DNA of 64,000 bases from Turicibacter sanguinis (GTDB lineage Bacteria > Bacillota_I > Bacilli_A > MOL361 > Turicibacteraceae): contig NZ_CP053187.1 in assembly GCF_013046825.1 (NCBI RefSeq), positions 465,501 through 529,500 of the forward strand, in the 5' to 3' direction. Positions 1 to 64,000 of the stretch are shown one piece after another. Position 1 is the first letter of the stretch, and every line of letters begins with the position of its first letter. The notes beneath the pieces are model-generated. The model had not been told where the DNA came from and searched no databases. It saw nothing but the letters and a program-made list of their open reading frames with translations. The position numbers and the translations under genes were made by a program.

Positions 1-334
1 CTGGTGTTATATACTCCTCATAATCATCTCTAAAATGTCCTATATCCGTCACTAAATTAAATGACTCTAACGTAGATGGTTCGGATGCTAAGATATAATT
101 TTTAAATTCATTACTACTTGAAATTTTACTAATTGCTATCGCAATCTTTGAGTTATAATCTAATAAACCTTTTTGAGCTTGTGTAAAATTCCGCTTAGCG
201 ATACTAATGACTTCATCTAACAAGACATGTTTTGAAATAAATAAACAACTAAACCCAATTGTAATTAGAGATACAAAAATAGCAGGTAGCATAATACATA
301 GAATTCTTAAAAAAATCGTGTTATACTTTTTCAT
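1..334 (-). CDS. Sensor histidine kinase, N-terminal fragment (cut by window edge)
   Basis: Reading the minus strand from the ATG at 334 gives an open frame of 111 codons that runs off the left edge. It begins MKKYNTIFLRILCIMLPAIF, has one strong N-terminal membrane segment (about residues 7-33), and continues as a hydrophilic, probably extracytoplasmic, sensor region. Its ATG overlaps the stop codon of the response regulator by 4 bases (ATGA), the usual coupling of YesM-type kinases with YesN-type regulators. The catalytic part lies outside the window, so the kinase call rests on context and topology. It probably senses the sugar handled by the neighbouring ABC importer. Confidence 0.7.
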   Translation of the reverse strand, partial: MKKYNTIFLRILCIMLPAIFVSLITIGFSCLFISKHVLLDEVISIAKRNFTQAQKGLLDYNSKIAIAISKISSSNEFKNYILASEPSTLESFNLVTDIGHFRDDYEEYITP

Positions 335-1890
335 TTTTTAAACCAACCTAATTCTTTTCTACGATACATCGATGGGGTCATGCCGACATGCTTTTTAAAT
401 ACCTTTGAAAAGTAATTATGATCTGAAAATCCAACAATTTTACTAATTTCTGCAATCGTATCTTGGCTATCTCTTAAAAGTTTCTGAGCTTTCTCAATTT
501 TAATTCGGTTAATATAAGTCGTTAGATTTTCACTTGTTTGATTTTTAAAATAGGTGGATAAATAATAATAATTGATATGTAATTTATCTGCAATATCAGA
601 TAAGGTAATATCCTCGTTGTAATGTTCTTCGACATACTGGATAACTTTTTCTAAAATAATAGAATTTTTTCTTTCAATTTGCTGATTCATCAGGTCTGAT
701 ATTTCATTTAATAAAACATTAATTTTATTTAGGATGTTATTAACATCGTGACATTGATCAATTTCTTTAAATAATTTAATTTTTCCCCTATTAATGTGAC
801 TAACATCAAACCCTAATGTACTGCTTGTGTTGATAATATTATAAATAATATTTTGAACTAATCGTTTAAAATCATATTCATCGTATAATCTTCTAAATTT
901 AATATTCTCAAAATAATATTCAATATATTTCTTCGCCTCATCCATATGAAATCCTTTAATTAATTTGATGAGTTGTGACATATCAAATTCAAATTCTCCC
1001 TGAATACCATCGTTAATTTTAACCGTTTTTTCAAAAACAACAGATTCATTCCAAAAATAAAATAATCGTCCTATTTTACTAGTCAGTTGTTCATTTATTT
1101 TTTCTAATTCCTGAACTGTTTTAAACGTTGAACTCACAATAAATTTAATTGAATTTAACTCCTTGTTAAGGGCATCATTTAATATGCTAAGTGAAGCATA
1201 AAGATCATCTTCTACAGTGGGTGAGATATTAACTAATAGATAGTATTCACGATCACTACAAACCTCAATATACTGATACCTATTTAAATGAGCCTCCACT
1301 ATCTTCGATAACTTATCTTTAACATTTTCTTTTTCTTGCTGTGGGATATTTTGTAGTGAACTCTTTATCAATATAAAGATAGATTGATCCATATAACTTG
1401 ATAACTCTTCAAGATCCCCATGCGAGTTGTTTTTATCAATCAAAATAGATTTCAACAATTGTGATGGATTAAATGGAAGTCGTTGGGAAAAATCATGTTC
1501 TCTTAATTCAGTACTAATTTTCGTTAATAAATTAATCAACTGTTCACTTTTTAACTGAGGCTTTAACAAATAGTCTACTGCACCATATTTAAAAGCTTCT
1601 CTGACGTAATCAAATTCACTGAAACTACTTAAAATAATGACTTTAATGTGCGGATATCGCTCCTGTACCACTTTCGTAAAATCTATTCCATTCATGAGTG
1701 GCATCACAATATCCACAATCACAATATGAGGATTTAATTCTTCAATTAGCACCAAAGCTTCTTCCCCATTAGCTGCTTCCCCTACTATATTAAAACCATA
1801 GCTGTTCCAATCACATAAATATTTAAATCCATTTCTTAAAATCAATTCATCATCGACAATAAGCAATTTGAACAAATCTTTCATTGTCAT
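331..1890 (-). CDS. YesN-type response regulator (receiver plus AraC HTH)
   Basis: A 519-residue two-component response regulator. Residues about 8-125 form a receiver domain with acidic pocket DD at 13-14, phospho-acceptor Asp60 in VDIVMP and the conserved Lys in LLKPQ. A long linker follows, and the last 100 residues are an AraC-type double helix-turn-helix (VGFSDHNYFSKVFKKHVGMT). This architecture is known for YesN/LytT-like regulators of carbohydrate ABC operons. It overlaps the kinase start by 4 bp and lies divergent to the sugar importer at 2086, its likely target. ATG at 1890 or 1884 could start translation; both sit behind GAGGTGGGGG. Confidence 0.93.
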   Translation of the reverse strand: MTMKDLFKLLIVDDELILRNGFKYLCDWNSYGFNIVGEAANGEEALVLIEELNPHIVIVDIVMPLMNGIDFTKVVQERYPHIKVIILSSFSEFDYVREAFKYGAVDYLLKPQLKSEQLINLLTKISTELREHDFSQRLPFNPSQLLKSILIDKNNSHGDLEELSSYMDQSIFILIKSSLQNIPQQEKENVKDKLSKIVEAHLNRYQYIEVCSDREYYLLVNISPTVEDDLYASLSILNDALNKELNSIKFIVSSTFKTVQELEKINEQLTSKIGRLFYFWNESVVFEKTVKINDGIQGEFEFDMSQLIKLIKGFHMDEAKKYIEYYFENIKFRRLYDEYDFKRLVQNIIYNIINTSSTLGFDVSHINRGKIKLFKEIDQCHDVNNILNKINVLLNEISDLMNQQIERKNSIILEKVIQYVEEHYNEDITLSDIADKLHINYYYLSTYFKNQTSENLTTYINRIKIEKAQKLLRDSQDTIAEISKIVGFSDHNYFSKVFKKHVGMTPSMYRRKELGWFKK

Positions 1891-2018
1891 CCCCCACCTC
1901 TATTTATTAAAATTGCATCTAATCACTAATATTTTATACTTTATAAAATTATTACTCTATTTCTAATTCTATCAGAAATCGCTTCCAAATATAATCCTAT
2001 TATTGGTAAATTTTTTAC

Positions 2019-2032
2019 TATAAACGCTTTCT
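2019..2032 (+). promoter_or_regulatory. cre-like site upstream of sugar ABC operon
   Basis: TATAAACGCTTTCT differs from the CcpA consensus TGWAANCGNTNWCA at two defined positions. It lies 54 bp before the solute-binding protein start, so catabolite repression of the importer is plausible. This is inferred from sequence match only. Confidence 0.45.
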
Positions 2033-2085
2033 TCATTCTGATAGTATACAAGTATAAGTTAATTATCATATAGGGGGACTTATCA

Positions 2086-3390
2086 ATGAATAGAAAGAAA
2101 TTATTTACTTCATTAACTACTTTATTTTCAGTCGTGTTATTATCAACCACTGCGGGTTGTAGTTCTTCAAATAATACATCTGATACAACCACCTCATTGA
2201 ATTCAAATAAAGTAACGGTTTGGTGTTGGGATCAATCTTTTAACGGAAAAGCTTTATCATTTGCCGAGGAGATTTATCAAAAAGATCATCCAGATTTTGA
2301 ATTAGAAATCATCGATCTTTCAAAAACTGACTTAGAACAAAAATTAACAACTAACCTAGCTTCAGGTATAACGAATTCATTACCAGATATCATTCTTGTT
2401 AACGATACAAATGCTCAAAAATATGTTGAATCATATCCAAATACATTTGCTGACTTAACAAACGCTGTTGACTATTCTAACTTCGTTCCATATAAAGTAG
2501 CAAGTGTAACAGTTGAAGACAAAGTATACGGAGTTCCATTTGATGTTGGGGTTGCTGGATTATTCTATCGTACAGATTATTTAGAAGAAGCAGGATTTAG
2601 TGCTGAAGACTTACAAAACATCACATGGGATCGCTTTATTGAAATTGGAAAAGTAGTCTATGAAAAAACAGGAAAATACTTATGTACAATTAATCCTAAT
2701 GATGAAACATTAATTTCAATTATGCTTCAGTCAGCAGGTTCTTGGTTTATTACCGGTGAAAATAAAGGAAACTTCACAGACAACCCTGTTATGGATGAAT
2801 CATTACAAGTTTATTATGAGTTAGCTTCATCCGGTATTGTAAAACCTGTTACAGGTTGGAGTGAATTTGTAAATAGCTTCAACAATGGAGATGTAGCAAC
2901 GGTTATTTCTGGAGTATGGCAAATTGCAACAATTATGGATGGTACAGATCAAAGTGGTAAATGGGGAGTTGCACCGATTCCAAGCCTCGATGTCGCTGGG
3001 GCAACAAATGCTTCAAATGAAGGTGGATCAAGTTGGTTTGTTTTAGATAATGCTGCAAATAAAGAAATTGCCATTGATTTCTTATCTTCAACTTTTGGAA
3101 ACAATACTGAACTTTACGAACAATTTTTAACAGAATGTGGTGGTGTGGCATCATACTTGCCAGCATTTGAAAGCGATGTTTTTGCTCAACAAGTAGAATT
3201 CTTTGGTGGACAACAAATCTATAGCTTATTCTCTAATTGGTTAACTGAAGTACCTAGTATTTCTTTTGGAACTTACACACAAGAAGCTAAAGATGCACTA
3301 AAAAATGAATTACCTAGCATTATTAATGGTTCATCAATTAGTGATTCTCTAGAAAATACTCAAAAATTATTCACACAGCAAGTTCAATAG
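2086..3390 (+). CDS. Sugar ABC transporter substrate-binding lipoprotein
   Basis: A 434-residue family 1 extracellular solute-binding protein. The N-terminus is a lipoprotein signal peptide with lipobox TAGC and Cys at about residue 25, followed by a Ser/Thr/Asn-rich linker. The mature part has the MalE-like pattern, including a segment VYGVPFDVGVAGLFYRTDYL and the GVWQIATI region near the C-terminal lobe. It would capture a sugar at the cell surface and pass it to the two permeases encoded directly downstream. A strong RBS (AGGGGGACTT) precedes the ATG. The neighbouring beta-galactosidase suggests a beta-galactoside or galactose-containing oligosaccharide; the ligand is not readable from sequence. 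Confidence 0.93.
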   Translation: MNRKKLFTSLTTLFSVVLLSTTAGCSSSNNTSDTTTSLNSNKVTVWCWDQSFNGKALSFAEEIYQKDHPDFELEIIDLSKTDLEQKLTTNLASGITNSLPDIILVNDTNAQKYVESYPNTFADLTNAVDYSNFVPYKVASVTVEDKVYGVPFDVGVAGLFYRTDYLEEAGFSAEDLQNITWDRFIEIGKVVYEKTGKYLCTINPNDETLISIMLQSAGSWFITGENKGNFTDNPVMDESLQVYYELASSGIVKPVTGWSEFVNSFNNGDVATVISGVWQIATIMDGTDQSGKWGVAPIPSLDVAGATNASNEGGSSWFVLDNAANKEIAIDFLSSTFGNNTELYEQFLTECGGVASYLPAFESDVFAQQVEFFGGQQIYSLFSNWLTEVPSISFGTYTQEAKDALKNELPSIINGSSISDSLENTQKLFTQQVQ

Positions 3391-3407
3391 TTTTACATTG
3401 TAGAAAG

Positions 3408-3450
3408 ACTGCTTTGAGTGAGTCGCAAAGACAGCTTAAAGCAGTTTTTC
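3408..3450 (+). terminator. Intercistronic hairpin with U-run (attenuator) between binding protein and permeases
   Basis: ACTGCTTTGAG (3408-3418) pairs with CTTAAAGCAGT (3435-3445), one G-U pair included, and is followed by TTTTTC. It sits 17 bp after the binding-protein stop and before the permease RBS. Such partial terminators usually give excess binding protein over permease. The hairpin spans the GTG at 3418, which argues against that codon as the permease start. Confidence 0.65.
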
Positions 3451-3483
3451 TTTAAGTTAAATAGAAAGCTTAAGGTGATTATG

Positions 3484-4368
3484 ATGAAATTAAAGAATTC
3501 TAAATTTAGTAATAATTTAACGGGATGGCTATTTATCATCATTCCAACACTATTGATTTTCATTTTTTCGTTTTATCCAATGATTCAATCATTTATTTTA
3601 TCTTTTTATTCGGGAAAGGGATTAGTAACAAGTTTTGTTGGAATTAATAACTACATTCGATTGTTCTCAGATCCAATGTTTTTACAAGCCGTATCAAATA
3701 CATTCCTATACTTAATTATTCAAGTTCCAATCATGCTAATTCTTGGATTAGTGATTGCAAATCTGTTAAACTCTCCTAAATTAAAATGTCGTAGCTTTTA
3801 CCGTACAGCTATTTTCTTACCATGTGTGACATCACTCGTTGCCTACTCTATCCTATTTAAAAGTATCTTTGCATTAGATGGCGTGATTAATAACTTCTTA
3901 CTATTTATTCATGTCATCGATGAACCCATTGCTTGGCTTCTAGATCCTATTTGGGCAAAAGTTGTTATTATCATTGCCATCACATGGCGATGGACAGGGT
4001 ATAATATGATTTTTTATTTAGCTTCTATGCAAAATATTGATTCAAGTGTTTATGAAGCTGCTGAAATTGATGGTGCATCAAAGTTTCAACAATTCACCAA
4101 AATTACAATTCCTTTATTGAAACCAATTATTTTACTAACAACGATTATGTCGACAAATGGGACCCTTCAATTATTTGATGAAGCCATGAATATTACCAAT
4201 GGTGGACCAGGTAATTCAACCATGACAATTTCTCAATATATTTATAACTTATCCTTTGTCTATACACCAAACTTTGGTTATGCTGCAACAGTCTCTTACG
4301 CCATTGTATTTATGGTGGCGATATTAGCTATTATTCAATTTAAATTGGCGGGTGGTAAAAATGAATAA
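3484..4368 (+). CDS. Sugar ABC transporter permease (MalF/UgpA type)
   Basis: A 294-residue inner-membrane permease with six predicted membrane segments and the EAA-loop motif EAAEIDGASKFQQFTKITIP, which contacts the ATPase. A longer frame opens at GTG 3418, but that start lies inside a terminator-like hairpin and has no RBS. ATG 3484, preceded by AAGGTG at 3472-3477, is the better start. The stop overlaps the next permease by 8 bp, so the two are translationally coupled. Together they would form the channel of a carbohydrate-uptake-1 family importer. No ATPase is encoded beside them, so a shared MsmX-like ATPase is likely. Confidence 0.93.
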   Translation: MKLKNSKFSNNLTGWLFIIIPTLLIFIFSFYPMIQSFILSFYSGKGLVTSFVGINNYIRLFSDPMFLQAVSNTFLYLIIQVPIMLILGLVIANLLNSPKLKCRSFYRTAIFLPCVTSLVAYSILFKSIFALDGVINNFLLFIHVIDEPIAWLLDPIWAKVVIIIAITWRWTGYNMIFYLASMQNIDSSVYEAAEIDGASKFQQFTKITIPLLKPIILLTTIMSTNGTLQLFDEAMNITNGGPGNSTMTISQYIYNLSFVYTPNFGYAATVSYAIVFMVAILAIIQFKLAGGKNE

Positions 4369-5167
4369 AATCAGAACAGTTTGCACACATGTATTTCTTT
4401 CAATTGCTTCTTTTATTTCAATCTTCCCATTCTTTTGGATGATTGTCGGAATGACGAACTCTTCAACCGATATAGTTAAAGGTAAATTAACATTCGGAAG
4501 TGAACTTATCACTAATATTTCAAATTTTTTATCTTCAGTAAATCTAGGTAGTGTCTTATGGACCTCTATTAAAATTTCCGTTTGTGGGACATTTTCAACA
4601 CTCTTACTTTGTTCAATGGCGGGATATGCATTTGAAATCTATAAGTCAAAATTTAAATCTCGATTAATGGCTTTATTAATGCTTTCAATGATGATGCCTT
4701 TCGCAGCATTAATGGTTCCACTCTTTAAAATGTTTAGCGGACTAAACTTAATGAATACAGCAATTGCAGTTGTTTTACCATCTGTCGCAACAGTCTTTAT
4801 GATTTTCTTCTTCTTACAAAACACGAAATCATTTCCAACTGACCTATTACAATCTGCACGCGTTGATGGCCTAAATGAGTTTCAAGCATTCTTTTACATC
4901 TTTATGCCAACGATGAAATCAACTTATGCAGCCGCAGCTATTATTACCTTTATGAGTTATTGGAATAGTTACTTATGGCCTTTAATTGTATTACAAACTC
5001 AAGACAATAAAACAATGCCCCTAATTATCTCTTCTCTTGCATCTGCCTACAGTCCTGATTATGGAATGATTATGGTCGCTATCGTTATAACAACAATTCC
5101 AACGCTACTTATCTTCTTCTTAATGCAAAAACATTTCGTTGAAGGAATGGTTGGAGCAGTTAAGTAA
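4361..5167 (+). CDS. Sugar ABC transporter permease (MalG/UgpE type)
   Basis: A 268-residue permease with about six membrane segments and the EAA-like loop QSARVDGLNEFQAFFYIFMP. Family members pair with a MalF-type partner, here the overlapping upstream gene. ATG 4361 is preferred over GTG 4352 because GGTGG at 4351-4355 is a suitable RBS. It ends the importer operon; no terminator hairpin was seen in the 133 bp between its stop and the IS30 element, so transcription may once have continued into the beta-galactosidase gene beyond the insertion. Confidence 0.93.
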   Translation: MNKIRTVCTHVFLSIASFISIFPFFWMIVGMTNSSTDIVKGKLTFGSELITNISNFLSSVNLGSVLWTSIKISVCGTFSTLLLCSMAGYAFEIYKSKFKSRLMALLMLSMMMPFAALMVPLFKMFSGLNLMNTAIAVVLPSVATVFMIFFFLQNTKSFPTDLLQSARVDGLNEFQAFFYIFMPTMKSTYAAAAIITFMSYWNSYLWPLIVLQTQDNKTMPLIISSLASAYSPDYGMIMVAIVITTIPTLLIFFLMQKHFVEGMVGAVK

Positions 5168-5304
5168 AATTCACTTTAAGTTAAAATTCCATCTTACTTT
5201 CATGCAATTTTTTCATCTCATATTTATTATTTTTAATCTTTTATTATTCAATTTTCTGTAGTCAATAAATCTTCAAGCGTTATTTTTTTATCTACGACGA
5301 ATTG

Positions 5305-6249
5305 TCAATACAAATGCGACAGTTTCTCATGAAATAGCTCGAATGAAGTTTTCCACCCTAAACATTTTCGTGGTCGATGATTAATGAGGCAGAGTGCCTC
5401 ATTAATCTCTTCGTCACTGACTCGTGCTAAATCTGTCTTCTTCGGGAAAAACTCTCGAAGAAGACCATTGGCATTTTCATTACTTCCTCTTTGCCAAGAC
5501 GAATAGGCATCTGCGAAGTAAACAGGAACCTTTAAATCAGCTTCTACTTTGGAATAACAAGCAAACTCTTTTCCTCGATCAACCGTATAAGTTTTAAAGG
5601 TGTCTTTAGGAAAGAGTTTATATAACTCACTAATCGCTCGGTACATTTCTGTTGCTGAGCGATTTTCTATTTTAATGGCCACATAAAAACGTGTTTGACG
5701 TTCAACAAAGGTCGCCAAGCAACCTTTACTCTTTCCACGACTTGAAACAACCGTATCTAATTCCCAGTGCCCAAACGTTTCACGTCTTTTTACTTCTTTG
5801 GGACGTTGATGAATCGACGTTCCAATGTTAAATCGTCCGCGTGTTTCTCGTGGTTTTCGTCGCTTTCCTTTTTGTCTTAAACAACTTAAATCTCCTAACA
5901 AAATGGTTTCATCATAAATCCAACGATAAATGGTTTTAAATGAAAGAACACCCTTTAAAACGGTATTAGAAATTTGTTCAGGCGACCAGGTTAACTTTAA
6001 ATAATGTTGGATGGTCTGAATGACTTGTTCAGATTTCTTCTCTGGACAACGACAACTTAATCGACGTTGTCCAGCTAATTCTTCTGCTAACTCAGCCTGA
6101 TACGTCTTTTGAGTATTTCGTTTCAGTTCACGAGCAATCGTTGAATGATGGCGATTTAGTTGTTGAGCGATTTGTCTCGTTGAATAGCCCATTTTTGAAA
6201 GAACTTCTATACGTGTGCGCTCAAATGTGTTAAGATGTTTATAACTCAT
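5305..6249 (-). CDS. IS30-family transposase
   Basis: A 314-residue transposase. The N-terminal helix-turn-helix (LNTFERTRIEVLSKMGYSTR, then RQIAQQLNRHHSTIARELKR) binds the element ends. A C-terminal DDE integrase-type core follows, with FGHWELDTVV (first Asp), YTVDRGKEFA (second Asp) and NENANGLLREFFPK (Glu). The frame is intact from ATG to stop, so the element could be active. RBS AAGGAGAT lies before the ATG. The RBS and start codon fall within one arm of an inverted repeat whose other arm lies upstream, a possible translational block on read-through transcripts. Confidence 0.95.
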   Translation of the reverse strand: MSYKHLNTFERTRIEVLSKMGYSTRQIAQQLNRHHSTIARELKRNTQKTYQAELAEELAGQRRLSCRCPEKKSEQVIQTIQHYLKLTWSPEQISNTVLKGVLSFKTIYRWIYDETILLGDLSCLRQKGKRRKPRETRGRFNIGTSIHQRPKEVKRRETFGHWELDTVVSSRGKSKGCLATFVERQTRFYVAIKIENRSATEMYRAISELYKLFPKDTFKTYTVDRGKEFACYSKVEADLKVPVYFADAYSSWQRGSNENANGLLREFFPKKTDLARVSDEEINEALCLINHRPRKCLGWKTSFELFHEKLSHLY

Positions 6250-6318
6250 AAATAGATCTCCTTGTTAAGAATTTTGTGTGGTAACTTCATTCTATAACAA
6301 AGATCCTATTTATGAGTT
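6243..6318 (-). promoter_or_regulatory. Inverted repeat able to sequester the transposase RBS and start codon
   Basis: AACTCATAAATAGATCT (6243-6259, containing the complement of the ATG) can pair with AGATCCTATTTATGAGTT (6301-6318), giving 17 base pairs with one bulged base. In an mRNA entering from outside the element, the start region would be locked in the stem. A transcript starting in the roughly 40-base loop would lack the distal arm. The same logic is known for IS10 and IS50; here it is inference from the pairing. Confidence 0.5.
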
Positions 6319-6390
6319 TTTTTTTGTGTCGCACTTAATATTACAATCTATCCTACTAAAAAAAATATTTTTTTACTCAATTTTACTTTA

Positions 6391-6404
6391 TTTAATCGCT
6401 TTCA
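6391..6404 (-). promoter_or_regulatory. cre-like site upstream of beta-galactosidase
   Basis: The minus strand reads TGAAAGCGATTAAA, which matches the CcpA consensus TGWAANCGNTNWCA at all but one defined position. It lies 49 bp before the GH42 start, next to a weak promoter-like GATAAT (6408-6413). This suggests catabolite repression independent of the importer promoter. Confidence 0.5.
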
Positions 6405-6452
6405 TCTGATAATATGAGGATGTTAGGTTAACATTTAAGGGGGGACTTAAAA

Positions 6453-8486
6453 ATGGAATCAAATAAAATGAATGTTGCTAGCTTCTTACACGGAGCAGAT
6501 TATAATCCAGAACAATGGTTAGATCGTCCTGATATCTTAGCTAAAGATATTGAATTAATGAAAGAAGCGAACTGTAATGTCGTTAGTATCGGGATGTTCT
6601 CTTGGGCAATGCTAGAGCCAGTTGAAGGTGTTTATAACTTCGATTGGATGGCTAATGTCATTGATCGTTTATATGAAAATGGAATTTATACAATTTTATC
6701 TACACCAAGTGGAGCACGACCTAACTGGTTAGCACAAAAATATCCAGAAGTTTTACGTGTTGAAAAAAATCGTGTCCGTAACTTATTTGGACTTCGTCAT
6801 AATCACTGTTACACTTCACCTATTTACCGTGATAAAGTGGCACAAATTAATGGAGAGTTAGCAAAACGTTTTGCCAATCATCCGGGTGTTATTTTATGGC
6901 ACTTATCAAATGAATACGGTGGTGAATGTCATTGTCCACTTTGCCAGGAAGCATTCAGAAATTGGTTAAAAGAAAAATATAAAACATTAGATGCTATTAA
7001 TGATGCCTGGTGGACAACATTCTGGAGTCATCGTTATACATCTTGGGATCAAATCGAAAGTCCCGCACCACATGGTGAAATGATGGTTCATGGTTTAAAC
7101 TTAGATTGGAATCGTTTCGTTAGCGATCAAACAATCGATTTTATTCGTCACGAGCGTGATAGTGTTAAACCATTTAATCCAAAATTACCAACAACCATCA
7201 ACATGATGTATTATTTCTTTGGAATTAATTACTTCGATTTAAAAGATGAAATTGATATCGTTTCTTGGGATAGCTACCCGGTTTGGCATAAAGCAACATC
7301 AAGTGATTTAAATATCAGTTGCGATACAGCCATGATGCATGATATTATGCGCTCAATTAAAAATGAACCTTTCTTATTAATGGAAAGCACGCCAAGTATG
7401 ACAAACTGGCAAAATGTCGCGAAACTAAAAAAACCTGGTATGCATATGCTTTCTTCTATGCAAGCTGTTGCTCACGGTTCAAACTCTGTTCAATACTTCC
7501 AGTGGCGTAAGAGCCGTGGATCATCGGAAAAATTCCATGGTGCGGTAGTCGACCATTATGGAAAAAGTGATACACGAGTATTCAATGACGTCAAAGAGCT
7601 AGGGGCCCGTCTAAAAGGATTATCAGATATTTTAAAAACCAATACTCATCCTGAGGTTGCCATTTTATTCGATTGGGATAATCGCTGGGCAATCGATGAT
7701 ATGCAAGGACCTCGTAATATCGGAATGCACTATAAAGAAACGGTTCAAGAACACTATAAGGCATTCTATGAAATGGGAATTCCAGTTGATTTCGTGGATA
7801 TGAGCTGTGATATCTCAAAATATAAAGTATTTGTCGCTCCGATGATGTACATGCTTAAATATGGATTTGAAAATAAAATTAAAGAATTCGTTGCAAATGG
7901 TGGAACACTCGTGACTACTTACTGGAGTGGCATCGTGAATGAAACTGATCTTTGCTTCCTTGAAGGAACCCCTCACGGTTTAATGGAGGTTGTGGGTCTT
8001 CGCAGTGAAGAAATTGATGGATTATTTGATGGAGAAACCAACAGTGCTTCTTCTATCTCATCTCATTGGTTAACAGAAAAAGACTGCTACACCTCATCAG
8101 AACTTTGTGACTTAGTCATCCCAAGTACCGCACAAACGTTAATGAAATACAATGAAGACTTCTACAAAGGAATGCCTGCCCTAACCTTAAATCATTTCGG
8201 TAAAGGACAAGCGTTCTATATCGCAACTCGTTTTGAAGAATCATTCTACCATGACTTCTACTCTCAATTAGTACAGGAACTTGAATTATCAACGATCCCT
8301 GATTTCAATGTTCCTAAAGGAGTTATCGTTTCAACGCGTGATAACTATCGATTCATCCAAAACTTTAACAATCATGAAGTAGAAGCGGAGGCTTTACCAA
8401 CTCATTACACTGTCGTAGATACTGATAAAGATATCCACCAAAACTTTATTTTAAAACCATTTGAAGTTTTAATTGTAAAAGGCTAA
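6453..8486 (+). CDS. Beta-galactosidase, glycoside hydrolase family 42
   Basis: A 677-residue full-length GH42 enzyme that hydrolyses terminal beta-galactosides in the cytoplasm (no signal peptide). Family marks: GADYNPEQW at residues 14-22, acid/base Glu154 in LWHLSNEYGG, nucleophile Glu311 in LLMESTPS, and the structural zinc cysteines C119, C159, C161 and C164. After the TIM barrel come a trimerisation domain and a small C-terminal beta domain. It starts at ATG 6453 behind AAGGGGGG. It most likely works on sugars brought in by the importer at 2086-5167, from which it is separated only by the IS30 element. Confidence 0.95.
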   Translation: MESNKMNVASFLHGADYNPEQWLDRPDILAKDIELMKEANCNVVSIGMFSWAMLEPVEGVYNFDWMANVIDRLYENGIYTILSTPSGARPNWLAQKYPEVLRVEKNRVRNLFGLRHNHCYTSPIYRDKVAQINGELAKRFANHPGVILWHLSNEYGGECHCPLCQEAFRNWLKEKYKTLDAINDAWWTTFWSHRYTSWDQIESPAPHGEMMVHGLNLDWNRFVSDQTIDFIRHERDSVKPFNPKLPTTINMMYYFFGINYFDLKDEIDIVSWDSYPVWHKATSSDLNISCDTAMMHDIMRSIKNEPFLLMESTPSMTNWQNVAKLKKPGMHMLSSMQAVAHGSNSVQYFQWRKSRGSSEKFHGAVVDHYGKSDTRVFNDVKELGARLKGLSDILKTNTHPEVAILFDWDNRWAIDDMQGPRNIGMHYKETVQEHYKAFYEMGIPVDFVDMSCDISKYKVFVAPMMYMLKYGFENKIKEFVANGGTLVTTYWSGIVNETDLCFLEGTPHGLMEVVGLRSEEIDGLFDGETNSASSISSHWLTEKDCYTSSELCDLVIPSTAQTLMKYNEDFYKGMPALTLNHFGKGQAFYIATRFEESFYHDFYSQLVQELELSTIPDFNVPKGVIVSTRDNYRFIQNFNNHEVEAEALPTHYTVVDTDKDIHQNFILKPFEVLIVKG

Positions 8487-8490
8487 ATAT

Positions 8491-8531
8491 CAAAAGGCTA
8501 GTTACCTATCCCTGTGGTAACTAGCCTTTTG
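8491..8531. terminator. Bidirectional terminator between GH42 and HAD genes
   Basis: CAAAAGGCTAGTTACC and GGTAACTAGCCTTTTG form a perfect 16-bp stem with a 9-base loop between two convergent genes. Confidence 0.9.
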
Positions 8532-8532
8532 A

Positions 8533-9168
8533 TTAACTTTCAATATTTAAAATAGTTAATACCTCTTCAAGAGATTTCACACGATAATCTGCTTGCAATT
8601 CAGGTTCTCTATTTCCACTTTCATAAAAACAAGTTTTAACCTTGGCCTTTTGTCCTAGAAGAGTTTCAATTTCTCTATCTCCAACAATCATCGCTTCCTT
8701 TGGATGAATCTGATACTTGTCTAGTAAGTAATATATTGCCTCAGGATCTGGTTTTCGCGCAAATTGATTATCTTTTGTCACGATCTCTGTGAATAATTCG
8801 ACCATTCCATTCTTTCTTAAAATGTCGTAAGTAGTACTCCCTCGATGCGTCAAAATGTAATTATATCTTCCCGCCTCTTTAATTCTTTGACAAACCTCTT
8901 TAGCATATGGAAATGGTAACATGTTTGATAAATCAATGTGACTTTTTTCATCTTGATATACCTCAGTTAATTCTTCACCTAATAAAAACTGATTTTGATA
9001 ATATTGAACGGCTGTTTTTTCAGAATTCAAAAATAGCTTTAAAACCTCATCATACTCAGCTTCAATTTCATACTTTTTTAATGCTCTTAAAAAGGCATTG
9101 ACCATTCCCGGATAGGAATCAAATAGTGTGCCGTCAAAATCCCAAATAATATGTTTAATCATCATCAT
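8533..9168 (-). CDS. HAD-superfamily hydrolase (phosphoglycolate phosphatase-like)
   Basis: A 211-residue haloacid dehalogenase-type phosphatase. Motif I is WDFDGTLFDS with the nucleophilic Asp, motif II is the Thr in ILTHRGST, the Lys lies near KPDPEAIYYLL, and motif IV is IVGDREIE. The helical cap inserted after motif I (residues about 20-85) places it with the PGP/beta-phosphoglucomutase-like subfamily. The substrate is unknown. It is the second gene of a pair with another HAD protein, 19 bp downstream of it. Three consecutive ATG codons (9168, 9165, 9162) follow AGGGACC, so the exact start is uncertain. Confidence 0.85.
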   Translation of the reverse strand: MMMIKHIIWDFDGTLFDSYPGMVNAFLRALKKYEIEAEYDEVLKLFLNSEKTAVQYYQNQFLLGEELTEVYQDEKSHIDLSNMLPFPYAKEVCQRIKEAGRYNYILTHRGSTTYDILRKNGMVELFTEIVTKDNQFARKPDPEAIYYLLDKYQIHPKEAMIVGDREIETLLGQKAKVKTCFYESGNREPELQADYRVKSLEEVLTILNIES

Positions 9169-9187
9169 GGTCCCTACTCATTTATCC

Positions 9188-9916
9188 TTAAATTAATTCA
9201 ATATGATTTAAATCTAATTTATATTTAACATCCTTACGCTCCACAATCACATTAATTTTTTCTTTTAATTCAGGATCTTCCATTAGCTTCATCATTAATT
9301 CTTTTGTTGGATTAATCGCATATGGTGTTCCAACATGATGGAACATTGTTAAATCCCCTGTCGTATCTCCATAGGCGTAGCTTTGGCTTAAATCAATATC
9401 ATACTTTTCAACTAACTCACGAAGTGCTTTTTGCTTACTAACCGCATCCCACATTGGAATCACTTCACCATTATATCTTCCTGCTTCATCCGTTTCATAA
9501 ATCGTTCCTCTGAAATCATCCATTTTATATTTAGCCGCCATTTTACTAACTAATTCAATTGGCGAACCTGAAATAGCAATCACAATATGACCTTGCTCCT
9601 TGTGCCATTTCATACGCTCACGAGAAAATGTATAAATACGATCACCTTTTTGGTTAATGACTTTTTGTGCAACGTGATCGATATGTTCTTTACTAACTCC
9701 TAAAATAGCTTGTTTATAAGCATCGACCATCTTCAATAAGTACTCATCATAGTCTCCTTCACGTCGGTCCCATTTTAAATAGACGGGCTTGATTTCGTTA
9801 TGCCAAACATCTTCTTCAATTAATTCATATTTAATAATTTTTTTAAAAACCTCCGTAATTAAACCTTCTCGATAAATCGTTCCATCTATATCAAAAAATG
9901 CTGCAATTTTAGTCAT
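9188..9916 (-). CDS. HAD-IB family phosphatase (SerB-like)
   Basis: A 242-residue phosphatase of the HAD-IB type. Motif I FFDIDGTIYREG carries the catalytic Asp pair, motif II is IAISGSPIELV, and motif III/IV is YAYGDTTGDLTMFHHVG followed by INPTKELMM. HAD-IB members act on phosphoserine, phosphoethanolamine or similar small phosphomonoesters; the substrate here cannot be told. The ATG has a strong RBS (AGGAGGTCATTTT). It is the promoter-proximal member of the two-gene HAD operon. The cytoplasmic location is inferred from the absence of a signal or membrane segment. Confidence 0.85.
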   Translation of the reverse strand: MTKIAAFFDIDGTIYREGLITEVFKKIIKYELIEEDVWHNEIKPVYLKWDRREGDYDEYLLKMVDAYKQAILGVSKEHIDHVAQKVINQKGDRIYTFSRERMKWHKEQGHIVIAISGSPIELVSKMAAKYKMDDFRGTIYETDEAGRYNGEVIPMWDAVSKQKALRELVEKYDIDLSQSYAYGDTTGDLTMFHHVGTPYAINPTKELMMKLMEDPELKEKINVIVERKDVKYKLDLNHIELI

Positions 9917-10120
9917 AAAATGACCTCCTATCTTTTTAATTATATTTCATTTTAGTACTAGTCTTCCCAAGGTATTTCGACTATTATAACAAAAATGAAT
10001 CAATAATGAAACCTTTATTTCATGATACGTTTATCTCCCAAAAATTTTTAAAAATTTCACCTTTAACTTTAAAACGCTTACATAAAGTGTATCATATTTT
10101 ATAGATGAAGAAAATAAAAA

Positions 10121-10164
10121 AAATCTCCTAACACTTTATTTTGAAAGCTATAGGAGATTTTTTT
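10121..10164 (-). terminator. Terminator of the CNNM/CBS gene
   Basis: AAATCTCCTA (10121-10130) pairs with TAGGAGATTT (10151-10160), with T-runs on either side. It lies immediately after the stop of the minus-strand gene. Confidence 0.8.
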
Positions 10165-10165
10165 A

Positions 10166-11500
10166 TTATGCACTAATTTTTTCTACCGATTCAGGAAGTA
10201 ATACCTTTACTTTCTGGATACGCATTTCTTGAATCTGATCAATTTTAAAGACAATATTTTGATATTCGATCACTTGGTGATCTTCTTCCGTTGGGATATA
10301 ACCGATTAAATTAATCAATAATCCACCTAACGTATCATAATCTTCACACTCTTCGTCTAATTGTAAATGTAATCTTTCATTTAAATCCCTAATACTAATC
10401 AATCCATCGACTAAATACGTTTCATTATCAATTTTTTTGATGTCAGGTTCATCTTCATCGTATTCATCGTTTATATCCCCCATAATTTCCTCAATTAAAT
10501 CCTCTATCGTAACAATTCCTGAGAAACCACCATATTCATCAATTAAGACAGCTAAATGATGTTTAGATTTTTGAAGTTCTTTGAATAGCTGATCAATATT
10601 TTTTCGTTCTGGAATCAGATAAGGTTTGTGCATAATCTGTCTAATATCCACATTTTCAAACCCTACTTTGTAAGCTTCCATAAAAAAGTCTTTCATGTAC
10701 AAGACACCAATAATATTATCGATATCTCCTTCATAAATCGGAATACGAGAATACTTTTCTTCTAATAATTCATCAATATAAGTTTCGAGAGGTTGGTCGA
10801 TATTAATTAAATAGACTTTGGTTCGAGGAGTCATGACTTCTTCAGCTAATTTATCATCAAACTCAAAAATACTATTAATCATTTCTTTTTCAATTTCATT
10901 TATGACCCCATGCTCCTGTCCCGCTTCAATTAATGACTTAATTTCTTCACGAGAGACATTTTCCTCAAGGTCATCACTATTCATTCCGCTAATTCGAATT
11001 AAACAATTAGTGGATAACGATAATAGCTTAACAAACGGTCTCGTTAGCTTAGAAATCATAACAATCGGTTTAACAGCGAACATAGCAATCGCTTCTGATT
11101 TTTTTAGTGCCACCCGCTTTGGATATAACTCTCCAAATACTAGCGTAAAATAAGATAAAATAAGCGTCACCACAACCAAAGAAATTTCCCCTGCATAAGG
11201 AATTCCTATCTGCATCAGCTGTTTTCCCATTATATCTGAAATTCCAGTTGCAGCTGAAGCACTAGAAAAGAATCCAGCTAACGTAATTCCAACTTGAATC
11301 GTGGATAAAAACTTATTTGGTTCATCTAACAACCCTAGTAATAATTCTGCTTTTTTATTTCCTTCATCTGCGAGCATTTTAATCCGATTACGATTTAAAG
11401 AAACAATCGCCATCTCAGCTGAAGCAAAAAAAGCATTTAAAGCAGTTAACACTCCAATCAAAATAAACTGTGAAATTAAATGACTCGGTTCCGGGTCCAT
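10166..11500 (-). CDS. CNNM (DUF21)/CBS/CorC-HlyC domain membrane protein
   Basis: A 444-residue member of the CNNM/CorC family, often annotated as hemolysin-like; homologues are linked to magnesium or cobalt efflux. Residues about 8-180 are the DUF21 membrane domain with three to four helices. A CBS pair follows (MTPRTKVYLINIDQ, SRIPIYEGDIDNIIGVLYMK, EYGGFSGIVTIEDLIEEIMG), and the last 90 residues are the CorC_HlyC domain. The frame is open from 11590, but ATG 11500 is chosen: AAAGGAGAG stands about 10 bases before it, and family proteins start just before the first membrane helix. It appears monocistronic. Confidence 0.9.
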   Translation of the reverse strand: MDPEPSHLISQFILIGVLTALNAFFASAEMAIVSLNRNRIKMLADEGNKKAELLLGLLDEPNKFLSTIQVGITLAGFFSSASAATGISDIMGKQLMQIGIPYAGEISLVVVTLILSYFTLVFGELYPKRVALKKSEAIAMFAVKPIVMISKLTRPFVKLLSLSTNCLIRISGMNSDDLEENVSREEIKSLIEAGQEHGVINEIEKEMINSIFEFDDKLAEEVMTPRTKVYLINIDQPLETYIDELLEEKYSRIPIYEGDIDNIIGVLYMKDFFMEAYKVGFENVDIRQIMHKPYLIPERKNIDQLFKELQKSKHHLAVLIDEYGGFSGIVTIEDLIEEIMGDINDEYDEDEPDIKKIDNETYLVDGLISIRDLNERLHLQLDEECEDYDTLGGLLINLIGYIPTEEDHQVIEYQNIVFKIDQIQEMRIQKVKVLLPESVEKISA

Positions 11501-11631
11501 CTCTATACTCTCTCCTTTAGATTTAAAATTTATAGATATTCTAGCATGTTTGAATCTAAAAATTAAGATATAACCCATTAAATTCCACAAAAATTACAAA
11601 AAGACTATCTTAATTTCGCATCAATTCTATT

Positions 11632-12081
11632 TTATTTTATGAGCTCAACTTCCATAATGTAACGAGTTTTTCCTATCGCTTTTATCACTTCAAAACCAAA
11701 TGATTGATATAAAGAAATGGCTCTCCTATTTTGAGAAAACACATATAAAAAAAGATTTCGTTTTCTCTGTTTTGATTGTGTCAAACAATCTCTTAAAACT
11801 TGACTTCCAATTCCCTGTCCACGATAAGTTTCTAAAATATATAAATCATCTAGCTCCATTTTGCCATCTTTATCATGCAAATAAAAATACCCCACTTTAT
11901 TCGTTCCTAAAAAAATAACTTGGTAATCTTGAATATGGGTTTCAATCTTTTGATATACCCACTTTAAAACCTGCTCATAATCAATGATTTTAATATCCTC
12001 ATATTGATCGATTAATTGTTTATTTAACTCAAAAATGGAGGGAATATCTTCCTCTTGCGCTGCCTGATAAATTAACTTCAT
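11632..12081 (-). CDS. GNAT-family N-acetyltransferase
   Basis: A 149-residue Gcn5-related acetyltransferase. The acetyl-CoA binding motif A is readable as ILETYRGQGIGSQVLRDCL (R-G-Q-G-I-G), and motif B includes NRRAISLYQSFGFEV, both typical of the fold. The acceptor is unknown; members modify protein N-termini, amino groups of metabolites or antibiotics. It follows the Asp-box membrane protein with a 12-bp gap and is probably co-transcribed. RBS GGGGAGATT precedes the ATG. Confidence 0.88.
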   Translation of the reverse strand: MKLIYQAAQEEDIPSIFELNKQLIDQYEDIKIIDYEQVLKWVYQKIETHIQDYQVIFLGTNKVGYFYLHDKDGKMELDDLYILETYRGQGIGSQVLRDCLTQSKQRKRNLFLYVFSQNRRAISLYQSFGFEVIKAIGKTRYIMEVELIK

Positions 12082-12093
12082 TTTAATCTCCCC

Positions 12094-13419
12094 CTATCCA
12101 ATTTCTGTTACTGGTGGCTCAACATATTCAACAAACTCCCAAGTCATTCCTAAATCATTTGATTTAAATTTAGCCATTAATCGTCCGCCTTTATAATCAC
12201 TATCTGGTCCTTGTCCAACCATTAAATATAATTCATCATTTTCAAAGTATGGAATTTCAGGTTGAACAAATGGTGTAAGTCCATCAACTTCAATGACAGG
12301 TAGATTAATTTCACTGTATATATAACCATTATCCGTGCGATAAAAGTTTGTATCAGCTCCCTCTACAACAGGATATGTAAAAAATCCAATCGTTTCGGTA
12401 ATAAATCCCGCTGCTTGTAATAAACTCGTGCGCGGAGTAGAACCAAAATATTCCCACGTTATACCACCATCTACTGTTTTAAAAATAGCTTGTGCCTCCT
12501 GAGACATTGTTCTTCCAAAAGCCGCCACAACATATCCAACAGATGAAGTCGGAAAACTTATAAATTTCACACGAACACCTGAAACCTCAGAACTTATGAC
12601 ACTCGTCTGCCAAGACTGTCCTTGATCATTCGAATAAATTAATTTTAATGGAGAAAATCCTTTTTCCTCTGCGTTATAAGCTCCTCCAAAAACAAAAGCT
12701 GTTTTATTTGGAGAAATCAAATAACTCCCCTCTTGGAGCTTATTATAAGATGAATGTCCATCCGAAACCTTAACTAAAGTTTCTAAATCTATCGGTACCT
12801 CTACCCACATCTGCCCTCCATCATAACTCACATAACATTTTTCATTATCAATTTTGTACGTATACATGGTTTGTGTATATGGAATCTCCTCAATAAATTC
12901 TTGCTCATACTCATCTTTTTCCTGTTCTCCACTTTCATAGTAAATCTCGGCATCATATGGTGCCCGACGTCCAACTCGAGTGATGATATATGTCTCCTCT
13001 TGTGCTACACTTTCCTTCAACCATAAAACCCACTGACAATGAATCTCACCCTTTTCTTCAAATCCTTCAAAGGCTAATGTTAAATCCTGATTCTTTACTC
13101 TTGGAGAAATAGTGAAATCAATTTGCACGACCGGGTTATCTCCAGTCTCTAATGTCGTATACGACTTAACTTCATATCCCTTAATCTGTTGTTTAACAGG
13201 AATTAAAAAAGATTCATACCCTTCCATATATGATTTAAACCAGACTTGAATCATCGATTCTAGATTATCCCCTCGATGAACGACAATCTCAGTGCCTACA
13301 GGTTCTATCATCGGCACAGTTCCCCAAAAATAAAACCCAATAGCACTTAATATTAAACATCCAACTAACCCGAGCGCAACCACAAGGCCTTTATCTTTGT
13401 GCCATAAATTTTTAAACAT
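12094..13419 (-). CDS. Membrane-anchored Asp-box (BNR) beta-propeller protein
   Basis: A 441-residue protein of unknown function. Residues about 10-33 form one N-terminal membrane segment, so the rest should lie outside the cell. Residues 50-150 are beta-rich and unassigned. The remainder holds at least four Asp-box motifs (YDGGQMW, NDQGQSW, VDGGITW, NDLGMTW), the S/T-x-D-x-G-x-x-W signature of sialidase-like propellers. No sialidase catalytic set (Arg triad, Tyr/Glu pair) was identified, so I do not call it a sialidase; photosystem-assembly-like BNR proteins share the motif. It is first in a two-gene unit with the GNAT. Confidence 0.7.
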   Translation of the reverse strand: MFKNLWHKDKGLVVALGLVGCLILSAIGFYFWGTVPMIEPVGTEIVVHRGDNLESMIQVWFKSYMEGYESFLIPVKQQIKGYEVKSYTTLETGDNPVVQIDFTISPRVKNQDLTLAFEGFEEKGEIHCQWVLWLKESVAQEETYIITRVGRRAPYDAEIYYESGEQEKDEYEQEFIEEIPYTQTMYTYKIDNEKCYVSYDGGQMWVEVPIDLETLVKVSDGHSSYNKLQEGSYLISPNKTAFVFGGAYNAEEKGFSPLKLIYSNDQGQSWQTSVISSEVSGVRVKFISFPTSSVGYVVAAFGRTMSQEAQAIFKTVDGGITWEYFGSTPRTSLLQAAGFITETIGFFTYPVVEGADTNFYRTDNGYIYSEINLPVIEVDGLTPFVQPEIPYFENDELYLMVGQGPDSDYKGGRLMAKFKSNDLGMTWEFVEYVEPPVTEIG

Positions 13420-13641
13420 CTTTCCACCCCTTTACAAAGTAATCATATCGCTAAACTTAACCTGATTCAATCATTACTTTTTATTCCTCTCTAACAGGAA
13501 AAAGATTATTGATATTTTGAGTATGAGACTATTAAGCAAAATCCGTTCCTCACCCAAATTTCTATATTAGCGTGAAACGTTTAGCCACCAAAAATTTAAT
13601 GCCATTTATATATATAATAAACGTTAAAAATGACTCAAAGA

Positions 13642-13677
13642 AAAAAGGAGATATTCCACTCGATATCTCCTTTTTCT
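13642..13677 (-). terminator. Terminator downstream of ppk
   Basis: AAAAAGGAGATAT pairs with ATATCTCCTTTTT with an 8-base loop, 37 bp past the ppk stop. The rest of the 294-bp gap (13420-13713) shows no further gene. Confidence 0.85.
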
Positions 13678-13713
13678 TATTCTCCATTTAATGAAAAAGA
13701 TGCTCAAATTGAT

Positions 13714-15816
13714 TTATTTCGTTCTACCTAGTGGTTCGACTGGAATCAGTCTTTCATAACGTTTGGGGTTTGACTTTGAGCCTTTCATCAACTTCACCAT
13801 CTCAGACTGAGCGTGTACTTGATGTAATTCATCCTGAACTCTCACATAACTTCCATCTGCTTGGAGTTCATAAGCCTTCGTATTATCTTGAAGATATAAC
13901 TCTAAAATCTTCTTCATTTGTTCCAAAATTTCTTTATCTTCAACAATCCCCATTGTCTCAACCCGTTTACTTAAATTGCGATACATCCAATCTGCACTCG
14001 AAATATAAACTTCTTCATTTCCATCATTATAAAAATAATAAATACGACTATGCTCTAAATATCGACCCACGATACTTCGTACCGTAATATTTTCACTTAA
14101 CCCTGGAACTTGTGGACGAAGTGAACAAACACCACGCACAATCAACTCAATTTTCACACCTGCCTGTGAAGCCTCATATAGCTTTAAAATCGTTTGCTTA
14201 TCATATAGCCCATTCATCTTCGCAATAATATTAGCCTCTCTCCCCTTTTTCGCATGTTCAATCTCACGATTAATTAACTGCTCAAACTTAAGACGAAGCT
14301 TATGAGGGGCAATCGTAATTTTTTTCATCTCATGTGCAGATGCATAACCTGATAACATATTAAATAAAATAGACGCATCTTCCCCAAACTGCATATCAGA
14401 TGTCATAATCCCAATATCCGTATAGAAATTAGCCGTTACATCATTATAATTTCCTGTTCCAAAATGAACATAGCGCATCAATCCTGTTTTCTCTTTACGA
14501 ACGATTAATAAAATCTTACAATGTGTCTTTAATCCAATCATTCCATAAATGACATGACATCCTGATTTTTCAAGTTTCTTTGCCCAATGGATATTATTTT
14601 CTTCATCAAAACGCGCTTTTAACTCTACTAAAACAGTCACTTGTTTCCCATTCTCAGCAGCTCGTGCTAATGCTTCAACAATCGGTGAGTTTCCACTGAC
14701 GCGATATAGCGTTTGTTTAATGGCTAAAACTTTCGGATCATCTGCTGCCTTTTGAATCATCTTAACAATAGGATCAAATGATTGAAAGGGATGATGTAAC
14801 AAAACATCTCGTTCCTTCAGCACTTGAAATATATTCCGTTCCTTTAATTCAGGAATATAAAGAGGTTTTAATTTTTCAAATTTTAACTCTTCATAACCTT
14901 TAATTCCAGACAATTTAGATAAGAAGGTTAAATCAATTGGCCCATCAACACGAAACACATAATCCTCTTCAATCTCTAACTCACTTTCTAAAATCTCAAT
15001 CATTTCTCTCGGAGGAGCATCCTCTATTTCGATTCGAATAATCTCACCCCACTTACGTTGCTTTAAAGATTGTTCAATGGTCTCTAATAAATCTTCAGCA
15101 TCCTCTTCATCTAAATGCATCGCTGCATTTTTAGTAATTCGGTAACATGATGAATGTAAGACATAATGACTACTAAATAATTCAGACAGTTTTGCCTTAA
15201 TCAAATCTTCTAATAATAAATGATAAATGCCCTCTTCACTTGGTACCCTAACAAGTCGCGGTAATACAGATGGAACCTGAATGGTTGCAAAAACTAAATC
15301 ACCATCTAGTTTCTCTTTAAGTAACAATCCAATATTCAATGTTTTATCTGAGATAAGTGGAAATGGTCTTGCTTGATCAATCACCATCGGCGTCAAAACA
15401 GGATAAATTTCATGACGATAATAGTCATCCATCTCTTTTTTAGTCTTTTCATCTAACTGTTCATACGTCACTAGATAAATTCCTTTATCTTTTAAACTTT
15501 CCATTAACAAATCATAGGTTTCATATTGTTCTTTTACTAATTGCCGAGTCTTTTCTAAAGACTCTCTCAATGTCTTATAAGGTAATCGTCCTGAAATATC
15601 TTCACTCACAACACTGGCTTGACACAAATCATACAAACCGGCAATCCGAACCATAAAAAATTCATCTAAATTAGAACTGACAATAGATAAAAATTTAATT
15701 CGTTCTAATAAAGGATTTTGAATATTTTTCGCTTCTTCTAATACTCGCTGATTAAATTCAAGTAAACTTAACTCTCGATTTAAAAAATGACTCGGTTGAT
15801 CCATCATCAGTGTCAT
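13714..15816 (-). CDS. ppk: Polyphosphate kinase 1
   Basis: A 700-residue PPK1, which makes inorganic polyphosphate from ATP gamma-phosphate. The family order is visible: N-terminal helical domain (FLNRELSLLEFNQRVLEEA, then SNLDEFFMVRI), a middle domain, and two phospholipase D-like C-terminal domains with ARFDEENNIHWAKKLE, LKTHCKILLI, HFGTGNYND and YLEHSRIYYF; the conserved histidines are those of autophosphorylation and catalysis. A longer frame begins at a TTG (15831), but GGGAGG followed by ATG 15816 fits better. It is divergent from ppx, an arrangement balancing polyphosphate synthesis and breakdown. Confidence 0.96.
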   Translation of the reverse strand: MTLMMDQPSHFLNRELSLLEFNQRVLEEAKNIQNPLLERIKFLSIVSSNLDEFFMVRIAGLYDLCQASVVSEDISGRLPYKTLRESLEKTRQLVKEQYETYDLLMESLKDKGIYLVTYEQLDEKTKKEMDDYYRHEIYPVLTPMVIDQARPFPLISDKTLNIGLLLKEKLDGDLVFATIQVPSVLPRLVRVPSEEGIYHLLLEDLIKAKLSELFSSHYVLHSSCYRITKNAAMHLDEEDAEDLLETIEQSLKQRKWGEIIRIEIEDAPPREMIEILESELEIEEDYVFRVDGPIDLTFLSKLSGIKGYEELKFEKLKPLYIPELKERNIFQVLKERDVLLHHPFQSFDPIVKMIQKAADDPKVLAIKQTLYRVSGNSPIVEALARAAENGKQVTVLVELKARFDEENNIHWAKKLEKSGCHVIYGMIGLKTHCKILLIVRKEKTGLMRYVHFGTGNYNDVTANFYTDIGIMTSDMQFGEDASILFNMLSGYASAHEMKKITIAPHKLRLKFEQLINREIEHAKKGREANIIAKMNGLYDKQTILKLYEASQAGVKIELIVRGVCSLRPQVPGLSENITVRSIVGRYLEHSRIYYFYNDGNEEVYISSADWMYRNLSKRVETMGIVEDKEILEQMKKILELYLQDNTKAYELQADGSYVRVQDELHQVHAQSEMVKLMKGSKSNPKRYERLIPVEPLGRTK

Positions 15817-16036
15817 CTCACTACCTCCCAATCATATCGTGATTATTATTCATTCCTAGACAGACATTACTACTAAATATGACATTAAATGTTAATTATC
15901 TGTTATATTTTTGTCTATTTTTCATTAATCATTCACCTTAATGAGTTTTGACGAAATCTTTCGCAAATATTTGTTATAATATATAATCATCAGACAATTA
16001 ACTTCATTAAAATCAAATAAAAAAGGTGTGATTCAT

Positions 16037-17512
16037 TTGAAAAAACTAGGTATTATGGATATTGGATCAAACTCTATCAAATTATTAATTGCCAATCTTT
16101 ATTCTGAGCGTTATTTTGATATTACTTATGAAGAAAAAATTCAGTTTCGAATGGGTCAATTTATCGATTCCAAGAAAGATTTAACAACTGAGGGATTTTA
16201 TAAATTAAGAGATATTCTAAGCTACTTTAAACACATTTGTGAAGTAGAAGAAGTAACTGATATCAAAGCAATTGCTACTGAGACAATGCGTCGATTAAAA
16301 AATTCAGAAAACATCATTCATCAACTTCAACATCAGCTCCATATCACGATTGAATTAATACCTGGTGAACTTGAAGCCTACTATGGCTATTTAGCGACTC
16401 ACCACACCATTGATTTATCAGACTATCTACAAATCGATATTGGCGGTTCAAGCATGGAAATTGTTCTCGTTAAACAAAAACAGCTCATCCATGCGATTAG
16501 CCTACCGCTTGGAGCAATCATCACCACTAAAAATTTTGAATTAGATTCATCACTCACCAAAGATAAAGAGAAATTATTTAATGCTCATATGAAACAAACC
16601 TTTGAGGAAATTAGCTGGTTAAAAGATGCCATCCATCTTCCAGTCATCGGAATTGGTGGTACCATTCGTACCATCAGTAAACTCTATCGAAATCGAATAG
16701 GAGATTCTTTAAAGTTACAACATCAGTATCACCTATCTGACACTAACCTTGAAGAAATGTATCAGTTATTAGCTCCATTAACTTTAAAAGATCGTCAAGA
16801 GTTAAAAGGACTTTCTAAAGATCGAGCTGATATCGTATTAGGATGTTTAATGACAATAAGATCACTTTTTAATTACATTGATTCAAAATCATTAATTATT
16901 AATCGCTACGGTATTAGACAAGGTGTTATCTTTAATCAACTGAACATTCCACCACAGTCAGTCCTTGATTACTCACTATCAAATCTTTTATATCACTATC
17001 GATTGCCAATTCATCATAATGATCGATTAAAGCAGTCATCCATCACTTTAGCGAATCAACTTCAGATAAACGATTTATCATCCACAAACATTTTAAAAGC
17101 CAGTAGTAAATTGTCTGACATCGGGCAAATTATTTCATACCAAAACAATTCAAAACATACCTTTTATCTCTTGATGAACATTAGCATCAATGGACTCAAT
17201 GTCAAAGAACAATTAATGACAGCTTACACAATACGTGCAGGCGAAAAATATAATCTTAAAATAGAACCTGAACATCAAATGTTACTATCAACTGAAGAAT
17301 TTGAACACTGTAAAAAACTAAGTTTGATCGTTCAACTCTGTTCTTACTTAAATGCACTTAAATCAGAATTTAATTCAATCGATGTATCAGAAGAGACTAT
17401 CAGTATTAAATTTTCTAAAACCATTCCAAGCCCATACTTAATCCGATTAAATCAATTATCCACACTATACCTTGAGCAATTTAATCGACCATTAAAATTA
17501 ATCATAATTTAA
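16037..17512 (+). CDS. ppx: Exopolyphosphatase, Ppx/GppA family
   Basis: A 491-residue Ppx/GppA phosphatase that releases phosphate from polyphosphate ends (some relatives act on pppGpp). ASKHA-fold motifs: MDIGSNSIKLLIANL at the N-terminus, AIATETMRRLKNSENI, DIGGSSMEIVLV and GIGGTIRTISKL. A C-terminal helical HD-like part follows from about residue 310. TTG 16037 is preferred because AAAAGGTG (16021-16028) lies at normal distance; the GTG at 16028 overlaps that RBS. It is transcribed away from ppk, with a 220-bp shared upstream region. Confidence 0.93.
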   Translation: MKKLGIMDIGSNSIKLLIANLYSERYFDITYEEKIQFRMGQFIDSKKDLTTEGFYKLRDILSYFKHICEVEEVTDIKAIATETMRRLKNSENIIHQLQHQLHITIELIPGELEAYYGYLATHHTIDLSDYLQIDIGGSSMEIVLVKQKQLIHAISLPLGAIITTKNFELDSSLTKDKEKLFNAHMKQTFEEISWLKDAIHLPVIGIGGTIRTISKLYRNRIGDSLKLQHQYHLSDTNLEEMYQLLAPLTLKDRQELKGLSKDRADIVLGCLMTIRSLFNYIDSKSLIINRYGIRQGVIFNQLNIPPQSVLDYSLSNLLYHYRLPIHHNDRLKQSSITLANQLQINDLSSTNILKASSKLSDIGQIISYQNNSKHTFYLLMNISINGLNVKEQLMTAYTIRAGEKYNLKIEPEHQMLLSTEEFEHCKKLSLIVQLCSYLNALKSEFNSIDVSEETISIKFSKTIPSPYLIRLNQLSTLYLEQFNRPLKLIII

Positions 17513-17516
17513 CCTT

Positions 17517-17552
17517 AAAAGAGAAGCCTCTGATGAGTGCTTCTCTTTTTTT
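17517..17552 (+). terminator. Terminator of ppx
   Basis: AAAAGAGAAGC (17517-17527) pairs with GCTTCTCTTTT (17539-17549), followed by more T residues, right after the ppx stop. Confidence 0.9.
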
Positions 17553-17566
17553 AGTCTTATTGAAAC

Positions 17567-17601
17567 AAAAGGAGCTATCTTCTAAGAAGATAACTCCTTT
17601 T
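17567..17601 (-). terminator. Second hairpin, terminator-like for minus-strand transcripts
   Basis: AAAAGGAG-C-TATCTT pairs with AAGATA-A-CTCCTTTT (one mismatch, 5-base loop). On the minus strand the stem is followed by TTTTGTTT. It may stop transcription coming from the oleate hydratase side through the repeat array. Confidence 0.6.
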
Positions 17602-17702
17602 GGCTTTAGTTAAGAGATTAGATAACTGGAAATAAGAAAGATTGGATTAGAACATTTAATAAAAGTAAATCTCAATAAAAAGATTGAGGTTATTTTTCAC
17701 TT

Positions 17703-18302
17703 TATAGCTTCAAGACGCAACTCCTCTAGAAAGTTATTAAAGATAATTTCTACTAAGTATCTAGACTTTATCCCCCAGCAATTGAGGAGTGTTCGCTTCC
17801 CTCACTGCTGGCCCCCCCATCTTATCCTGCGTTATTAATATTTCAATCCGAGTAATCGAGGATTAGAAATATTTAATGCAGGGTTATCTATCAATCTAGC
17901 TTCAAAACACAACTCCTCTAGGAAGTTATTAAAGATAACTTCTACTAAGTACCTAGACTTTATCCCCGGCAATTGAGGAGTGTTCGCTTCGCTTACTGCC
18001 GGGGCCCCCCATCTTATCCTGCATTATTAATATTTCAATCCGAGTAATCGAGGATTAGAAATATTTAATGCAAGGTTATCTATCAATCTAGCTTCAAGAC
18101 GCAACTCCTCCATATATCGCCCCAACTTAGTACGTAGAAATCTCCCCATCTATAGTGGAAACCTGCTTCGCAGGATGGGGCCCCCCGCGTCTTTTAGCTT
18201 TTTAGATGGTCTAATTGAATGATATGAAATTTAGACCATCTTATCCTGCATTATTAATATTTCAATCCGAGCAACCGAGGATTAGAAATATTTAATGCAG
18301 GG
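17703..18302. repeat. Tandem array of three ~192-bp hairpin-rich intergenic repeats
   Basis: The same block occurs three times; the anchor AGCTTCAA starts at 17706, 17898 and 18090, exactly 192 bp apart. Each unit holds a G+C-rich hairpin followed by GGCCCCCC and then an A+T-rich hairpin starting CCTGC (17826, 18018, 18245). The first stem is CCAGCA/TGCTGG in unit 1 and CCGGCA/TGCCGG in unit 2, a compensatory change. Unit 3 has different stems (CCCCATC/GATGGGG, CCTGC/GCAGG) and an extra 10-bp stem GATGGTCTAA/TTAGACCATC (18205-18240). No convincing ORF lies inside. The right edge supplies the stop region of the oleate hydratase gene. Identity unknown; a mobile or structural intergenic element is likely. 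Confidence 0.85.
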
Positions 18303-20009
18303 TTATCTATAAGATGTTTTTAGTGCATTTTTTAGTACTTTTGGGTTCTTTTTGAATGGTGTTACTGGACAGATTTCTTTTTCGTGATAGTTCATTAGTG
18401 TATAAACGGCCATGCGTGCAGCACGAACTGAGAATTCCTCTGTAAAGACCATATCTTCTGGAATTTCAACATATTGACTAATCATTGCAAAGTTAGTTGA
18501 GCCTACTGGAACAACTTGAGGACGATCAGTCATTTTACGTGGTTGGAATTGTGAAACGATATATGGCATCATACATGGAATGACATTCACGACTGAATCC
18601 ATAATTTCATCCATTTCATCTTCAAAATGTAAGTGGTGAATTAATTCATATAATATCTCTTCCCCTGTACACTCGCGCATTGGTTTTTGAACATAATCTC
18701 CAACTTTATCTGTGTATAATCCATATCCCCAGAAAATTGTTGTATCCATTGGTTGATTTTTAAAGTGTGGTTGTGCAGCCACTACAATACTCATTAGCCA
18801 GTTTGAATCTTTAAATGTCATTAAAGCTCCGCTACCTGGAATATTTCCTGAGAATTTCTCAATCATTTTCAATAATTTATTCCCTTTACATGTAACCGTA
18901 AAGCTTTCCCAATTTGTCTCTTCAGGATTTCCAAAGAAAGGTTCTGGATTTCCAAGACCCGGTTTTTTATCTGCAATTTTAGACCATAATTCACCTGAAA
19001 TTGGGTTTTGTGGTGCATATTCTGGAGCAGTATTTAAATCACCAAGCGTTGCGCAATCTGTCATACAACCATTTGTCATAATACATAAATCCTCAGGTTT
19101 TAACTCAATCACTTCTTCACCATTTGCCGTTTCAATATGAATTGCTGTAGCAGTAATACCTTCTCCTTTAGCGAAATCAATATCGGTTACCACAGCATTG
19201 ATACTGAAATCAACGCCATGTTCTTCTAAGTAAACTTTAAGTGGTAAAATAACTGATTCATATTGATTATATGGCGTACGTGTTACCCCTTCTAATGTTT
19301 CAATACGTGAAAATTCAAAAATCATACGTTCCATATATCGTTTGAATTCAAATAAGCTTGACCATTTTTGGAATGCAAATGTTGTCTGCCACATATACCA
19401 GAAATTCGTTGTAAAGAAGTGTGGTGTATGAGCAAACCATTCTTCAATTGTCATATCATCTAACGCTTCTTCTGGTGTTACCATTAATTTACCAAGCGCT
19501 AATCGGTCTTCCGTATTGAATCCCATACTTGTGACATCTAAAATCGTTCCTTCTTTATCAATTAAACGGGCCTGAGCATGCGTTGGATGTAAATGATCAA
19601 AATTTAAGATTTCTTCTGTCACACTCATATGAGGCATATCAAGTGATGGAATTGTTGAAAATAACTCCCAGAAGTTTTCATACGTTTCCTCATTTAACAT
19701 ACGCCCTCCACGGCAAATAAATCCATTACTAACATCACCGGCTCCATCATTACTTCCGCCTAAAATATGCATTCCTTCAATAATATGAATGCGATTACCT
19801 GGTAACTTGCAATCTCTAATTAAATAAGCAGCACCTGCTAAAGAGGCGAGTCCTCCACCGACAAAGTAAACGTCACGATTAACATCAAGTTCTAAATTTG
19901 AACGATTACCTTCTTGTTTCATTTCATAATATTTTCTAGCACCGTAAATAGCAGCTGAAGCGGCACCAGCAAATGCTGCCCCTTTGACTAAATTAGATTT
20001 TTTACTCAT
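18303..20009 (-). CDS. Oleate hydratase (myosin-cross-reactive antigen family)
   Basis: A 568-residue FAD-dependent fatty acid hydratase; the family adds water to the 9,10 double bond of oleate and related unsaturated fatty acids, giving 10-hydroxy acids and detoxifying them. The dinucleotide fold is VYFVGGGLASLAGAAYLIRD (residues about 48-67), followed by the family hallmark GGSNDGAGDVSNGFICRGGR. Length matches the family (about 570-590). A short hydrophobic alanine-rich stretch lies at residues 8-22. The ATG has GGGGG 9 bases upstream. The promoter region carries three regularly spaced operator-like palindromes, and a TetR gene lies nearby. Confidence 0.95.
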   Translation of the reverse strand: MSKKSNLVKGAAFAGAASAAIYGARKYYEMKQEGNRSNLELDVNRDVYFVGGGLASLAGAAYLIRDCKLPGNRIHIIEGMHILGGSNDGAGDVSNGFICRGGRMLNEETYENFWELFSTIPSLDMPHMSVTEEILNFDHLHPTHAQARLIDKEGTILDVTSMGFNTEDRLALGKLMVTPEEALDDMTIEEWFAHTPHFFTTNFWYMWQTTFAFQKWSSLFEFKRYMERMIFEFSRIETLEGVTRTPYNQYESVILPLKVYLEEHGVDFSINAVVTDIDFAKGEGITATAIHIETANGEEVIELKPEDLCIMTNGCMTDCATLGDLNTAPEYAPQNPISGELWSKIADKKPGLGNPEPFFGNPEETNWESFTVTCKGNKLLKMIEKFSGNIPGSGALMTFKDSNWLMSIVVAAQPHFKNQPMDTTIFWGYGLYTDKVGDYVQKPMRECTGEEILYELIHHLHFEDEMDEIMDSVVNVIPCMMPYIVSQFQPRKMTDRPQVVPVGSTNFAMISQYVEIPEDMVFTEEFSVRAARMAVYTLMNYHEKEICPVTPFKKNPKVLKNALKTSYR

Positions 20010-20076
20010 GGATTATAACCCCCAGTATTTGTTTTGTTCACACTGTTAATGTATCACTAAATTTCTAAAAATAAAT

Positions 20077-20158
20077 TAGACAAATTAACCGTTTTGTCCA
20101 AATACTAGACATCCATATAACATTGTCTAAATACTAGACAGATAGGCCCTTTTGTCTA
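20077..20158. promoter_or_regulatory. Operator-like array: three TAGACA-N12-TGTCTA palindromes at 29-bp pitch
   Basis: TAGACA occurs at 20077, 20106 and 20135, and TTGTCYA at 20094, 20123 and 20152; every step is exactly 29 bp. They can be read as three 24-bp palindromes TAGACA-N12-TGTC(C/T)A, or as two TTGTCYAAATACTAGACA sites plus outer half-sites. The array fills the divergent region between oleate hydratase and a small ORF. A TetR-family repressor is the natural candidate to bind it, but nothing in the sequence names the binder. Confidence 0.6.
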
Positions 20159-20220
20159 TATTCGTAATCTCTAATTTTTCATAAAATAAATTATAAAATT
20201 CATTTAAAGTAGGCGATATC

Positions 20221-20475
20221 ATGTCCTTAGATCAAAAAATAAAACAACGTTTATTCGAAACAGCTTTCAAACGTTTGAATCGCCATCAAATAAAAAAAAC
20301 AGATCGTACAGCTCGCAATATTCTTGAAGCCTTACAATTGCTCTGTGGAAGAGAAATCACAGAGCCTGACTTAAATTTAATATACCATGAATTACGCCTT
20401 CGCCTTCAACATCATGAAGCACCTGATGTTACACTAGCGTGGTTACTTCACTTATTAGAGGCCTATCAATCCTAA
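20221..20475 (+). CDS. Small protein of unknown function, divergent to oleate hydratase
   Basis: An 84-residue ORF predicted almost wholly helical, rich in Arg, Lys, Leu and Gln, with no membrane segment or signal peptide and no family I recognise. Its ATG is preceded by AGGCGAT, a modest RBS. It shares the operator-containing region with oleate hydratase and ends 34 bp before a strong bidirectional terminator, which supports it being a true transcription unit. The basic, helical N-terminal half (residues 5-30) would be compatible with nucleic acid or protein binding, but that is only a guess. Confidence 0.6.
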   Translation: MSLDQKIKQRLFETAFKRLNRHQIKKTDRTARNILEALQLLCGREITEPDLNLIYHELRLRLQHHEAPDVTLAWLLHLLEAYQS

Positions 20476-20509
20476 TGATTTACTTTTTTAAAATCGATTT
20501 TCTCTTTAA

Positions 20510-20549
20510 CTAAAAAATAGTTCTTGAAATCTCAAGAACTATTTTTTAG
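20510..20549. terminator. Bidirectional terminator, perfect 18-bp stem
   Basis: CTAAAAAATAGTTCTTGA, loop AATC, TCAAGAACTATTTTTTAG, between the convergent small gene and the TetR gene. Confidence 0.95.
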
Positions 20550-21115
20550 TCAGATGCGGCACTCATATAACGATGATAAGCCAACTTTTCACAATTAATG
20601 GCAATATATTTCAAATTCATGGCTACTATTTTAGGATCTTCTCTCATTCCACTTTTAACCCAAGAAATAATGGTACCACATACCCCGTGGGCAAAAAAAT
20701 GAGAAATAAACGTTTCATCTTCCGGCTGTACGGTATGAGACTCATCTAATTTTTCAATTGCTTCTTTAAATAAAGTCGCCGTAATATTAAATAGATACTC
20801 TGTCATACCACGCTCGTCACAACTAATGGTGCTATAGTAAAACGATTGCTCTTTCTTCATCAACACTAATAAATCCTCAACTTTTAAATACCAATTTTCA
20901 AAAGTCACCCCTTCCATTAAAGGTGCAAATCCTTCCTGATAATAAATCCAATTCACTAACTCATACTTATCTTGAAAATGATAATAAAAAGTCTGACGAT
21001 TAAGTCCACATTTTTCCGTAATATCTCGAATGGAAATCTTATTAAAAGGCTTCTCATCCACCAGTTCCTTAAGGCCCGTCGCAATGGCTCTTTTTGTAAT
21101 TAATGCATCTGACAT
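20546..21115 (-). CDS. TetR-family transcriptional regulator (DhaS-like)
   Basis: A 189-residue TetR-type regulator. The N-terminal helix-turn-helix reads SIRDITEKCGLNRQTFYYHF, with the invariant FYYHF at its end, followed by DKYELVNWIYY. The C-terminal ligand domain resembles the DhaS/TetR_C_8 group. The open frame extends upstream to 21256, but ATG 21115 fits the family start and has GGAGAGG seven bases before it. Candidate targets are the palindrome array before oleate hydratase or the decayed reductase just upstream on the same strand; no TAGACA palindrome was seen before its own start. Confidence 0.9.
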   Translation of the reverse strand: MSDALITKRAIATGLKELVDEKPFNKISIRDITEKCGLNRQTFYYHFQDKYELVNWIYYQEGFAPLMEGVTFENWYLKVEDLLVLMKKEQSFYYSTISCDERGMTEYLFNITATLFKEAIEKLDESHTVQPEDETFISHFFAHGVCGTIISWVKSGMREDPKIVAMNLKYIAINCEKLAYHRYMSAASD

Positions 21116-21360
21116 CTTTAAACCTCTCCACCATAGACTCTTTTTATTTATCATAACATCAATTGACATTTTGATAAATATTAAATATACCTCATTATCC
21201 CTTGTCTGTGTATCAGCAACAAGGAGATTAACTGCAGCTTTTAAATGATTCATCAATTTCTTTCTATTAAATTACAGACCCAATAAAAAGAAACACGCTC
21301 CCATCATTTTTTAACCTTTGTAAAACTTGTTCAATAGACTTCTTTTTTAAAGAAATAAAA

Positions 21361-21385
21361 AAAGCTCAGAAACCATCTGAGCTTT
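21361..21385 (-). terminator. Terminator of the aldo/keto reductase relic
   Basis: AAAGCTCAGA (21361-21370) pairs with TCTGAGCTTT (21376-21385), with a T-run on the minus strand; it overlaps the relic's stop codon. Confidence 0.8.
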
Positions 21386-22271
21386 AAAAATCTGTTGTAT
21401 CTAGATTGCGTGAATAGCCGACACATCCTGTTAAATTTGCAATCAGTTCCATATCATAAGAATCGAATTTAAAATCAAAAACTTGCGCATTCTCATCAAT
21501 TCGAGCATAATGAACCGACTTAGGTAATGGTAAAAATCCCATTTGCAAACTCCAGCGAATACAAATTTGCGCGACACTTTTTCCATACTTCGCTGCCAAC
21601 TGTTGCCTCTCATGAACTTCAAAAATTTTTCCAGTCCCAAGCGGACTATAAGCTTCAAGTAATATTCCAAGTTCACGACAATACTTCACAACCTCCTCTT
21701 GAGTATCCCCAGGACACAATCGAATCTGATTGACCATCGGCACAATCGTTGCTGTTTTTAATAACTCCTCAATAGGGTGAGGAAGAAAATTACTAATACC
21801 AATGGCACGAATTTTCCCAACAAGGTAGAGCTCTTCAAATGCTTTCCAAGTCCCAACATTTGCTTCTTGTCAATAATGACGATGTATAATGGGATTAGCC
21901 AGTGTATTAAATATAAATCTAAATAATCAAGCTCCAATTCTTTCATCGTTTTATCAAAAGCTGCCAAATTTTCTTCGTACCCATGATCAAAATTATTAAG
22001 TTTACTCGTAATAAATAAGTCTTCTCGTTTAATACCACTGCGTGCAATAGCAGCTCCGACACTATGTTCATTTCCATAAGCTGCTGCCGATAACCTAAAT
22101 GAAGGGCTGTTGTAACAGCATCTGCTGCTTCTTTCCCACTTTTAGCTTGCCATGTTCCAAAACCAATGCACGGAATGAATCCCCTGGCGATTGCTAAAAG
22201 CAATCTAATCCTCCGCTACTAGGGTATAAAACACCATTAGATAACGTGTAACAATCAGTTAATGATTCCAT
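21384..22271 (-). pseudogene. Decayed aldo/keto reductase
   Basis: Pieces in different frames together spell an aldo/keto reductase of near-normal length (about 280 residues). The start region (ATG 22271, RBS GAGGAGG) gives YTLSNG, followed by unrelated codons with a stop, then [17 protein letters not shown]. Near 22090 the HIDT part of the conserved LGYRHIDTA is lost with a frameshift, although the AAYGNE tyrosine motif survives in the new frame. Around 21890 one C is missing (TACAT for TACCAT) and the next expected Trp codon is TGA. The C-terminal part from about 21743 (MVNQIRLCPGDTQEEVVKYC) is intact. Several independent lesions make sequencing error unlikely. Confidence 0.88.
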
Positions 22272-22413
22272 AAATATCCTCCTCAATCAAACTGTCCTTA
22301 GTTTAACCACATGATAAAAAATTATTTTGTTGCTATTTAAAGGCACAAGTCATGGATCCTCTATCATATCCTATAACATAATATTCCTTTTAATGGAGAG
22401 ACGAGGGATTTGA

Positions 22414-22842
22414 ATGACCAAAAGAATTGAAGAATATGAAACTCTGATTCAAAAATATAATGCTTTACAACGACTCATCGACGAAGAATTCCTAGAAGCA
22501 ATAGATGAATTAGATTCAGCAATCTCCCATATGGAATCAACTACAAATTACATTAGAGCTCAAAAAGTCATCCGTTCAAAAATCAATTGCTGGTTACATG
22601 AATATGGTGACATGTATGAATTTAACCAAAAGTGCTCTCGTTGTGTGACACTTGCAAATAAAATTGAATGCTTAACTAACGAGTTAATGGCTCTTGATTT
22701 TCAGGCACAGTGTATCAGTCAAAAGACTAAAAAAATGCTCAAAAAAGCTCAAAAAATAAATGTACAATTATCTAAATTGAAAAAGGAATATCAATGTTGT
22801 ATTGAATCTAATCCACCCCATTCTTCCCCCCACAACGAATAA
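22414..22842 (+). CDS. Coiled-coil protein of unknown function
   Basis: A 142-residue hydrophilic, mostly helical protein with heptad-like patterns at residues 1-50 and 75-125, suggesting an antiparallel coiled coil. It has several cysteines, including a C-S-R-C pair in the middle. There is no membrane segment or signal peptide and no family I recognise. The ATG follows GAGGGATTTGA, and a strong terminator directly follows the stop, so it is a self-contained gene. Its neighbours (reductase relic, purine operon) give no clear hint of a role. Confidence 0.65.
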   Translation: MTKRIEEYETLIQKYNALQRLIDEEFLEAIDELDSAISHMESTTNYIRAQKVIRSKINCWLHEYGDMYEFNQKCSRCVTLANKIECLTNELMALDFQAQCISQKTKKMLKKAQKINVQLSKLKKEYQCCIESNPPHSSPHNE

Positions 22843-22852
22843 ATCTAATAAA

Positions 22853-22886
22853 AAATCCCGTAAGATTTACCTTACGGGATTTTTTG
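22853..22886. terminator. Bidirectional terminator
   Basis: AAATCCCGTAAG (22853-22864) pairs with CTTACGGGATTT (22871-22882) and is flanked by A- and T-runs. It serves both the coiled-coil gene and the purine operon on the other strand. Confidence 0.92.
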
Positions 22887-22903
22887 ACTTTACTTATTCA
22901 CAT

Positions 22904-24223
22904 TTATAAATCTTTTGAACGCTCTATTGCACGTTTTGCAAAGTTTTGCATTTCATTTTGAAGTGACGTTTTAATCTCTGTCTGATTAAAAATTGATTGT
23001 TTCTCTTTTAAAACGGATACCCCATTAATCCAAACACTGTGGACATTAGATGAATTGGCACTATACACAATCGCTGAATAAGGATCATAAATTGGAAACA
23101 TATTTAAAGATTCTGTTTCAATTAAAACAATATCGGCCTGTTTTCCAACTTCAAGTGAACCAATTTTATCATCCATTTTTAAGGCACGGGCTCCACTAAT
23201 CGTTGCTAGTTTTACAATTTCCTCTGCTTTAAATAGTGAACGATCCTTATAGTGAGTCTTTTGTGCATAAACTGCTGTTTTCATTTGCGTAAATAAGTCT
23301 AACGTATTCCCACTACTCGGCCCGTCTGTTCCAAGACCAACAGTTAACCCATGCTCAATCATTTCTTTAACAGGGGCAATTCCTTTTCCGGCTTTCATAT
23401 TTGATCCAATACAATGTGCAACTTTTACGCCACGGTTTGCCATTAATAACATGTCATTTTCATTCACATGGATACAATGAGCAGCCACTAATCGATCACT
23501 TAAAACACCAATTGAATCTAAATATTCTACTGGTGTCATATCATACTTTTCACGAAATTCTGTCATCTCATAATCCATCTCTGCAACATGCATTGAAATT
23601 AACGTGTCATATCTAACCGCAATCTCATGAGCATCTTGTAGTGCTTTTGTATCATTAGTATTGGTTGCATGTGGTGCAATGATTGGCGTCACCAACGGAT
23701 GATTGCTCCATTTACTCATAAACTGTTCACTATAAGCTAACCCTCCATAAGCTTCTTCGCAATCACATGTCGGAAAATTAATAACTGTCTCCCCAAGTAC
23801 TCCACGCATCTGCATCTCATCACATGCACGAGCTACTTCTTCTTCAAAATAGTACATGTCTAAAAAAGTAGTCACCCCACTACGTTGCATCTCTAAGATT
23901 CCATAACGGGCAGCCTCATAGACTAATGGTGCTCTCATACATTCAATTTCTAGAGGGAAAAGGTAACGACGAAGTCGATCTGGACAATCATCTCCTAATG
24001 AACGAAATGGAATCATTGAAACATGAGCATGTGTATTGATCATTCCTGGAATCAAGATACCACCTGATGCATCAATCACTTCATCCACATACTTTTCAAT
24101 ATCTGAATCATACTCACCGACATACGAAATCTTATCATCTTCTATGACTAACATACCTTGTGGATAAGTTGATAGCGTTTTATCCATTGTTAAAATCCAA
24201 GCATTTTTAATTAACGTCTTCAT
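22904..24223 (-). CDS. mtaD: MTA/SAH-type nucleoside deaminase (amidohydrolase)
   Basis: A 439-residue metal-dependent amidohydrolase of the 5-methylthioadenosine/S-adenosylhomocysteine deaminase group, converting adenosine-type nucleosides to inosine forms with release of ammonia. Metal-site motifs in order: GMINTHAHVSM, HVAEM, AHCIHV and GTDGPSSGNTLD. Start ATG 24223 (RBS GGAGGTTTATC) is preferred over the upstream in-frame 24238. It overlaps the end of adenine deaminase by 17 bp and is the last gene of the riboswitch-led operon. Relatives also deaminate 5'-deoxyadenosine, guanine or other rings, so the exact substrate is open. Confidence 0.85.
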   Translation of the reverse strand: MKTLIKNAWILTMDKTLSTYPQGMLVIEDDKISYVGEYDSDIEKYVDEVIDASGGILIPGMINTHAHVSMIPFRSLGDDCPDRLRRYLFPLEIECMRAPLVYEAARYGILEMQRSGVTTFLDMYYFEEEVARACDEMQMRGVLGETVINFPTCDCEEAYGGLAYSEQFMSKWSNHPLVTPIIAPHATNTNDTKALQDAHEIAVRYDTLISMHVAEMDYEMTEFREKYDMTPVEYLDSIGVLSDRLVAAHCIHVNENDMLLMANRGVKVAHCIGSNMKAGKGIAPVKEMIEHGLTVGLGTDGPSSGNTLDLFTQMKTAVYAQKTHYKDRSLFKAEEIVKLATISGARALKMDDKIGSLEVGKQADIVLIETESLNMFPIYDPYSAIVYSANSSNVHSVWINGVSVLKEKQSIFNQTEIKTSLQNEMQNFAKRAIERSKDL

Positions 24224-25913
24224 GATAAACCTCCGCAATTAATGGCACAATTTCCTGTGTTAATGTATTAATCATTCCCATATCAGTTACCTTTAACTGT
24301 GGGGATACCGGTAATGATAATGTCGAGAATGACATAATTTCATTATCATGAACATATCCGAGTTCTTGCATAGCAGATCGAACGTCCCTAAGTTGTTGTG
24401 CTAATACTTCAATTGGCTGTGCACTAACAATACCACCAATTTCTAAATAAGCTTTTGCTAAAACTTGCCCCTCTTTTACAACGACATAGCCCCCTTGCAT
24501 TTCACAAATCATCTGTTGAGCGAGCATCATATCTTCTTTATCATTTCCCATCACCATGACATTATGATGATCATGAGCCCAAGATGTTGCAATCGCTCCT
24601 CTCTTTTTAATCGGGGTATCTAACAAAGCGTGAGCGATATTACCATTCTTTCCATAACGCTCATAAACCGTTAATAAACATAGATTTTGTGATTCATAAT
24701 CAAGTATTCCATTTTTAACCGGAACCTGTTTTTGAATATGTTTAGTAAATGTTGAGTGTGGTTGTGTTTGAATAATGTTACATAACACTTTATTCCCTGA
24801 AATCTTAATATCAAAATCTTCAGGCTCAGCCTTTTTACATTTTATTGAGTGGTAGAAATGGTCTGGGAATATTTGATTATGATTTTCTTGATGCGATTCC
24901 CTATCATTAGCTACGCAACACCCACCCTTGTAAACGGAATGAATCTTAAAGTTATCCACATCAGTCAGTAAAATAAAATCTGCTAGACGGCCAGGCGCAA
25001 TCATTCCGCGATCTTCTAAATGCATTCGACGAGCTGGCGTATAAGTCGAACAATAAATTGCCTTCTCAACTGGCATTCCAAGTTTAACGGCATATTTAAT
25101 AATTTCATTTAAATGACCCTTAGGTAACTTGTCTCCCATGACATCATCTGTGACAAATGCAAAATAATCATAAAAATGATAATCCATTAACGTTTGAATG
25201 GTCTGTTTAGTCATCGATTTTTTTTGAATTTCTAAAAACATTCCACTTTTAATTTTTTCAATAATACTTTCAGGTGTTTGCTGAGTATGATCTGCTGTAA
25301 CTCCTGCTGCAATAAAATCTGCTAAATCTTTACCACTAATTTTTGGACAATGACCTTCAATCGGTAAGGACGGTCTAAATTCTTGACATAGTTTAATAAT
25401 ATCTTTAATAGTTGAGCTTTCTTTTTTGCATAAATCTTGAAAGTTCATCACTTCTCCCAAACATAAAATATTTTGATGATTGAGAAGTTCCTTCACTTCA
25501 TCTACTCCAATCAACCCACCTGTTGTTTCTAAATGTGGGGATGTTGAAGGAACAGACGATGGAATTCCATAAAAAATATCCAATGCAGTTGCATTGGATA
25601 AAAATGATTGAATTCCTTCGATTCCAAACACGTTTGCAATCTCATGTGGATCTGCAACAACAGTTGTAACCCCATGAGGCAAAACAGCCTGTGAAAAACG
25701 CGAAGGTAGAGTCATAGAACTTTCAATATGCATATGAATATCAATTAATCCTGGTACCATATATAGACCAGTTCCATCAATAACTGTTTCTTCTGTTACC
25801 GATAAAGAATCTGCGATCTGTGCAAATCGACCATTTTTAATGAAAACATCTTTTATTTCAAATTGTTGAGTAAATGTTTGATACACTGAAATATTTTTAA
25901 TGATCATATCCAT
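24207..25913 (-). CDS. ade: Adenine deaminase
   Basis: A 568-residue adenine deaminase, converting adenine to hypoxanthine and ammonia. Motifs: GLIDIHMHIESSM (metal histidines), ADPHEIANVFG, LGEVMNF, EGHCPK, VTDDVM, and the family-specific C-terminal TSWAHDHHNVMVMG. Length and domain order are normal. ATG 25913, preceded by AGGTG, is chosen over a GTG at 25922. It lies 18 bp after the binding-protein gene in the same operon and fits a purine salvage role: imported purine would be funnelled to hypoxanthine. Confidence 0.95.
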   Translation of the reverse strand: MDMIIKNISVYQTFTQQFEIKDVFIKNGRFAQIADSLSVTEETVIDGTGLYMVPGLIDIHMHIESSMTLPSRFSQAVLPHGVTTVVADPHEIANVFGIEGIQSFLSNATALDIFYGIPSSVPSTSPHLETTGGLIGVDEVKELLNHQNILCLGEVMNFQDLCKKESSTIKDIIKLCQEFRPSLPIEGHCPKISGKDLADFIAAGVTADHTQQTPESIIEKIKSGMFLEIQKKSMTKQTIQTLMDYHFYDYFAFVTDDVMGDKLPKGHLNEIIKYAVKLGMPVEKAIYCSTYTPARRMHLEDRGMIAPGRLADFILLTDVDNFKIHSVYKGGCCVANDRESHQENHNQIFPDHFYHSIKCKKAEPEDFDIKISGNKVLCNIIQTQPHSTFTKHIQKQVPVKNGILDYESQNLCLLTVYERYGKNGNIAHALLDTPIKKRGAIATSWAHDHHNVMVMGNDKEDMMLAQQMICEMQGGYVVVKEGQVLAKAYLEIGGIVSAQPIEVLAQQLRDVRSAMQELGYVHDNEIMSFSTLSLPVSPQLKVTDMGMINTLTQEIVPLIAEVYHEDVN

Positions 25914-25931
25914 ATTGAGCACCTATCCTAA

Positions 25932-26981
25932 TTAACGGTTAACAATACGGTTCCATTGATCAATCCAATTATTTAATAATGGATTAACAAATGAATAATC
26001 AATTGTTTTAGCATTTGCTGCAACTTCACCATATGTTTTGTTTAATGCTGTTTCTTCATCTAAAACAACATCTTTATTAGTTGGAGCTTCATTTAAAGTA
26101 ATCGCTGTTGAGCTTTGTAATTCTTGGCTTAAACGGAAGTTTACATATTCGTAAGCTAACTCTTTATTTTTTGAGTTTTTATTAATATCGATTGTATTGA
26201 AGTTTGCGTAAGTTCCTGATGCTGGTACAACGAATTTCACATTAGGTTGAGCTTGTTCAATCGTTGGGATTCCGAAATCCCCCACAACAGCAACAGCAAT
26301 CTCACCAGATGCAAACATATTAGCTAAATCACTTGATTTTGAATAAGTTTTAACAATGTTCGGTTGTAATTCTGCTAATGCTTTGAATGCTGCTTCACCT
26401 TGATCTTCTTTAATATCTCCATTTGCATAATCATTTGCTACATAAACCATAGCAGGCCCAAATGTTGTTGAGATATCTGGAATTGAAATTTTACCTTTTA
26501 ATTCTTCATTCCATAAATCTGACCAATCATTAATTTCAAATCCAACCTCATCTGGATTGTAAATAATTCCGATACTATTTACTGTGTAAGCAGCCCCGAA
26601 TCCATTTTCAGCTAATTCTGCTGCAGGCTCAATTAATGAAGAAGCATTTGAAATCTTTGAGTAATCAATTTGTTCAAATAATCCTGCCTCATATCCATTT
26701 GCTGCCGCTGATTGTGATAATTCAATAATATCAACCTCTGAATTTGGATTATTAGCTAATTTTGTATAACGATCATTTGTTCCACCTGTATCTAATACTA
26801 ATTCACAGTTGTACTTTTCTTCGAATGGAATTTTCACTTCTTGTTCCCAAACATCTTGACTTAATCCCCATGTTGAAACAACTAGTTTTTGTTTCCCTGA
26901 ATCTTCAGAACCTGTTGAACATCCTGTAACAAGGGTTAATGCCATTGCAGCACCTAATGCTAATTTCCATGATTTTTTCAT
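25932..26981 (-). CDS. ABC transporter substrate-binding lipoprotein (PotD/iron-type fold), probable purine-related ligand
   Basis: A 349-residue periplasmic-binding-type lipoprotein with lipobox LVTGC (Cys about residue 21). The mature region looks like the spermidine/putrescine and iron(III) binding-protein family (segments NSIGIIYNPDEVG and NTIDINKNSKNKELAYEYVN). The family would predict a polyamine, thiamine or metal-type ligand. However, the operon is preceded by a purine riboswitch and followed by two purine deaminases, so a purine base, nucleoside or precursor is the better inference. RBS AAGGAGACG before the ATG. Confidence 0.85.
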   Translation of the reverse strand: MKKSWKLALGAAMALTLVTGCSTGSEDSGKQKLVVSTWGLSQDVWEQEVKIPFEEKYNCELVLDTGGTNDRYTKLANNPNSEVDIIELSQSAAANGYEAGLFEQIDYSKISNASSLIEPAAELAENGFGAAYTVNSIGIIYNPDEVGFEINDWSDLWNEELKGKISIPDISTTFGPAMVYVANDYANGDIKEDQGEAAFKALAELQPNIVKTYSKSSDLANMFASGEIAVAVVGDFGIPTIEQAQPNVKFVVPASGTYANFNTIDINKNSKNKELAYEYVNFRLSQELQSSTAITLNEAPTNKDVVLDEETALNKTYGEVAANAKTIDYSFVNPLLNNWIDQWNRIVNR

Positions 26982-27005
26982 ATTCTTCGTCTCCTTTTTG
27001 CCTGT

Positions 27006-28034
27006 TTAAACTAATACGATTTTATTTGCTGGTAAATGTAATGTTAATTCATCATTAATTTCATATACATCTGCACCGTCATGATTTACAACGATTTTCC
27101 CTAACTTTGTTTCAACTTCATATTGATAACTCTTACCTAAGAACGTACGAACACAAACTGTTCCACTGACACAGTTTTCTTGCGAGCTTTGAACAATCTC
27201 AATATCATCTGGACGAATAGTTCCTAATGTAATAGTCGTATCAGGTAATTCATCAACACTAAATGTTAAATCATCACTTAAGAATGTATTTCCTGATTTA
27301 TGTTTCATTGGAATGAAGTTTTCGAACCCAATAAATCTTGCAACGAACTCAGTTTTTGGTTTAGCATAAATATTTTCAGGTGTATCGTATTGCTCGATAA
27401 CGCCTTTATTCATAACTGCAACACGGTCTGAAATCGCAAAACATTCCTCTTGATCGTGAGTAACAAAGACAGTTGTAATTCCTAACGCTTTTTGAATTCG
27501 TTTAATTTCAACACGCATTTGGATGCGAAGCTTTGCATCTAAATTACTTAATGGTTCATCAAGTAATAATAATTTAGGCTCAATTACTAAAGCACGTGCT
27601 AATGCGACACGTTGACGTTGACCTCCCGATAATTGCTTTGGTAAACGATCTTTATACTCTAGTAATCCACAGACTTCTAACATTTTATCGACTTTTTCTT
27701 CAATTTGTTGTTTATCCATTTTACGTAGCTTTAACCCAAAGGCTACGTTATCCTTTACAGTTAAATGTGGGAATAAAGCATAGCTTTGGAAAACCAAACC
27801 GAAGTTACGTTTATGTACAGGAATCTTAGTAAAGTTTTCATTATCTACTAAGAAGTCTCCGTCAGCTATATCAATAAAACCAGCAATGACACGTAAAGTT
27901 GTTGTCTTACCGCATCCACTTGGACCAAGTAATGACACTAACTCACCTTCATGCATCTGTAAATTTAATCCCTTTAAAATATCATTTTTTCCATCGTAAG
28001 TTACACGAATATCATTTAATTCTACGAATGCCAT
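27006..28034 (-). CDS. ABC transporter ATPase (PotA-like)
   Basis: A 342-residue importer ATPase. Walker A GPSGCGKTT (residues about 38-46), Q-loop VFQSYALFPH, signature LSGGQRQR, Walker B LLLLDEPLSNLD and the switch His in VFVTHDQEE are all intact. A C-terminal TOBE-like regulatory domain occupies the last 100 residues. The PotA/CysA/FbpC branch is clear from sequence; substrate specificity is not set by the ATPase. It sits between the binding protein and the two permeases, behind AGGAGGAGACACC. Confidence 0.93.
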   Translation of the reverse strand: MAFVELNDIRVTYDGKNDILKGLNLQMHEGELVSLLGPSGCGKTTTLRVIAGFIDIADGDFLVDNENFTKIPVHKRNFGLVFQSYALFPHLTVKDNVAFGLKLRKMDKQQIEEKVDKMLEVCGLLEYKDRLPKQLSGGQRQRVALARALVIEPKLLLLDEPLSNLDAKLRIQMRVEIKRIQKALGITTVFVTHDQEECFAISDRVAVMNKGVIEQYDTPENIYAKPKTEFVARFIGFENFIPMKHKSGNTFLSDDLTFSVDELPDTTITLGTIRPDDIEIVQSSQENCVSGTVCVRTFLGKSYQYEVETKLGKIVVNHDGADVYEINDELTLHLPANKIVLV

Positions 28035-28045
28035 GGTGTCTCCTC

Positions 28046-28828
28046 CTATTTTGCTAATGAATTAATTCCAAGTGTCTTTTCAACAACAAACATAATAACG
28101 ATTGTTGCAACCATTAATAAAACTGATACAGCCGATACGGTTGGATCATAATAATATTCAATATAGTTCATTAATGCTGTTGGTAAGGTTGTGACTCCTG
28201 GACCCGTTAAAAACATTGAAACTGGAATATTATTAAATGAATTAATAAAGGCTAATAAGAAACTTGAAATAATCCCGCTAGAGATGTTTGGTAAAACAAT
28301 CTTAAAGAATGTCTGGATTTTATTACACCCTAAACTCCACGCTACTTCTTCAATCGAGAAATCAAATTGCTCAAGTGAAGCCCCAACAATGCGGATAATA
28401 TAAGGCAATACAACTAAGAAATGCCCAAATAATAATCCTTGAAAAACTGGAATACGTAATTTAATCACTAAGAATTGGAATAATGCATATCCAATCACGA
28501 CTCCAGGAACAATGGTTGGAGATAAGAAGAAACTTTTTAATAATTTCTTCCCTTTAACTGAGTAACGTGACATTCCATAAGCTGCTGGAATCCCAATGAC
28601 TAACGCAATTAAAGTTGATATTAATGCTAATTTAAAACTTAAAATGAAAGAATTCATAAATGTTTTTGACGTTAATGCCTTCACGAACCAATCAAATGTA
28701 AATCCTTTAATTGGGAACGAGATTGTATTTTCAGTTCCAAAAGCCGTCACTGTAATAATTACTAATGGAAAGAAAAGAAAAGCAAAAACGAACATTGATA
28801 CCAATGTTAGCATCTTATGTTTACGCAT
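28046..28828 (-). CDS. ABC transporter permease (PotC-like)
   Basis: A 260-residue inner-membrane permease with about six membrane segments and the coupling loop EVAWSLGCNKIQTFFKIVLP. It is of the PotC/type II permease branch. The start overlaps the end of the partner permease by 8 bp, showing translational coupling. It would form the channel with the upstream permease and be driven by the ATPase encoded 11 bp downstream. Confidence 0.92.
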   Translation of the reverse strand: MRKHKMLTLVSMFVFAFLFFPLVIITVTAFGTENTISFPIKGFTFDWFVKALTSKTFMNSFILSFKLALISTLIALVIGIPAAYGMSRYSVKGKKLLKSFFLSPTIVPGVVIGYALFQFLVIKLRIPVFQGLLFGHFLVVLPYIIRIVGASLEQFDFSIEEVAWSLGCNKIQTFFKIVLPNISSGIISSFLLAFINSFNNIPVSMFLTGPGVTTLPTALMNYIEYYYDPTVSAVSVLLMVATIVIMFVVEKTLGINSLAK

Positions 28829-29654
28829 CTAGTTCACCTCGCTTATCTACTTTTGCTGCAATGAAGTTTAATCCCTTCATGACAATTAAGGTCGTCACAA
28901 TCATAATGGCTGCGATAACACTTGCTCCCGTCCAATCATTTAAAGTCATTGAACGTTGATAGATTAAAGTTGGTAAAACTAATGCTTTATTTCCACCTAA
29001 AAGCTGTGGAGTTGTATATGCTGTTAGAGATCCAGTAAAAACAAGAACTGCTCCCGTAATAATACCTGGAATACTCATCGGTAAAACAACTTTTATAAAA
29101 GCTGTTAAACGATTTGCCCCTAAACTCTCAGCTGCCTCCATCATATCGTTATCGATATTATCCATCACTCCAACTAACGTAATAATCATAATTGGCAAGA
29201 ATAAATAAATCGTTCCGACTAAAACGGCAAACTCAGTGTACAGCATACTAATTGGTTGCTCAACGATTCCCATATTCACTAATAAATTATTGATTATTCC
29301 ATTTTTACCTAAAATATTAATCCAAGCAAAACTACGAACAACAGAATTCGTTAATAACGGGAAAATAGAAATAGCAATTAATAGACCTTTCCATTTTTGT
29401 GAACAACGCGAAATAAAATAAGCGGTCGGCACTCCAAACAGTGTACAAACCAAGGTAGCAATCAAGGAGATTTTCAGCGTTCGATAGAAGATTTCTAAAT
29501 AATACTCATCTTGGAAAAATGAGATGTATTGATTTAGAGAAAATCCATCATTAAAGACCGTTGGCCATAATATTGAACATAATGGCAACATTAAAAATAA
29601 TAATAATAGTACAAATCCTGGAACCATTAAAACATAAGCTGAATTTTTTTTCAT
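28821..29654 (-). CDS. ABC transporter permease (PotB-like)
   Basis: A 277-residue permease, first structural gene of the riboswitch-led operon. It has about six membrane segments and the coupling loop EAAESLGANRLTAFIKVVLP. The open frame runs on to 29705, but ATG 29654 has a near-perfect RBS (GCAAGGAGGTAACGAC), whereas the longer start would fall in the hairpin that follows the riboswitch aptamer. PotB-type permeases belong to polyamine, iron, sulfate and thiamine importers; context argues here for a purine-related substrate. Confidence 0.93.
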   Translation of the reverse strand: MKKNSAYVLMVPGFVLLLLFLMLPLCSILWPTVFNDGFSLNQYISFFQDEYYLEIFYRTLKISLIATLVCTLFGVPTAYFISRCSQKWKGLLIAISIFPLLTNSVVRSFAWINILGKNGIINNLLVNMGIVEQPISMLYTEFAVLVGTIYLFLPIMIITLVGVMDNIDNDMMEAAESLGANRLTAFIKVVLPMSIPGIITGAVLVFTGSLTAYTTPQLLGGNKALVLPTLIYQRSMTLNDWTGASVIAAIMIVTTLIVMKGLNFIAAKVDKRGELDA

Positions 29655-29670
29655 GTCGTTACCTCCTTGC

Positions 29671-29696
29671 GATAGAACGAATGGCCTTGTTCTATC
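29671..29696 (-). promoter_or_regulatory. Hairpin between aptamer and RBS (possible expression platform)
   Basis: GATAGAAC (29671-29678) and GTTCTATC (29689-29696) form an 8-bp stem just before GCAAGGAGG. There is no U-run after it, so it is not an ordinary terminator; a translational or anti-terminating role is possible. Confidence 0.45.
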
Positions 29697-29698
29697 TC

Positions 29699-29768
29699 TT
29701 CTCATAGTCCGATTTTTTACGGAAATCGGGTAGAAACTTACGCACCATATTTGCGTTATATATGAAAA
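29699..29768 (-). ncRNA. Purine riboswitch aptamer, guanine type
   Basis: The minus strand carries the complete purine aptamer. P1 pairs TTTTCATA with TATGAGAA. P2 is ACGCA/TGCGT closing the 7-base loop AATATGG. The conserved core GTTTCTACC follows. P3 is CCGATTT/AAATCGG closing the 7-base loop CCGTAAA, and then GACTATGAG. The base equivalent to position 74 of the xpt aptamer is C (GACTATG), which in characterised examples selects guanine/hypoxanthine rather than adenine. It lies 45 bp upstream of the first permease gene of the importer-deaminase operon. Confidence 0.95.
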
Positions 29769-29788
29769 TAACCTTGATAACCACCGTC

Positions 29789-29797
29789 ATTATACCA
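29789..29797 (-). promoter_or_regulatory. Extended -10 promoter of the riboswitch operon
   Basis: The minus strand reads TGGTATAAT about 20 bp upstream of the aptamer: a perfect -10 hexamer with the extended TGn motif. No good -35 was seen. Confidence 0.6.
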
Positions 29798-29865
29798 AAA
29801 TTTTATAGATTTTACCTCATTTTTTTGTAAAAATATGTCGTTTTTTAACTTAAATATATAAATAT

Positions 29866-29899
29866 AAAAAGTGATAAATTTTTACATTTATCACCTTTT
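29866..29899 (-). terminator. Terminator-like hairpin downstream of the LysR relic and GDPD gene
   Basis: GTGATAAAT (29871-29879) pairs with ATTTATCAC (29886-29894) and is followed on the minus strand by TTTTTATA. Confidence 0.7.
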
Positions 29900-30045
29900 A
29901 TATGCTTAATATCAATAACCTGATTTAATGAGCACTGCTTCCTCTTACTAGAGCTCTCAATTAAGGTTATATTAAAATATTGTTCTAATCGCTTAATATG
30001 TAAACTCATAGCTAGTTAAGCTAAATACAGTTTATATCCTACCTT
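29900..30045 (-). pseudogene. Relic of a LysR-type regulator helix-turn-helix
   Basis: On the minus strand the frame through 30009 reads KLYLA-stop-LAMSLHIKRLEQYFNITLIE, which closely follows the LysR recognition-helix consensus (YLNLSQPAVSxHIKRLEQ-FGxTLIERS). A stop codon interrupts the helix and the frame dies shortly after, so only about 45 codons of the DNA-binding domain remain. The call is from motif resemblance by eye. The gap 29769-30087 otherwise holds only the riboswitch promoter and a hairpin. Confidence 0.45.
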
Positions 30046-30087
30046 TATTTGGACTCCTTAAATAAAGAATTTTAACGCTTCTAATCC

Positions 30088-31605
30088 TCACATATAATCG
30101 ATCTTAACATTGACATTTCTAATCATGAAATGTGATTTTGAATCGGATGCTCCAATGAGTACCATTGAGGTTTCTTCTCTCATGGATTGAAAATCTTTTA
30201 ACGTAAGAAATTGGACTTCAGCATATCCCCAATCATCTACTAATGTCGAAGGCACAACTTGCTCAAATTCTTTTTTCGTTGTTCCATAACTAATACTTAA
30301 AGATTGTCCAGAGAGATTAAGGTATTCACAACTTACGGTCACAACATCCCCTTTATATAATTGAGGTAGATTAATTTCTAATGTTGCAGGTGCTTGTTTT
30401 GTTCCTTGCATTTCAAAAATATGACTCTCATCATGCCATTTAAAAGTTCCATCTTGAATTATATTCCCATGGCTCTCAATTAAAAATGGATTTAAACATC
30501 TCAAATAATCAATTCTATTTTTCATGCTATAACTTTCACACTTCCCATTACCCCTAATACTTTGACGGTACAGTAAGCTATTAGTTGTAATAAAGTCAGT
30601 TCCCATCTCAATTAAGTTAACCATTTCTTTTGCTTCATCGACTGTCCAGACGTTCACCAAAACACCAACAGAATGAGCGTAATCAATCAAATCCTTTGTG
30701 ACATTTTTTTTATGACAATCGATATTCATTTGATGCTTCGCACAGTAATCAATATTTTCTTTTGTTAAATCAGCAAGCCATTGAAGGCCGATATTTTTAT
30801 CTAGCTTCCTAATTTCAGTGGCGACCTCTTGATGAAACGTAATGATGATACAATTAGAAAGTAGCCCCCATTTTTCAATCTGATTTAATAATGTCGCAAT
30901 ACTTTGGATTCCAATTCGCTTCACCTCAATGACAGGAACAAGCCCCTGACATTTACATACGTTTAAATACTCCTGCAACGTTGGGATTTTTAGATGTGGA
31001 TAGGTCGAATCTGCAATTTGAAATGCCTTGAGCTCATCTTTCGTATAATGACTCGGACTCCCTGATCCATTTGTCATTCGATTAATCGAGTCATCATGCA
31101 TCAAAATGAATTCACCATCCGCCGTCTCATGAATATCGCATTCTGCCCCAAAGTATCCATACTTCCCAGCCAACTCATAAGCCGGTAACGTATTTTCAGG
31201 TGCGAGTGCACTAAGTCCTCGATGTGCAATCATGCGGATTTCTGTTTTGTGGAATAGGCCCTGTGGATTTTGAACTAAATTCCGATTCATAACCTCTTCT
31301 TTTTTCTCAAATTCAACCTCAAAGCTCGTTGTAACTCGCAGCAATTCCTGTTGATAAATATTTAATTGTAACTTAGAATCCTTATTCATTGAATCAAGTA
31401 TTTTAATTAAAATCGTACCCATTCTATCTTTTAAAATTTCAACACTTTCTTGAGAAGGAATAATTTCGACCTGACAATGACTTAAATTAATCGGTTGATT
31501 ATTTTCAACCAATAAAACTTCAAGATATCGACTAGTCTCATTGGATGGCAATTTACATTTTCCTCGTTGTTTCAAAACATCTAATAAAAAATATTTTTTA
31601 TACAT
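30088..31605 (-). CDS. Glycerophosphodiester phosphodiesterase with extra N- and C-terminal domains
   Basis: A 505-residue protein whose centre (about residues 125-370) is a GDPD TIM barrel: catalytic HRGLSALAPENT, metal-binding ECDIHETADGEFILMHDD, EVKRIG, and late VNVWTVDEA. These enzymes split glycerophosphodiesters into glycerol 3-phosphate and an alcohol. The first 120 residues are unassigned and the last 130 look beta-rich, like a carbohydrate-binding sandwich. There is no signal peptide or membrane segment, so it should be cytoplasmic, unusual for a GDPD with an added beta domain. It appears monocistronic (RBS GAGGTGAGGAC). Confidence 0.88.
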   Translation of the reverse strand: MYKKYFLLDVLKQRGKCKLPSNETSRYLEVLLVENNQPINLSHCQVEIIPSQESVEILKDRMGTILIKILDSMNKDSKLQLNIYQQELLRVTTSFEVEFEKKEEVMNRNLVQNPQGLFHKTEIRMIAHRGLSALAPENTLPAYELAGKYGYFGAECDIHETADGEFILMHDDSINRMTNGSGSPSHYTKDELKAFQIADSTYPHLKIPTLQEYLNVCKCQGLVPVIEVKRIGIQSIATLLNQIEKWGLLSNCIIITFHQEVATEIRKLDKNIGLQWLADLTKENIDYCAKHQMNIDCHKKNVTKDLIDYAHSVGVLVNVWTVDEAKEMVNLIEMGTDFITTNSLLYRQSIRGNGKCESYSMKNRIDYLRCLNPFLIESHGNIIQDGTFKWHDESHIFEMQGTKQAPATLEINLPQLYKGDVVTVSCEYLNLSGQSLSISYGTTKKEFEQVVPSTLVDDWGYAEVQFLTLKDFQSMREETSMVLIGASDSKSHFMIRNVNVKIDYM

Positions 31606-31741
31606 GTCCTCACCTCAAGACAGTATAATCTTAAAACGCTGAGAATATGTTTTCTGCTCTTTAGAAACAAAATGTTTTTACATTTTTTGAGTCAGACTCA
31701 GTATCTAAAATTTTGTCATATAAAAGCTAACAACTATGAAA

Positions 31742-31764
31742 AACAGGCTAGTAACTAGCCTGTT
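31742..31764 (-). terminator. Terminator of the Rrf2 gene
   Basis: AACAGGCTAGT and ACTAGCCTGTT are adjacent inverted arms, followed on the minus strand by TTTTTC; they overlap the gene's stop. Confidence 0.85.
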
Positions 31765-32158
31765 AAAGTAAATCTTCTAATGTATAGTTTGAGAATTCTT
31801 CAATAAATTTTTGTAAAGCATCTGAAGTAATACTTTTTAGTTTGCAGCCACTTGATAATAGCGGGCACCCAGCTGATTTATTAAAGCATTCTAAAATATT
31901 TAAATTATCTTCCGTAATTTTTAGAATCTCACCTAAGTTTATCTCTTGAGGCTCACAACCAAGTCGAAGTCCACCTCCACGTCCCTTTATTGAAGTGACA
32001 TAAGGCGTTTTACCTAACTTATGAATGACTTTTTTCATATGTTGTTCTGATGTATTTAGATTCATTGATAATTCTTCAACGGTACACAGTTGGTCACGAT
32101 GTTGTGCTAAATAAATAAGTGCACGAAAGCTATAATCACTGAATTTGGATAGTTGCAT
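31763..32158 (-). CDS. Rrf2-family regulator, NsrR-like (Fe-S cysteines present)
   Basis: A 131-residue Rrf2-type regulator. The winged helix occupies residues about 1-75 (DYSFRALIYLAQH, IKGRGGGLRL). Three cysteines, C91, C98 and C105, have near-NsrR spacing and would hold an iron-sulfur cluster that senses nitric oxide or redox state. It is divergent from a globin gene, the classical arrangement for NsrR control of NO detoxification. RBS AAAAGGTGGG precedes the ATG. IscR and RsrR relatives share the fold; the globin neighbour favours NsrR. Confidence 0.82.
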   Translation of the reverse strand: MQLSKFSDYSFRALIYLAQHRDQLCTVEELSMNLNTSEQHMKKVIHKLGKTPYVTSIKGRGGGLRLGCEPQEINLGEILKITEDNLNILECFNKSAGCPLLSSGCKLKSITSDALQKFIEEFSNYTLEDLL

Positions 32159-32409
32159 CGAAATCCCACCTTTTTTAACTTATTCTTATTATACAACATA
32201 AAGTATCTATTGTTTTGACTATTTCTTGGTGATTATTGATTGTTATCTTCACGATTTAATAGATGGCTACTAAATGATAATCTCTATAAAAATTTATTAA
32301 AAATAAGACGAGACGCTTTAAATGAAAACTTTTCTCATTAACATTTTCTTCTGTTATCTTTGTTCTTCCGCAGTCAAATCTTTAAATTCATGTTTTTTTA
32401 AAAAAAATA

Positions 32410-32432
32410 AATGTGCATATTATTTGAACATT
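32410..32432 (+). promoter_or_regulatory. Possible NsrR-type operator overlapping the globin promoter
   Basis: AATGT (32410-32414) and ACATT (32428-32432) form an interrupted palindrome in AT-rich DNA, overlapping a -35-like TTGAAC (32424-32429) that stands 18 bp from TATAGT (32448-32453). The remainder of the 325-bp gap 32159-32483 shows no gene. Confidence 0.35.
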
Positions 32433-32483
32433 ATATTCGATTTATGATATAGTTACCTCAACAAACAATAAGGAGAGATGATT

Positions 32484-32921
32484 ATGTTAGATCAACAAAC
32501 AATTGAAATTATTAAAAGTACAGTACCTGCTTTAAAATCACACGGTATTCAAATTACAACAACATTCTATAAAAATATGTTTGAACAAAATCCTGAAGTG
32601 GCACCACTCTTTAATATGGAGCGTCAAAAATCAGGTGAACAACCAAAAGCTTTAGCTCTGACTGTTTTAGCTGCTGCTCAAAATGTTGATAACTTAGGGG
32701 CAATTATGCCTGTTGTTAACAAAATCGCAGTTAAACATTGTGATTGTGGCGTTTTAGAAGAACATTACCCAATCGTTGGAGCGCATTTACTTGGGGCAAT
32801 CAAAGAAGTTTTAGGAGAGGCCGCAACTGATGAAATCATCGAAGCTTGGGCTAAAACTTATGATGTAATCGCACAAGTTTTCATTAATGTTGAAAAAGAA
32901 ATCTACGCATCACGCGCTTAA
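32484..32921 (+). CDS. Single-domain bacterial globin (flavohemoglobin-type)
   Basis: A 145-residue globin matching the N-terminal haem domain of flavohemoglobin Hmp but without the FAD/NAD reductase part. Visible marks: [21 protein letters not shown], distal-side [16 protein letters not shown], and proximal His in [19 protein letters not shown]. Single-domain globins of this type bind oxygen and nitric oxide and can detoxify NO with separate reductases. ATG 32484 is preferred over 32478, which abuts the RBS AAGGAGAG. A strong terminator follows, so it is transcribed alone, facing the NsrR-like gene. Confidence 0.92.
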
Positions 32922-32923
32922 TA

Positions 32924-32963
32924 AAAAAATTCCTATGACCAATGAGGTTATAGGAATTTTTTT
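32924..32963 (+). terminator. Terminator of the globin gene
   Basis: AAAAAATTCCTAT pairs with ATAGGAATTTTTT with a 13-base loop, starting two bases after the stop. Confidence 0.92.
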
Positions 32964-33039
32964 ATTAAAATGATAAATAACCAAGTGGTTCACATGACAT
33001 ATACTAATATTACGATTTGGATAAGGGAGGAGACTCATT

Positions 33040-33315
33040 ATGAATAGTGATTGTACTTCTGAAGAACAAAAGGAAACACTCACAGAACAAAAACTTGCTA
33101 TTATTCAGCTAGGGCGTTTTGCAACATGGATTTTTATTATGGGGTCTTTTTTCTATCTTTATGGTTTTGATGAAGAAGAAAAATCGCTTTTCTCACCTAC
33201 TACAGCAGAAGCAAATTTTCATCAAAAAACTGCATCTAATGTGATCGTAGAGGGAAGTAGTTTATTCTTAGTTGCTATTATTCTCTTAACCCTTATGACT
33301 TGGGAAAAGCTATAA
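33040..33315 (+). CDS. Small membrane protein of unknown function
   Basis: A 91-residue protein with a hydrophilic, acidic N-terminus and two hydrophobic segments (about residues 25-45 and 70-87), joined by a charged loop with EEEKS. No family is recognised. The ATG has an excellent RBS (AAGGGAGGAGACTC), so expression is likely. It lies in its own unit after the globin terminator, and a further tiny ORF begins 6 bp downstream. Confidence 0.6.
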   Translation: MNSDCTSEEQKETLTEQKLAIIQLGRFATWIFIMGSFFYLYGFDEEEKSLFSPTTAEANFHQKTASNVIVEGSSLFLVAIILLTLMTWEKL

Positions 33316-33321
33316 ATTTTA

Positions 33322-33465
33322 ATGACTACCTCAAATTCAAACAATGAGATGATAGAGGGTGAAATGCCTGTTTTTAAATCTAATCTGATAAAAATTGTAG
33401 GTTTCTTAGGCGCAACAGTTGGTTATATTGATATCGCAGATGCAACTAATCATCTATCTGATTGA
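33322..33465 (+). CDS. Possible 47-residue ORF
   Basis: An ATG at 33322, 6 bp after the small membrane protein, opens a 47-codon frame with a polar start and a hydrophobic middle (IVGFLGATVGYIDIAD). There is no clear RBS, and it runs 16 bp into the end of the convergent CLC gene. It could be a translationally coupled small protein or chance. Confidence 0.3.
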   Translation: MTTSNSNNEMIEGEMPVFKSNLIKIVGFLGATVGYIDIADATNHLSD

Positions 33466-34676
33466 ACTTTTTGCGAGGTATAAATTCCACTTTTCCCCGC
33501 AAATACATAACTAATGACACATGTAATAAAAAGGTATTTAAGATTACCTCCCCCGAATAATTCAAGCCCCATCGCAAAGGAAGCGAGGGGAGTTTTGGTT
33601 CCACCACAAAATACACCAATCATTCCAAGTCCCGCTACAAAGGACAGTGGCAAATTAAATAAGGGAGCTAAAAAGTTGCCAAATGTTGCTCCTACAACAA
33701 ACAGCGGCGTCACTTCTCCACCTTGAAATCCGGTTGCAAGAGTAATAGATGTTAACAATAATTTAATCAAAAATGCATACCCCACAACTGGTGATTCAAA
33801 TGCTTCTTTTAATAAAGGTAAACTTAATCCTAAATACATTCGATTTCGTATCATTAACATTAATCCAATGATGATTAATCCACCAACGAAACTTTTGACA
33901 TAACTCTTTTTAAGTTTATCAGAAAATATCTTTTTTAAATAATGCGTTAACTCAGCAAATAATTTGCTCATTAATCCAAATAAGATTGAACACGCCATAA
34001 CTTTATAAAATAAAAAAGGATTCTGTGATGATAAAGTTTCCATTTCGTAATGACTATGACTCACGTTAAATAGAGTTGAAACATAGGTTCCGATATAGCT
34101 CGATAACAAGCAAGGAATAATGGATTCATATCTCATTTTTCCAATGGTACTCACTTCAAGACCGAATATCGTTCCGGCTATTGGCGTTCCAAAGACAACA
34201 CCAAATCCACTACTGACGCCGCTAATAATCAAAATAGTGGCATCTTCTTTGTTTAAATGAAGGAAATGACTAAGTTTTGAACAAATACTGGCACCAATTT
34301 GAACGCCTGTTCCTTCTCTTCCGGCAGATCCCCCAAATAAATGAGTCACAACGGTTCCTAAAAAAACAAGGGGGGCCATTCTAAAAGGAATCTCTCCCAC
34401 TCCTTCGTTGATTCGTTCGATAATTAAATTATTCCCTTTAGCAGAATCCTTACCAAATTTTAAATATAAATAACTAACGAAGGCTCCGCCAAATGGTAGT
34501 AAATAAAGAAGCCATGGTCGGTGTTCACGTAAGTTTGTAACATACTGTAAACTATTTAAGAAAAACGAAATAAAAATTCCAACAAGGGTGCCCGAAACAA
34601 TAGCTAATAAGAACCATTTCAAAAAATGTCTTGCAACACTTGCAATGTCTTTAACGTACTCTTGTAATAAATCCAT
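33450..34676 (-). CDS. CLC-family anion channel/antiporter, variant selectivity motifs (eriC-F-like)
   Basis: A 408-residue membrane protein with about ten hydrophobic segments and recognisable CLC signatures: GGSAGREGTGVQIGA in place of GREGP, GFQGGEVTPLFVVGA in place of GxFxP, and KGNNLI in place of the GSGIP chloride loop. These departures resemble the branch that includes fluoride/proton antiporters, so fluoride export is a fair hypothesis. There is no CBS domain. No fluoride riboswitch was found upstream. RBS AAGAGGTGATGAA. It is probably transcribed alone. Confidence 0.85.
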   Translation of the reverse strand: MDLLQEYVKDIASVARHFLKWFLLAIVSGTLVGIFISFFLNSLQYVTNLREHRPWLLYLLPFGGAFVSYLYLKFGKDSAKGNNLIIERINEGVGEIPFRMAPLVFLGTVVTHLFGGSAGREGTGVQIGASICSKLSHFLHLNKEDATILIISGVSSGFGVVFGTPIAGTIFGLEVSTIGKMRYESIIPCLLSSYIGTYVSTLFNVSHSHYEMETLSSQNPFLFYKVMACSILFGLMSKLFAELTHYLKKIFSDKLKKSYVKSFVGGLIIIGLMLMIRNRMYLGLSLPLLKEAFESPVVGYAFLIKLLLTSITLATGFQGGEVTPLFVVGATFGNFLAPLFNLPLSFVAGLGMIGVFCGGTKTPLASFAMGLELFGGGNLKYLFITCVISYVFAGKSGIYTSQKVQSDR

Positions 34677-34716
34677 TTCATCACCTCTTGATATATGATT
34701 TCCAAAAAAACAAGAA

Positions 34717-34739
34717 AAAACTCCTCAGATAGGAGTTTT
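34717..34739 (-). terminator. Terminator of the AAA ATPase gene
   Basis: AAAACTCCT, loop CAGAT, AGGAGTTTT, followed by TTTCTTG on the minus strand. Confidence 0.85.
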
Positions 34740-35496
34740 AAAAGTCTTCTGATAACAAATGATTTAGGAAATAATCTCGATTATTAATAAACATCTCAGT
34801 GATTTGATAAACTGATGTTTCGGTATAATCACAGGGTTCAATGGTTCCATGATCAAATGATAAAATACTTGCTTCTGGAATAGCCAAAAGAATGGGTGAA
34901 TGCGTTGCAATAATAAATTGAGCACCACGTTTTGCTAGACGATGTATTTCAATTAATAAGGTGAGTTGGCGTTGAGGAGAAAGTGCGGCTTCTGGTTCAT
35001 CTAAAATGTAAATTCCATCTGCAGATAATGCCCCCTGTAGAAGGGAAAGAAAACTTTCACCATGTGATTGTTCATGAAATGACTTTCCACCATATCTATC
35101 ATAGTAAATTTCGATTGGATCATTCCCACGATATTCTTCAGCCTGACTGGCCACATTATAAAAACTTTCAGCTCTAAGAAAATAACTATTTTTCGGACGT
35201 TTAATGCCTCGAGTAAAAGAAATAGCTTTATGTAATTCAGAATGTGATTCATACGTAGAGAAGTTATAATTTCGTGTTCCACCTTCTGCACTAAATCCAT
35301 AGGCAACAGCAATCGCTTCGATTAAAGTCGATTTTCCTGAACCATTCTCTCCTACAAAAAATGTAATGTTGTGATTGAAGGATAGCTGATTAAGTTGATT
35401 TAATGCTTTGATATGTCTAACATAACTGTCTTCACCGATCTGACTCCAGTCAATCTTAATATGATTAATAAATCGCTCTTTCATCTTAACATCCAC
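34738..35496 (-). CDS. ABC-type AAA ATPase (RecF/OLD-like, AAA_21)
   Basis: A 252-residue stand-alone ATPase without membrane domain. Walker A GENGSGKST lies at about residues 48-56, an SHGESF signature-like segment at about 143, Walker B IYILDEPEAALSPQ at about 160, and the switch His in IIATHSPILL. The order and the DEPEAALSP form place it with the AAA_21/OLD-like group used in DNA repair or defence; many single genes of this type have no known function. No toxin or nuclease partner is seen beside it. It sits alone between terminators. Confidence 0.85.
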   Translation of the reverse strand: MDVKMKERFINHIKIDWSQIGEDSYVRHIKALNQLNQLSFNHNITFFVGENGSGKSTLIEAIAVAYGFSAEGGTRNYNFSTYESHSELHKAISFTRGIKRPKNSYFLRAESFYNVASQAEEYRGNDPIEIYYDRYGGKSFHEQSHGESFLSLLQGALSADGIYILDEPEAALSPQRQLTLLIEIHRLAKRGAQFIIATHSPILLAIPEASILSFDHGTIEPCDYTETSVYQITEMFINNRDYFLNHLLSEDF

Positions 35497-35532
35497 ATCC
35501 TCGTTTACTTATCTACTGTCATTATAACAAAA

Positions 35533-35563
35533 AAATCCCTCAAACGATTGGTCTGAGGGATTT
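35533..35563 (-). terminator. Terminator of the GH85 gene
   Basis: AAATCCCTCA (35533-35542) pairs with TGAGGGATTT (35554-35563), followed by T-rich sequence on the minus strand. Confidence 0.88.
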
Positions 35564-35632
35564 AAAAAGGATTTTATCACGATAGTCACTAATAGGGGTC
35601 TTATGTTAGGTTAAGTTTTAAAAAAGTTATTT

Positions 35633-38470
35633 CTATTCAAGTCCTCTAACTTGAATTTCATAAATACGTACAGCTGAATCTGAGTTTTGTGTTGGTTTGA
35701 TGGCACTAACTCTTACATATTGAGCCTCAACAGCTTTGAAGGTATCAACGGTTGTCGCCGCAGAATTTCTTGTGATATTCACCACTTCTTCAAAGTTTTC
35801 TCCATCTTGACTCACTTCAATTGTATAAGCTTTGGTGTTCATTCCATCACTTTCTCCACCCGCTTCGGCATGAGCCATGTACACTTCACTGATTGTCTTT
35901 AATTCTCCAAGATCAATCACAATCCAGTGTGGCGCAGTCCCTGTTGCACACCATTTCGTATCAAGTAATCCATCAACCGCAAATTGAGGCGCCTCATTGT
36001 TATTTACAAATCCTGACGCTTCTGTCGCTTTTCCTTCTGATAAATTCACAAGTTCTGTTGCAGCATTAGAAACGGTAATAATTTCTTCTTTTGTGACACT
36101 GACTTCTCCTGATTTATTTTTAGCAGTTAATGTAACAGTATAGACACCTTCTTCTGCAAAATTGATCGTCGGTGTTACATCTGTACTACTTTCAATATTA
36201 GCACCTTTAAATTCCCATACAAATTCTTCAGCATTTTGAGATGAAAGATTTGTAAACGTCACATCATCCCCTGGTGCAACTAATGTTCTTGAAACACTGA
36301 ACTCAGCTTTTGGCATACTGTTATCAGGCCATTCCATTGTTGCTTTTGCACTTGTTCCTTGCTCTCCTAAGTTATTAACTGCTACAACTTCAAAGTTCGT
36401 TTGATTTGACTCACCCTCGCGTGGAAGTGCGTTATAGAAGAATGCAGTTGTTGCAGACGTTCCTAAGAATGATTTTGTTCCATCTTGGTTAATTTGATAA
36501 ATTTCATAATGTCCATTTGAATCAGCATTTCCTTCCCAAGATAACTTAACTCCAGCATACATTGCATCTTCATCAAATAAATAATCTTCAACTTTTAAAT
36601 TGCTAGCTGTTGCATTTGTTGCATCAGACTCTCTTGCAATCGTCATATTACCGATGCTTAGTCTTAATCCGCTCACTTCTTCTTTTGAAGAGATAGCATA
36701 TGAAATATTTTTAATAGCTTTTCCTGATAACTTAGACACATCATAAGATAATGTTGTCCACTCATCCACTGATACTTTTTCTTTAGATTTTAACGTTTCA
36801 GTTGTTCCATCATGGAAATCTAACACCAAATCAAAATCAACATTTTCAGATGACTTAATCGCTGTTGTAAATGACACCTTATCTTCAAGTGTTAAATCGG
36901 CACTAAATAATTTAATTGTAGATTTTTTTCCTGCTTCCATATTTCCAAGGAGTTTGATTGAGTTTCCACCATAAAAGGCATTTGCGTAATCAATATCGGC
37001 ACTTAAAGTATTCGCCCCTTCGTTTTCAATCATCCAGCGGTAAGTAGGTAAAACATCTGCCATACTACGGTTATTCCAATCTGTTTCAGACACTTTTTCA
37101 CCATCAATGAAGAAATTATACCCATGTCCTAAATTGAAGTTCGTCATAAATGGTAACGAATTAACAACGCTTTTCTCAACAATATATGTTGAAACTCCTC
37201 GCCATTCACGATCAGTTGCACTTGTTGAAACTGACGGATCTCCATTTTCATTTACCCATAAACGATTTTCTTTGGCATGGAAATCATCAATTGAACTAGC
37301 AGAAGCATATGTCCAACTTGGGCAATATAAACCTAAAGATGTATTTCCTGCCTCAAATAATTCCCAGCGAATTGGTGTATTAACTCCATTGGCTTGAACA
37401 TCAATTCCGGCATAAATAACATTTGGATTAATTCCTAACTCTTGTGCTTTTTGTGTTGAAGCTTCAAGTAAATTTTCTGGTGCTAATGTGTCTGTTGTCC
37501 ACCAGAAGTTTAAGAACATACTATCGGCAATCATTTCTTGGTTATCACCAACTAAGAAGAATTCATTTTCTTCAGTTAAAGCATTTTGCCAATCCATTTC
37601 CCCCTCTTTAGTCATTGAATCATACCACATGATTTCAAGACTATCCCCTGCTTTTGCTTTAAATTCAACAATTAACTCTTTCATTAACTGTGCATGTTCA
37701 GGTGTCAGAGGTGTTTCTTCGTTTCCTTCTGTTTCTTGATTGATAAACCATCCATCAAATCCATAAGACTGTGCGACTTCGATTAATTTATCAACAATCG
37801 GGAAGCTTCCATTTTCATCTTTTGTTAAGAATTCATCTAACCAAGCCATTTTTCCACCATGTGCTTCCATTGGGAAAAAGACTGTTCCAAGAACCGGAAC
37901 TCCATTTTTATGAGCAGCATTTGTAACATCAGCCGTTGGAGGAACAATTAACCCCTCACCTGAAGATCCTCCCCAATAAACCATCTTGTCAACATATTGC
38001 CAATATGAGAAGACATTTGAAGAAATTTTATTACTTCCTTGAGATGGATTTCCACTTGTACTATTATTCATAATAGAAATCGCAACAACTTCACGCTCTT
38101 TGTCTTGCGTTGCGTTAACTGTCTCTAATCTATCTTTACTTACACGGTCTGCTAAGGCGACTGTACTTCTATTATATTCAAAATGCTTATCACTACTTGG
38201 CGTCCATTCTAATAATTCAGCTGGGAACCAATGAGGAGCCGTTGCTAAGTTATTCATAATTAATTCTGTGTTTGCAACTTCTGGACTAATGGTATAAATA
38301 CTTTGAGGTTTTATTTCATGAACTTCCTCAGTTGTACTTTGTCCTTGCTCAACTGAAGCACATCCTACTAGTGCAGTCCCAACCGTAAATGTTAAAAAGA
38401 CAGGCATTAAAACTTTTGATCCAGTTAGATTTTTCTTTGAAGACTTTTTAATTCTTTTATAACGTGTCAT
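35633..38470 (-). CDS. Endo-beta-N-acetylglucosaminidase, GH85, surface lipoprotein
   Basis: A 945-residue lipoprotein (lipobox LVGC, Cys37). Residues about 75-440 are a GH85 barrel with YWQYVDKMVYWGGS and the catalytic WFINQETEGN (Asn244, Glu246), which by substrate-assisted catalysis cut between the two core GlcNAc residues of N-glycans. A beta-sandwich region follows (about 450-720), then a PKD-type domain (about 725-805) and a C-terminal F5/8-type C (CBM32-like) domain (about 810-945) with LGELKTISEVYM and the closing RIYEIQVRGLE. Anchored outside, it would release glycans from host glycoproteins for the importer of this locus. It is the last gene of the unit headed by two ROK kinases. 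Confidence 0.93.
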   Translation of the reverse strand: MTRYKRIKKSSKKNLTGSKVLMPVFLTFTVGTALVGCASVEQGQSTTEEVHEIKPQSIYTISPEVANTELIMNNLATAPHWFPAELLEWTPSSDKHFEYNRSTVALADRVSKDRLETVNATQDKEREVVAISIMNNSTSGNPSQGSNKISSNVFSYWQYVDKMVYWGGSSGEGLIVPPTADVTNAAHKNGVPVLGTVFFPMEAHGGKMAWLDEFLTKDENGSFPIVDKLIEVAQSYGFDGWFINQETEGNEETPLTPEHAQLMKELIVEFKAKAGDSLEIMWYDSMTKEGEMDWQNALTEENEFFLVGDNQEMIADSMFLNFWWTTDTLAPENLLEASTQKAQELGINPNVIYAGIDVQANGVNTPIRWELFEAGNTSLGLYCPSWTYASASSIDDFHAKENRLWVNENGDPSVSTSATDREWRGVSTYIVEKSVVNSLPFMTNFNLGHGYNFFIDGEKVSETDWNNRSMADVLPTYRWMIENEGANTLSADIDYANAFYGGNSIKLLGNMEAGKKSTIKLFSADLTLEDKVSFTTAIKSSENVDFDLVLDFHDGTTETLKSKEKVSVDEWTTLSYDVSKLSGKAIKNISYAISSKEEVSGLRLSIGNMTIARESDATNATASNLKVEDYLFDEDAMYAGVKLSWEGNADSNGHYEIYQINQDGTKSFLGTSATTAFFYNALPREGESNQTNFEVVAVNNLGEQGTSAKATMEWPDNSMPKAEFSVSRTLVAPGDDVTFTNLSSQNAEEFVWEFKGANIESSTDVTPTINFAEEGVYTVTLTAKNKSGEVSVTKEEIITVSNAATELVNLSEGKATEASGFVNNNEAPQFAVDGLLDTKWCATGTAPHWIVIDLGELKTISEVYMAHAEAGGESDGMNTKAYTIEVSQDGENFEEVVNITRNSAATTVDTFKAVEAQYVRVSAIKPTQNSDSAVRIYEIQVRGLE

Positions 38471-38535
38471 AATGTATTCCCCTTCAAGTATAAATTTAAA
38501 AGTTAAAACAAAACATTAAGTTGATTAATCTTTCC

Positions 38536-39486
38536 TTAATTTAATGCTTGATACTCTACAAGTGCTAAAGCAATTGCACCGACAACGCCAGCTTTTCCAC
38601 CTAATTGTGCTTTTTCAATTTTACAGTTTTCACGAATAGGTGCAAGGCATCTTGCATTCATTTCTTCATTAATTTTTTCAAAAACGATTGGCCCTCCGTT
38701 TGTAACCCCACCGCCAATCACAATTTTATCCGGATCAAAAATATTAGCGCAGTTAGCAACTGCAATTCCTAAATACGATAAAGTTTCAGAAAGAATTTGA
38801 TTAGCAACTGCATCACCATTTGTTGCTTCAGTGAAAACTTCTTTAGCTGTCACGGTTTCATACTTACTTAACGTTGTTTCCATTCCTGAACTAACACTAT
38901 CCCTAGCCATTTTTTCAATATAAATTCCTGAACTCATCGATTCGACACATCCACGATTTCCACACCCACATGCTCTACCATTACGATCAACTGTCGAATG
39001 TCCAACTTCAAGTGCATTAGATGTACTTCCTCTGTACAGTTTTCCATTTAAAATAGCTCCGCCACCAACACCGGTACTTGCTGTAATATAAACCATATTT
39101 TCGCATCCTTTACCAGCTCCGAAAATATATTCACCAAGAGTTGCAGCATTCGCATCATTATCTAAAAAAGTAGGTATTTGAAATTCATTTTTAATCGCTT
39201 CAACGACATTAAAATTTCTAATTGGTAAATTAGGAGGTGAAACAATTAATCCATTTTTCACATCTAGTGGACCTGGAGATCCAATTCCAATCGCCTTAAT
39301 TCTATCTAAATTAATACCTGTTGAAACTTTTTTAATCGAACTAATCATTTTCTCAATAATTTGTTCCGGTCCTTTACTTGCTTCAGTCGGAACAACTTCT
39401 TCATTTAAGATTTCCCCGCGTTCATTAGCGATAGCCGTATAAATTTTAGTTCCACCTAAATCGACACCAATATATAGTGGCTCCAT
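38536..39486 (-). CDS. ROK-family sugar kinase (glucokinase/N-acetylhexosamine kinase type)
   Basis: A 316-residue ROK kinase. Phosphate-binding IGVDLGGTKIYTAIANE starts the protein; the ROK signature with zinc ligands CGCGNRGCVES is complete, with the zinc His in EVGHSTV. Such enzymes phosphorylate glucose, mannose or N-acetylhexosamines with ATP in the cytoplasm. In this locus, GlcNAc or mannose freed from N-glycans is the expected substrate. It lies between the second ROK gene and the GH85 gene, 23 and 65 bp away, probably in one transcript. Confidence 0.93.
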   Translation of the reverse strand: MEPLYIGVDLGGTKIYTAIANERGEILNEEVVPTEASKGPEQIIEKMISSIKKVSTGINLDRIKAIGIGSPGPLDVKNGLIVSPPNLPIRNFNVVEAIKNEFQIPTFLDNDANAATLGEYIFGAGKGCENMVYITASTGVGGGAILNGKLYRGSTSNALEVGHSTVDRNGRACGCGNRGCVESMSSGIYIEKMARDSVSSGMETTLSKYETVTAKEVFTEATNGDAVANQILSETLSYLGIAVANCANIFDPDKIVIGGGVTNGGPIVFEKINEEMNARCLAPIRENCKIEKAQLGGKAGVVGAIALALVEYQALN

Positions 39487-39509
39487 ATAATCCCCTCACA
39501 AATCACATT

Positions 39510-40412
39510 TTATTTACTTTCTAAGTTATTCGATTGATGTTCACTTATAAAATTAGCTAATGCTCCTATTAGGTTTGCATCTCCTTTATGGGTACAAGCC
39601 CCTAAGACAGGTTTAACTTTAGCAATTTCAATTTTTTCTAATAAATAATCGATTTTTTCGTTAATCTTTTCGATGAAATCTTCTCGTTGTGAAATAGCTC
39701 CACCGATTAAAATAATTTCTGGATCATAAAAGTACTGCATATTAAAAATTCCTTTAGCCAAGTTTAAATAAAATCGGTCTAAAATATTTTGACAAAATTC
39801 ATTTCCCTTAGTGGCTTCTTCAAATACTTTAATTCCATCATAGCTATCATCTTGAAAATGGGCTCTGGCTTTTCTAACAAAAGACATTGTTGAAGCAACA
39901 TTACTGAAATTATAAAACTCTCCATCTCTTTCTTCCATTAACATATAGCCAAATTCTCCACCATGAAGGTTTTTTCCATGATGAATTTTTCCATCATGAA
40001 TAATAGCTCCACCAAGTCCTGTCCCACAAACTAAAAATAAAACATCACTAAATGATTGACCTGAGCCATTAAACACTTCGGCAAGTGCTGCACAATTCGC
40101 ATCATTTTCTATACTGATTGGTAAGTTTGTCGCTTCCCCCATAATTTTTTTCCAATTATGACCATGAATGCATGGGATGGCACTTGAACCATTTACCATG
40201 CCAGTCTTGGAATCAACAGCGCCTGGTGAACTAATACTAACTCCCGTAACCTTATACTGTTGTTTAGCTTCTTCAACAAAGCTTACTAAACTATTAATCA
40301 AACCATTAAAGTCATGATTTACTTCTAGAGAAGTTTTTTCTACTATCTTCCCCTGTAAGTCTAAAACACCAACTTTGATTGCTGTCCCTCCGATATCTAT
40401 ACAAGCTATCAC
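39510..40412 (-). CDS. ROK-family sugar kinase lacking the zinc cluster
   Basis: A 300-residue ROK protein starting IACIDIGGTAIKVGVLDLQG, with ISSPGAVD, IENDANCAALAE and the GTGLGGAIIHDGK nucleotide loop. Where the other ROK kinase has the CxCGxxGC zinc motif this one reads GEFGYMLMEERDG, so the cluster is absent, as in a subset of ROK enzymes such as beta-glucoside and some N-acetylmannosamine kinases. The start is GTG 40412, as the nearby ATG is out of frame; RBS GAGGAGGAG. Together with the other kinase it suggests two different sugars are handled. Confidence 0.88.
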   Translation of the reverse strand: MIACIDIGGTAIKVGVLDLQGKIVEKTSLEVNHDFNGLINSLVSFVEEAKQQYKVTGVSISSPGAVDSKTGMVNGSSAIPCIHGHNWKKIMGEATNLPISIENDANCAALAEVFNGSGQSFSDVLFLVCGTGLGGAIIHDGKIHHGKNLHGGEFGYMLMEERDGEFYNFSNVASTMSFVRKARAHFQDDSYDGIKVFEEATKGNEFCQNILDRFYLNLAKGIFNMQYFYDPEIILIGGAISQREDFIEKINEKIDYLLEKIEIAKVKPVLGACTHKGDANLIGALANFISEHQSNNLESK

Positions 40413-40453
40413 GACATGCTCCTCCTCGACACATTTTGCATGAACTACTTTTT

Positions 40454-40486
40454 AAAAAGGAGATATTCTCATATCTCCTTTTTATT
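40454..40486 (-). terminator. Hairpin between binding-protein gene and ROK kinases
   Basis: AAAAAGGAGATAT pairs with ATATCTCCTTTTT with a 4-base loop, 13 bp after the binding-protein stop. It may end or attenuate transcription before the kinases. Confidence 0.8.
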
Positions 40487-40495
40487 TTTTAATCC

Positions 40496-41947
40496 TTACT
40501 TAGAAGCTTTCCATTCATCAATTTGTCGTTGCATTTCTTCAATGATTTTATCTAAACCTTGTTGTTTTAATTTAGTATTTAATTTTTCTAAATACTCATC
40601 TACATCCACTGATCCACTGTAGATAGTCGCTTTAAACTCTTCTAAAACGTTGTTAACAGCCGCAATTTCTGTTGAAACTGATTTTGAATTGAATTTGAAT
40701 CCAAGTGCTGGTGATGATTTTGCAGCATCATTGAAATCTTGGAATTCATCCCATTTAGTTTCAGGTTCGTTTTCTGTTACATAAGTAATAAATAAGTTTC
40801 CTAAAGAGAAGTAAGGAACGTCATATCCTTTTTTATTAATTAATTTGATTTGATTATCTCCAATTTTTTCATAGTGAACACCTTCAAGACCATAGTTAAT
40901 CATATTACGGATTGTTGGGTCAGTATTTAATAAGTTTAAGAACTCAATTGCTTTTTCTTTATTTTTTGAGTTAGCAGAAACAGCAACCATTGATCCAGTT
41001 GTTGAACCATTTGTAATCCAAGTGTTAGTAATAGGTGTAGAAACAACTCGGTAACCTAAGCTTTCACTCCAGATTTCATCTGCATATGGTTGACCATCCG
41101 CTTTTGTTACAAGACGTTTGATTGATTTATCATCTTGAGCTGTTGCAGCATCAGCGTTGATATATCCAGCTTGATAGTATCTTCTTAATGTTTCTAAATC
41201 ACGTTTCATTTCATCTGTTTCAAACATGTTCATGACTTTTAATTCACCATTGTCATCTAAAGAAATTCCAACAGGATCTACTAATTGATCGAAGAATACT
41301 GTATATGAGAATCCTTTTGTGATGTATAAAGGTACAACATCAGGTTCATTTTCTTTAATCACTTTTAACCATGGTTCTAAATCTTCTAACGCATGAATTT
41401 CATCGACTGGAATATCATACTTATCAACATACTCCTGAGTGAACACCCACATCGGTGCTACTCCTAATTCTTTTTGAGTTGGAACAGCATAAGTTTTTCC
41501 ATCTACTTTAGCTCCATCCCAGAATCGTTGGTCGATCGCTTCTTTCATATCTTTTCCTATTGTATCTAAATAAGGATCTAAGTCTAAAAAGGCACCTTTA
41601 CGAGCATTTCCCAAATAATCTCCTGCCCATGAACATGTGAAGGCTAAGTCAAAATCTTCACCAGAGTTCACGATGACAGACATTTTTTGACTGTAATCAT
41701 TGAAATCAATGAATGTCATATCTAGATTTACCCCGATTTTTTCTCCTAAATATTCATTCGCTTTTTCAATAACTTGAGCGTAATCTTTTGGTTCCCCTCC
41801 AATAGTGTAATACTTTAATGTGGTGATTTTTTCACCATTAGATGAAGTTGAAGATGATGATGATGTTGAGTTTCCACTACATCCAGCTAATAATGCAGTA
41901 GCAGCCATCATGCAGGTTGTAAATGAAATAAGTTTTTTAAATTTCAT
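40496..41947 (-). CDS. Oligosaccharide ABC transporter substrate-binding lipoprotein (LplA/YtcQ type)
   Basis: A 483-residue lipoprotein (lipobox LLAGC, Cys about residue 23) with a Ser-rich linker. The large size and C-terminal segment FLNLLNTDPTIRNMINYGLEG place it with binding proteins for complex oligosaccharides that pair with LplB/LplC permeases. Those permeases are encoded at 50954-52937, nine kb upstream on the same strand. In the locus it is the obvious carrier for glycans released by GH85. Two cre-like sequences lie in its 5' region. RBS GGGGAGGAATAG. Confidence 0.92.
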   Translation of the reverse strand: MKFKKLISFTTCMMAATALLAGCSGNSTSSSSSTSSNGEKITTLKYYTIGGEPKDYAQVIEKANEYLGEKIGVNLDMTFIDFNDYSQKMSVIVNSGEDFDLAFTCSWAGDYLGNARKGAFLDLDPYLDTIGKDMKEAIDQRFWDGAKVDGKTYAVPTQKELGVAPMWVFTQEYVDKYDIPVDEIHALEDLEPWLKVIKENEPDVVPLYITKGFSYTVFFDQLVDPVGISLDDNGELKVMNMFETDEMKRDLETLRRYYQAGYINADAATAQDDKSIKRLVTKADGQPYADEIWSESLGYRVVSTPITNTWITNGSTTGSMVAVSANSKNKEKAIEFLNLLNTDPTIRNMINYGLEGVHYEKIGDNQIKLINKKGYDVPYFSLGNLFITYVTENEPETKWDEFQDFNDAAKSSPALGFKFNSKSVSTEIAAVNNVLEEFKATIYSGSVDVDEYLEKLNTKLKQQGLDKIIEEMQRQIDEWKASK

Positions 41948-41977
41948 AAATTACTATTCCTCCCCGAACAATATTTA

Positions 41978-42016
41978 GTAACGCTTACAATTTAATTTTA
42001 GTATATATCGCTTTCA
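41978..42016 (-). promoter_or_regulatory. Two cre-like sites before the oligosaccharide-binding protein
   Basis: On the minus strand TGAAAGCGATATAT (42003-42016) and TTGTAAGCGTTAC (41978-41990) both resemble the CcpA box core TGWAANCGNT. They lie 31-70 bp before the start codon, suggesting catabolite repression. Confidence 0.45.
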
Positions 42017-42091
42017 TTTCATAGTGTAGATTTTCCACATTTACTTAAATAAATCTCACTATTGAAATACAGATTTCATACTTTTAGGGTA

Positions 42092-42107
42092 CCGTTTACA
42101 CAAACGG
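42092..42107. promoter_or_regulatory. Perfect short palindrome CCGTTT-N4-AAACGG
   Basis: CCGTTTACACAAACGG lies in the intergenic region between the GH20 stop and the binding-protein gene. It could be an operator for the locus regulator; the location would be upstream of the cre-like sites. Confidence 0.35.
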
Positions 42108-42117
42108 ATAAAATACT

Positions 42118-43983
42118 CTATATTCTTCGCAAAAATTTACATAGATATTTAATCACTTCACTAATACGGATTAATTCACTTTCTTTATTTCTTTCCCTCC
42201 AAATAATCTGATACTCATAAAACCATCGCTCTATTTTTAGTGCCAAATTGTTAGCTTCACTCACAGGATCAGCATCCTCACGATTAAATTCATGTCTTAA
42301 CAAATACAAAGAAAAATCATTTAATAGCTCAATGCCTTGAGCTGAAATTAAAAATTCTCTAAAATCTAACTGATTTTCTGATTTGATTTTCGGTAAATAA
42401 GTATTAATTTTTCGATAAATTTCTTGAGCCTTTAGAACATCTTCTCTAATTTGTTGTGGATTAAAACGAGTATACTCCTCAATGATAATATCTCGCATTG
42501 GAGTATTAAATTTCTCTTTCCACTTCACAATCTCATACCATGTCATCTGCTGACACTCAGATAAATCCGCTAATAATGAAACAATACGACACGATTGATC
42601 TCGGTACTCTAATAAAGAAATAGCTTTAAAATGCTCGTCTTTACTTCTTTCATCTAATGGATTCCAGCTAGTGGCAGCTGCATAAATCATCAATGGCATC
42701 GAGTTTGCAAATAAATTAAGATGTCCATAATCTCCCCAATCTGTTGTTAAGACCCCCTCGGCTTCATATTTAACCGCATAAGTTACCATTCTTCTAATGT
42801 TCTCATATCCTTTGTTCATTAAATTCATTAAATGGTTCCATCCCGCTACACCAGGGCAGACATACTGTGGCATCCCACTTTTTGCAATTTTTTTCGTATC
42901 TGTTTCTTCCACTAAATAATCATAATTCCAATTCAAACAAGTTGGGTGTGACTCAATTTTAGATAGTAAATGCTCATACCTTAAAACCACATCTCCCCAA
43001 AATAAAACATCTTTATCGTGATTTTTAGCAATTTGAATAATCTTGTTTAAAAACTCAACATAAAGTTCACCATCATTCAATGTATTTAATAAATGATGAC
43101 TCTTTCCCTTCCCTAAATCAAAGGTTTCATCACAGCCAATATTAAACTTCTTCGAACTAAACAGCGGTAAAACATCCGCCATCATCTTTTCAACAAGCTC
43201 TAAACTAGCCTCATTACTCACATCAAGCGTATGATGTGCCATACGATCATAAAACGAAAACTCAGACTCATCATCTAGCTCACATAAATGCTTGTAACTC
43301 TCACTTCGCAATACCTCATACAAATGCCCAAATAACGCAAATGATGGCACCAATTCCACATGTCGCTTTTGACAATAATCATCTAACAAAAGAATTTCCT
43401 CAGCCGTTAACGGATCTTTATCATACCAAATCTCACTAAACCCGGTGAAGGCAAAACTATGCTCAATATAAAGCTGAAGCTGATTTATTTTATAGTGGGC
43501 CAGTTTATCAACCAATGACTTTAACGTTTCTAAAATCGGAACCTTCCCTCGCGTCACATCGTGATAAAAACCACGGTTTCTAAAATAAGGGCAGTCCTTA
43601 ATTTCAACACCTGATAATTCTACACCCTCATTCTTAATGATTTGGAGCAACGTTTGAGTCCCATAAAATAACCCTTTTGATGTCGTTGCCTTAATCTCAA
43701 TATAAGTTTCTTCAATAATTAAATCATATGCTTCTTCCTCTAATTCATCTACTTTAATGAATCGAATGGATGGCGTACTATAATTTCTTTCAAAACATTT
43801 TGTCACGCTCAAACGAAACCCGATTAACTCATGAAGTTGTTGCTGTAATAATAAAGCTGACTCTAAATCCTGACTATTACACTGACTCGATAAAATGATT
43901 TCAGTATTCGTCCCTAAAAAGAACTTCGTTGCTTCCTTTTTCACATAACTTCTTGGCATTGGTTGTAAATACAAATGACTCAT
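42118..43983 (-). CDS. Beta-N-acetylhexosaminidase, GH20
   Basis: A 621-residue GH20 enzyme removing terminal beta-GlcNAc or GalNAc. Residues about 1-125 are the GH20b N-terminal domain (LLQIIKNEGVELSGVEIKDC), then the barrel begins NRGFYHDVTRGKVP; the catalytic Asp-Glu pair is in FNIGCDETFDLGKG. The C-terminal 150 residues are helical. No signal peptide, so it acts in the cytoplasm on imported glycans, consistent with trimming antennal GlcNAc. It follows the 789-residue unknown protein by 6 bp, so the two are co-expressed. Confidence 0.92.
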   Translation of the reverse strand: MSHLYLQPMPRSYVKKEATKFFLGTNTEIILSSQCNSQDLESALLLQQQLHELIGFRLSVTKCFERNYSTPSIRFIKVDELEEEAYDLIIEETYIEIKATTSKGLFYGTQTLLQIIKNEGVELSGVEIKDCPYFRNRGFYHDVTRGKVPILETLKSLVDKLAHYKINQLQLYIEHSFAFTGFSEIWYDKDPLTAEEILLLDDYCQKRHVELVPSFALFGHLYEVLRSESYKHLCELDDESEFSFYDRMAHHTLDVSNEASLELVEKMMADVLPLFSSKKFNIGCDETFDLGKGKSHHLLNTLNDGELYVEFLNKIIQIAKNHDKDVLFWGDVVLRYEHLLSKIESHPTCLNWNYDYLVEETDTKKIAKSGMPQYVCPGVAGWNHLMNLMNKGYENIRRMVTYAVKYEAEGVLTTDWGDYGHLNLFANSMPLMIYAAATSWNPLDERSKDEHFKAISLLEYRDQSCRIVSLLADLSECQQMTWYEIVKWKEKFNTPMRDIIIEEYTRFNPQQIREDVLKAQEIYRKINTYLPKIKSENQLDFREFLISAQGIELLNDFSLYLLRHEFNREDADPVSEANNLALKIERWFYEYQIIWRERNKESELIRISEVIKYLCKFLRRI

Positions 43984-43989
43984 CCCCTT

Positions 43990-46359
43990 TTATAAAATTG
44001 AAATCTGATCCACAAATAAGAATGTTGGCCCCTCACCTGGCAAAATGCTCCACGGTGGACACACTCTTTGATTTTTAGCAAAAACTCTAATATACCTGTA
44101 ATTCATTGCTTTTTGAACCTGAATATTTGTGACGGCAATCTCTTTTCTTTCAATCGATTCATCACAATTAATCATCTCGATTATCTCAAAGTTTATCCCA
44201 TCAAGTGACCCCTCGACTAAAACATCTTTGGGATAATAAATCCAGGCACGAGTATCTTGTAAAAAGCCTACTGTTATTTGATTAAACTGTGTTGCCTTTT
44301 CTAAATCTACCACAACATCTAAATCATCATGATAGCCAAGCCATGCACCGTCTCGATAATCCTTTGTTCCTTTTTTACCATCAATTAACGTCTCTACTCC
44401 ATTTGGATTATATTTCTTTATCTCCACCGGTAATGTTTGTCCTTTAATCTTTTTAATCGGTTGAGACTGGAAATAGCCCGCATCTTCTTCCACACTTTCC
44501 TTCATTCCATCAACAAAGATTTTAGCCCTAATCTGCCCTTCCTGTGTTAAAACAATCGGTTTTTGATAAAGTAAGGACTGTTTGGTTGGAGGTGTCCCAT
44601 CTAACGTATAATAAATTTGACCTTCATTATTAGGATTTTTAATCCTAAAAACTTCCGATTCATAAATTCCTGTTAATGATACTTTAGGATCAATGACCGG
44701 TTTGAATGCTCGTTTCATAAAATGATTTTGTTTATTTCGAGGCGTATAATCCTCAATCATATTTGAATTTAAAAAAGCTTGCGATACTAAAGACTGCTGT
44801 TCACTAAATCTCATTTCTAACCCTTCATTTTCTGAGGCAATGGCTAAATCAAAGTCAGCTAAATTTAAAATTTCACCTTGATCTACAAACAAAGAATAAT
44901 CAAATTGTTCATGTGTGAAATTGAAAACATTGTTTTTAATCCCTTTTAAAACTGGACAATATTTCATGGCTAATAAAATTCTTGAATGTTCAAACGCCTG
45001 ATTCGTTTTAATCTGAAGCTTATTTTCTTCACACGTAATCAAGACGCTTATGCCATTATTTAATAGCCAGGTGATTCGGTAATCACAATCATTTAATTTC
45101 TCGAAACGAATTGGATTCCCTTCAAGTTCCGTTAGTAATCCTTGAGACTTGAGCTCAAAGAACTGAATTTTTGCTCGAACGTCATCTGTACTAAATTGAT
45201 GCCCATCCACAACAGGTAGCGTATCAAAAATACTTTCTTCTTCCGTTAAGACGTCTTCATAATAGCGTGAGCGATAGTTTTCATTGAAGAGATGTAAATC
45301 TCGAATAATTAAGCTGCCATTTTCAAAAAGGAAACTTAATCGATAAAAACGACTATTATACCAAAGGGTTTTTAAATTCTCTTCGGTATTCCAATCTTTT
45401 GTGGCCGCATAGGTTGTGACCGGTGTTAGCTGATATTTTCGTTTATACCAAGCGGCGCTTTCAGCTAACGTTTGAATTCTTAACTGATAAGGTTCTTCAA
45501 TTTCAGCTAGATGTTTCATTTGAAGCTCATATCCTTTTGACATCGTATCCCATAAAAACGTATTTTCTTGTCCTGTTTGAACATATGAAAATCCAATCGT
45601 ACTTTCCATCACTTGCCTTTGAAAAAACCACTCCACCCAATCTCTATTTTGAGCAATGGTAGCAGCAGGCTCGAGTGTATAAACACCACAGACTGATTTT
45701 CTGATTCCATCTTCAAAGGCATAAATCGGATCAGCGCCTAACAATCTGAATATTGGTAAATCTAACTGATGCTCCTTCGTTTGAGCTGGCATGAATTCAT
45801 TAAATAAACTTGGATAATAGGCCTGGTTATAATATCCTCCTGATAACGTAAAACCATCAGTCCCAATTTGATCGCGACAAATCGCTGCCCCTTCAATCTG
45901 ATACTTGTCTTTAAAATGTTTTAACGTGACAATATCTATTACCCAAGATCCAACTGTTTTCGGATAATAACCAAAGATAGATTTAAAATCTTCCATGTAA
46001 ACATCAACCATTTTAATACGTTCTTCTTTTGTATAGGCTAATGAATAGCCTTTATTCACATGGTCATCAACTGGTGTTTCACCTTTCCATTTAACCGAAG
46101 CTTTACTGGCTAGTGATTCATCGATTTCCCACCAGCAGGCGATTTCATCAAACTCATCTAAGTTATCTTTTAAGAGCGCCACATAGTTTTCATCCATCAA
46201 TGCATCATACTTTAACGCATAAGTGGCCGAAAAGCCATAACGTTTCGTTTCTTCAATCTCATACAAAACAGTTTCAAGCTCCTCTTTCACAAACTGGCCT
46301 GATGGATAAACTGTTTTTCGAATAAAATTATAAATATTAACAATGGCTACATGCTCCAT
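43990..46359 (-). CDS. Unclassified 789-residue putative glycan-active enzyme
   Basis: I do not recognise a named family. Residues about 1-330 look like an alpha/beta barrel of the deacetylase/GH57/GH38-like kind (acidic patches near residues 70-80 with CWWEIDES, then FGYYPKTVGSWVIDIVTLKHF). Residues about 330-580 are beta-rich. About 590-650 is a chitobiase C-terminal-like (Fn3-associated) module (YYTLDGTPPTKQSLLYQKPI), and the last 135 residues form an F5/8-type C sugar-binding domain. It has no signal peptide, so these modules are probably cytoplasmic, which is odd. It lies between GH38 and GH20 and is coupled to GH20, so it is likely an N-glycan-processing enzyme. Confidence 0.6.
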   Translation of the reverse strand: MEHVAIVNIYNFIRKTVYPSGQFVKEELETVLYEIEETKRYGFSATYALKYDALMDENYVALLKDNLDEFDEIACWWEIDESLASKASVKWKGETPVDDHVNKGYSLAYTKEERIKMVDVYMEDFKSIFGYYPKTVGSWVIDIVTLKHFKDKYQIEGAAICRDQIGTDGFTLSGGYYNQAYYPSLFNEFMPAQTKEHQLDLPIFRLLGADPIYAFEDGIRKSVCGVYTLEPAATIAQNRDWVEWFFQRQVMESTIGFSYVQTGQENTFLWDTMSKGYELQMKHLAEIEEPYQLRIQTLAESAAWYKRKYQLTPVTTYAATKDWNTEENLKTLWYNSRFYRLSFLFENGSLIIRDLHLFNENYRSRYYEDVLTEEESIFDTLPVVDGHQFSTDDVRAKIQFFELKSQGLLTELEGNPIRFEKLNDCDYRITWLLNNGISVLITCEENKLQIKTNQAFEHSRILLAMKYCPVLKGIKNNVFNFTHEQFDYSLFVDQGEILNLADFDLAIASENEGLEMRFSEQQSLVSQAFLNSNMIEDYTPRNKQNHFMKRAFKPVIDPKVSLTGIYESEVFRIKNPNNEGQIYYTLDGTPPTKQSLLYQKPIVLTQEGQIRAKIFVDGMKESVEEDAGYFQSQPIKKIKGQTLPVEIKKYNPNGVETLIDGKKGTKDYRDGAWLGYHDDLDVVVDLEKATQFNQITVGFLQDTRAWIYYPKDVLVEGSLDGINFEIIEMINCDESIERKEIAVTNIQVQKAMNYRYIRVFAKNQRVCPPWSILPGEGPTFLFVDQISIL

Positions 46360-46391
46360 ACAAACTGATTCCCCTCAATTCTCATGATTTT

Positions 46392-46431
46392 AAAAATAGA
46401 AGTATTTCTTACTTGAAATACTTCTATTTTT
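46392..46431 (-). terminator. Terminator of the GH125-GH38 operon
   Basis: AAAATAGAAGTATTTC and GAAATACTTCTATTTT form a 16-bp stem with a 6-base loop just after the GH38 stop. Confidence 0.9.
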
Positions 46432-46439
46432 TAATGTCA

Positions 46440-49133
46440 TTATGATAAATGTGCGAGTGTTAAAATTTCTTTTTTATGTAACTTCATTTCACTTGTAGTT
46501 TTTTCTAAGTGTTCTTCTTCTAATAAATCCGTTTTGTATAAGGTATCCTCAGTTTCTAATTTTAGCATCGCTTCTTCATTCGAAACGTTATACCATCTTG
46601 TAATGAGTTCATTATTTGAAGTTGAAACCTTTAAAGCAGATGGAACAACCTCTAAGTATTCTCCTTTTAAAAACTGATAGGTTGATGATAATGCCCCCTC
46701 TTGTACTGGAAGGCCTGCGCTTAGCCAATCTACTTGATATTGGTAAGCCTCTGTATAAGATTGATAACGTGACTTAGCATCTCCATGAAGAATAATTGCA
46801 AATTCTACTTCATGCTCTCCTAAACATTGAGCATCTGGTGTTAAAAATACTCCCCAGTCACCTAATTCACGAACACCACGATGTAATGTCACAGCAATCG
46901 TATTAGATTGTTGACCTAACACTTCATATTCATTAAGTCCCTTATTTGCAATCGTCACTCCGGCTGTTTCATCGTGAACATTAATAAAGGCTTGTTGATG
47001 TTGAGCATTGCATGGATTCTCCCATACAGCATGTGGGAATGTTTCACGTTTTGCAACCTCAAAAATTGAGTCTGCATAGTGATATGGTGTGTCAATATTC
47101 GTTTCAAATAAGACGCGTAATCGATGATCAAGGGCTTGATTATTGAATTTAGTCACAGCTTTAATCACACGATTTTGACGTTCAATTGTGTATAACGTTT
47201 CGATTTCAAATGGAATCAGTTCTTCTCCTCGTGAGGCTTTACGGTATTTGAATTCAACTAAGTCTTGAATTTCTTGATCTAAAATTTCATTTGCTTTTGA
47301 TGGAATCATTAACGTGTGACTAACTTTTACTACCGTACGATAAGATTGATCTTCAACTACTTCAATATTTGCCACACTCTCGCGTGTTGTAATTGGCGTA
47401 TCATCTTTTGGCATGAAGTGAATGTATTCATTTCCAATATCTCCACAATCTTCAAATATTCCGAAGTTATCATATGTTTTTTCTGTTGCTTTATCGAAAA
47501 TACGTAATGATCCATTTTCATTAAAGTGAACCGTCATAAATGGTGTTTCAACTGTTAAATTCTCTTGGATTAAAGAAGATTCTCCTTCTTTTACTTCTTT
47601 TGTCTCTACAAGTGCGAAACTTTCATATCCAAATGCCGGAATTTCTTGAACTTCTAAGGTCACTTTGACACGTTTTGCAATGTATGGTTGGCGGAAACGA
47701 TCTTTTGGTAAGTCGTAATTAAAAGCATTCGGTAAAACTTCAATGGTAGCTGGAATTTTATTTCCATGCACATCGACCACTTCATACGTTGGAAGTTGGC
47801 GTTCATGCATTTGTTTGACTACTTCAACAACTGGTCCCTCGCTAAAATACATTTTAGCGACTTCAAGTTCTGTTTCAACAACGCCTGAACGATTCCATCC
47901 GCTTGTATTTGCAATGACAAATGGTTTAACCTCTTGATTTTCTTTTTTGAATGCCATTGTATTTATTTGGCTAACTAAATAATCCATGCTTTCATCGATG
48001 ATATGTTTAGCAACCGACTGCACTTTTTCAAAACGAGTCACCATTTCACGATGTACCTCATCGACACTACATCCACAAATACTATCATGAGGATGATTTT
48101 CCATTAGCAATTTCCATGCGTATTTAAATAAATGATGTGGATATGGTTTTCCTTCTTTATGCGCAATCGTTGCTAACGGTTCAGCCATTTTTTCAAGCAT
48201 CATTTGGCACTTAGCATTCATTTGTTTAATATAAATGCGAGCGGAAGCAGTATTAGCTAATGTATACCATCCATCCGTTTGTTGACTACGTAGCTCTCCT
48301 GTAATCGTCGTCATATCATCTGCTAATTTTTCATGAAGTGCCTCAATATATTCTTCAAAATTCGAATGCTTGAATTCTACATCTGGATAAAGTTCTTGAG
48401 CCGTTTTAATTGCCTGTGATAAATCCGTTTGAACCGGTTGATGGTCACATCCATTCATAAATAAAAGATGTGGGGTACTTGCATATTTCGTTGCGTCTGC
48501 TAATTTTTTTTCCCAATATTTTTTAGCTTCTTCTTTATCAACCGGAACTTCAAGCCCATTACTGTACCAGTTCGCAAATAAAATAGCTAATACTTTTGAA
48601 CCATCCTCTGATTCCCAATACATTTCCGAATAAGGTGATTCATAAGCATCATTATCACTGACCTCATTGTTAAATCCTGTTGGTTTAACACCTCGCCCAA
48701 AAACTGCTGTTTCAATTCCAGCCTTTTTTAAAATTTGTGGCGCTTGTCCCATATTTCCAAAAGAATCAGGGAAATATCCAACTTTACAAACTTCCCCATA
48801 CTCGCGAGCTAAGTCATGCCCCATTTGTAAGTTACGAATATTTGCTTCACTACTTGTTAAAAACTCATCTTGAAGGATGAACCAAGGTCCGACATGAATA
48901 CGTTTAGCTTCAATTAATTTTTTTAAACGTTCTTTATTTTCTGGTCGAACTTGTAAATAATCTTCAATCAGTAAGGTTTGTCCATCTAAATGGAAACTTT
49001 TATAGTCGGGATCCGTCTCTAATGTATTAATTAAAGTATCCATAAATTCAATTAATAACATGTGATGCTTTTCATATGGTAAATACCATTCACGATCCCA
49101 ATGACTATGTGAAATAATATGCGCTGTTTTCAT
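46440..49133 (-). CDS. Alpha-mannosidase, GH38
   Basis: An 897-residue GH38 retaining alpha-mannosidase. The N-terminal zinc motif is HSHWDREWYLP and the nucleophile segment YFPDSFGNMGQAPQIL, followed by the helical bundle (NHPHDSICGCSVDEVHREM) and the long beta-sandwich C-terminal half. It is cytoplasmic, and would remove alpha-mannose from imported N-glycans. An open frame with a TTG start (49154) exists, but its first codons contain the RBS AAGGAG, so ATG 49133 is chosen. It follows GH125 closely and shares its terminator. Confidence 0.95.
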   Translation of the reverse strand: MKTAHIISHSHWDREWYLPYEKHHMLLIEFMDTLINTLETDPDYKSFHLDGQTLLIEDYLQVRPENKERLKKLIEAKRIHVGPWFILQDEFLTSSEANIRNLQMGHDLAREYGEVCKVGYFPDSFGNMGQAPQILKKAGIETAVFGRGVKPTGFNNEVSDNDAYESPYSEMYWESEDGSKVLAILFANWYSNGLEVPVDKEEAKKYWEKKLADATKYASTPHLLFMNGCDHQPVQTDLSQAIKTAQELYPDVEFKHSNFEEYIEALHEKLADDMTTITGELRSQQTDGWYTLANTASARIYIKQMNAKCQMMLEKMAEPLATIAHKEGKPYPHHLFKYAWKLLMENHPHDSICGCSVDEVHREMVTRFEKVQSVAKHIIDESMDYLVSQINTMAFKKENQEVKPFVIANTSGWNRSGVVETELEVAKMYFSEGPVVEVVKQMHERQLPTYEVVDVHGNKIPATIEVLPNAFNYDLPKDRFRQPYIAKRVKVTLEVQEIPAFGYESFALVETKEVKEGESSLIQENLTVETPFMTVHFNENGSLRIFDKATEKTYDNFGIFEDCGDIGNEYIHFMPKDDTPITTRESVANIEVVEDQSYRTVVKVSHTLMIPSKANEILDQEIQDLVEFKYRKASRGEELIPFEIETLYTIERQNRVIKAVTKFNNQALDHRLRVLFETNIDTPYHYADSIFEVAKRETFPHAVWENPCNAQHQQAFINVHDETAGVTIANKGLNEYEVLGQQSNTIAVTLHRGVRELGDWGVFLTPDAQCLGEHEVEFAIILHGDAKSRYQSYTEAYQYQVDWLSAGLPVQEGALSSTYQFLKGEYLEVVPSALKVSTSNNELITRWYNVSNEEAMLKLETEDTLYKTDLLEEEHLEKTTSEMKLHKKEILTLAHLS

Positions 49134-49157
49134 AACGTTCTCCTTTTTATTCAATCC

Positions 49158-50450
49158 CTATTTTGTTTTTACTTTATATCCACAATAATCTAAAACTAAT
49201 TCGCAGAACATGGCATTTGCCCATGAGAACCATTCACGTGTATATTCATTTGGATTATCCACATTAAATCCTTCATGCATTAAACCTGTTCCACCATCCG
49301 TGCGCTTAATCACTTCCAATAATTCTTTTTTATAGGCTTGATCTTCACATGTAAGAGCCTGCATTGCTAATGAAATATGCCAAATATAATTAATCGGTGT
49401 ATGTGGACTTCCAATTCCTTGTGCAGCTGTTCCCTTATAGAAGTAAGGATTCGCTTCACTTAAAATCATTCGACGTGTATTTTGATAGACCTCATCCTCT
49501 TCACTCACATAGCCGATATAAGGCATTGATAATAAACTTGGTAAATTCGCGTCATCCATTAAATTGTATTGTCCAAATCCATCCACTTCATAAGCATAAA
49601 CTTTTCCAAACTTGTAATGTTCAATCGTTCCATACGTTTCAATTGCTTCACGAATTTCAACCGCTAAAGCTTTCGCTTCTGCTGCTAATTTTTCATCATT
49701 TAAAATTTCAGTTGCAATTTCAACTAAGTAATTTAGAACAACAACCGCAAACATGTTAGATGGAATTAAATAACCATACATACACGCATCATCACTTGGT
49801 CTAAATCCTGACCATGTTAAACCAATGTTTGACTTAACTAATGCCCCTTTACCATCACGTGATAATGTATCTGTGTAGTAGCAATCTTTTCTAACAAAGC
49901 GATAAGGCGATTGATTTTCATGATCTTGCTCTGTACGCCAAACTTCAAGAATTTTATAAGCTGCTTCTTTGAATGTCTCATCAAAGTGAGAAGTTGTTCC
50001 AGTATTTTTCCATAATAGATACGCCATTTGTAGCGGGAAACATAATGAATCAATTTCGTATTTTGCTTCCCAAATCCATCCTGACATATCAGTTTCATCT
50101 TGTTCCCAACAATTCCCGTTATCAGCCTCATTAAAAGCGTTTGCATAAGGGTTTAATAAAATATACATCATTTGACGGCGAACTAATCCCTCAATTAATT
50201 TTGTAATTTCAGGATCTTCTTGCGCTAAAACATAATAAGGACGTAATTGACAAACTGAATCTCGTAACCACATGGCCGGAATATCTCCTGTAATAACGTA
50301 CGTCGTTCCATCATCCATCTTTTTAACTGTCGTATCTAACGTATTCGTATAACAGTTTTTAAACATTTGAATTAACTGTTGATCATCCCCTAATTTCTCT
50401 TCCACCTGTTTAATTAGATTTTGCATTGATTGTGGTAATTGTTTTTCCAT
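49158..50450 (-). CDS. Exo-alpha-1,6-mannosidase, GH125
   Basis: A 430-residue GH125 enzyme of (alpha/alpha)6 fold. Typical segments: TGDIPAMWLRDSVCQLRPY near the N-terminus, EADNGNCWEQDETDMSGWIW, and SNIGLTWSGFRPSDDACMYG. Family members remove alpha-1,6-linked mannose from N-glycans, without metal, in the cytoplasm. It is first gene of the two-gene mannosidase operon with GH38, whose RBS lies only a few bases after its stop. The preceding 500-bp gap contains a structured 5' leader candidate. Confidence 0.94.
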   Translation of the reverse strand: MEKQLPQSMQNLIKQVEEKLGDDQQLIQMFKNCYTNTLDTTVKKMDDGTTYVITGDIPAMWLRDSVCQLRPYYVLAQEDPEITKLIEGLVRRQMMYILLNPYANAFNEADNGNCWEQDETDMSGWIWEAKYEIDSLCFPLQMAYLLWKNTGTTSHFDETFKEAAYKILEVWRTEQDHENQSPYRFVRKDCYYTDTLSRDGKGALVKSNIGLTWSGFRPSDDACMYGYLIPSNMFAVVVLNYLVEIATEILNDEKLAAEAKALAVEIREAIETYGTIEHYKFGKVYAYEVDGFGQYNLMDDANLPSLLSMPYIGYVSEEDEVYQNTRRMILSEANPYFYKGTAAQGIGSPHTPINYIWHISLAMQALTCEDQAYKKELLEVIKRTDGGTGLMHEGFNVDNPNEYTREWFSWANAMFCELVLDYCGYKVKTK

Positions 50451-50473
50451 CCTACTCTTCCTTTCCTATATTT

Positions 50474-50540
50474 AAAGTTTTCATCTTTGCTAATAGCGAA
50501 TTTCTATCACCTGAAATAGCCCCTCTCACATGAAAACTTT
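50474..50540 (-). promoter_or_regulatory. Structured 5' leader of the mannosidase operon
   Basis: AAAGTTTTCAT (50474-50484) and ATGAAAACTTT (50530-50540) form a perfect 11-bp stem enclosing about 45 bases with an inner ATTTC/GAAAT stem, 24 bp before the GH125 ATG. It resembles no riboswitch class I know. A TTGAAA...TATTGT promoter pair lies just upstream on the minus strand. The remainder of 50541-50870 shows no gene. Confidence 0.45.
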
Positions 50541-50870
50541 TATCTTTATCTTCTTTAATCTTCTAGTTAGACAATAACACCGCTATCATTTATTTTCAAC
50601 TTGCTTTATTCTACATATAGTGTACAAAACATATATTAGTCTAAATAAGCTTTTTACACGTAGAAGACTTCTAATCCATCTTAATGATAAAAGGGATTAA
50701 ATATAAATTTATGAATTATTTTTCTGTTTGTATGAGATTCCAATGTCTGAAATTTAAAACTGAATAAAAAATATTAAATGGCTGGATTACACAATAGACT
50801 AGTACGTAAAAATCCTTTCCTAACCATTTCATTTATCTATGAAGCATCATAAAAGTTAGAATATTAAAAA

Positions 50871-50904
50871 TTAAAATCCTAGTGGCTAAGCAACTAGGAT
50901 TTTA
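50871..50904 (-). terminator. Terminator of the LplB/LplC permease operon
   Basis: TTAAAATCCTAGT (50871-50883) pairs with ACTAGGATTTTAA (50892-50904), 50 bp past the second permease stop. Confidence 0.85.
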
Positions 50905-50953
50905 ATTTATCATGCTATTTTAAACAGGGCGATTTAATGTATTTGACTTCTAA

Positions 50954-51964
50954 CTATTCTTTTACTGCCCCTACTGTAAGTCCACTTACGAAATATTTTT
51001 GGAAGAATGGATACGCAAATACGATTGGTAATGTTGTGATTACAACAATGGCCATTTTTGCTGTATCTTTTGGTAAATTGTTAGCTACACTTACCCCATC
51101 CGTTCCAAGCATAGCAGCATTATTAGCTAAGAATTCCATTGTTCCCTCAATCTTAATTAATAAATATTGTAGCGGAACTAATGCACTTCTATCGATATAA
51201 AGCATCGCATTGAACCAGTCATTCCAAAATCCTAGTGTTAAGAATAATCCAATTGTTGCAATGGCTGGAAGTGATATTGGTAATACAATTCGTGTAAATA
51301 CCGTAAGTTCTGAAGCCCCATCAATTTTAGCTGATTCAACAATAGCATCTGGAACTGTTGTTTTAAAGAACGTTCTTAAAATGATAATGTGGAATGAGCT
51401 AACACAAATAGGTAGGATTAATGCCCATAACGTATTTTTAATTCCAAGGAATCGTGTATTTACAAGGTATGAAGCTACCATCCCCCCTGAGAATAACATT
51501 GGGATGAAAATTAGTTTTGTAAAGAATTTTCGATAAGCGAAGTTCTTTCTTGATAAAGCATAAGCAAAACTTGTCATAATAACAAGACCAAGTAAAGTCC
51601 CGCTAATGGTAACTAAAATTGTAATTCCATATGCTTTAAATATTTGAGGCCCTGTTCCTCCAGCTCCAAAGATATATTTATAAGCATTTAAGCTCCACTC
51701 TTCTGGCCAGAATTTATATCCATTCATTTGAAGACTTTGTTCACTGGTAAAAGAGATGATGATAACAAATATAAATGGAATAATACACATTGCCGCAAGC
51801 GCCCCAAATAAAATATTTAGCGCAATATTAGCTGGTTTTGAAATTGAATTGAATTTATTTTTCTCCTCATCTTTTGCTAAAAAGATTCTTTTGAAAAATG
51901 ATTTTTTTTCTTCAAGAACTACCTCTTCTTGTTGTTGAAATTTATTTTCTTTGATAATCTCCAT
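50954..51964 (-). CDS. Oligosaccharide ABC permease (LplC/YtcP type)
   Basis: A 336-residue permease with an unusually long hydrophilic N-terminus (about 60 residues, rich in Glu and Lys) before the first membrane segment, six segments, the coupling loop ESAKIDGASELTVFTRIVLP and the family ending FFQKYFVSGLTVGAVKE. ATG 51964 has AAAGGTGGTGT before it and is preferred over ATG 51997, which lies within the end of the upstream permease gene. It works with the LplB-type partner and the binding protein at 40496; no ATPase is encoded in the locus. Confidence 0.94.
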   Translation of the reverse strand: MEIIKENKFQQQEEVVLEEKKSFFKRIFLAKDEEKNKFNSISKPANIALNILFGALAAMCIIPFIFVIIISFTSEQSLQMNGYKFWPEEWSLNAYKYIFGAGGTGPQIFKAYGITILVTISGTLLGLVIMTSFAYALSRKNFAYRKFFTKLIFIPMLFSGGMVASYLVNTRFLGIKNTLWALILPICVSSFHIIILRTFFKTTVPDAIVESAKIDGASELTVFTRIVLPISLPAIATIGLFLTLGFWNDWFNAMLYIDRSALVPLQYLLIKIEGTMEFLANNAAMLGTDGVSVANNLPKDTAKMAIVVITTLPIVFAYPFFQKYFVSGLTVGAVKE

Positions 51965-51983
51965 CTTTAATACACCACCTTTT

Positions 51984-52937
51984 TTAGAAGAATGCATTCT
52001 CTTCGTCTACTTTTCTAACAATAGCATTTGTTCCAAGAATTAAGATTAATCCAACAAATGACTGATATAAAGCTGCAGCTGAACTCATACCGATATTTCC
52101 TAAGTTTGTTAATCCACGATATACATACGTGTCGATAACGTTTGTAACAGGATATAACGCCCCTGAGTTTTTAGGTAATTGATAGAACAATCCAAAGTCT
52201 GATCTAAACATTCCACCTACTGCTGTAATGAACATGATAATCATAACTGGCTTTAATAATGGAATGGTAATGTATTTAACCTGTTGCCATTTTGAAGCTC
52301 CATCAATCATTGAGGCTTCGTATAATGATTTATCGATTCCACAAATTGAAGCTAAATAAACAACTGTTCCATATCCAATTCCTTTCCACTGACTCATAAA
52401 GATAATAATGAACGGCCAATATTTCGCCTCAGTGTACCAAGAGATTCCGTCTTGTCCAAATGATCTTAACATCGTATTTACTAATCCTTTTTCAGGACTT
52501 AAGAATGTGTATAAACAGTAACTTACGATAACCCATGATAAGAAATATGGTAAGAACATCGCACTCTGATAAAACTTAGATAATTTTTTATTTAGTAACT
52601 CTTTAAGTAAAATAGCTAACGTTACTGGAAGTACAATCCCTAAAACAATGAAAACTAAGTTATAAGCTACTGTATTTCTAGTAATAACCCATGCATCAGT
52701 ACTTTTAAATAAGAACTCAAAATTCTTTAATCCTACAAATTCACTCTTAATTAAACTTTCAAAGAATCCACCATGAATTCTCCAATCTTTAAATGCTATT
52801 AAGATTCCGAACATAGGTAAGTAAGCAAACGCTATAAACCAAAGTGTTCCAGGTATTGTCAAGCCTAATAACTCCTTGTTATCTTTGAACTTTTTCCATC
52901 TAGAGTTTTTCTTTTTAACTTTTACTTCATCGGCCAT
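51984..52937 (-). CDS. Oligosaccharide ABC permease (LplB/YteP type)
   Basis: A 317-residue permease with a charged N-terminus, the family phrase LLGLTIPGTLWFIAFAYLP, six membrane segments and the coupling loop EASMIDGASKWQQVKYITIP. LplB-type permeases import oligosaccharides such as glycan fragments. It is first in a two-gene operon. The strong RBS (AGGAGGGGG) is separated from a cre-like box by only a few bases, suggesting repression by road-block. Confidence 0.94.
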   Translation of the reverse strand: MADEVKVKKKNSRWKKFKDNKELLGLTIPGTLWFIAFAYLPMFGILIAFKDWRIHGGFFESLIKSEFVGLKNFEFLFKSTDAWVITRNTVAYNLVFIVLGIVLPVTLAILLKELLNKKLSKFYQSAMFLPYFLSWVIVSYCLYTFLSPEKGLVNTMLRSFGQDGISWYTEAKYWPFIIIFMSQWKGIGYGTVVYLASICGIDKSLYEASMIDGASKWQQVKYITIPLLKPVMIIMFITAVGGMFRSDFGLFYQLPKNSGALYPVTNVIDTYVYRGLTNLGNIGMSSAAALYQSFVGLILILGTNAIVRKVDEENAFF

Positions 52938-52954
52938 ACTCTATCCCCCTCCTA

Positions 52955-52968
52955 TGTAAACGCTTATC
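52955..52968 (-). promoter_or_regulatory. cre-like site next to the permease RBS
   Basis: TGTAAACGCTTATC (given strand) matches the CcpA consensus at all but two defined positions, 18-31 bp before the LplB-type start. Confidence 0.5.
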
Positions 52969-53067
52969 TGGCTTGATTAAAATATACCATATATAGAATT
53001 TAGTTTAATAGATGAAAATTCTTAGGTTTAATGTACTAATTTTAGTTCGTAACAAATTTGATTAAAA

Positions 53068-53128
53068 AAAGCTAGAGATTTTAACAAAGCAAAAAATTGA
53101 ATTCCTTGCCTCTAAAACCTCTAGCTTT
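53068..53128 (-). terminator. Terminator-like hairpin of the second two-component operon
   Basis: AAAGCTAGAG (53068-53077) pairs with CTCTAGCTTT (53119-53128), extended inward by ATTTTA/TAAAA; the loop is long. Confidence 0.65.
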
Positions 53129-53133
53129 ATTTA

Positions 53134-54654
53134 TTAATAGTTTTTCATTTCCCTTAACGTCGATGGTGAGACACCAAAGAACTTTTTAAACTTACGATAA
53201 AAATAACTTGAATCTGTATAGCCAACTTCCTTAGCAATATCATTAATTTTCATATTCGTTTCTAAAATGAGCTCCTTAGCTTTCATATTCTTCGTTTTAT
53301 TCAAATAATCCGAGAATGAACATCCAACTTCCTTATTAAAAATTTGTCCTAAATAAGAGCTATTAATGTTATATTGATATGCCAATGTTTTTAAGCTTAG
53401 TTCTTCATAGTATCTCTCATTAATCGTATTCACGATTTGTTGCACAACAGGACTATACTTTATCGTATCCTGTGTCATCACTTCCATAAACTCGTCTAAC
53501 TCACTTAAAATAAATGTCTTAATACTTTCTCGCGTATTCTCATGACATAACTCAATAATCGTATCACTCAAACTTTCTCGTGTGTATTTTTTATCCACCT
53601 TAAACTCTTCTTTAACCTTATCCATCAGCAAAACAACCTTAATTGAAAAATCATAAATATTCTTAGGCGTTAATTCTTTATTCTCAAAAACTTCATCAAC
53701 GTAAACTTTTAACGCTGCGCTATTTTTTTCAATCATTAACTTATTGATTTGCTCGATTTCATCCCTAAACTTCACATCTTTATGTTTAATAACCGAAATC
53801 ATCTTTTCGTTAACAACACGATTCATCCCTTCAGTCAACATATACTTCTTCAACTTTTTAGCCACCATATAACTTTTGCGTAAATCATCAATCATATTGA
53901 CACTTGATCCTACTGAAATGAAAATATCATACTTTAGCTCAGTTTGCAGTAAATCTCTTAGTTCTCGATACTCCTCTAAGATTTCATCATCAGTCTTCTC
54001 TTTATCCCAGCTATTAATCACTATAATTTGCCCATCAAATTGATACAACACTTCACACTGACTTTTAAACACTGACTCAACAATCGGATTAATATTAATA
54101 TATACCTCTTTATCCTTTTTACCATTAATGAAAATATTCGTGACCGTATATTTTTCTTTATAAAAATCAACATACATATCATCTTTTATTCCAATGACTT
54201 CTTTCACATCATACTTTCCATTTAAAAAGGCTAGTAACTTTCCTGTTTTATCTAACCCTCTATTAATAAATTCTTTCTCCTTCGCGATATTATCTACTAA
54301 TTTTTTTAACGCTACTTCTAATTCTTCTTCATCAACTGGTTTTAAAAGATAATTTTCAACCCCATATTCAATTGCTTTTTTAGCATAGGCAAATTCATCA
54401 TAACCACTTAAGAGAATGAATTTTACCTTCTTGCCCATCTCATTAATTTCTTGAACTAACTCTAAGCCTGTTTTAACTGGCATATTGATATCTGTTACAA
54501 TAATATCGACTGGATTATCTTTAAACTTTCTAATCGCTTCTTCACCATTTTCAGCAGATTGAACGACTTCAAGCCCTAGTGCTTTCCAATCAATAATTGA
54601 CATTAATCCTTCCGTAATAAAAATTTCATCATCAACTAACATAACTTTTTTCAT
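53134..54654 (-). CDS. YesN-type response regulator (receiver plus AraC HTH)
   Basis: A 506-residue response regulator: receiver domain at residues 1-120 with DD at 8-9, phospho-acceptor Asp55 in VTDINMP and the Lys of LLKPVDEEE; a middle segment with no clear family; and a C-terminal AraC-type double HTH (AKEVGYTDSSYFYRKFKKFF). Such regulators activate nearby carbohydrate uptake genes when their kinase senses sugar. It overlaps the kinase stop by 4 bp. The permease operon lies directly downstream, making the N-glycan locus its most likely regulon. Confidence 0.95.
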   Translation of the reverse strand: MKKVMLVDDEIFITEGLMSIIDWKALGLEVVQSAENGEEAIRKFKDNPVDIIVTDINMPVKTGLELVQEINEMGKKVKFILLSGYDEFAYAKKAIEYGVENYLLKPVDEEELEVALKKLVDNIAKEKEFINRGLDKTGKLLAFLNGKYDVKEVIGIKDDMYVDFYKEKYTVTNIFINGKKDKEVYININPIVESVFKSQCEVLYQFDGQIIVINSWDKEKTDDEILEEYRELRDLLQTELKYDIFISVGSSVNMIDDLRKSYMVAKKLKKYMLTEGMNRVVNEKMISVIKHKDVKFRDEIEQINKLMIEKNSAALKVYVDEVFENKELTPKNIYDFSIKVVLLMDKVKEEFKVDKKYTRESLSDTIIELCHENTRESIKTFILSELDEFMEVMTQDTIKYSPVVQQIVNTINERYYEELSLKTLAYQYNINSSYLGQIFNKEVGCSFSDYLNKTKNMKAKELILETNMKINDIAKEVGYTDSSYFYRKFKKFFGVSPSTLREMKNY

Positions 54655-56402
54655 ACATTAGGCCCCCTTTTGCAAGGAATCATAATGACGACCCTTGCAC
54701 CCTTACTATTATTATCTAATTGAACTCCATAACCTTCACCATATGCTCCAACGATTCGTGCATGAGCATTAATAATTCCTATGGATTGATTCGCTGTATT
54801 TCTGCATAATTCACCTGTCAGACTTTCATTGAGCTGTGTTAACTTCTCTGGTGGGATTCCTTTTCCATTATCATCAATGATAACTTTAATATTCTCAGAT
54901 TCTTTACTGACATTAATCTCAATAAAATTATTAGTCTCTTCCAATTTAATTCCATGCATAAAATAATTTTCAATTAAGGGTTGTATCGCAAATTTGATCA
55001 TTTCATTATCTAGTAATTCATCTGGACAATTAATCTTAAAATCAAATTTCTCACGATACCTAAACTTAAAGATTTCCATGTAACGAGTACAATACTCAAG
55101 TTCACTTTCTAAAGTGATAAAATTATGATCTTTAACCTGTTTTCTAAATAAAAAGGATAAATTATATAACATTTTCCCGACATCTTTATCCCCATTACAA
55201 ACAGCCTTCATCCGAATACACTCTAGCGTATTATATAAAAAATGGGGATTAATCTGATTTTGGAGAGCAATCATCTCCGCTTTCTTTTGATTAATTTCAG
55301 CTAAATAACTTTTATTAATATAGCGATCGAGCTCACTACACATCTCATTAAAATTCTGTGAGATATAGCTAATTTCATCCATTTCATCTCCAATTGGAAT
55401 TTTAACTTTAAGATTTCCTTCTTTAACTTCCTCCATCACCTCTAGGATAGCATCTGTCCTTCTTGTCAATTTTTCTAATTTCCACTTTAAAATGACTGCA
55501 CTAACAAAGATTAAAAATAAATCAAGTAAAAGTATCGATGAATAAAAAATCTGTGGCGCTTCAATTAAGTTTTGCATTGAGATTGCCGTAATGACACTTA
55601 ACTCATCAGAAAATTTAGTTTTAAATAAACTTTGATGATTTCCGGGAATTTTATATTCTTCTCCTTCTTTTAAGTCGCTCAAAGCTAATAAACTTTCCTT
55701 TGATGGCTCTTCTGACTTGTCTTCAGGGAGATAGGCCGTTTGATACTGTTCATCATAAATACAAAGATTATAATTAGCTCCATACTTCGCAACAATATTA
55801 TTCACTTCAGATAAATCGTAAACCACAATTAATTTTCCTTCTTCTACTAATGTATCTGGATTATTAATTGAGTTCACGTGATACAGTTTATTTTCCGAGA
55901 AAAAAAGTTCCGGTAACTTCTGAATCACTGTCTCATAATTTTCTATTTTTTCAATATAAATCTGATTATCATGATTAAATGATCTAACTTCATTCAGTTT
56001 TTCACTTAAAAATATAATATTTTCTACCTTATTATTCGAAATAAATGCACTGGCCACAAACCTTTCAACACCATTATAGGTAAAATGATTACTGCCTGAG
56101 AAACTATCTAATTTATTTTTTAAATAATCATTCGAATGATTATTTAGAAAATAAATGATATCATTCGATAACATATAATCGTAATACATTGAACTGACAA
56201 TGAATTTATTAGAGTTTTCAATCTCTTTGAGTAGTTCATTGGCGTTATATCCAAGCTGTTCCCCTAATGATATTCGGTTACTTTTACTTTCAGACACCAC
56301 ATAATTAATTAAATAAAGATCGAACCCCCCTATCAAACAAATGATAACTAATGAATAAGTTAAAAATAAGTTATTGTATAGCATCGATTTTTTAGCTAGC
56401 AT
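54651..56402 (-). CDS. YesM-type sensor histidine kinase
   Basis: A 583-residue membrane kinase. Two membrane segments (about residues 10-32 and 280-302) enclose a 250-residue extracellular sensor. A HAMP-like linker follows, then the His_kinase domain with phospho-acceptor in NQINPHFLYNTLECIRMKA, and a HATPase domain with DNGKGIPPEKL and GIGIINAH-like nucleotide boxes. It is the sensor of the downstream YesN-type regulator and probably detects glycan or its bound solute-binding protein at the surface. RBS AAAGGAGGGGG. Confidence 0.95.
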   Translation of the reverse strand: MLAKKSMLYNNLFLTYSLVIICLIGGFDLYLINYVVSESKSNRISLGEQLGYNANELLKEIENSNKFIVSSMYYDYMLSNDIIYFLNNHSNDYLKNKLDSFSGSNHFTYNGVERFVASAFISNNKVENIIFLSEKLNEVRSFNHDNQIYIEKIENYETVIQKLPELFFSENKLYHVNSINNPDTLVEEGKLIVVYDLSEVNNIVAKYGANYNLCIYDEQYQTAYLPEDKSEEPSKESLLALSDLKEGEEYKIPGNHQSLFKTKFSDELSVITAISMQNLIEAPQIFYSSILLLDLFLIFVSAVILKWKLEKLTRRTDAILEVMEEVKEGNLKVKIPIGDEMDEISYISQNFNEMCSELDRYINKSYLAEINQKKAEMIALQNQINPHFLYNTLECIRMKAVCNGDKDVGKMLYNLSFLFRKQVKDHNFITLESELEYCTRYMEIFKFRYREKFDFKINCPDELLDNEMIKFAIQPLIENYFMHGIKLEETNNFIEINVSKESENIKVIIDDNGKGIPPEKLTQLNESLTGELCRNTANQSIGIINAHARIVGAYGEGYGVQLDNNSKGARVVIMIPCKRGPNV

Positions 56403-56602
56403 ATCTCCCCCTCCTTTATATGCTTTTAGCTATACCTAGTGGTACCCAATTTATATTTTAAAGATATTCTATCTATTTGTCATCCTTTTTTTGTATGCGC
56501 TATTTTTTCCATTATCTAAACATTCTATAATTTTTAAATCAAAAATATGAAAAATACACTATTAAATTCTACGATAAATGAGTATATTTTTCCTATGACA
56601 GT

Positions 56603-56617
56603 ATTGAAAACGTTTGA
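56603..56617 (+). promoter_or_regulatory. Partial cre-like box in the YesM/YesL divergent region
   Basis: ATTGAAAACGTTTGA contains the AAACGTTT core but departs from the consensus at the 3' end. It lies about 50 bp before the YesL-like gene. Otherwise 56403-56666 is AT-rich without a gene. Confidence 0.3.
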
Positions 56618-56666
56618 TTTTTTTTTACAATACTGATTATGGTGATGATTAAAAGGGGGATTAACG

Positions 56667-57341
56667 ATGTCAGAATACTTCAACTTTAATAAATTGTTTG
56701 ATATTTGTAATTATATTTTTTCATTCCTTGTCTTGAACTTACTTTTTATGCTCTTAAATATACCTATTATTCTATTTTTCTTATTGGTTGGAATCAGCAA
56801 GATTTCCACTTATCTACCTTTATTTTTACTCTGCTTAATTCCAACAATGCCTGCATTTAACATTCTAGTTTACTGTATGCGTAAACTATTAAAAAATAAA
56901 GGATTTAATCTCCTATCTGATTTTAAAAAAGGGTTCTTGCTTAACTTTAAACAAAGTTTACTCATTTGGTTTGTTGAGTTAATTTTTATCTTTGCTTTAT
57001 ACTCAAATATTGTTTTCTTCAAGTCAGCTTATAATAATACCATTGTTAGTTGCTTATTCTTAGGACTCTTAATTATCCTATTATTAATGACACCGTTTAT
57101 TTCATTACTCATTAGTCTATTTTCAAATAATGCATTAAATATTTTAAGAAATGCACTCATTCTTATTTTTAAAAAACCACTACTCGCCATAACCAATATT
57201 CTAATTTTCCTTGCTGCGCTAGTTTTATTTGAAATCAGCCCTGCTGTGACTTTCTTATTTATTACTAGTTTACTTGCTTTCTTATTTGTCTTTTCAAATC
57301 GATTCCTAATAGAAGAATTAGAAACCATCTCTAACAACTAA
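56667..57341 (+). CDS. DUF624 (YesL-like) membrane protein
   Basis: A 224-residue protein with about six hydrophobic segments, opening SEYFNFNKLFDICNYIF. Proteins of this family lie beside YesMN systems and sugar ABC permeases of the Lpl type, where they may assist or regulate transport; no molecular function is established. It is divergent from the YesM-type kinase, which fits that association. RBS AAAAGGGGGATTAACG. It is the only plus-strand gene of the glycan locus and ends at its own terminator. Confidence 0.85.
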   Translation: MSEYFNFNKLFDICNYIFSFLVLNLLFMLLNIPIILFFLLVGISKISTYLPLFLLCLIPTMPAFNILVYCMRKLLKNKGFNLLSDFKKGFLLNFKQSLLIWFVELIFIFALYSNIVFFKSAYNNTIVSCLFLGLLIILLLMTPFISLLISLFSNNALNILRNALILIFKKPLLAITNILIFLAALVLFEISPAVTFLFITSLLAFLFVFSNRFLIEELETISNN

Positions 57342-57345
57342 ATTT

Positions 57346-57384
57346 AAAAAAGCCTTGATTCTCATTTCTAATCAAGGCTTTTTT
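57346..57384 (+). terminator. Terminator of the YesL-like gene
   Basis: AAAAAAGCCTTGATT pairs with AATCAAGGCTTTTTT with a 9-base loop. Confidence 0.92.
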
Positions 57385-57397
57385 GGATTCTCTAATA

Positions 57398-57436
57398 AAA
57401 ATGGGACTGAAAGCTAATCATTTTCAGTCCCATTTT
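57398..57436 (-). terminator. Terminator of the manA operon
   Basis: AAAATGGGACTGAAA pairs with TTTCAGTCCCATTTT, two bases beyond the manA stop on the minus strand. Confidence 0.9.
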
Positions 57437-57437
57437 T

Positions 57438-58244
57438 TTAACATGTTTTAATTAATTCTAAGTTACCTTCAATTGTATATTTAATTCCTTTTGGTAAATA
57501 GACTGTTTCTTCTGGATTTAATATAATCGTTTGATCATCAGTTTTCATTACACCGCATCCTTTAGTTGCTGTATAAGTATAAAAATCACCACATACTTCA
57601 TCAGAATATTGTCCATCAACAATAATTTTTTCAACATTGAAATATGGAGTTTCTAACTTAGTGAAGTTTTCGATTTTACCACCATTTGTTTCTGGGTTAT
57701 AATCGATGACTTCTAATGCTTTTTCGATATGCATTTCACGGTCACGTCCCCAATCATAAAGACGGTAAGTGACATCGCTACTTTGTTGGACTTCAAGTAG
57801 TTTTATACCACCTTTAATCGCATGAATGGTCCCCGCTGGAATATAAATCATATCTCCAGCTTTTACACTGATATCTCCTAAGTAATCTGCTACGCTTCCC
57901 TCTTCAAGGATTTTAGCGAATTTTTCTTTGTTTAATCCATCTTTAATTCCACAGATTAGTGAAGCTCCTTCTTCTGCTTCTAAGATGTACCAGCATTCTG
58001 TTTTTCCGTTGTCATTTTCATACTTACGTGCAAACTCGTCACCAGGATGAACTTGAACTGATAATGATTCATCTGCTTTAATGATTTTGATTAAAATCGG
58101 TAAATCTTTCTGTAAATAATCATGTAAATTTTCGTTAGTATCTACTAAAGTCGAGCATCCGTTACGATGTGTAGAGAGATTCCATTTTTCATAACCCCAA
58201 ACTTTTTCGCTATAAAATGGATTTAATTTTATAATTTTTGTCAT
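57438..58244 (-). CDS. manA: Mannose-6-phosphate isomerase, class I
   Basis: A 268-residue cupin-type isomerase interconverting mannose 6-phosphate and fructose 6-phosphate. Zinc-site motifs are LSVQVHPGDEFA, TECWYILEAEEG and IPAGTIHAIKGGI; the family opening LNPFYSEKVWGYEKW is present. It is shorter than the roughly 315-residue B. subtilis enzymes. ATG 58244 (RBS AAGGGGGATT) is chosen over an in-frame codon within the GH1 gene. It lies one base after the GH1 stop, so both are one operon. It completes the mannose route from the mannosidases and ROK kinases to glycolysis. Confidence 0.95.
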   Translation of the reverse strand: MTKIIKLNPFYSEKVWGYEKWNLSTHRNGCSTLVDTNENLHDYLQKDLPILIKIIKADESLSVQVHPGDEFARKYENDNGKTECWYILEAEEGASLICGIKDGLNKEKFAKILEEGSVADYLGDISVKAGDMIYIPAGTIHAIKGGIKLLEVQQSSDVTYRLYDWGRDREMHIEKALEVIDYNPETNGGKIENFTKLETPYFNVEKIIVDGQYSDEVCGDFYTYTATKGCGVMKTDDQTIILNPEETVYLPKGIKYTIEGNLELIKTC

Positions 58245-58245
58245 A

Positions 58246-59634
58246 CTAGAATCCCCCTTGTTCAGATAATTGCTTAAACCAGTGACCACTCTTTTTAATC
58301 GTCCGTTTTTGCGTCGTTAAATCCAGTGAAATTAATCCATATCGGTTTTTATACGAATTACACCATGACCAGCAATCAATAAACGTCCACAGATGATATC
58401 CTTTGCAGTTGGCCCCCTCTTGAATCGCTTTATGTAACCATGCTAAGTGATCCTGAATAAACTCAATACGGTAATCATCCTCAATCATTCCATCGGCATT
58501 TAGAAATCGTTCTTCCCCTTCAACTCCCATCCCATTTTCAGATATATAAAATGGAATATTACCATAATTATCTCTTATATTAAGACAGATATCATAAATC
58601 CCTTTTTCGTAAATTTCCCATCCACGATGAGGATTCATTTTACGACCTGGCATCTTATAATAGTCAAAGAACCAATCTGGCATAAAGATGTCTTTATTAA
58701 CTTCACTTTCTTTTGCTTTAATTCGACGAGGTTGATAATAATTTACCCCTAAATAATCAACTGTGTTATGTTTAATAACCTCTAAGTCTTCTGTTTCATA
58801 TTGAGGTAATACATCATGTTCCTTTAATAATGAAACTAAATCTTTTGGATACTCTCCTTTAACTGATGGATCTAAGAAACTATTATTAAAGAATAAATCC
58901 GCAATATGTGCAGCTTTAACATCATCAGGATTTTCAATCGAACGTGGATAAGACGGTGTTAAATTTAAAACAACCCCGATTTGGCCATCTAAATTTAAGC
59001 TTTTATAAACTTCTATTGCTTTTGCACTCGCTAACATCGTATTGAAGGCGACTTGAATCCCGCGTTTTCCATCCATGACATTTGGATAATGCCAATTATA
59101 TAAATAACCCGCTTCAACCGGAACAATCGGCTCATTAAATGTGATCCAGTGTTTAACACGATCTCCAAATAATTCGAAGCAGACCTTAGCATACTCAGCA
59201 TAAGCCTCTACAACCGCACGATTTTCCCATCCACCCATTTCTTGCATAGTGGCTGGCATATCAAAATGATATAAATTCATAAATGGCTCAATACCATTTT
59301 CAATTAACTCATCGATAACATTATTATAAAAATCTACTGCCTTTTGATTTACTCGACCAATCCCATCAGGAATTAAACGACTCCATTGAATCGATGTTCT
59401 AAATGAGTTATGCCCCGTCTCTTTTAATAACTGAATATCATCTTTATAGTTAGCATAAAAAGTCGATGTATCTTTTGGTCCAACTTGATTATGGAATTTT
59501 TCTGGTTCAATTTGAAACCAATAGTCCCAAATAGATTGCCCTCTTCCATCTACATCAGCACCTCCCTCACTTTGCGGTCCTGAAGTTGCCGTTCCCCACC
59601 AAAAATCCTTGGGAAATACATACTTTAAACTCAT
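58246..59634 (-). CDS. Glycoside hydrolase family 1 (beta-glycosidase or 6-phospho-beta-glycosidase)
   Basis: A 462-residue GH1 enzyme: N-terminal FPKDFWWGTATSGPQSEGG, acid/base Glu in WITFNEPIVP and nucleophile Glu in FYISENGMGV. Near the C-terminus, DCWSWCNSYKNRYGLI resembles the phosphate-binding segment of 6-phospho-beta-galactosidases (Ser and Tyr kept) but the expected Lys is Asn with a Lys two positions earlier. So phospho-substrate use is uncertain. With no PTS in the locus and ManA downstream, it may instead cut the Man-beta-1,4-GlcNAc core, a step otherwise unserved here. Confidence 0.88.
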   Translation of the reverse strand: MSLKYVFPKDFWWGTATSGPQSEGGADVDGRGQSIWDYWFQIEPEKFHNQVGPKDTSTFYANYKDDIQLLKETGHNSFRTSIQWSRLIPDGIGRVNQKAVDFYNNVIDELIENGIEPFMNLYHFDMPATMQEMGGWENRAVVEAYAEYAKVCFELFGDRVKHWITFNEPIVPVEAGYLYNWHYPNVMDGKRGIQVAFNTMLASAKAIEVYKSLNLDGQIGVVLNLTPSYPRSIENPDDVKAAHIADLFFNNSFLDPSVKGEYPKDLVSLLKEHDVLPQYETEDLEVIKHNTVDYLGVNYYQPRRIKAKESEVNKDIFMPDWFFDYYKMPGRKMNPHRGWEIYEKGIYDICLNIRDNYGNIPFYISENGMGVEGEERFLNADGMIEDDYRIEFIQDHLAWLHKAIQEGANCKGYHLWTFIDCWSWCNSYKNRYGLISLDLTTQKRTIKKSGHWFKQLSEQGGF

Positions 59635-59791
59635 ACTAGTCCACCTCTTTATCCTTTAATTAGTTCTCCATAAAAGACTAACCCTATGTTAGCTAGCATC
59701 ATTATAGCACTTTCATTTTTAATTCTTTAGTGAACAAATCTCATAAACAGTGGACTTTTATTAGACAGTTTTATAACTAATAACAACAAAA

Positions 59792-59829
59792 TAAACCCGA
59801 TTAAATCGATGGGGATTTAATCGGGTTTA
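59792..59829. terminator. Terminator of the BceAB-like operon
   Basis: TAAACCCGATTAAATC pairs with GATTTAATCGGGTTTA, a perfect 16-bp stem with a 6-base loop, just after the permease stop. Confidence 0.92.
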
Positions 59830-59837
59830 AACGTTAT

Positions 59838-61769
59838 TTATTCTACAATTTTATAGTATGTTTTAGCTGTTAAATTAAAGATTAATGCATAGATACTAGC
59901 AAAGATGACAATCGTTCCAATCGTAGCTGCTAAAAAAAGTTGGGTATTCATCAATCCGAACAAAGCGAGTAACTTTGTAATAATCGGGAAGGCAAACGCA
60001 ATATGAATCATCATGAAGATAAGTGGTAAGAAAAAGACCATTAAAATTTGAACACGAATCGTTTTTCTAATCTCTTGTTTACTCATCCCCACACGTTGCA
60101 TAATTTCAAAACGCTCTTTATCATCGTAACCTTCTGAAACCTGTTTATAATAAATAATCAACACAGTTGCCATTAAGAAGAGTGTTCCGAGGAAAATTCC
60201 TAAGAAAAATAATCCGCCATAACTCATCAAAAAGTCAGCTCGACTCGATGCTGCCCCTGAAACATACGCATCAATGGAATTCAATCTAAATTCAGTGTTT
60301 AGGGAATCTACAAACTCTACTGATACTTCATCTGTGTTATCCACATTAAATCCTACACTATAATACACATCCTCTTCGCCAAAAATTTGAATATCATTGA
60401 CGATTAAAAGATAGACTGGAAAAAGTGAATTTTCTTGTTTGGGTTGAAAACTGACTTCATCAAATTCCTGCTTAATCTGATATACCTGATTATTAATCAT
60501 TATTGAATCTTTTCCATACGTTCCCGATATTGAAAAGATTAGAACCTCATCAACACTCAACTGAATATCAGTTTGTTCTAATCGATTAAAATCATCGATT
60601 GAGATAAATCCAAATGAATAACTATCAGAACTTATATTTTGGCCTAAAGCATAGTTTCCGTCTTTTAACGTCGCCATCATCGATTTACTTTTATAATGAA
60701 ACTCATCTTTAAGCTTTATCTGATATTCATTAACTTTATCATCTAATATTTGATTTATACGATTAATCTTTTCATCATTGACATCATTTCCTCGAAGGAA
60801 AACATCCTGTGGATATTGAGTATGTAACGATTCTTCCATCCCAACATACAGTGAAACCGTTGTAGATAACATGACAATCACAGCCGTACTTAAAATACAA
60901 ATATTCGCTAATCCTTTAGCATTTTGTTTCATACGATACATCATGCCTGATATCGCAATAAAGTTATGTTTTTTATAATAGATTTTCTTATTTTTTCGAA
61001 GTAGTTTTAACACCACAATACTTCCAGCTGTAAATAGTTCATACGTCCCAATCATGACAAAGATAACAGCGACTAAAAACAAAGGAATAGCAGCAAGAGG
61101 CGTCTCAACAGATAAAGCAATCCCATATCCAATTCCTAACGAAAGAACACCAATGATGGCACTAATCCATTTTGTTTTCGGTTCTTTTTCCCCAACCTGT
61201 CCACCTTTTAATAGCTCAATTGGTTTAGACATCCAGATTTGAACTAAGTTACAAATCAACGTCAGAATGAAGATAAGACTAAAACATTGCGCTGTAAATT
61301 CAATAGATGCCATATCTAGTTCAAAGCCTAGTGGAATATCAAATTTTAATAACCTTAGTAGTAGGACGAACATTAATTTATTTAAAATAATCCCCCCGAA
61401 TAATCCAAATGCTAAACTAATCAACGAGGTAAAGAGGGTTTCGAAAAACAATACCCAAGCAATATGTTTTTTCTCCATCCCTAGTACATTAAATAAACCA
61501 AGTTCTTTCTTACGTCGCTTAATTAAAAAACTATTCGTGTACAGTAAGAAGATAACTGAAAAAATGAGGATGACCACAACGCCCATTGATAAAATACTTT
61601 GTAAAGACATAGAATTTGGCATATTAAGTAATCCATCATTTAAAGAAATGGCATGCATCACATAGAACATCATCATTGTGCCAATACAAGTCAGAATATA
61701 TGGCATATACGTTTGCTTATTTTTCTTAATGTTCATCCAAGCAAGTTTAGGATAAAGAAACTTATTCAT
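59838..61769 (-). CDS. BceB-type ABC permease (antimicrobial peptide detoxification)
   Basis: A 643-residue FtsX-fold permease with ten membrane segments and, between segments 7 and 8 (about residues 310-520), a large extracellular domain, the layout of BceB/YtsD permeases. The N-terminus reads KLAWMNIKKNKQTYMPYILT, typical of the family. Such transporters remove bacitracin-, nisin- or related peptides from lipid II-cycle intermediates and also act as sensors for the partner kinase. Its start overlaps the ATPase stop by 8 bp. Confidence 0.92.
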   Translation of the reverse strand: MNKFLYPKLAWMNIKKNKQTYMPYILTCIGTMMMFYVMHAISLNDGLLNMPNSMSLQSILSMGVVVILIFSVIFLLYTNSFLIKRRKKELGLFNVLGMEKKHIAWVLFFETLFTSLISLAFGLFGGIILNKLMFVLLLRLLKFDIPLGFELDMASIEFTAQCFSLIFILTLICNLVQIWMSKPIELLKGGQVGEKEPKTKWISAIIGVLSLGIGYGIALSVETPLAAIPLFLVAVIFVMIGTYELFTAGSIVVLKLLRKNKKIYYKKHNFIAISGMMYRMKQNAKGLANICILSTAVIVMLSTTVSLYVGMEESLHTQYPQDVFLRGNDVNDEKINRINQILDDKVNEYQIKLKDEFHYKSKSMMATLKDGNYALGQNISSDSYSFGFISIDDFNRLEQTDIQLSVDEVLIFSISGTYGKDSIMINNQVYQIKQEFDEVSFQPKQENSLFPVYLLIVNDIQIFGEEDVYYSVGFNVDNTDEVSVEFVDSLNTEFRLNSIDAYVSGAASSRADFLMSYGGLFFLGIFLGTLFLMATVLIIYYKQVSEGYDDKERFEIMQRVGMSKQEIRKTIRVQILMVFFLPLIFMMIHIAFAFPIITKLLALFGLMNTQLFLAATIGTIVIFASIYALIFNLTAKTYYKIVE

Positions 61770-62529
61770 GAGTTCGCCCCCCAGTAGTCATGACCGTTAG
61801 GGAATGAGAAATTTTCTCAAACATCTCCTCGTTTGACATTGAACCTTTATATAATTGATGAAATACCTCCCCATCTTTAATAAACAATACACGATTTGCA
61901 TGGCTTGCTGCTTTCGTACTATGAGTTACCATGACAATGGTTTGACCAGATTCATTAATAGTCGTGAATAAGTCGAGTAACTGATCCGTTGATTTCGAAT
62001 CAAGAGCCCCTGTCGGTTCATCTGCTAATATAAGTTCTGGATTTGTAATTAAAGCACGAGCAACTGCCGCCCGTTGCTTTTGCCCACCTGATACTTCATA
62101 TGGGAACTTTTCTAAAAGTTCTGAAATTCCAAGTGTGTTGGCAATGGGTGTTAATCGTGCCATCATCTCCTTATAGTGAGTTCCTGATAACACAAGGGGT
62201 AAGAAAATATTATCTTTTAATGAGAAGGTATCCAGTAAATTAAAATCTTGAAAAACAAATCCTAAATGTTCACGGCGAAATGCCACCATCTGTCCCTCTT
62301 TAATCCCAATAATATTTTTTCCATTTAATAAAACCTCTCCGCTACTCGGTTTATCAAGTGCCGCCAAAATATTTAACAGCGTTGTTTTCCCAGAACCAGA
62401 CTCTCCCATAATGGCTACATACTCACCGTATTCCACTGAAAAATTAACATCCTTTAACGCCTCAACTTGGTTTCCCCCAAAACGTGTTGTGTACACCTTT
62501 TTTAAATGATTCACCTCAAGTAATGACAT
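61762..62529 (-). CDS. BceA-type ABC ATPase
   Basis: A 255-residue ATPase of the MacB/LolD branch with Walker [11 protein letters not shown]-loop [10 protein letters not shown], signature VSGGQKQR, Walker [13 protein letters not shown] and the switch His in MVTHSTKAA. It powers the BceB-type permease encoded next. ATG 62529 (RBS AAAGGAGGACGTGCA) is preferred over the longer frame to 62595. The 116 bp upstream, between it and the kinase gene, hold a BceR-like operator and a promoter. Confidence 0.95.
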
Positions 62530-62621
62530 TGCACGTCCTCCTTTTCTAAACTCGATTATAGTTTTATTATAAGAAAAAAGGAAATGCTCTGCCATTTCAT
62601 GGTCTTACATTTCCAACTGCT

Positions 62622-62643
62622 AACCTTACATTGATGTAAGGTT
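62622..62643. promoter_or_regulatory. BceR-type operator upstream of the ABC genes
   Basis: AACCTTACAT and ATGTAAGGTT form a 10-bp palindrome around TG. Its core TTACA-TTGA-TGTAA fits the TNACA-N4-TGTAA pattern that I recall for BceR-like regulators. A TATAAT-type -10 follows toward bceA-like gene. Confidence 0.6.
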
Positions 62644-62645
62644 GC

Positions 62646-63650
62646 TTATTCATACCTTGATTCTTTGCGACTTAAATCAATCATTACCTTAGTTCCAACA
62701 CCTATTTCAGATGTCACCTCAACATTATGACCTAGTTTATTCAAGATTTTGTGACACAAATAAAGACCAATTCCCGTCGCCTTTTTGTCCATTCGTCCAT
62801 TATATCCCGTATAGCCTTTTTCAAAAATACGTGGCAAATCCTCTTCGGCGATTCCAATTCCAGTATCTTCAATGACCAACATTTTTGGATTAATAAAATC
62901 CATATAAATAGAAATCGTCCCCCTGTTTGTGTACTTTAAAGCATTTGACAATAATTGTTCAAGTACAAACACCAACCACTTTTCATCAGTAATAACAATA
63001 GTCTCCATCTCTTGAAACTCAAGCTTTATATTTTTTCGAATAAACTGACTTGCATACTTTCGAATCACCTGCTTCACAAGATCAGACAGCCGATATTTTT
63101 GTAACATTAAATCAGCTGACATTTCATCGATTCTTAAATATCCAAGTACCATATCAACATATTGCTCCATTTTAAAAATTTGCTCTAGTAACTCCTTATT
63201 TACAGAACTTGGTTCTGTTTGAACTAATAATTTCATCGCTGCAATTGGTGTTTTAACCTGGTGTGCCCACATTGTATAATAATCCATCATCTCAGTTTGC
63301 TTATTATCAAATTGAAGTTTAATCTTTAATCGTTCCTCTTGCAGAAGACACAATGCTTGTTGATAATCCTGTTCAATCAATCGATTGGATATAGGTAGCG
63401 TCGCTAAATGAACCTCAATTTCCTTTTTGATAACTTGTAATTGCTGATGCTTTTGATAGTAGTTAGAAAAATCAAAGAGACTATAAATAAAAGCGACAAA
63501 TAACCATAAAAACATGACGTAAAAGATAGCTTCAAAATGAAGATTATAAAGCATAAAAATAATGCATGCGCTGATTAAAAAGGAAACATTCAATAAAATC
63601 AGTTTCAACTGATCTTTTATATATGCCACAAAAATTTTCCATTTATTCAT
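62646..63650 (-). CDS. BceS-type intramembrane-sensing histidine kinase
   Basis: A 334-residue kinase with two close N-terminal membrane segments (about residues 12-32 and 38-58) and almost no extracellular loop, the BceS/intramembrane-sensing design. Phospho-acceptor His lies in MWAHQVKTPIAAMKLL; the ATPase domain shows the N box (QLLSNALKYT), DTGIGI and GIGLYLCHKI. Such kinases read the activity of their BceAB transporter rather than the antibiotic itself. RBS AAGGAGTAAGAG. Confidence 0.94.
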   Translation of the reverse strand: MNKWKIFVAYIKDQLKLILLNVSFLISACIIFMLYNLHFEAIFYVMFLWLFVAFIYSLFDFSNYYQKHQQLQVIKKEIEVHLATLPISNRLIEQDYQQALCLLQEERLKIKLQFDNKQTEMMDYYTMWAHQVKTPIAAMKLLVQTEPSSVNKELLEQIFKMEQYVDMVLGYLRIDEMSADLMLQKYRLSDLVKQVIRKYASQFIRKNIKLEFQEMETIVITDEKWLVFVLEQLLSNALKYTNRGTISIYMDFINPKMLVIEDTGIGIAEEDLPRIFEKGYTGYNGRMDKKATGIGLYLCHKILNKLGHNVEVTSEIGVGTKVMIDLSRKESRYE

Positions 63651-63716
63651 CTCTTACTCCTTCTTCAACCACTCATTCCTATTATTTAGAAATACTTATC
63701 TTTTATCATCCTTCAT

Positions 63717-64000
63717 CTATTCCACCATATAGCCAATCCCTTTTTTCGTTTTAATAAAGTTTTCTAATCCGATATCATTTAACCTTTTTCTTAAACGAGT
63801 CACATTAACGGTTAAAGTATTATCATCAATAAAGCTATCACTTAACCACAGGCACTCCATGATTTCTTCACGACTGACAATTTTACTTTTGTTTTCTAAA
63901 AGTAATTGTAATATTTTAAATTCATTTTTGGTTAGTTCAATTTTAATCTGCTGATATTCAACTGTTGCATCATTCAAATTCAAAATAACTCCCTGATGCT
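63717..64000 (-). CDS. OmpR-family response regulator, C-terminal part (BceR-like, cut by window edge)
   Basis: The minus-strand frame is open to the end of the window, giving the C-terminal 94 residues of an OmpR/PhoB-type regulator. The winged helix reads KIELTKNEFKILQLLLENK, VSREEIMECLW, DNTLTVNVTRLRKRLNDIG and the closing KTKKGIGYMVE. The receiver domain lies outside. An apparent TTG start at 63983 is not the true start: the codons before it (ending GVIL) also fit the domain. It lies 66 bp before the BceS-type kinase, forming its partner. Confidence 0.9.
   Translation of the reverse strand, partial: HQGVILNLNDATVEYQQIKIELTKNEFKILQLLLENKSKIVSREEIMECLWLSDSFIDDNTLTVNVTRLRKRLNDIGLENFIKTKKGIGYMVE

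What the first reader, a model, noticed from the sequence alone, without database searches (positions are those of the whole stretch)
43990..46359. 789-residue protein may be a new N-glycan-active enzyme family
It lies between GH38 and GH20 and is 6 bp from GH20. The N-terminal 330 residues look like an enzyme barrel, but I cannot place it in a family. It carries a chitobiase-like module and an F5/8-type C domain yet has no export signal. The locus lacks a clear enzyme for the beta-mannosyl-GlcNAc core, so an unassigned activity is available.
Basis: partly seen in the sequence, partly recalled or inferred. Interest (0 to 1): 0.72.

Follow-up and report, generated by a model that had tools for sequence, protein, structure and literature searches.

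The report
Candidate new N-glycan-trimming enzyme family
This bacterium has a cell-interior protein of an undescribed enzyme family, encoded inside a gene cluster that digests the sugar chains of glycoproteins; it probably removes one sugar just before the neighbouring hexosaminidase acts, but which sugar is still unknown.

Summary
The ORF is real: 789 aa, minus strand, 80 bp after GH38 and 6 bp before GH20. Residues 1-560 match no Pfam or NCBIfam model. The barrel is the most conserved part (74% identity between orthologues, against 44% for the next domain). Its only PDB relative is 3LM3, an uncharacterised putative glycoside hydrolase/deacetylase; a sequence profile (E=0.0013) and Foldseek on a low-confidence AlphaFold model both point there. 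No histidine is invariant, so the metal sites of GH38 and CE4 are absent. Ten orthologues were found in Clostridium: eight lie in the same N-glycan operon, two stand alone but keep GH85, GH125 and GH20 elsewhere. Carriers are enriched for GH85, GH125 and especially the GH20 (9 of 9). A distant 600-residue clade sits beside GH53 galactanases in all five loci sampled outside Clostridium. I read it as a cytoplasmic exo-glycosidase acting just ahead of GH20, with beta-1,4-galactose slightly favoured over the beta-mannosyl core. Against it, a GH1 plus mannose-6-phosphate isomerase could do that step, and many N-glycan operons lack this gene.

The parts
43990..46359 (-). the protein in question, 789 aa (P0001)
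45376..46359 (-). residues 1-328: unassigned beta/alpha barrel of the glycoside hydrolase/deacetylase superfamily; best conserved part (74% mean pairwise identity over residues 1-345 among 11 long forms)
44680..45375 (-). residues about 329-560: predicted beta-sandwich, no Pfam match, weakly conserved (44%)
44494..44664 (-). residues 566-622: chitobiase/hexosaminidase C-terminal module (PF13290)
44071..44400 (-). residues 654-763: F5/8-type C domain (PF00754); residues 579-788 match residues 565-773 of hexosaminidase 6Q63
42118..43983 (-). GH20 hexosaminidase without the C-terminal modules; Asp-Glu pair in IGCDETFD; no apparent signal peptide
46440..49154 (-). GH38 alpha-mannosidase, 904 aa
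49158..50450 (-). GH125 alpha-mannosidase
50954..52937 (-). two ABC transporter permease genes
53134..56402 (-). two-component system (AraC-type response regulator and histidine kinase)
40496..41947 (-). solute-binding protein with DUF3502
38536..40412 (-). two ROK-family sugar kinase genes
35633..38470 (-). GH85 endo-beta-N-acetylglucosaminidase with lipobox-like N-terminus, PKD and F5/8C domains
58246..59634 (-). GH1 closest to 6-phospho-beta-glycosidases 4B3K/5FOO; rival candidate for the mannosyl-GlcNAc step
57438..58289 (-). mannose-6-phosphate isomerase, overlapping GH1 by 44 nt

Best explanation
The protein is a cytoplasmic exo-glycosidase of a so far undescribed family in the (beta/alpha)7 glycoside hydrolase/deacetylase superfamily, used in N-glycan catabolism. 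GH85 at the surface releases the glycan, the ABC transporter imports it, and GH38 and GH125 remove alpha-mannose. This protein removes one non-reducing-end sugar so that the adjacent GH20 can remove the GlcNAc exposed or left behind. The slightly favoured sugar is beta-1,4-galactose of the LacNAc antenna. Catalysis would use two carboxylates without metal; the candidates are D210 (also Asp in 3LM3) and D163 (Glu in the distant clade). Shown by computation: the gene, its domains, its absence from the libraries searched, the operon linkage, the co-occurrence with GH20, and the lack of an invariant His. Inferred: that it is an active enzyme, the catalytic residues, the order of steps, and the sugar.
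For: Operon order is kept in the window and in Clostridium loci (L001-L004 and G413, G426, G434, G465), even though the window's GH38 is only 22-24% identical to the clostridial GH38. In 207 genomes of the family of C. sardiniense, carriers versus the rest have: GH85 in 7/9 against 11/198, GH125 in 8/9 against 19/198, window-type GH20 in 9/9 against 16/198. Within GH85-positive genomes GH20 is present in 7/7 carriers and 0/11 non-carriers (not corrected for relatedness). G602 and G603 keep the gene and the GH20 at separate places, so the link is not only physical. The barrel is far more conserved than the other domains. The distant 600-aa clade (hhalign 97.6%, E=4e-12) lies next to GH53 galactanases in five of five loci sampled outside Clostridium, with a galactokinase in one; I saw no GH42, GH2 or GH35 gene there. 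The C-terminal modules match those that follow the GH20 domain in 6Q63, which from memory is BT0459, an antennary GlcNAc hydrolase (PMC10154615).
Against: Long and short forms share only about 20-24% identity, so specificity may not carry over. The superfamily members known to me (GH38, GH57, GH119) cut alpha linkages; a beta-galactosidase would be unprecedented there. The host has GH2 beta-galactosidase-like genes elsewhere. G453 has the operon with GH20 directly after GH38 and no copy of this gene. One operon has a mannosyl-GlcNAc-type phosphorylase in the same slot, which favours the core instead. The AlphaFold model is weak (mean pLDDT 58 for residues 1-570, 47 for the barrel alone).
Confidence: 0.38

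Rival explanations
1. It is the beta-mannosidase (or phosphorylase) that splits Man-beta-1,4-GlcNAc(1-2) left after GH38 and GH125.
For: In G525 the same slot between GH38 and GH85 holds a GH130 very close to UhgbMP 4UDG (E=2e-165), described as a beta-1,4-mannosyl-N-glycan phosphorylase (PMC10619541). The order GH38-this-GH20 parallels the C. acnes triad GH38/GH5_18/GH20 (PMC6160142). The window genome has no GH130, and GH130 is absent from six of nine carriers in the clostridial set.
Against: Three carriers also have GH130, and GH130 is found in only 4 of 11 GH85-positive non-carriers, so there is no clean complementarity. The gene tracks GH20 rather than the core enzymes. GH1 plus isomerase offers another route. 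Distant relatives sit in galactan operons.
Confidence: 0.27
2. The core disaccharide is handled by another route: a ROK kinase phosphorylates it, the GH1 cleaves Man6P-beta-1,4-GlcNAc, and the adjacent isomerase takes mannose-6-phosphate. The 789-aa protein then does something else on the antenna. This is compatible with the favoured reading.
For: GH1 is closest to 6-phospho-beta-glycosidases 4B3K/5FOO and shares their WSWxNxYKNRYG segment. Its gene overlaps that of mannose-6-phosphate isomerase, and GH1 is followed by an isomerase also in G426. GH1 is in several N-glycan operons with and without this gene.
Against: Phosphorylation of the disaccharide is conjecture. GH1 is not seen near the gene in G404 or G465, and the G416 and G576 operons lack it.
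Confidence: 0.3
3. It is an alpha-glycosidase (for example on fucose or alpha-galactose), as the superfamily precedent suggests.
For: Foldseek of the model finds GH38 structures. No fucosidase was found among the operon genes I scanned.
Against: hhalign against GH38 gives no relation (0.2% probability). There is no zinc motif. The galactan context of relatives does not call for an alpha-fucosidase.
Confidence: 0.12
4. It is a metal-dependent deacetylase, or a non-catalytic sugar-binding partner of the GH20 that supplies the modules the GH20 lacks.
For: The barrel resembles polysaccharide deacetylases in Foldseek. Tight gene coupling and complementary module content relative to 6Q63.
Against: No invariant His in the 19-sequence alignment, so the deacetylase metal site is absent. 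A 74% conserved barrel with invariant Asp, Tyr and Arg is unlike a mere scaffold.
Confidence: 0.12

Closest known systems
PDB 3LM3, BDI_3119 of Parabacteroides distasonis, titled putative glycoside hydrolase/deacetylase (DUF3863/DUF3864 in Pfam, from memory)
   Same: Only PDB sequence found by the family profile (E=0.0013; score 21.6 against 5.0 for the best of 2000 shuffles) and top Foldseek match of the barrel model (rmsd 3.2 over 146 columns). Shares P183, P191 and D210.
   Different: This protein does not match the PF12979 model; the relation is remote; I know of no activity for 3LM3.
GH38 alpha-mannosidases
   Same: Overall barrel plus beta-sandwich layout by Foldseek; adjacent gene.
   Different: No sequence relation; lacks the His/Asp zinc site.
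CE4 and other polysaccharide deacetylases
   Same: Barrel fold.
   Different: No conserved His; long loop 162-202 with its own conserved motif.
GH130 UhgbMP, GH5_18 and GH2 beta-mannosidases
   Different: No Pfam match of this protein to those families.
6Q63 GH20 hexosaminidase (BT0459, from memory)
   Same: C-terminal chitobiase plus F5/8C modules.
   Different: No GH20 catalytic domain here; the neighbouring GH20 has that domain and lacks the modules.

Membership tests
GH38 | Pfam GH38 domains / sequence relation | tested here: not met
   No Pfam match; hhalign probability 0.2%.
GH38 | zinc site with His and Asp after the first strand | tested here: not met
   No invariant His in 19 sequences; the segment reads VNIYNFIRK or VNIIHRPEL.
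CE4 / NodB deacetylase | Asp-His-His metal triad | tested here: not met
   The segments after strands 1 and 3 carry no conserved His pair.
DUF3863 (PF12979) | Pfam model match | tested here: not met
   No hit at E<=10 for five members.
DUF3863 / 3LM3 superfamily | remote sequence and fold relation | tested here: met
   Profile E=0.0013, 0.013 with a larger alignment; top Foldseek hit, low-confidence model.
GH57 | Pfam model and catalytic Glu/Asp motifs | tested here: inconclusive
   No Pfam match; only weak Foldseek hits of the low-confidence barrel model; catalytic residues not mapped.
GH2, GH5, GH130 mannosyl-GlcNAc enzymes | Pfam model match | tested here: not met
GH20 | catalytic domain | tested here: not met
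   Only C-terminal modules shared.
New CAZy glycoside hydrolase family | demonstrated glycosidase activity of a member | not testable with these tools
   Needs an assay; dbCAN and CAZy were not available.

The most novel reading that the evidence does not exclude
A new glycoside hydrolase family of the (beta/alpha)7 superfamily that cuts beta-1,4 linkages without metal. One branch would act on N-glycans (Gal-beta-1,4-GlcNAc or Man-beta-1,4-GlcNAc) and a second branch on beta-1,4-galactan oligosaccharides, and the N-glycan branch may work as a complex with a GH20 whose C-terminal modules it carries.
Probability: 0.35. Interest if true: 0.7.

Novelty: new variant of a known kind. Interest (0 to 1): 0.45.

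Why it matters
If it is a glycosidase, it adds a family to the N-glycan tool kit of bacteria and probably gives a function to a set of unassigned superfamily proteins, including those beside galactanases. If it acts on Man-beta-1,4-GlcNAc it would be a fourth known solution to a step for which the literature lists only GH2, GH5_18 and GH130 (PMC10154615) and for which no enzyme had been named in S. pneumoniae as of 2017 (PMC5215778).

Tried and rejected
PHROGs and PADLOC were not run, as irrelevant. Searching the first 570 residues in viral contigs found no relative. The DUF3863 family model rang in none of 295 genomes nor in the controls, so it says nothing. A barrel-only AlphaFold run was worse than the longer one (pLDDT 47); I use its Foldseek result only because the top hit agrees with the sequence match. 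Complementary presence of GH130 and this gene was tested and not found. A6 against A5 is circular and ignored; A3 against A5 is the valid test. E78 looks invariant in MAFFT but not in the hhalign alignment, so it is not claimed as catalytic. Shorts-only and longs-only profiles did not find 3LM3; only combined ones did. The first gene-labelling script read a wrong record as the window and mislabelled neighbours; the corrected run is. The species of the window was not established.

Full report
Observation. It sits 80 bp after the GH38 gene and 6 bp before the GH20 gene, with no terminator-like site between them in a simple scan. Pfam finds a chitobiase-type C-terminal module at residues 566-622 and an F5/8-type C domain at 654-763, and nothing before residue 560, even at E<=1. 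NCBIfam finds nothing. I see no export signal in the N-terminus.

The locus. Going upstream to downstream on the minus strand there is GH1 with an overlapping mannose-6-phosphate isomerase, a two-component system, two ABC permeases, GH125, GH38, the protein in question, GH20, a DUF3502 solute-binding protein, two ROK kinases and a lipobox-bearing GH85. This matches known N-glycan import-and-trim systems of Gram-positive bacteria (PMC5215778).

Relatives. One scan of genome contigs gave four Clostridium orthologues, 50-55% identical over the query. Whole-genome searches gave nine carriers among 207 genomes of the family of C. sardiniense, three of which are among those four. With the fourth locus, L004, that makes ten orthologues plus the window. 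A distant clade of about 600 residues without the C-terminal modules occurs in other Bacillota and as a second gene in three Clostridium genomes. Profile-profile comparison of long forms with short forms, each alone, gives 97.6% probability and E=4e-12 over residues 1-384, so the two are homologous across the barrel.

Fold. AlphaFold on residues 1-570 with five sequences gave a weak model (pLDDT 58): alternating strands and helices to about residue 310, then a beta-sandwich at about 329-517. Foldseek returned GH38 alpha-mannosidases and polysaccharide deacetylases. A barrel-only run was weaker still (pLDDT 47), but its top match was 3LM3, a putative glycoside hydrolase/deacetylase of Parabacteroides distasonis. 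The 10-sequence profile, by sequence alone, found 3LM3 as its only hit in the PDB with E=0.0013, and 0.013 with a 19-sequence profile. A local test gave 21.6 bits against 5.0 for the best of 2000 shuffles. The two lines agree, so I place the barrel in that superfamily with fair confidence. It does not meet the DUF3863 model and has no sequence relation to GH38.

Active site. Nineteen aligned sequences share N8, R14, T46, D99, Y132, S138, D142, C161, N187, D210, Y259, K275, E300, D322, W333 and others, and no histidine. The His-based metal sites of GH38 and of CE4 deacetylases are therefore missing. D210 is also Asp in 3LM3, and position 163 is Asp in long forms and Glu in short forms; I propose these two as the carboxylate pair. 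This is inference. E78 is not claimed because its alignment is ambiguous. The barrel is 74% identical between orthologues, the following sandwich 44%, the chitobiase module 49% and the F5/8C domain 62%, as expected if the barrel is the working part.

Link to N-glycans. Eight of the ten orthologues lie in an operon with GH38 and GH20, and with the transporter genes where the fetched stretch reaches them. The window's own GH38 is only 22-24% identical to the clostridial ones, yet the gene follows both. Carriers have GH85 in 7/9 against 11/198 non-carriers, GH125 in 8/9 against 19/198, and the window-type GH20 in 9/9 against 16/198. Among GH85-positive genomes, GH20 of this type is in all seven carriers and none of eleven non-carriers. 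These counts ignore relatedness, so the p values (1e-9 to 3e-5) overstate the case. In G602 and G603 the gene and the GH20 stand alone at separate loci, which argues for a functional link.

Which sugar. For the core: in G525 the slot between GH38 and GH85 holds a GH130 very close to UhgbMP, a beta-1,4-mannosyl-N-glycan phosphorylase, and C. acnes has a GH5_18 beta-mannosidase in one locus with GH38 and GH20. Against the core: the gene is absent from many operons that must face the same disaccharide (G416, G418, G478, G576), and GH130 presence does not complement it. For the antenna: it tracks GH20, whose nearest modular relative (BT0459, if 6Q63 is that protein, as I recall) removes antennary GlcNAc. 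All five sampled short-form loci outside Clostridium carry GH53 endo-galactanases, one with galactokinase, and I saw no known beta-galactosidase beside them. A GH20-containing operon in G492 carries a GH35 beta-galactosidase after GH38. I give galactose a small lead over mannose. Both would be beta linkages cut by a superfamily known to me for alpha linkages, so an alpha-glycosidase is kept as a rival.

Modules. Residues 579-788 match residues 565-773 of the GH20 enzyme 6Q63 (E=3.8e-20), while the neighbouring GH20 matches the N-terminal part of 6Q63 and lacks those modules. The pair looks like a re-dealt domain set and may form a complex. This was not tested.

Verdict. The specific activity is open.

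Noticed in passing
57438-59634: GH1 gene overlaps a mannose-6-phosphate isomerase gene by 44 nt; with the ROK kinases this suggests a phosphorylate-then-cleave route for Man-beta-1,4-GlcNAc.
   Followed up: partly
L087:6718-7752 (G525): A UhgbMP-like GH130 sits between GH38 and GH85 in a clostridial N-glycan operon, in the slot the 789-aa gene occupies elsewhere.
   Followed up: yes
L040, L041, L042, L043-L047: A 600-aa relative of unknown function lies beside GH53 galactanases and ABC transporters (L043-L047), and beside a GH42/GH35-like or GH39-like protein in Clostridium (L040, L042).
   Followed up: partly
L115, L117 (G492, G516): A different N-glycan-type operon: ROK, GH20 and GH38; in G492 these are followed by GH35, GH29 and GH18, and a GH130 lies nearby in both genomes; looks suited to plant complex N-glycans.
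   Followed up: no
46440-49154: The window's GH38 (904 aa, mannosylglycerate-hydrolase-like by NCBIfam) differs from the 1043-aa GH38 used in the same operon position in Clostridium.
   Followed up: no
L035:6730-7206 and L037:6524-7000: A 158-aa gene (no Pfam match for the L035 copy) lies between the orthologue and GH20 in two Clostridium genomes.
   Followed up: no
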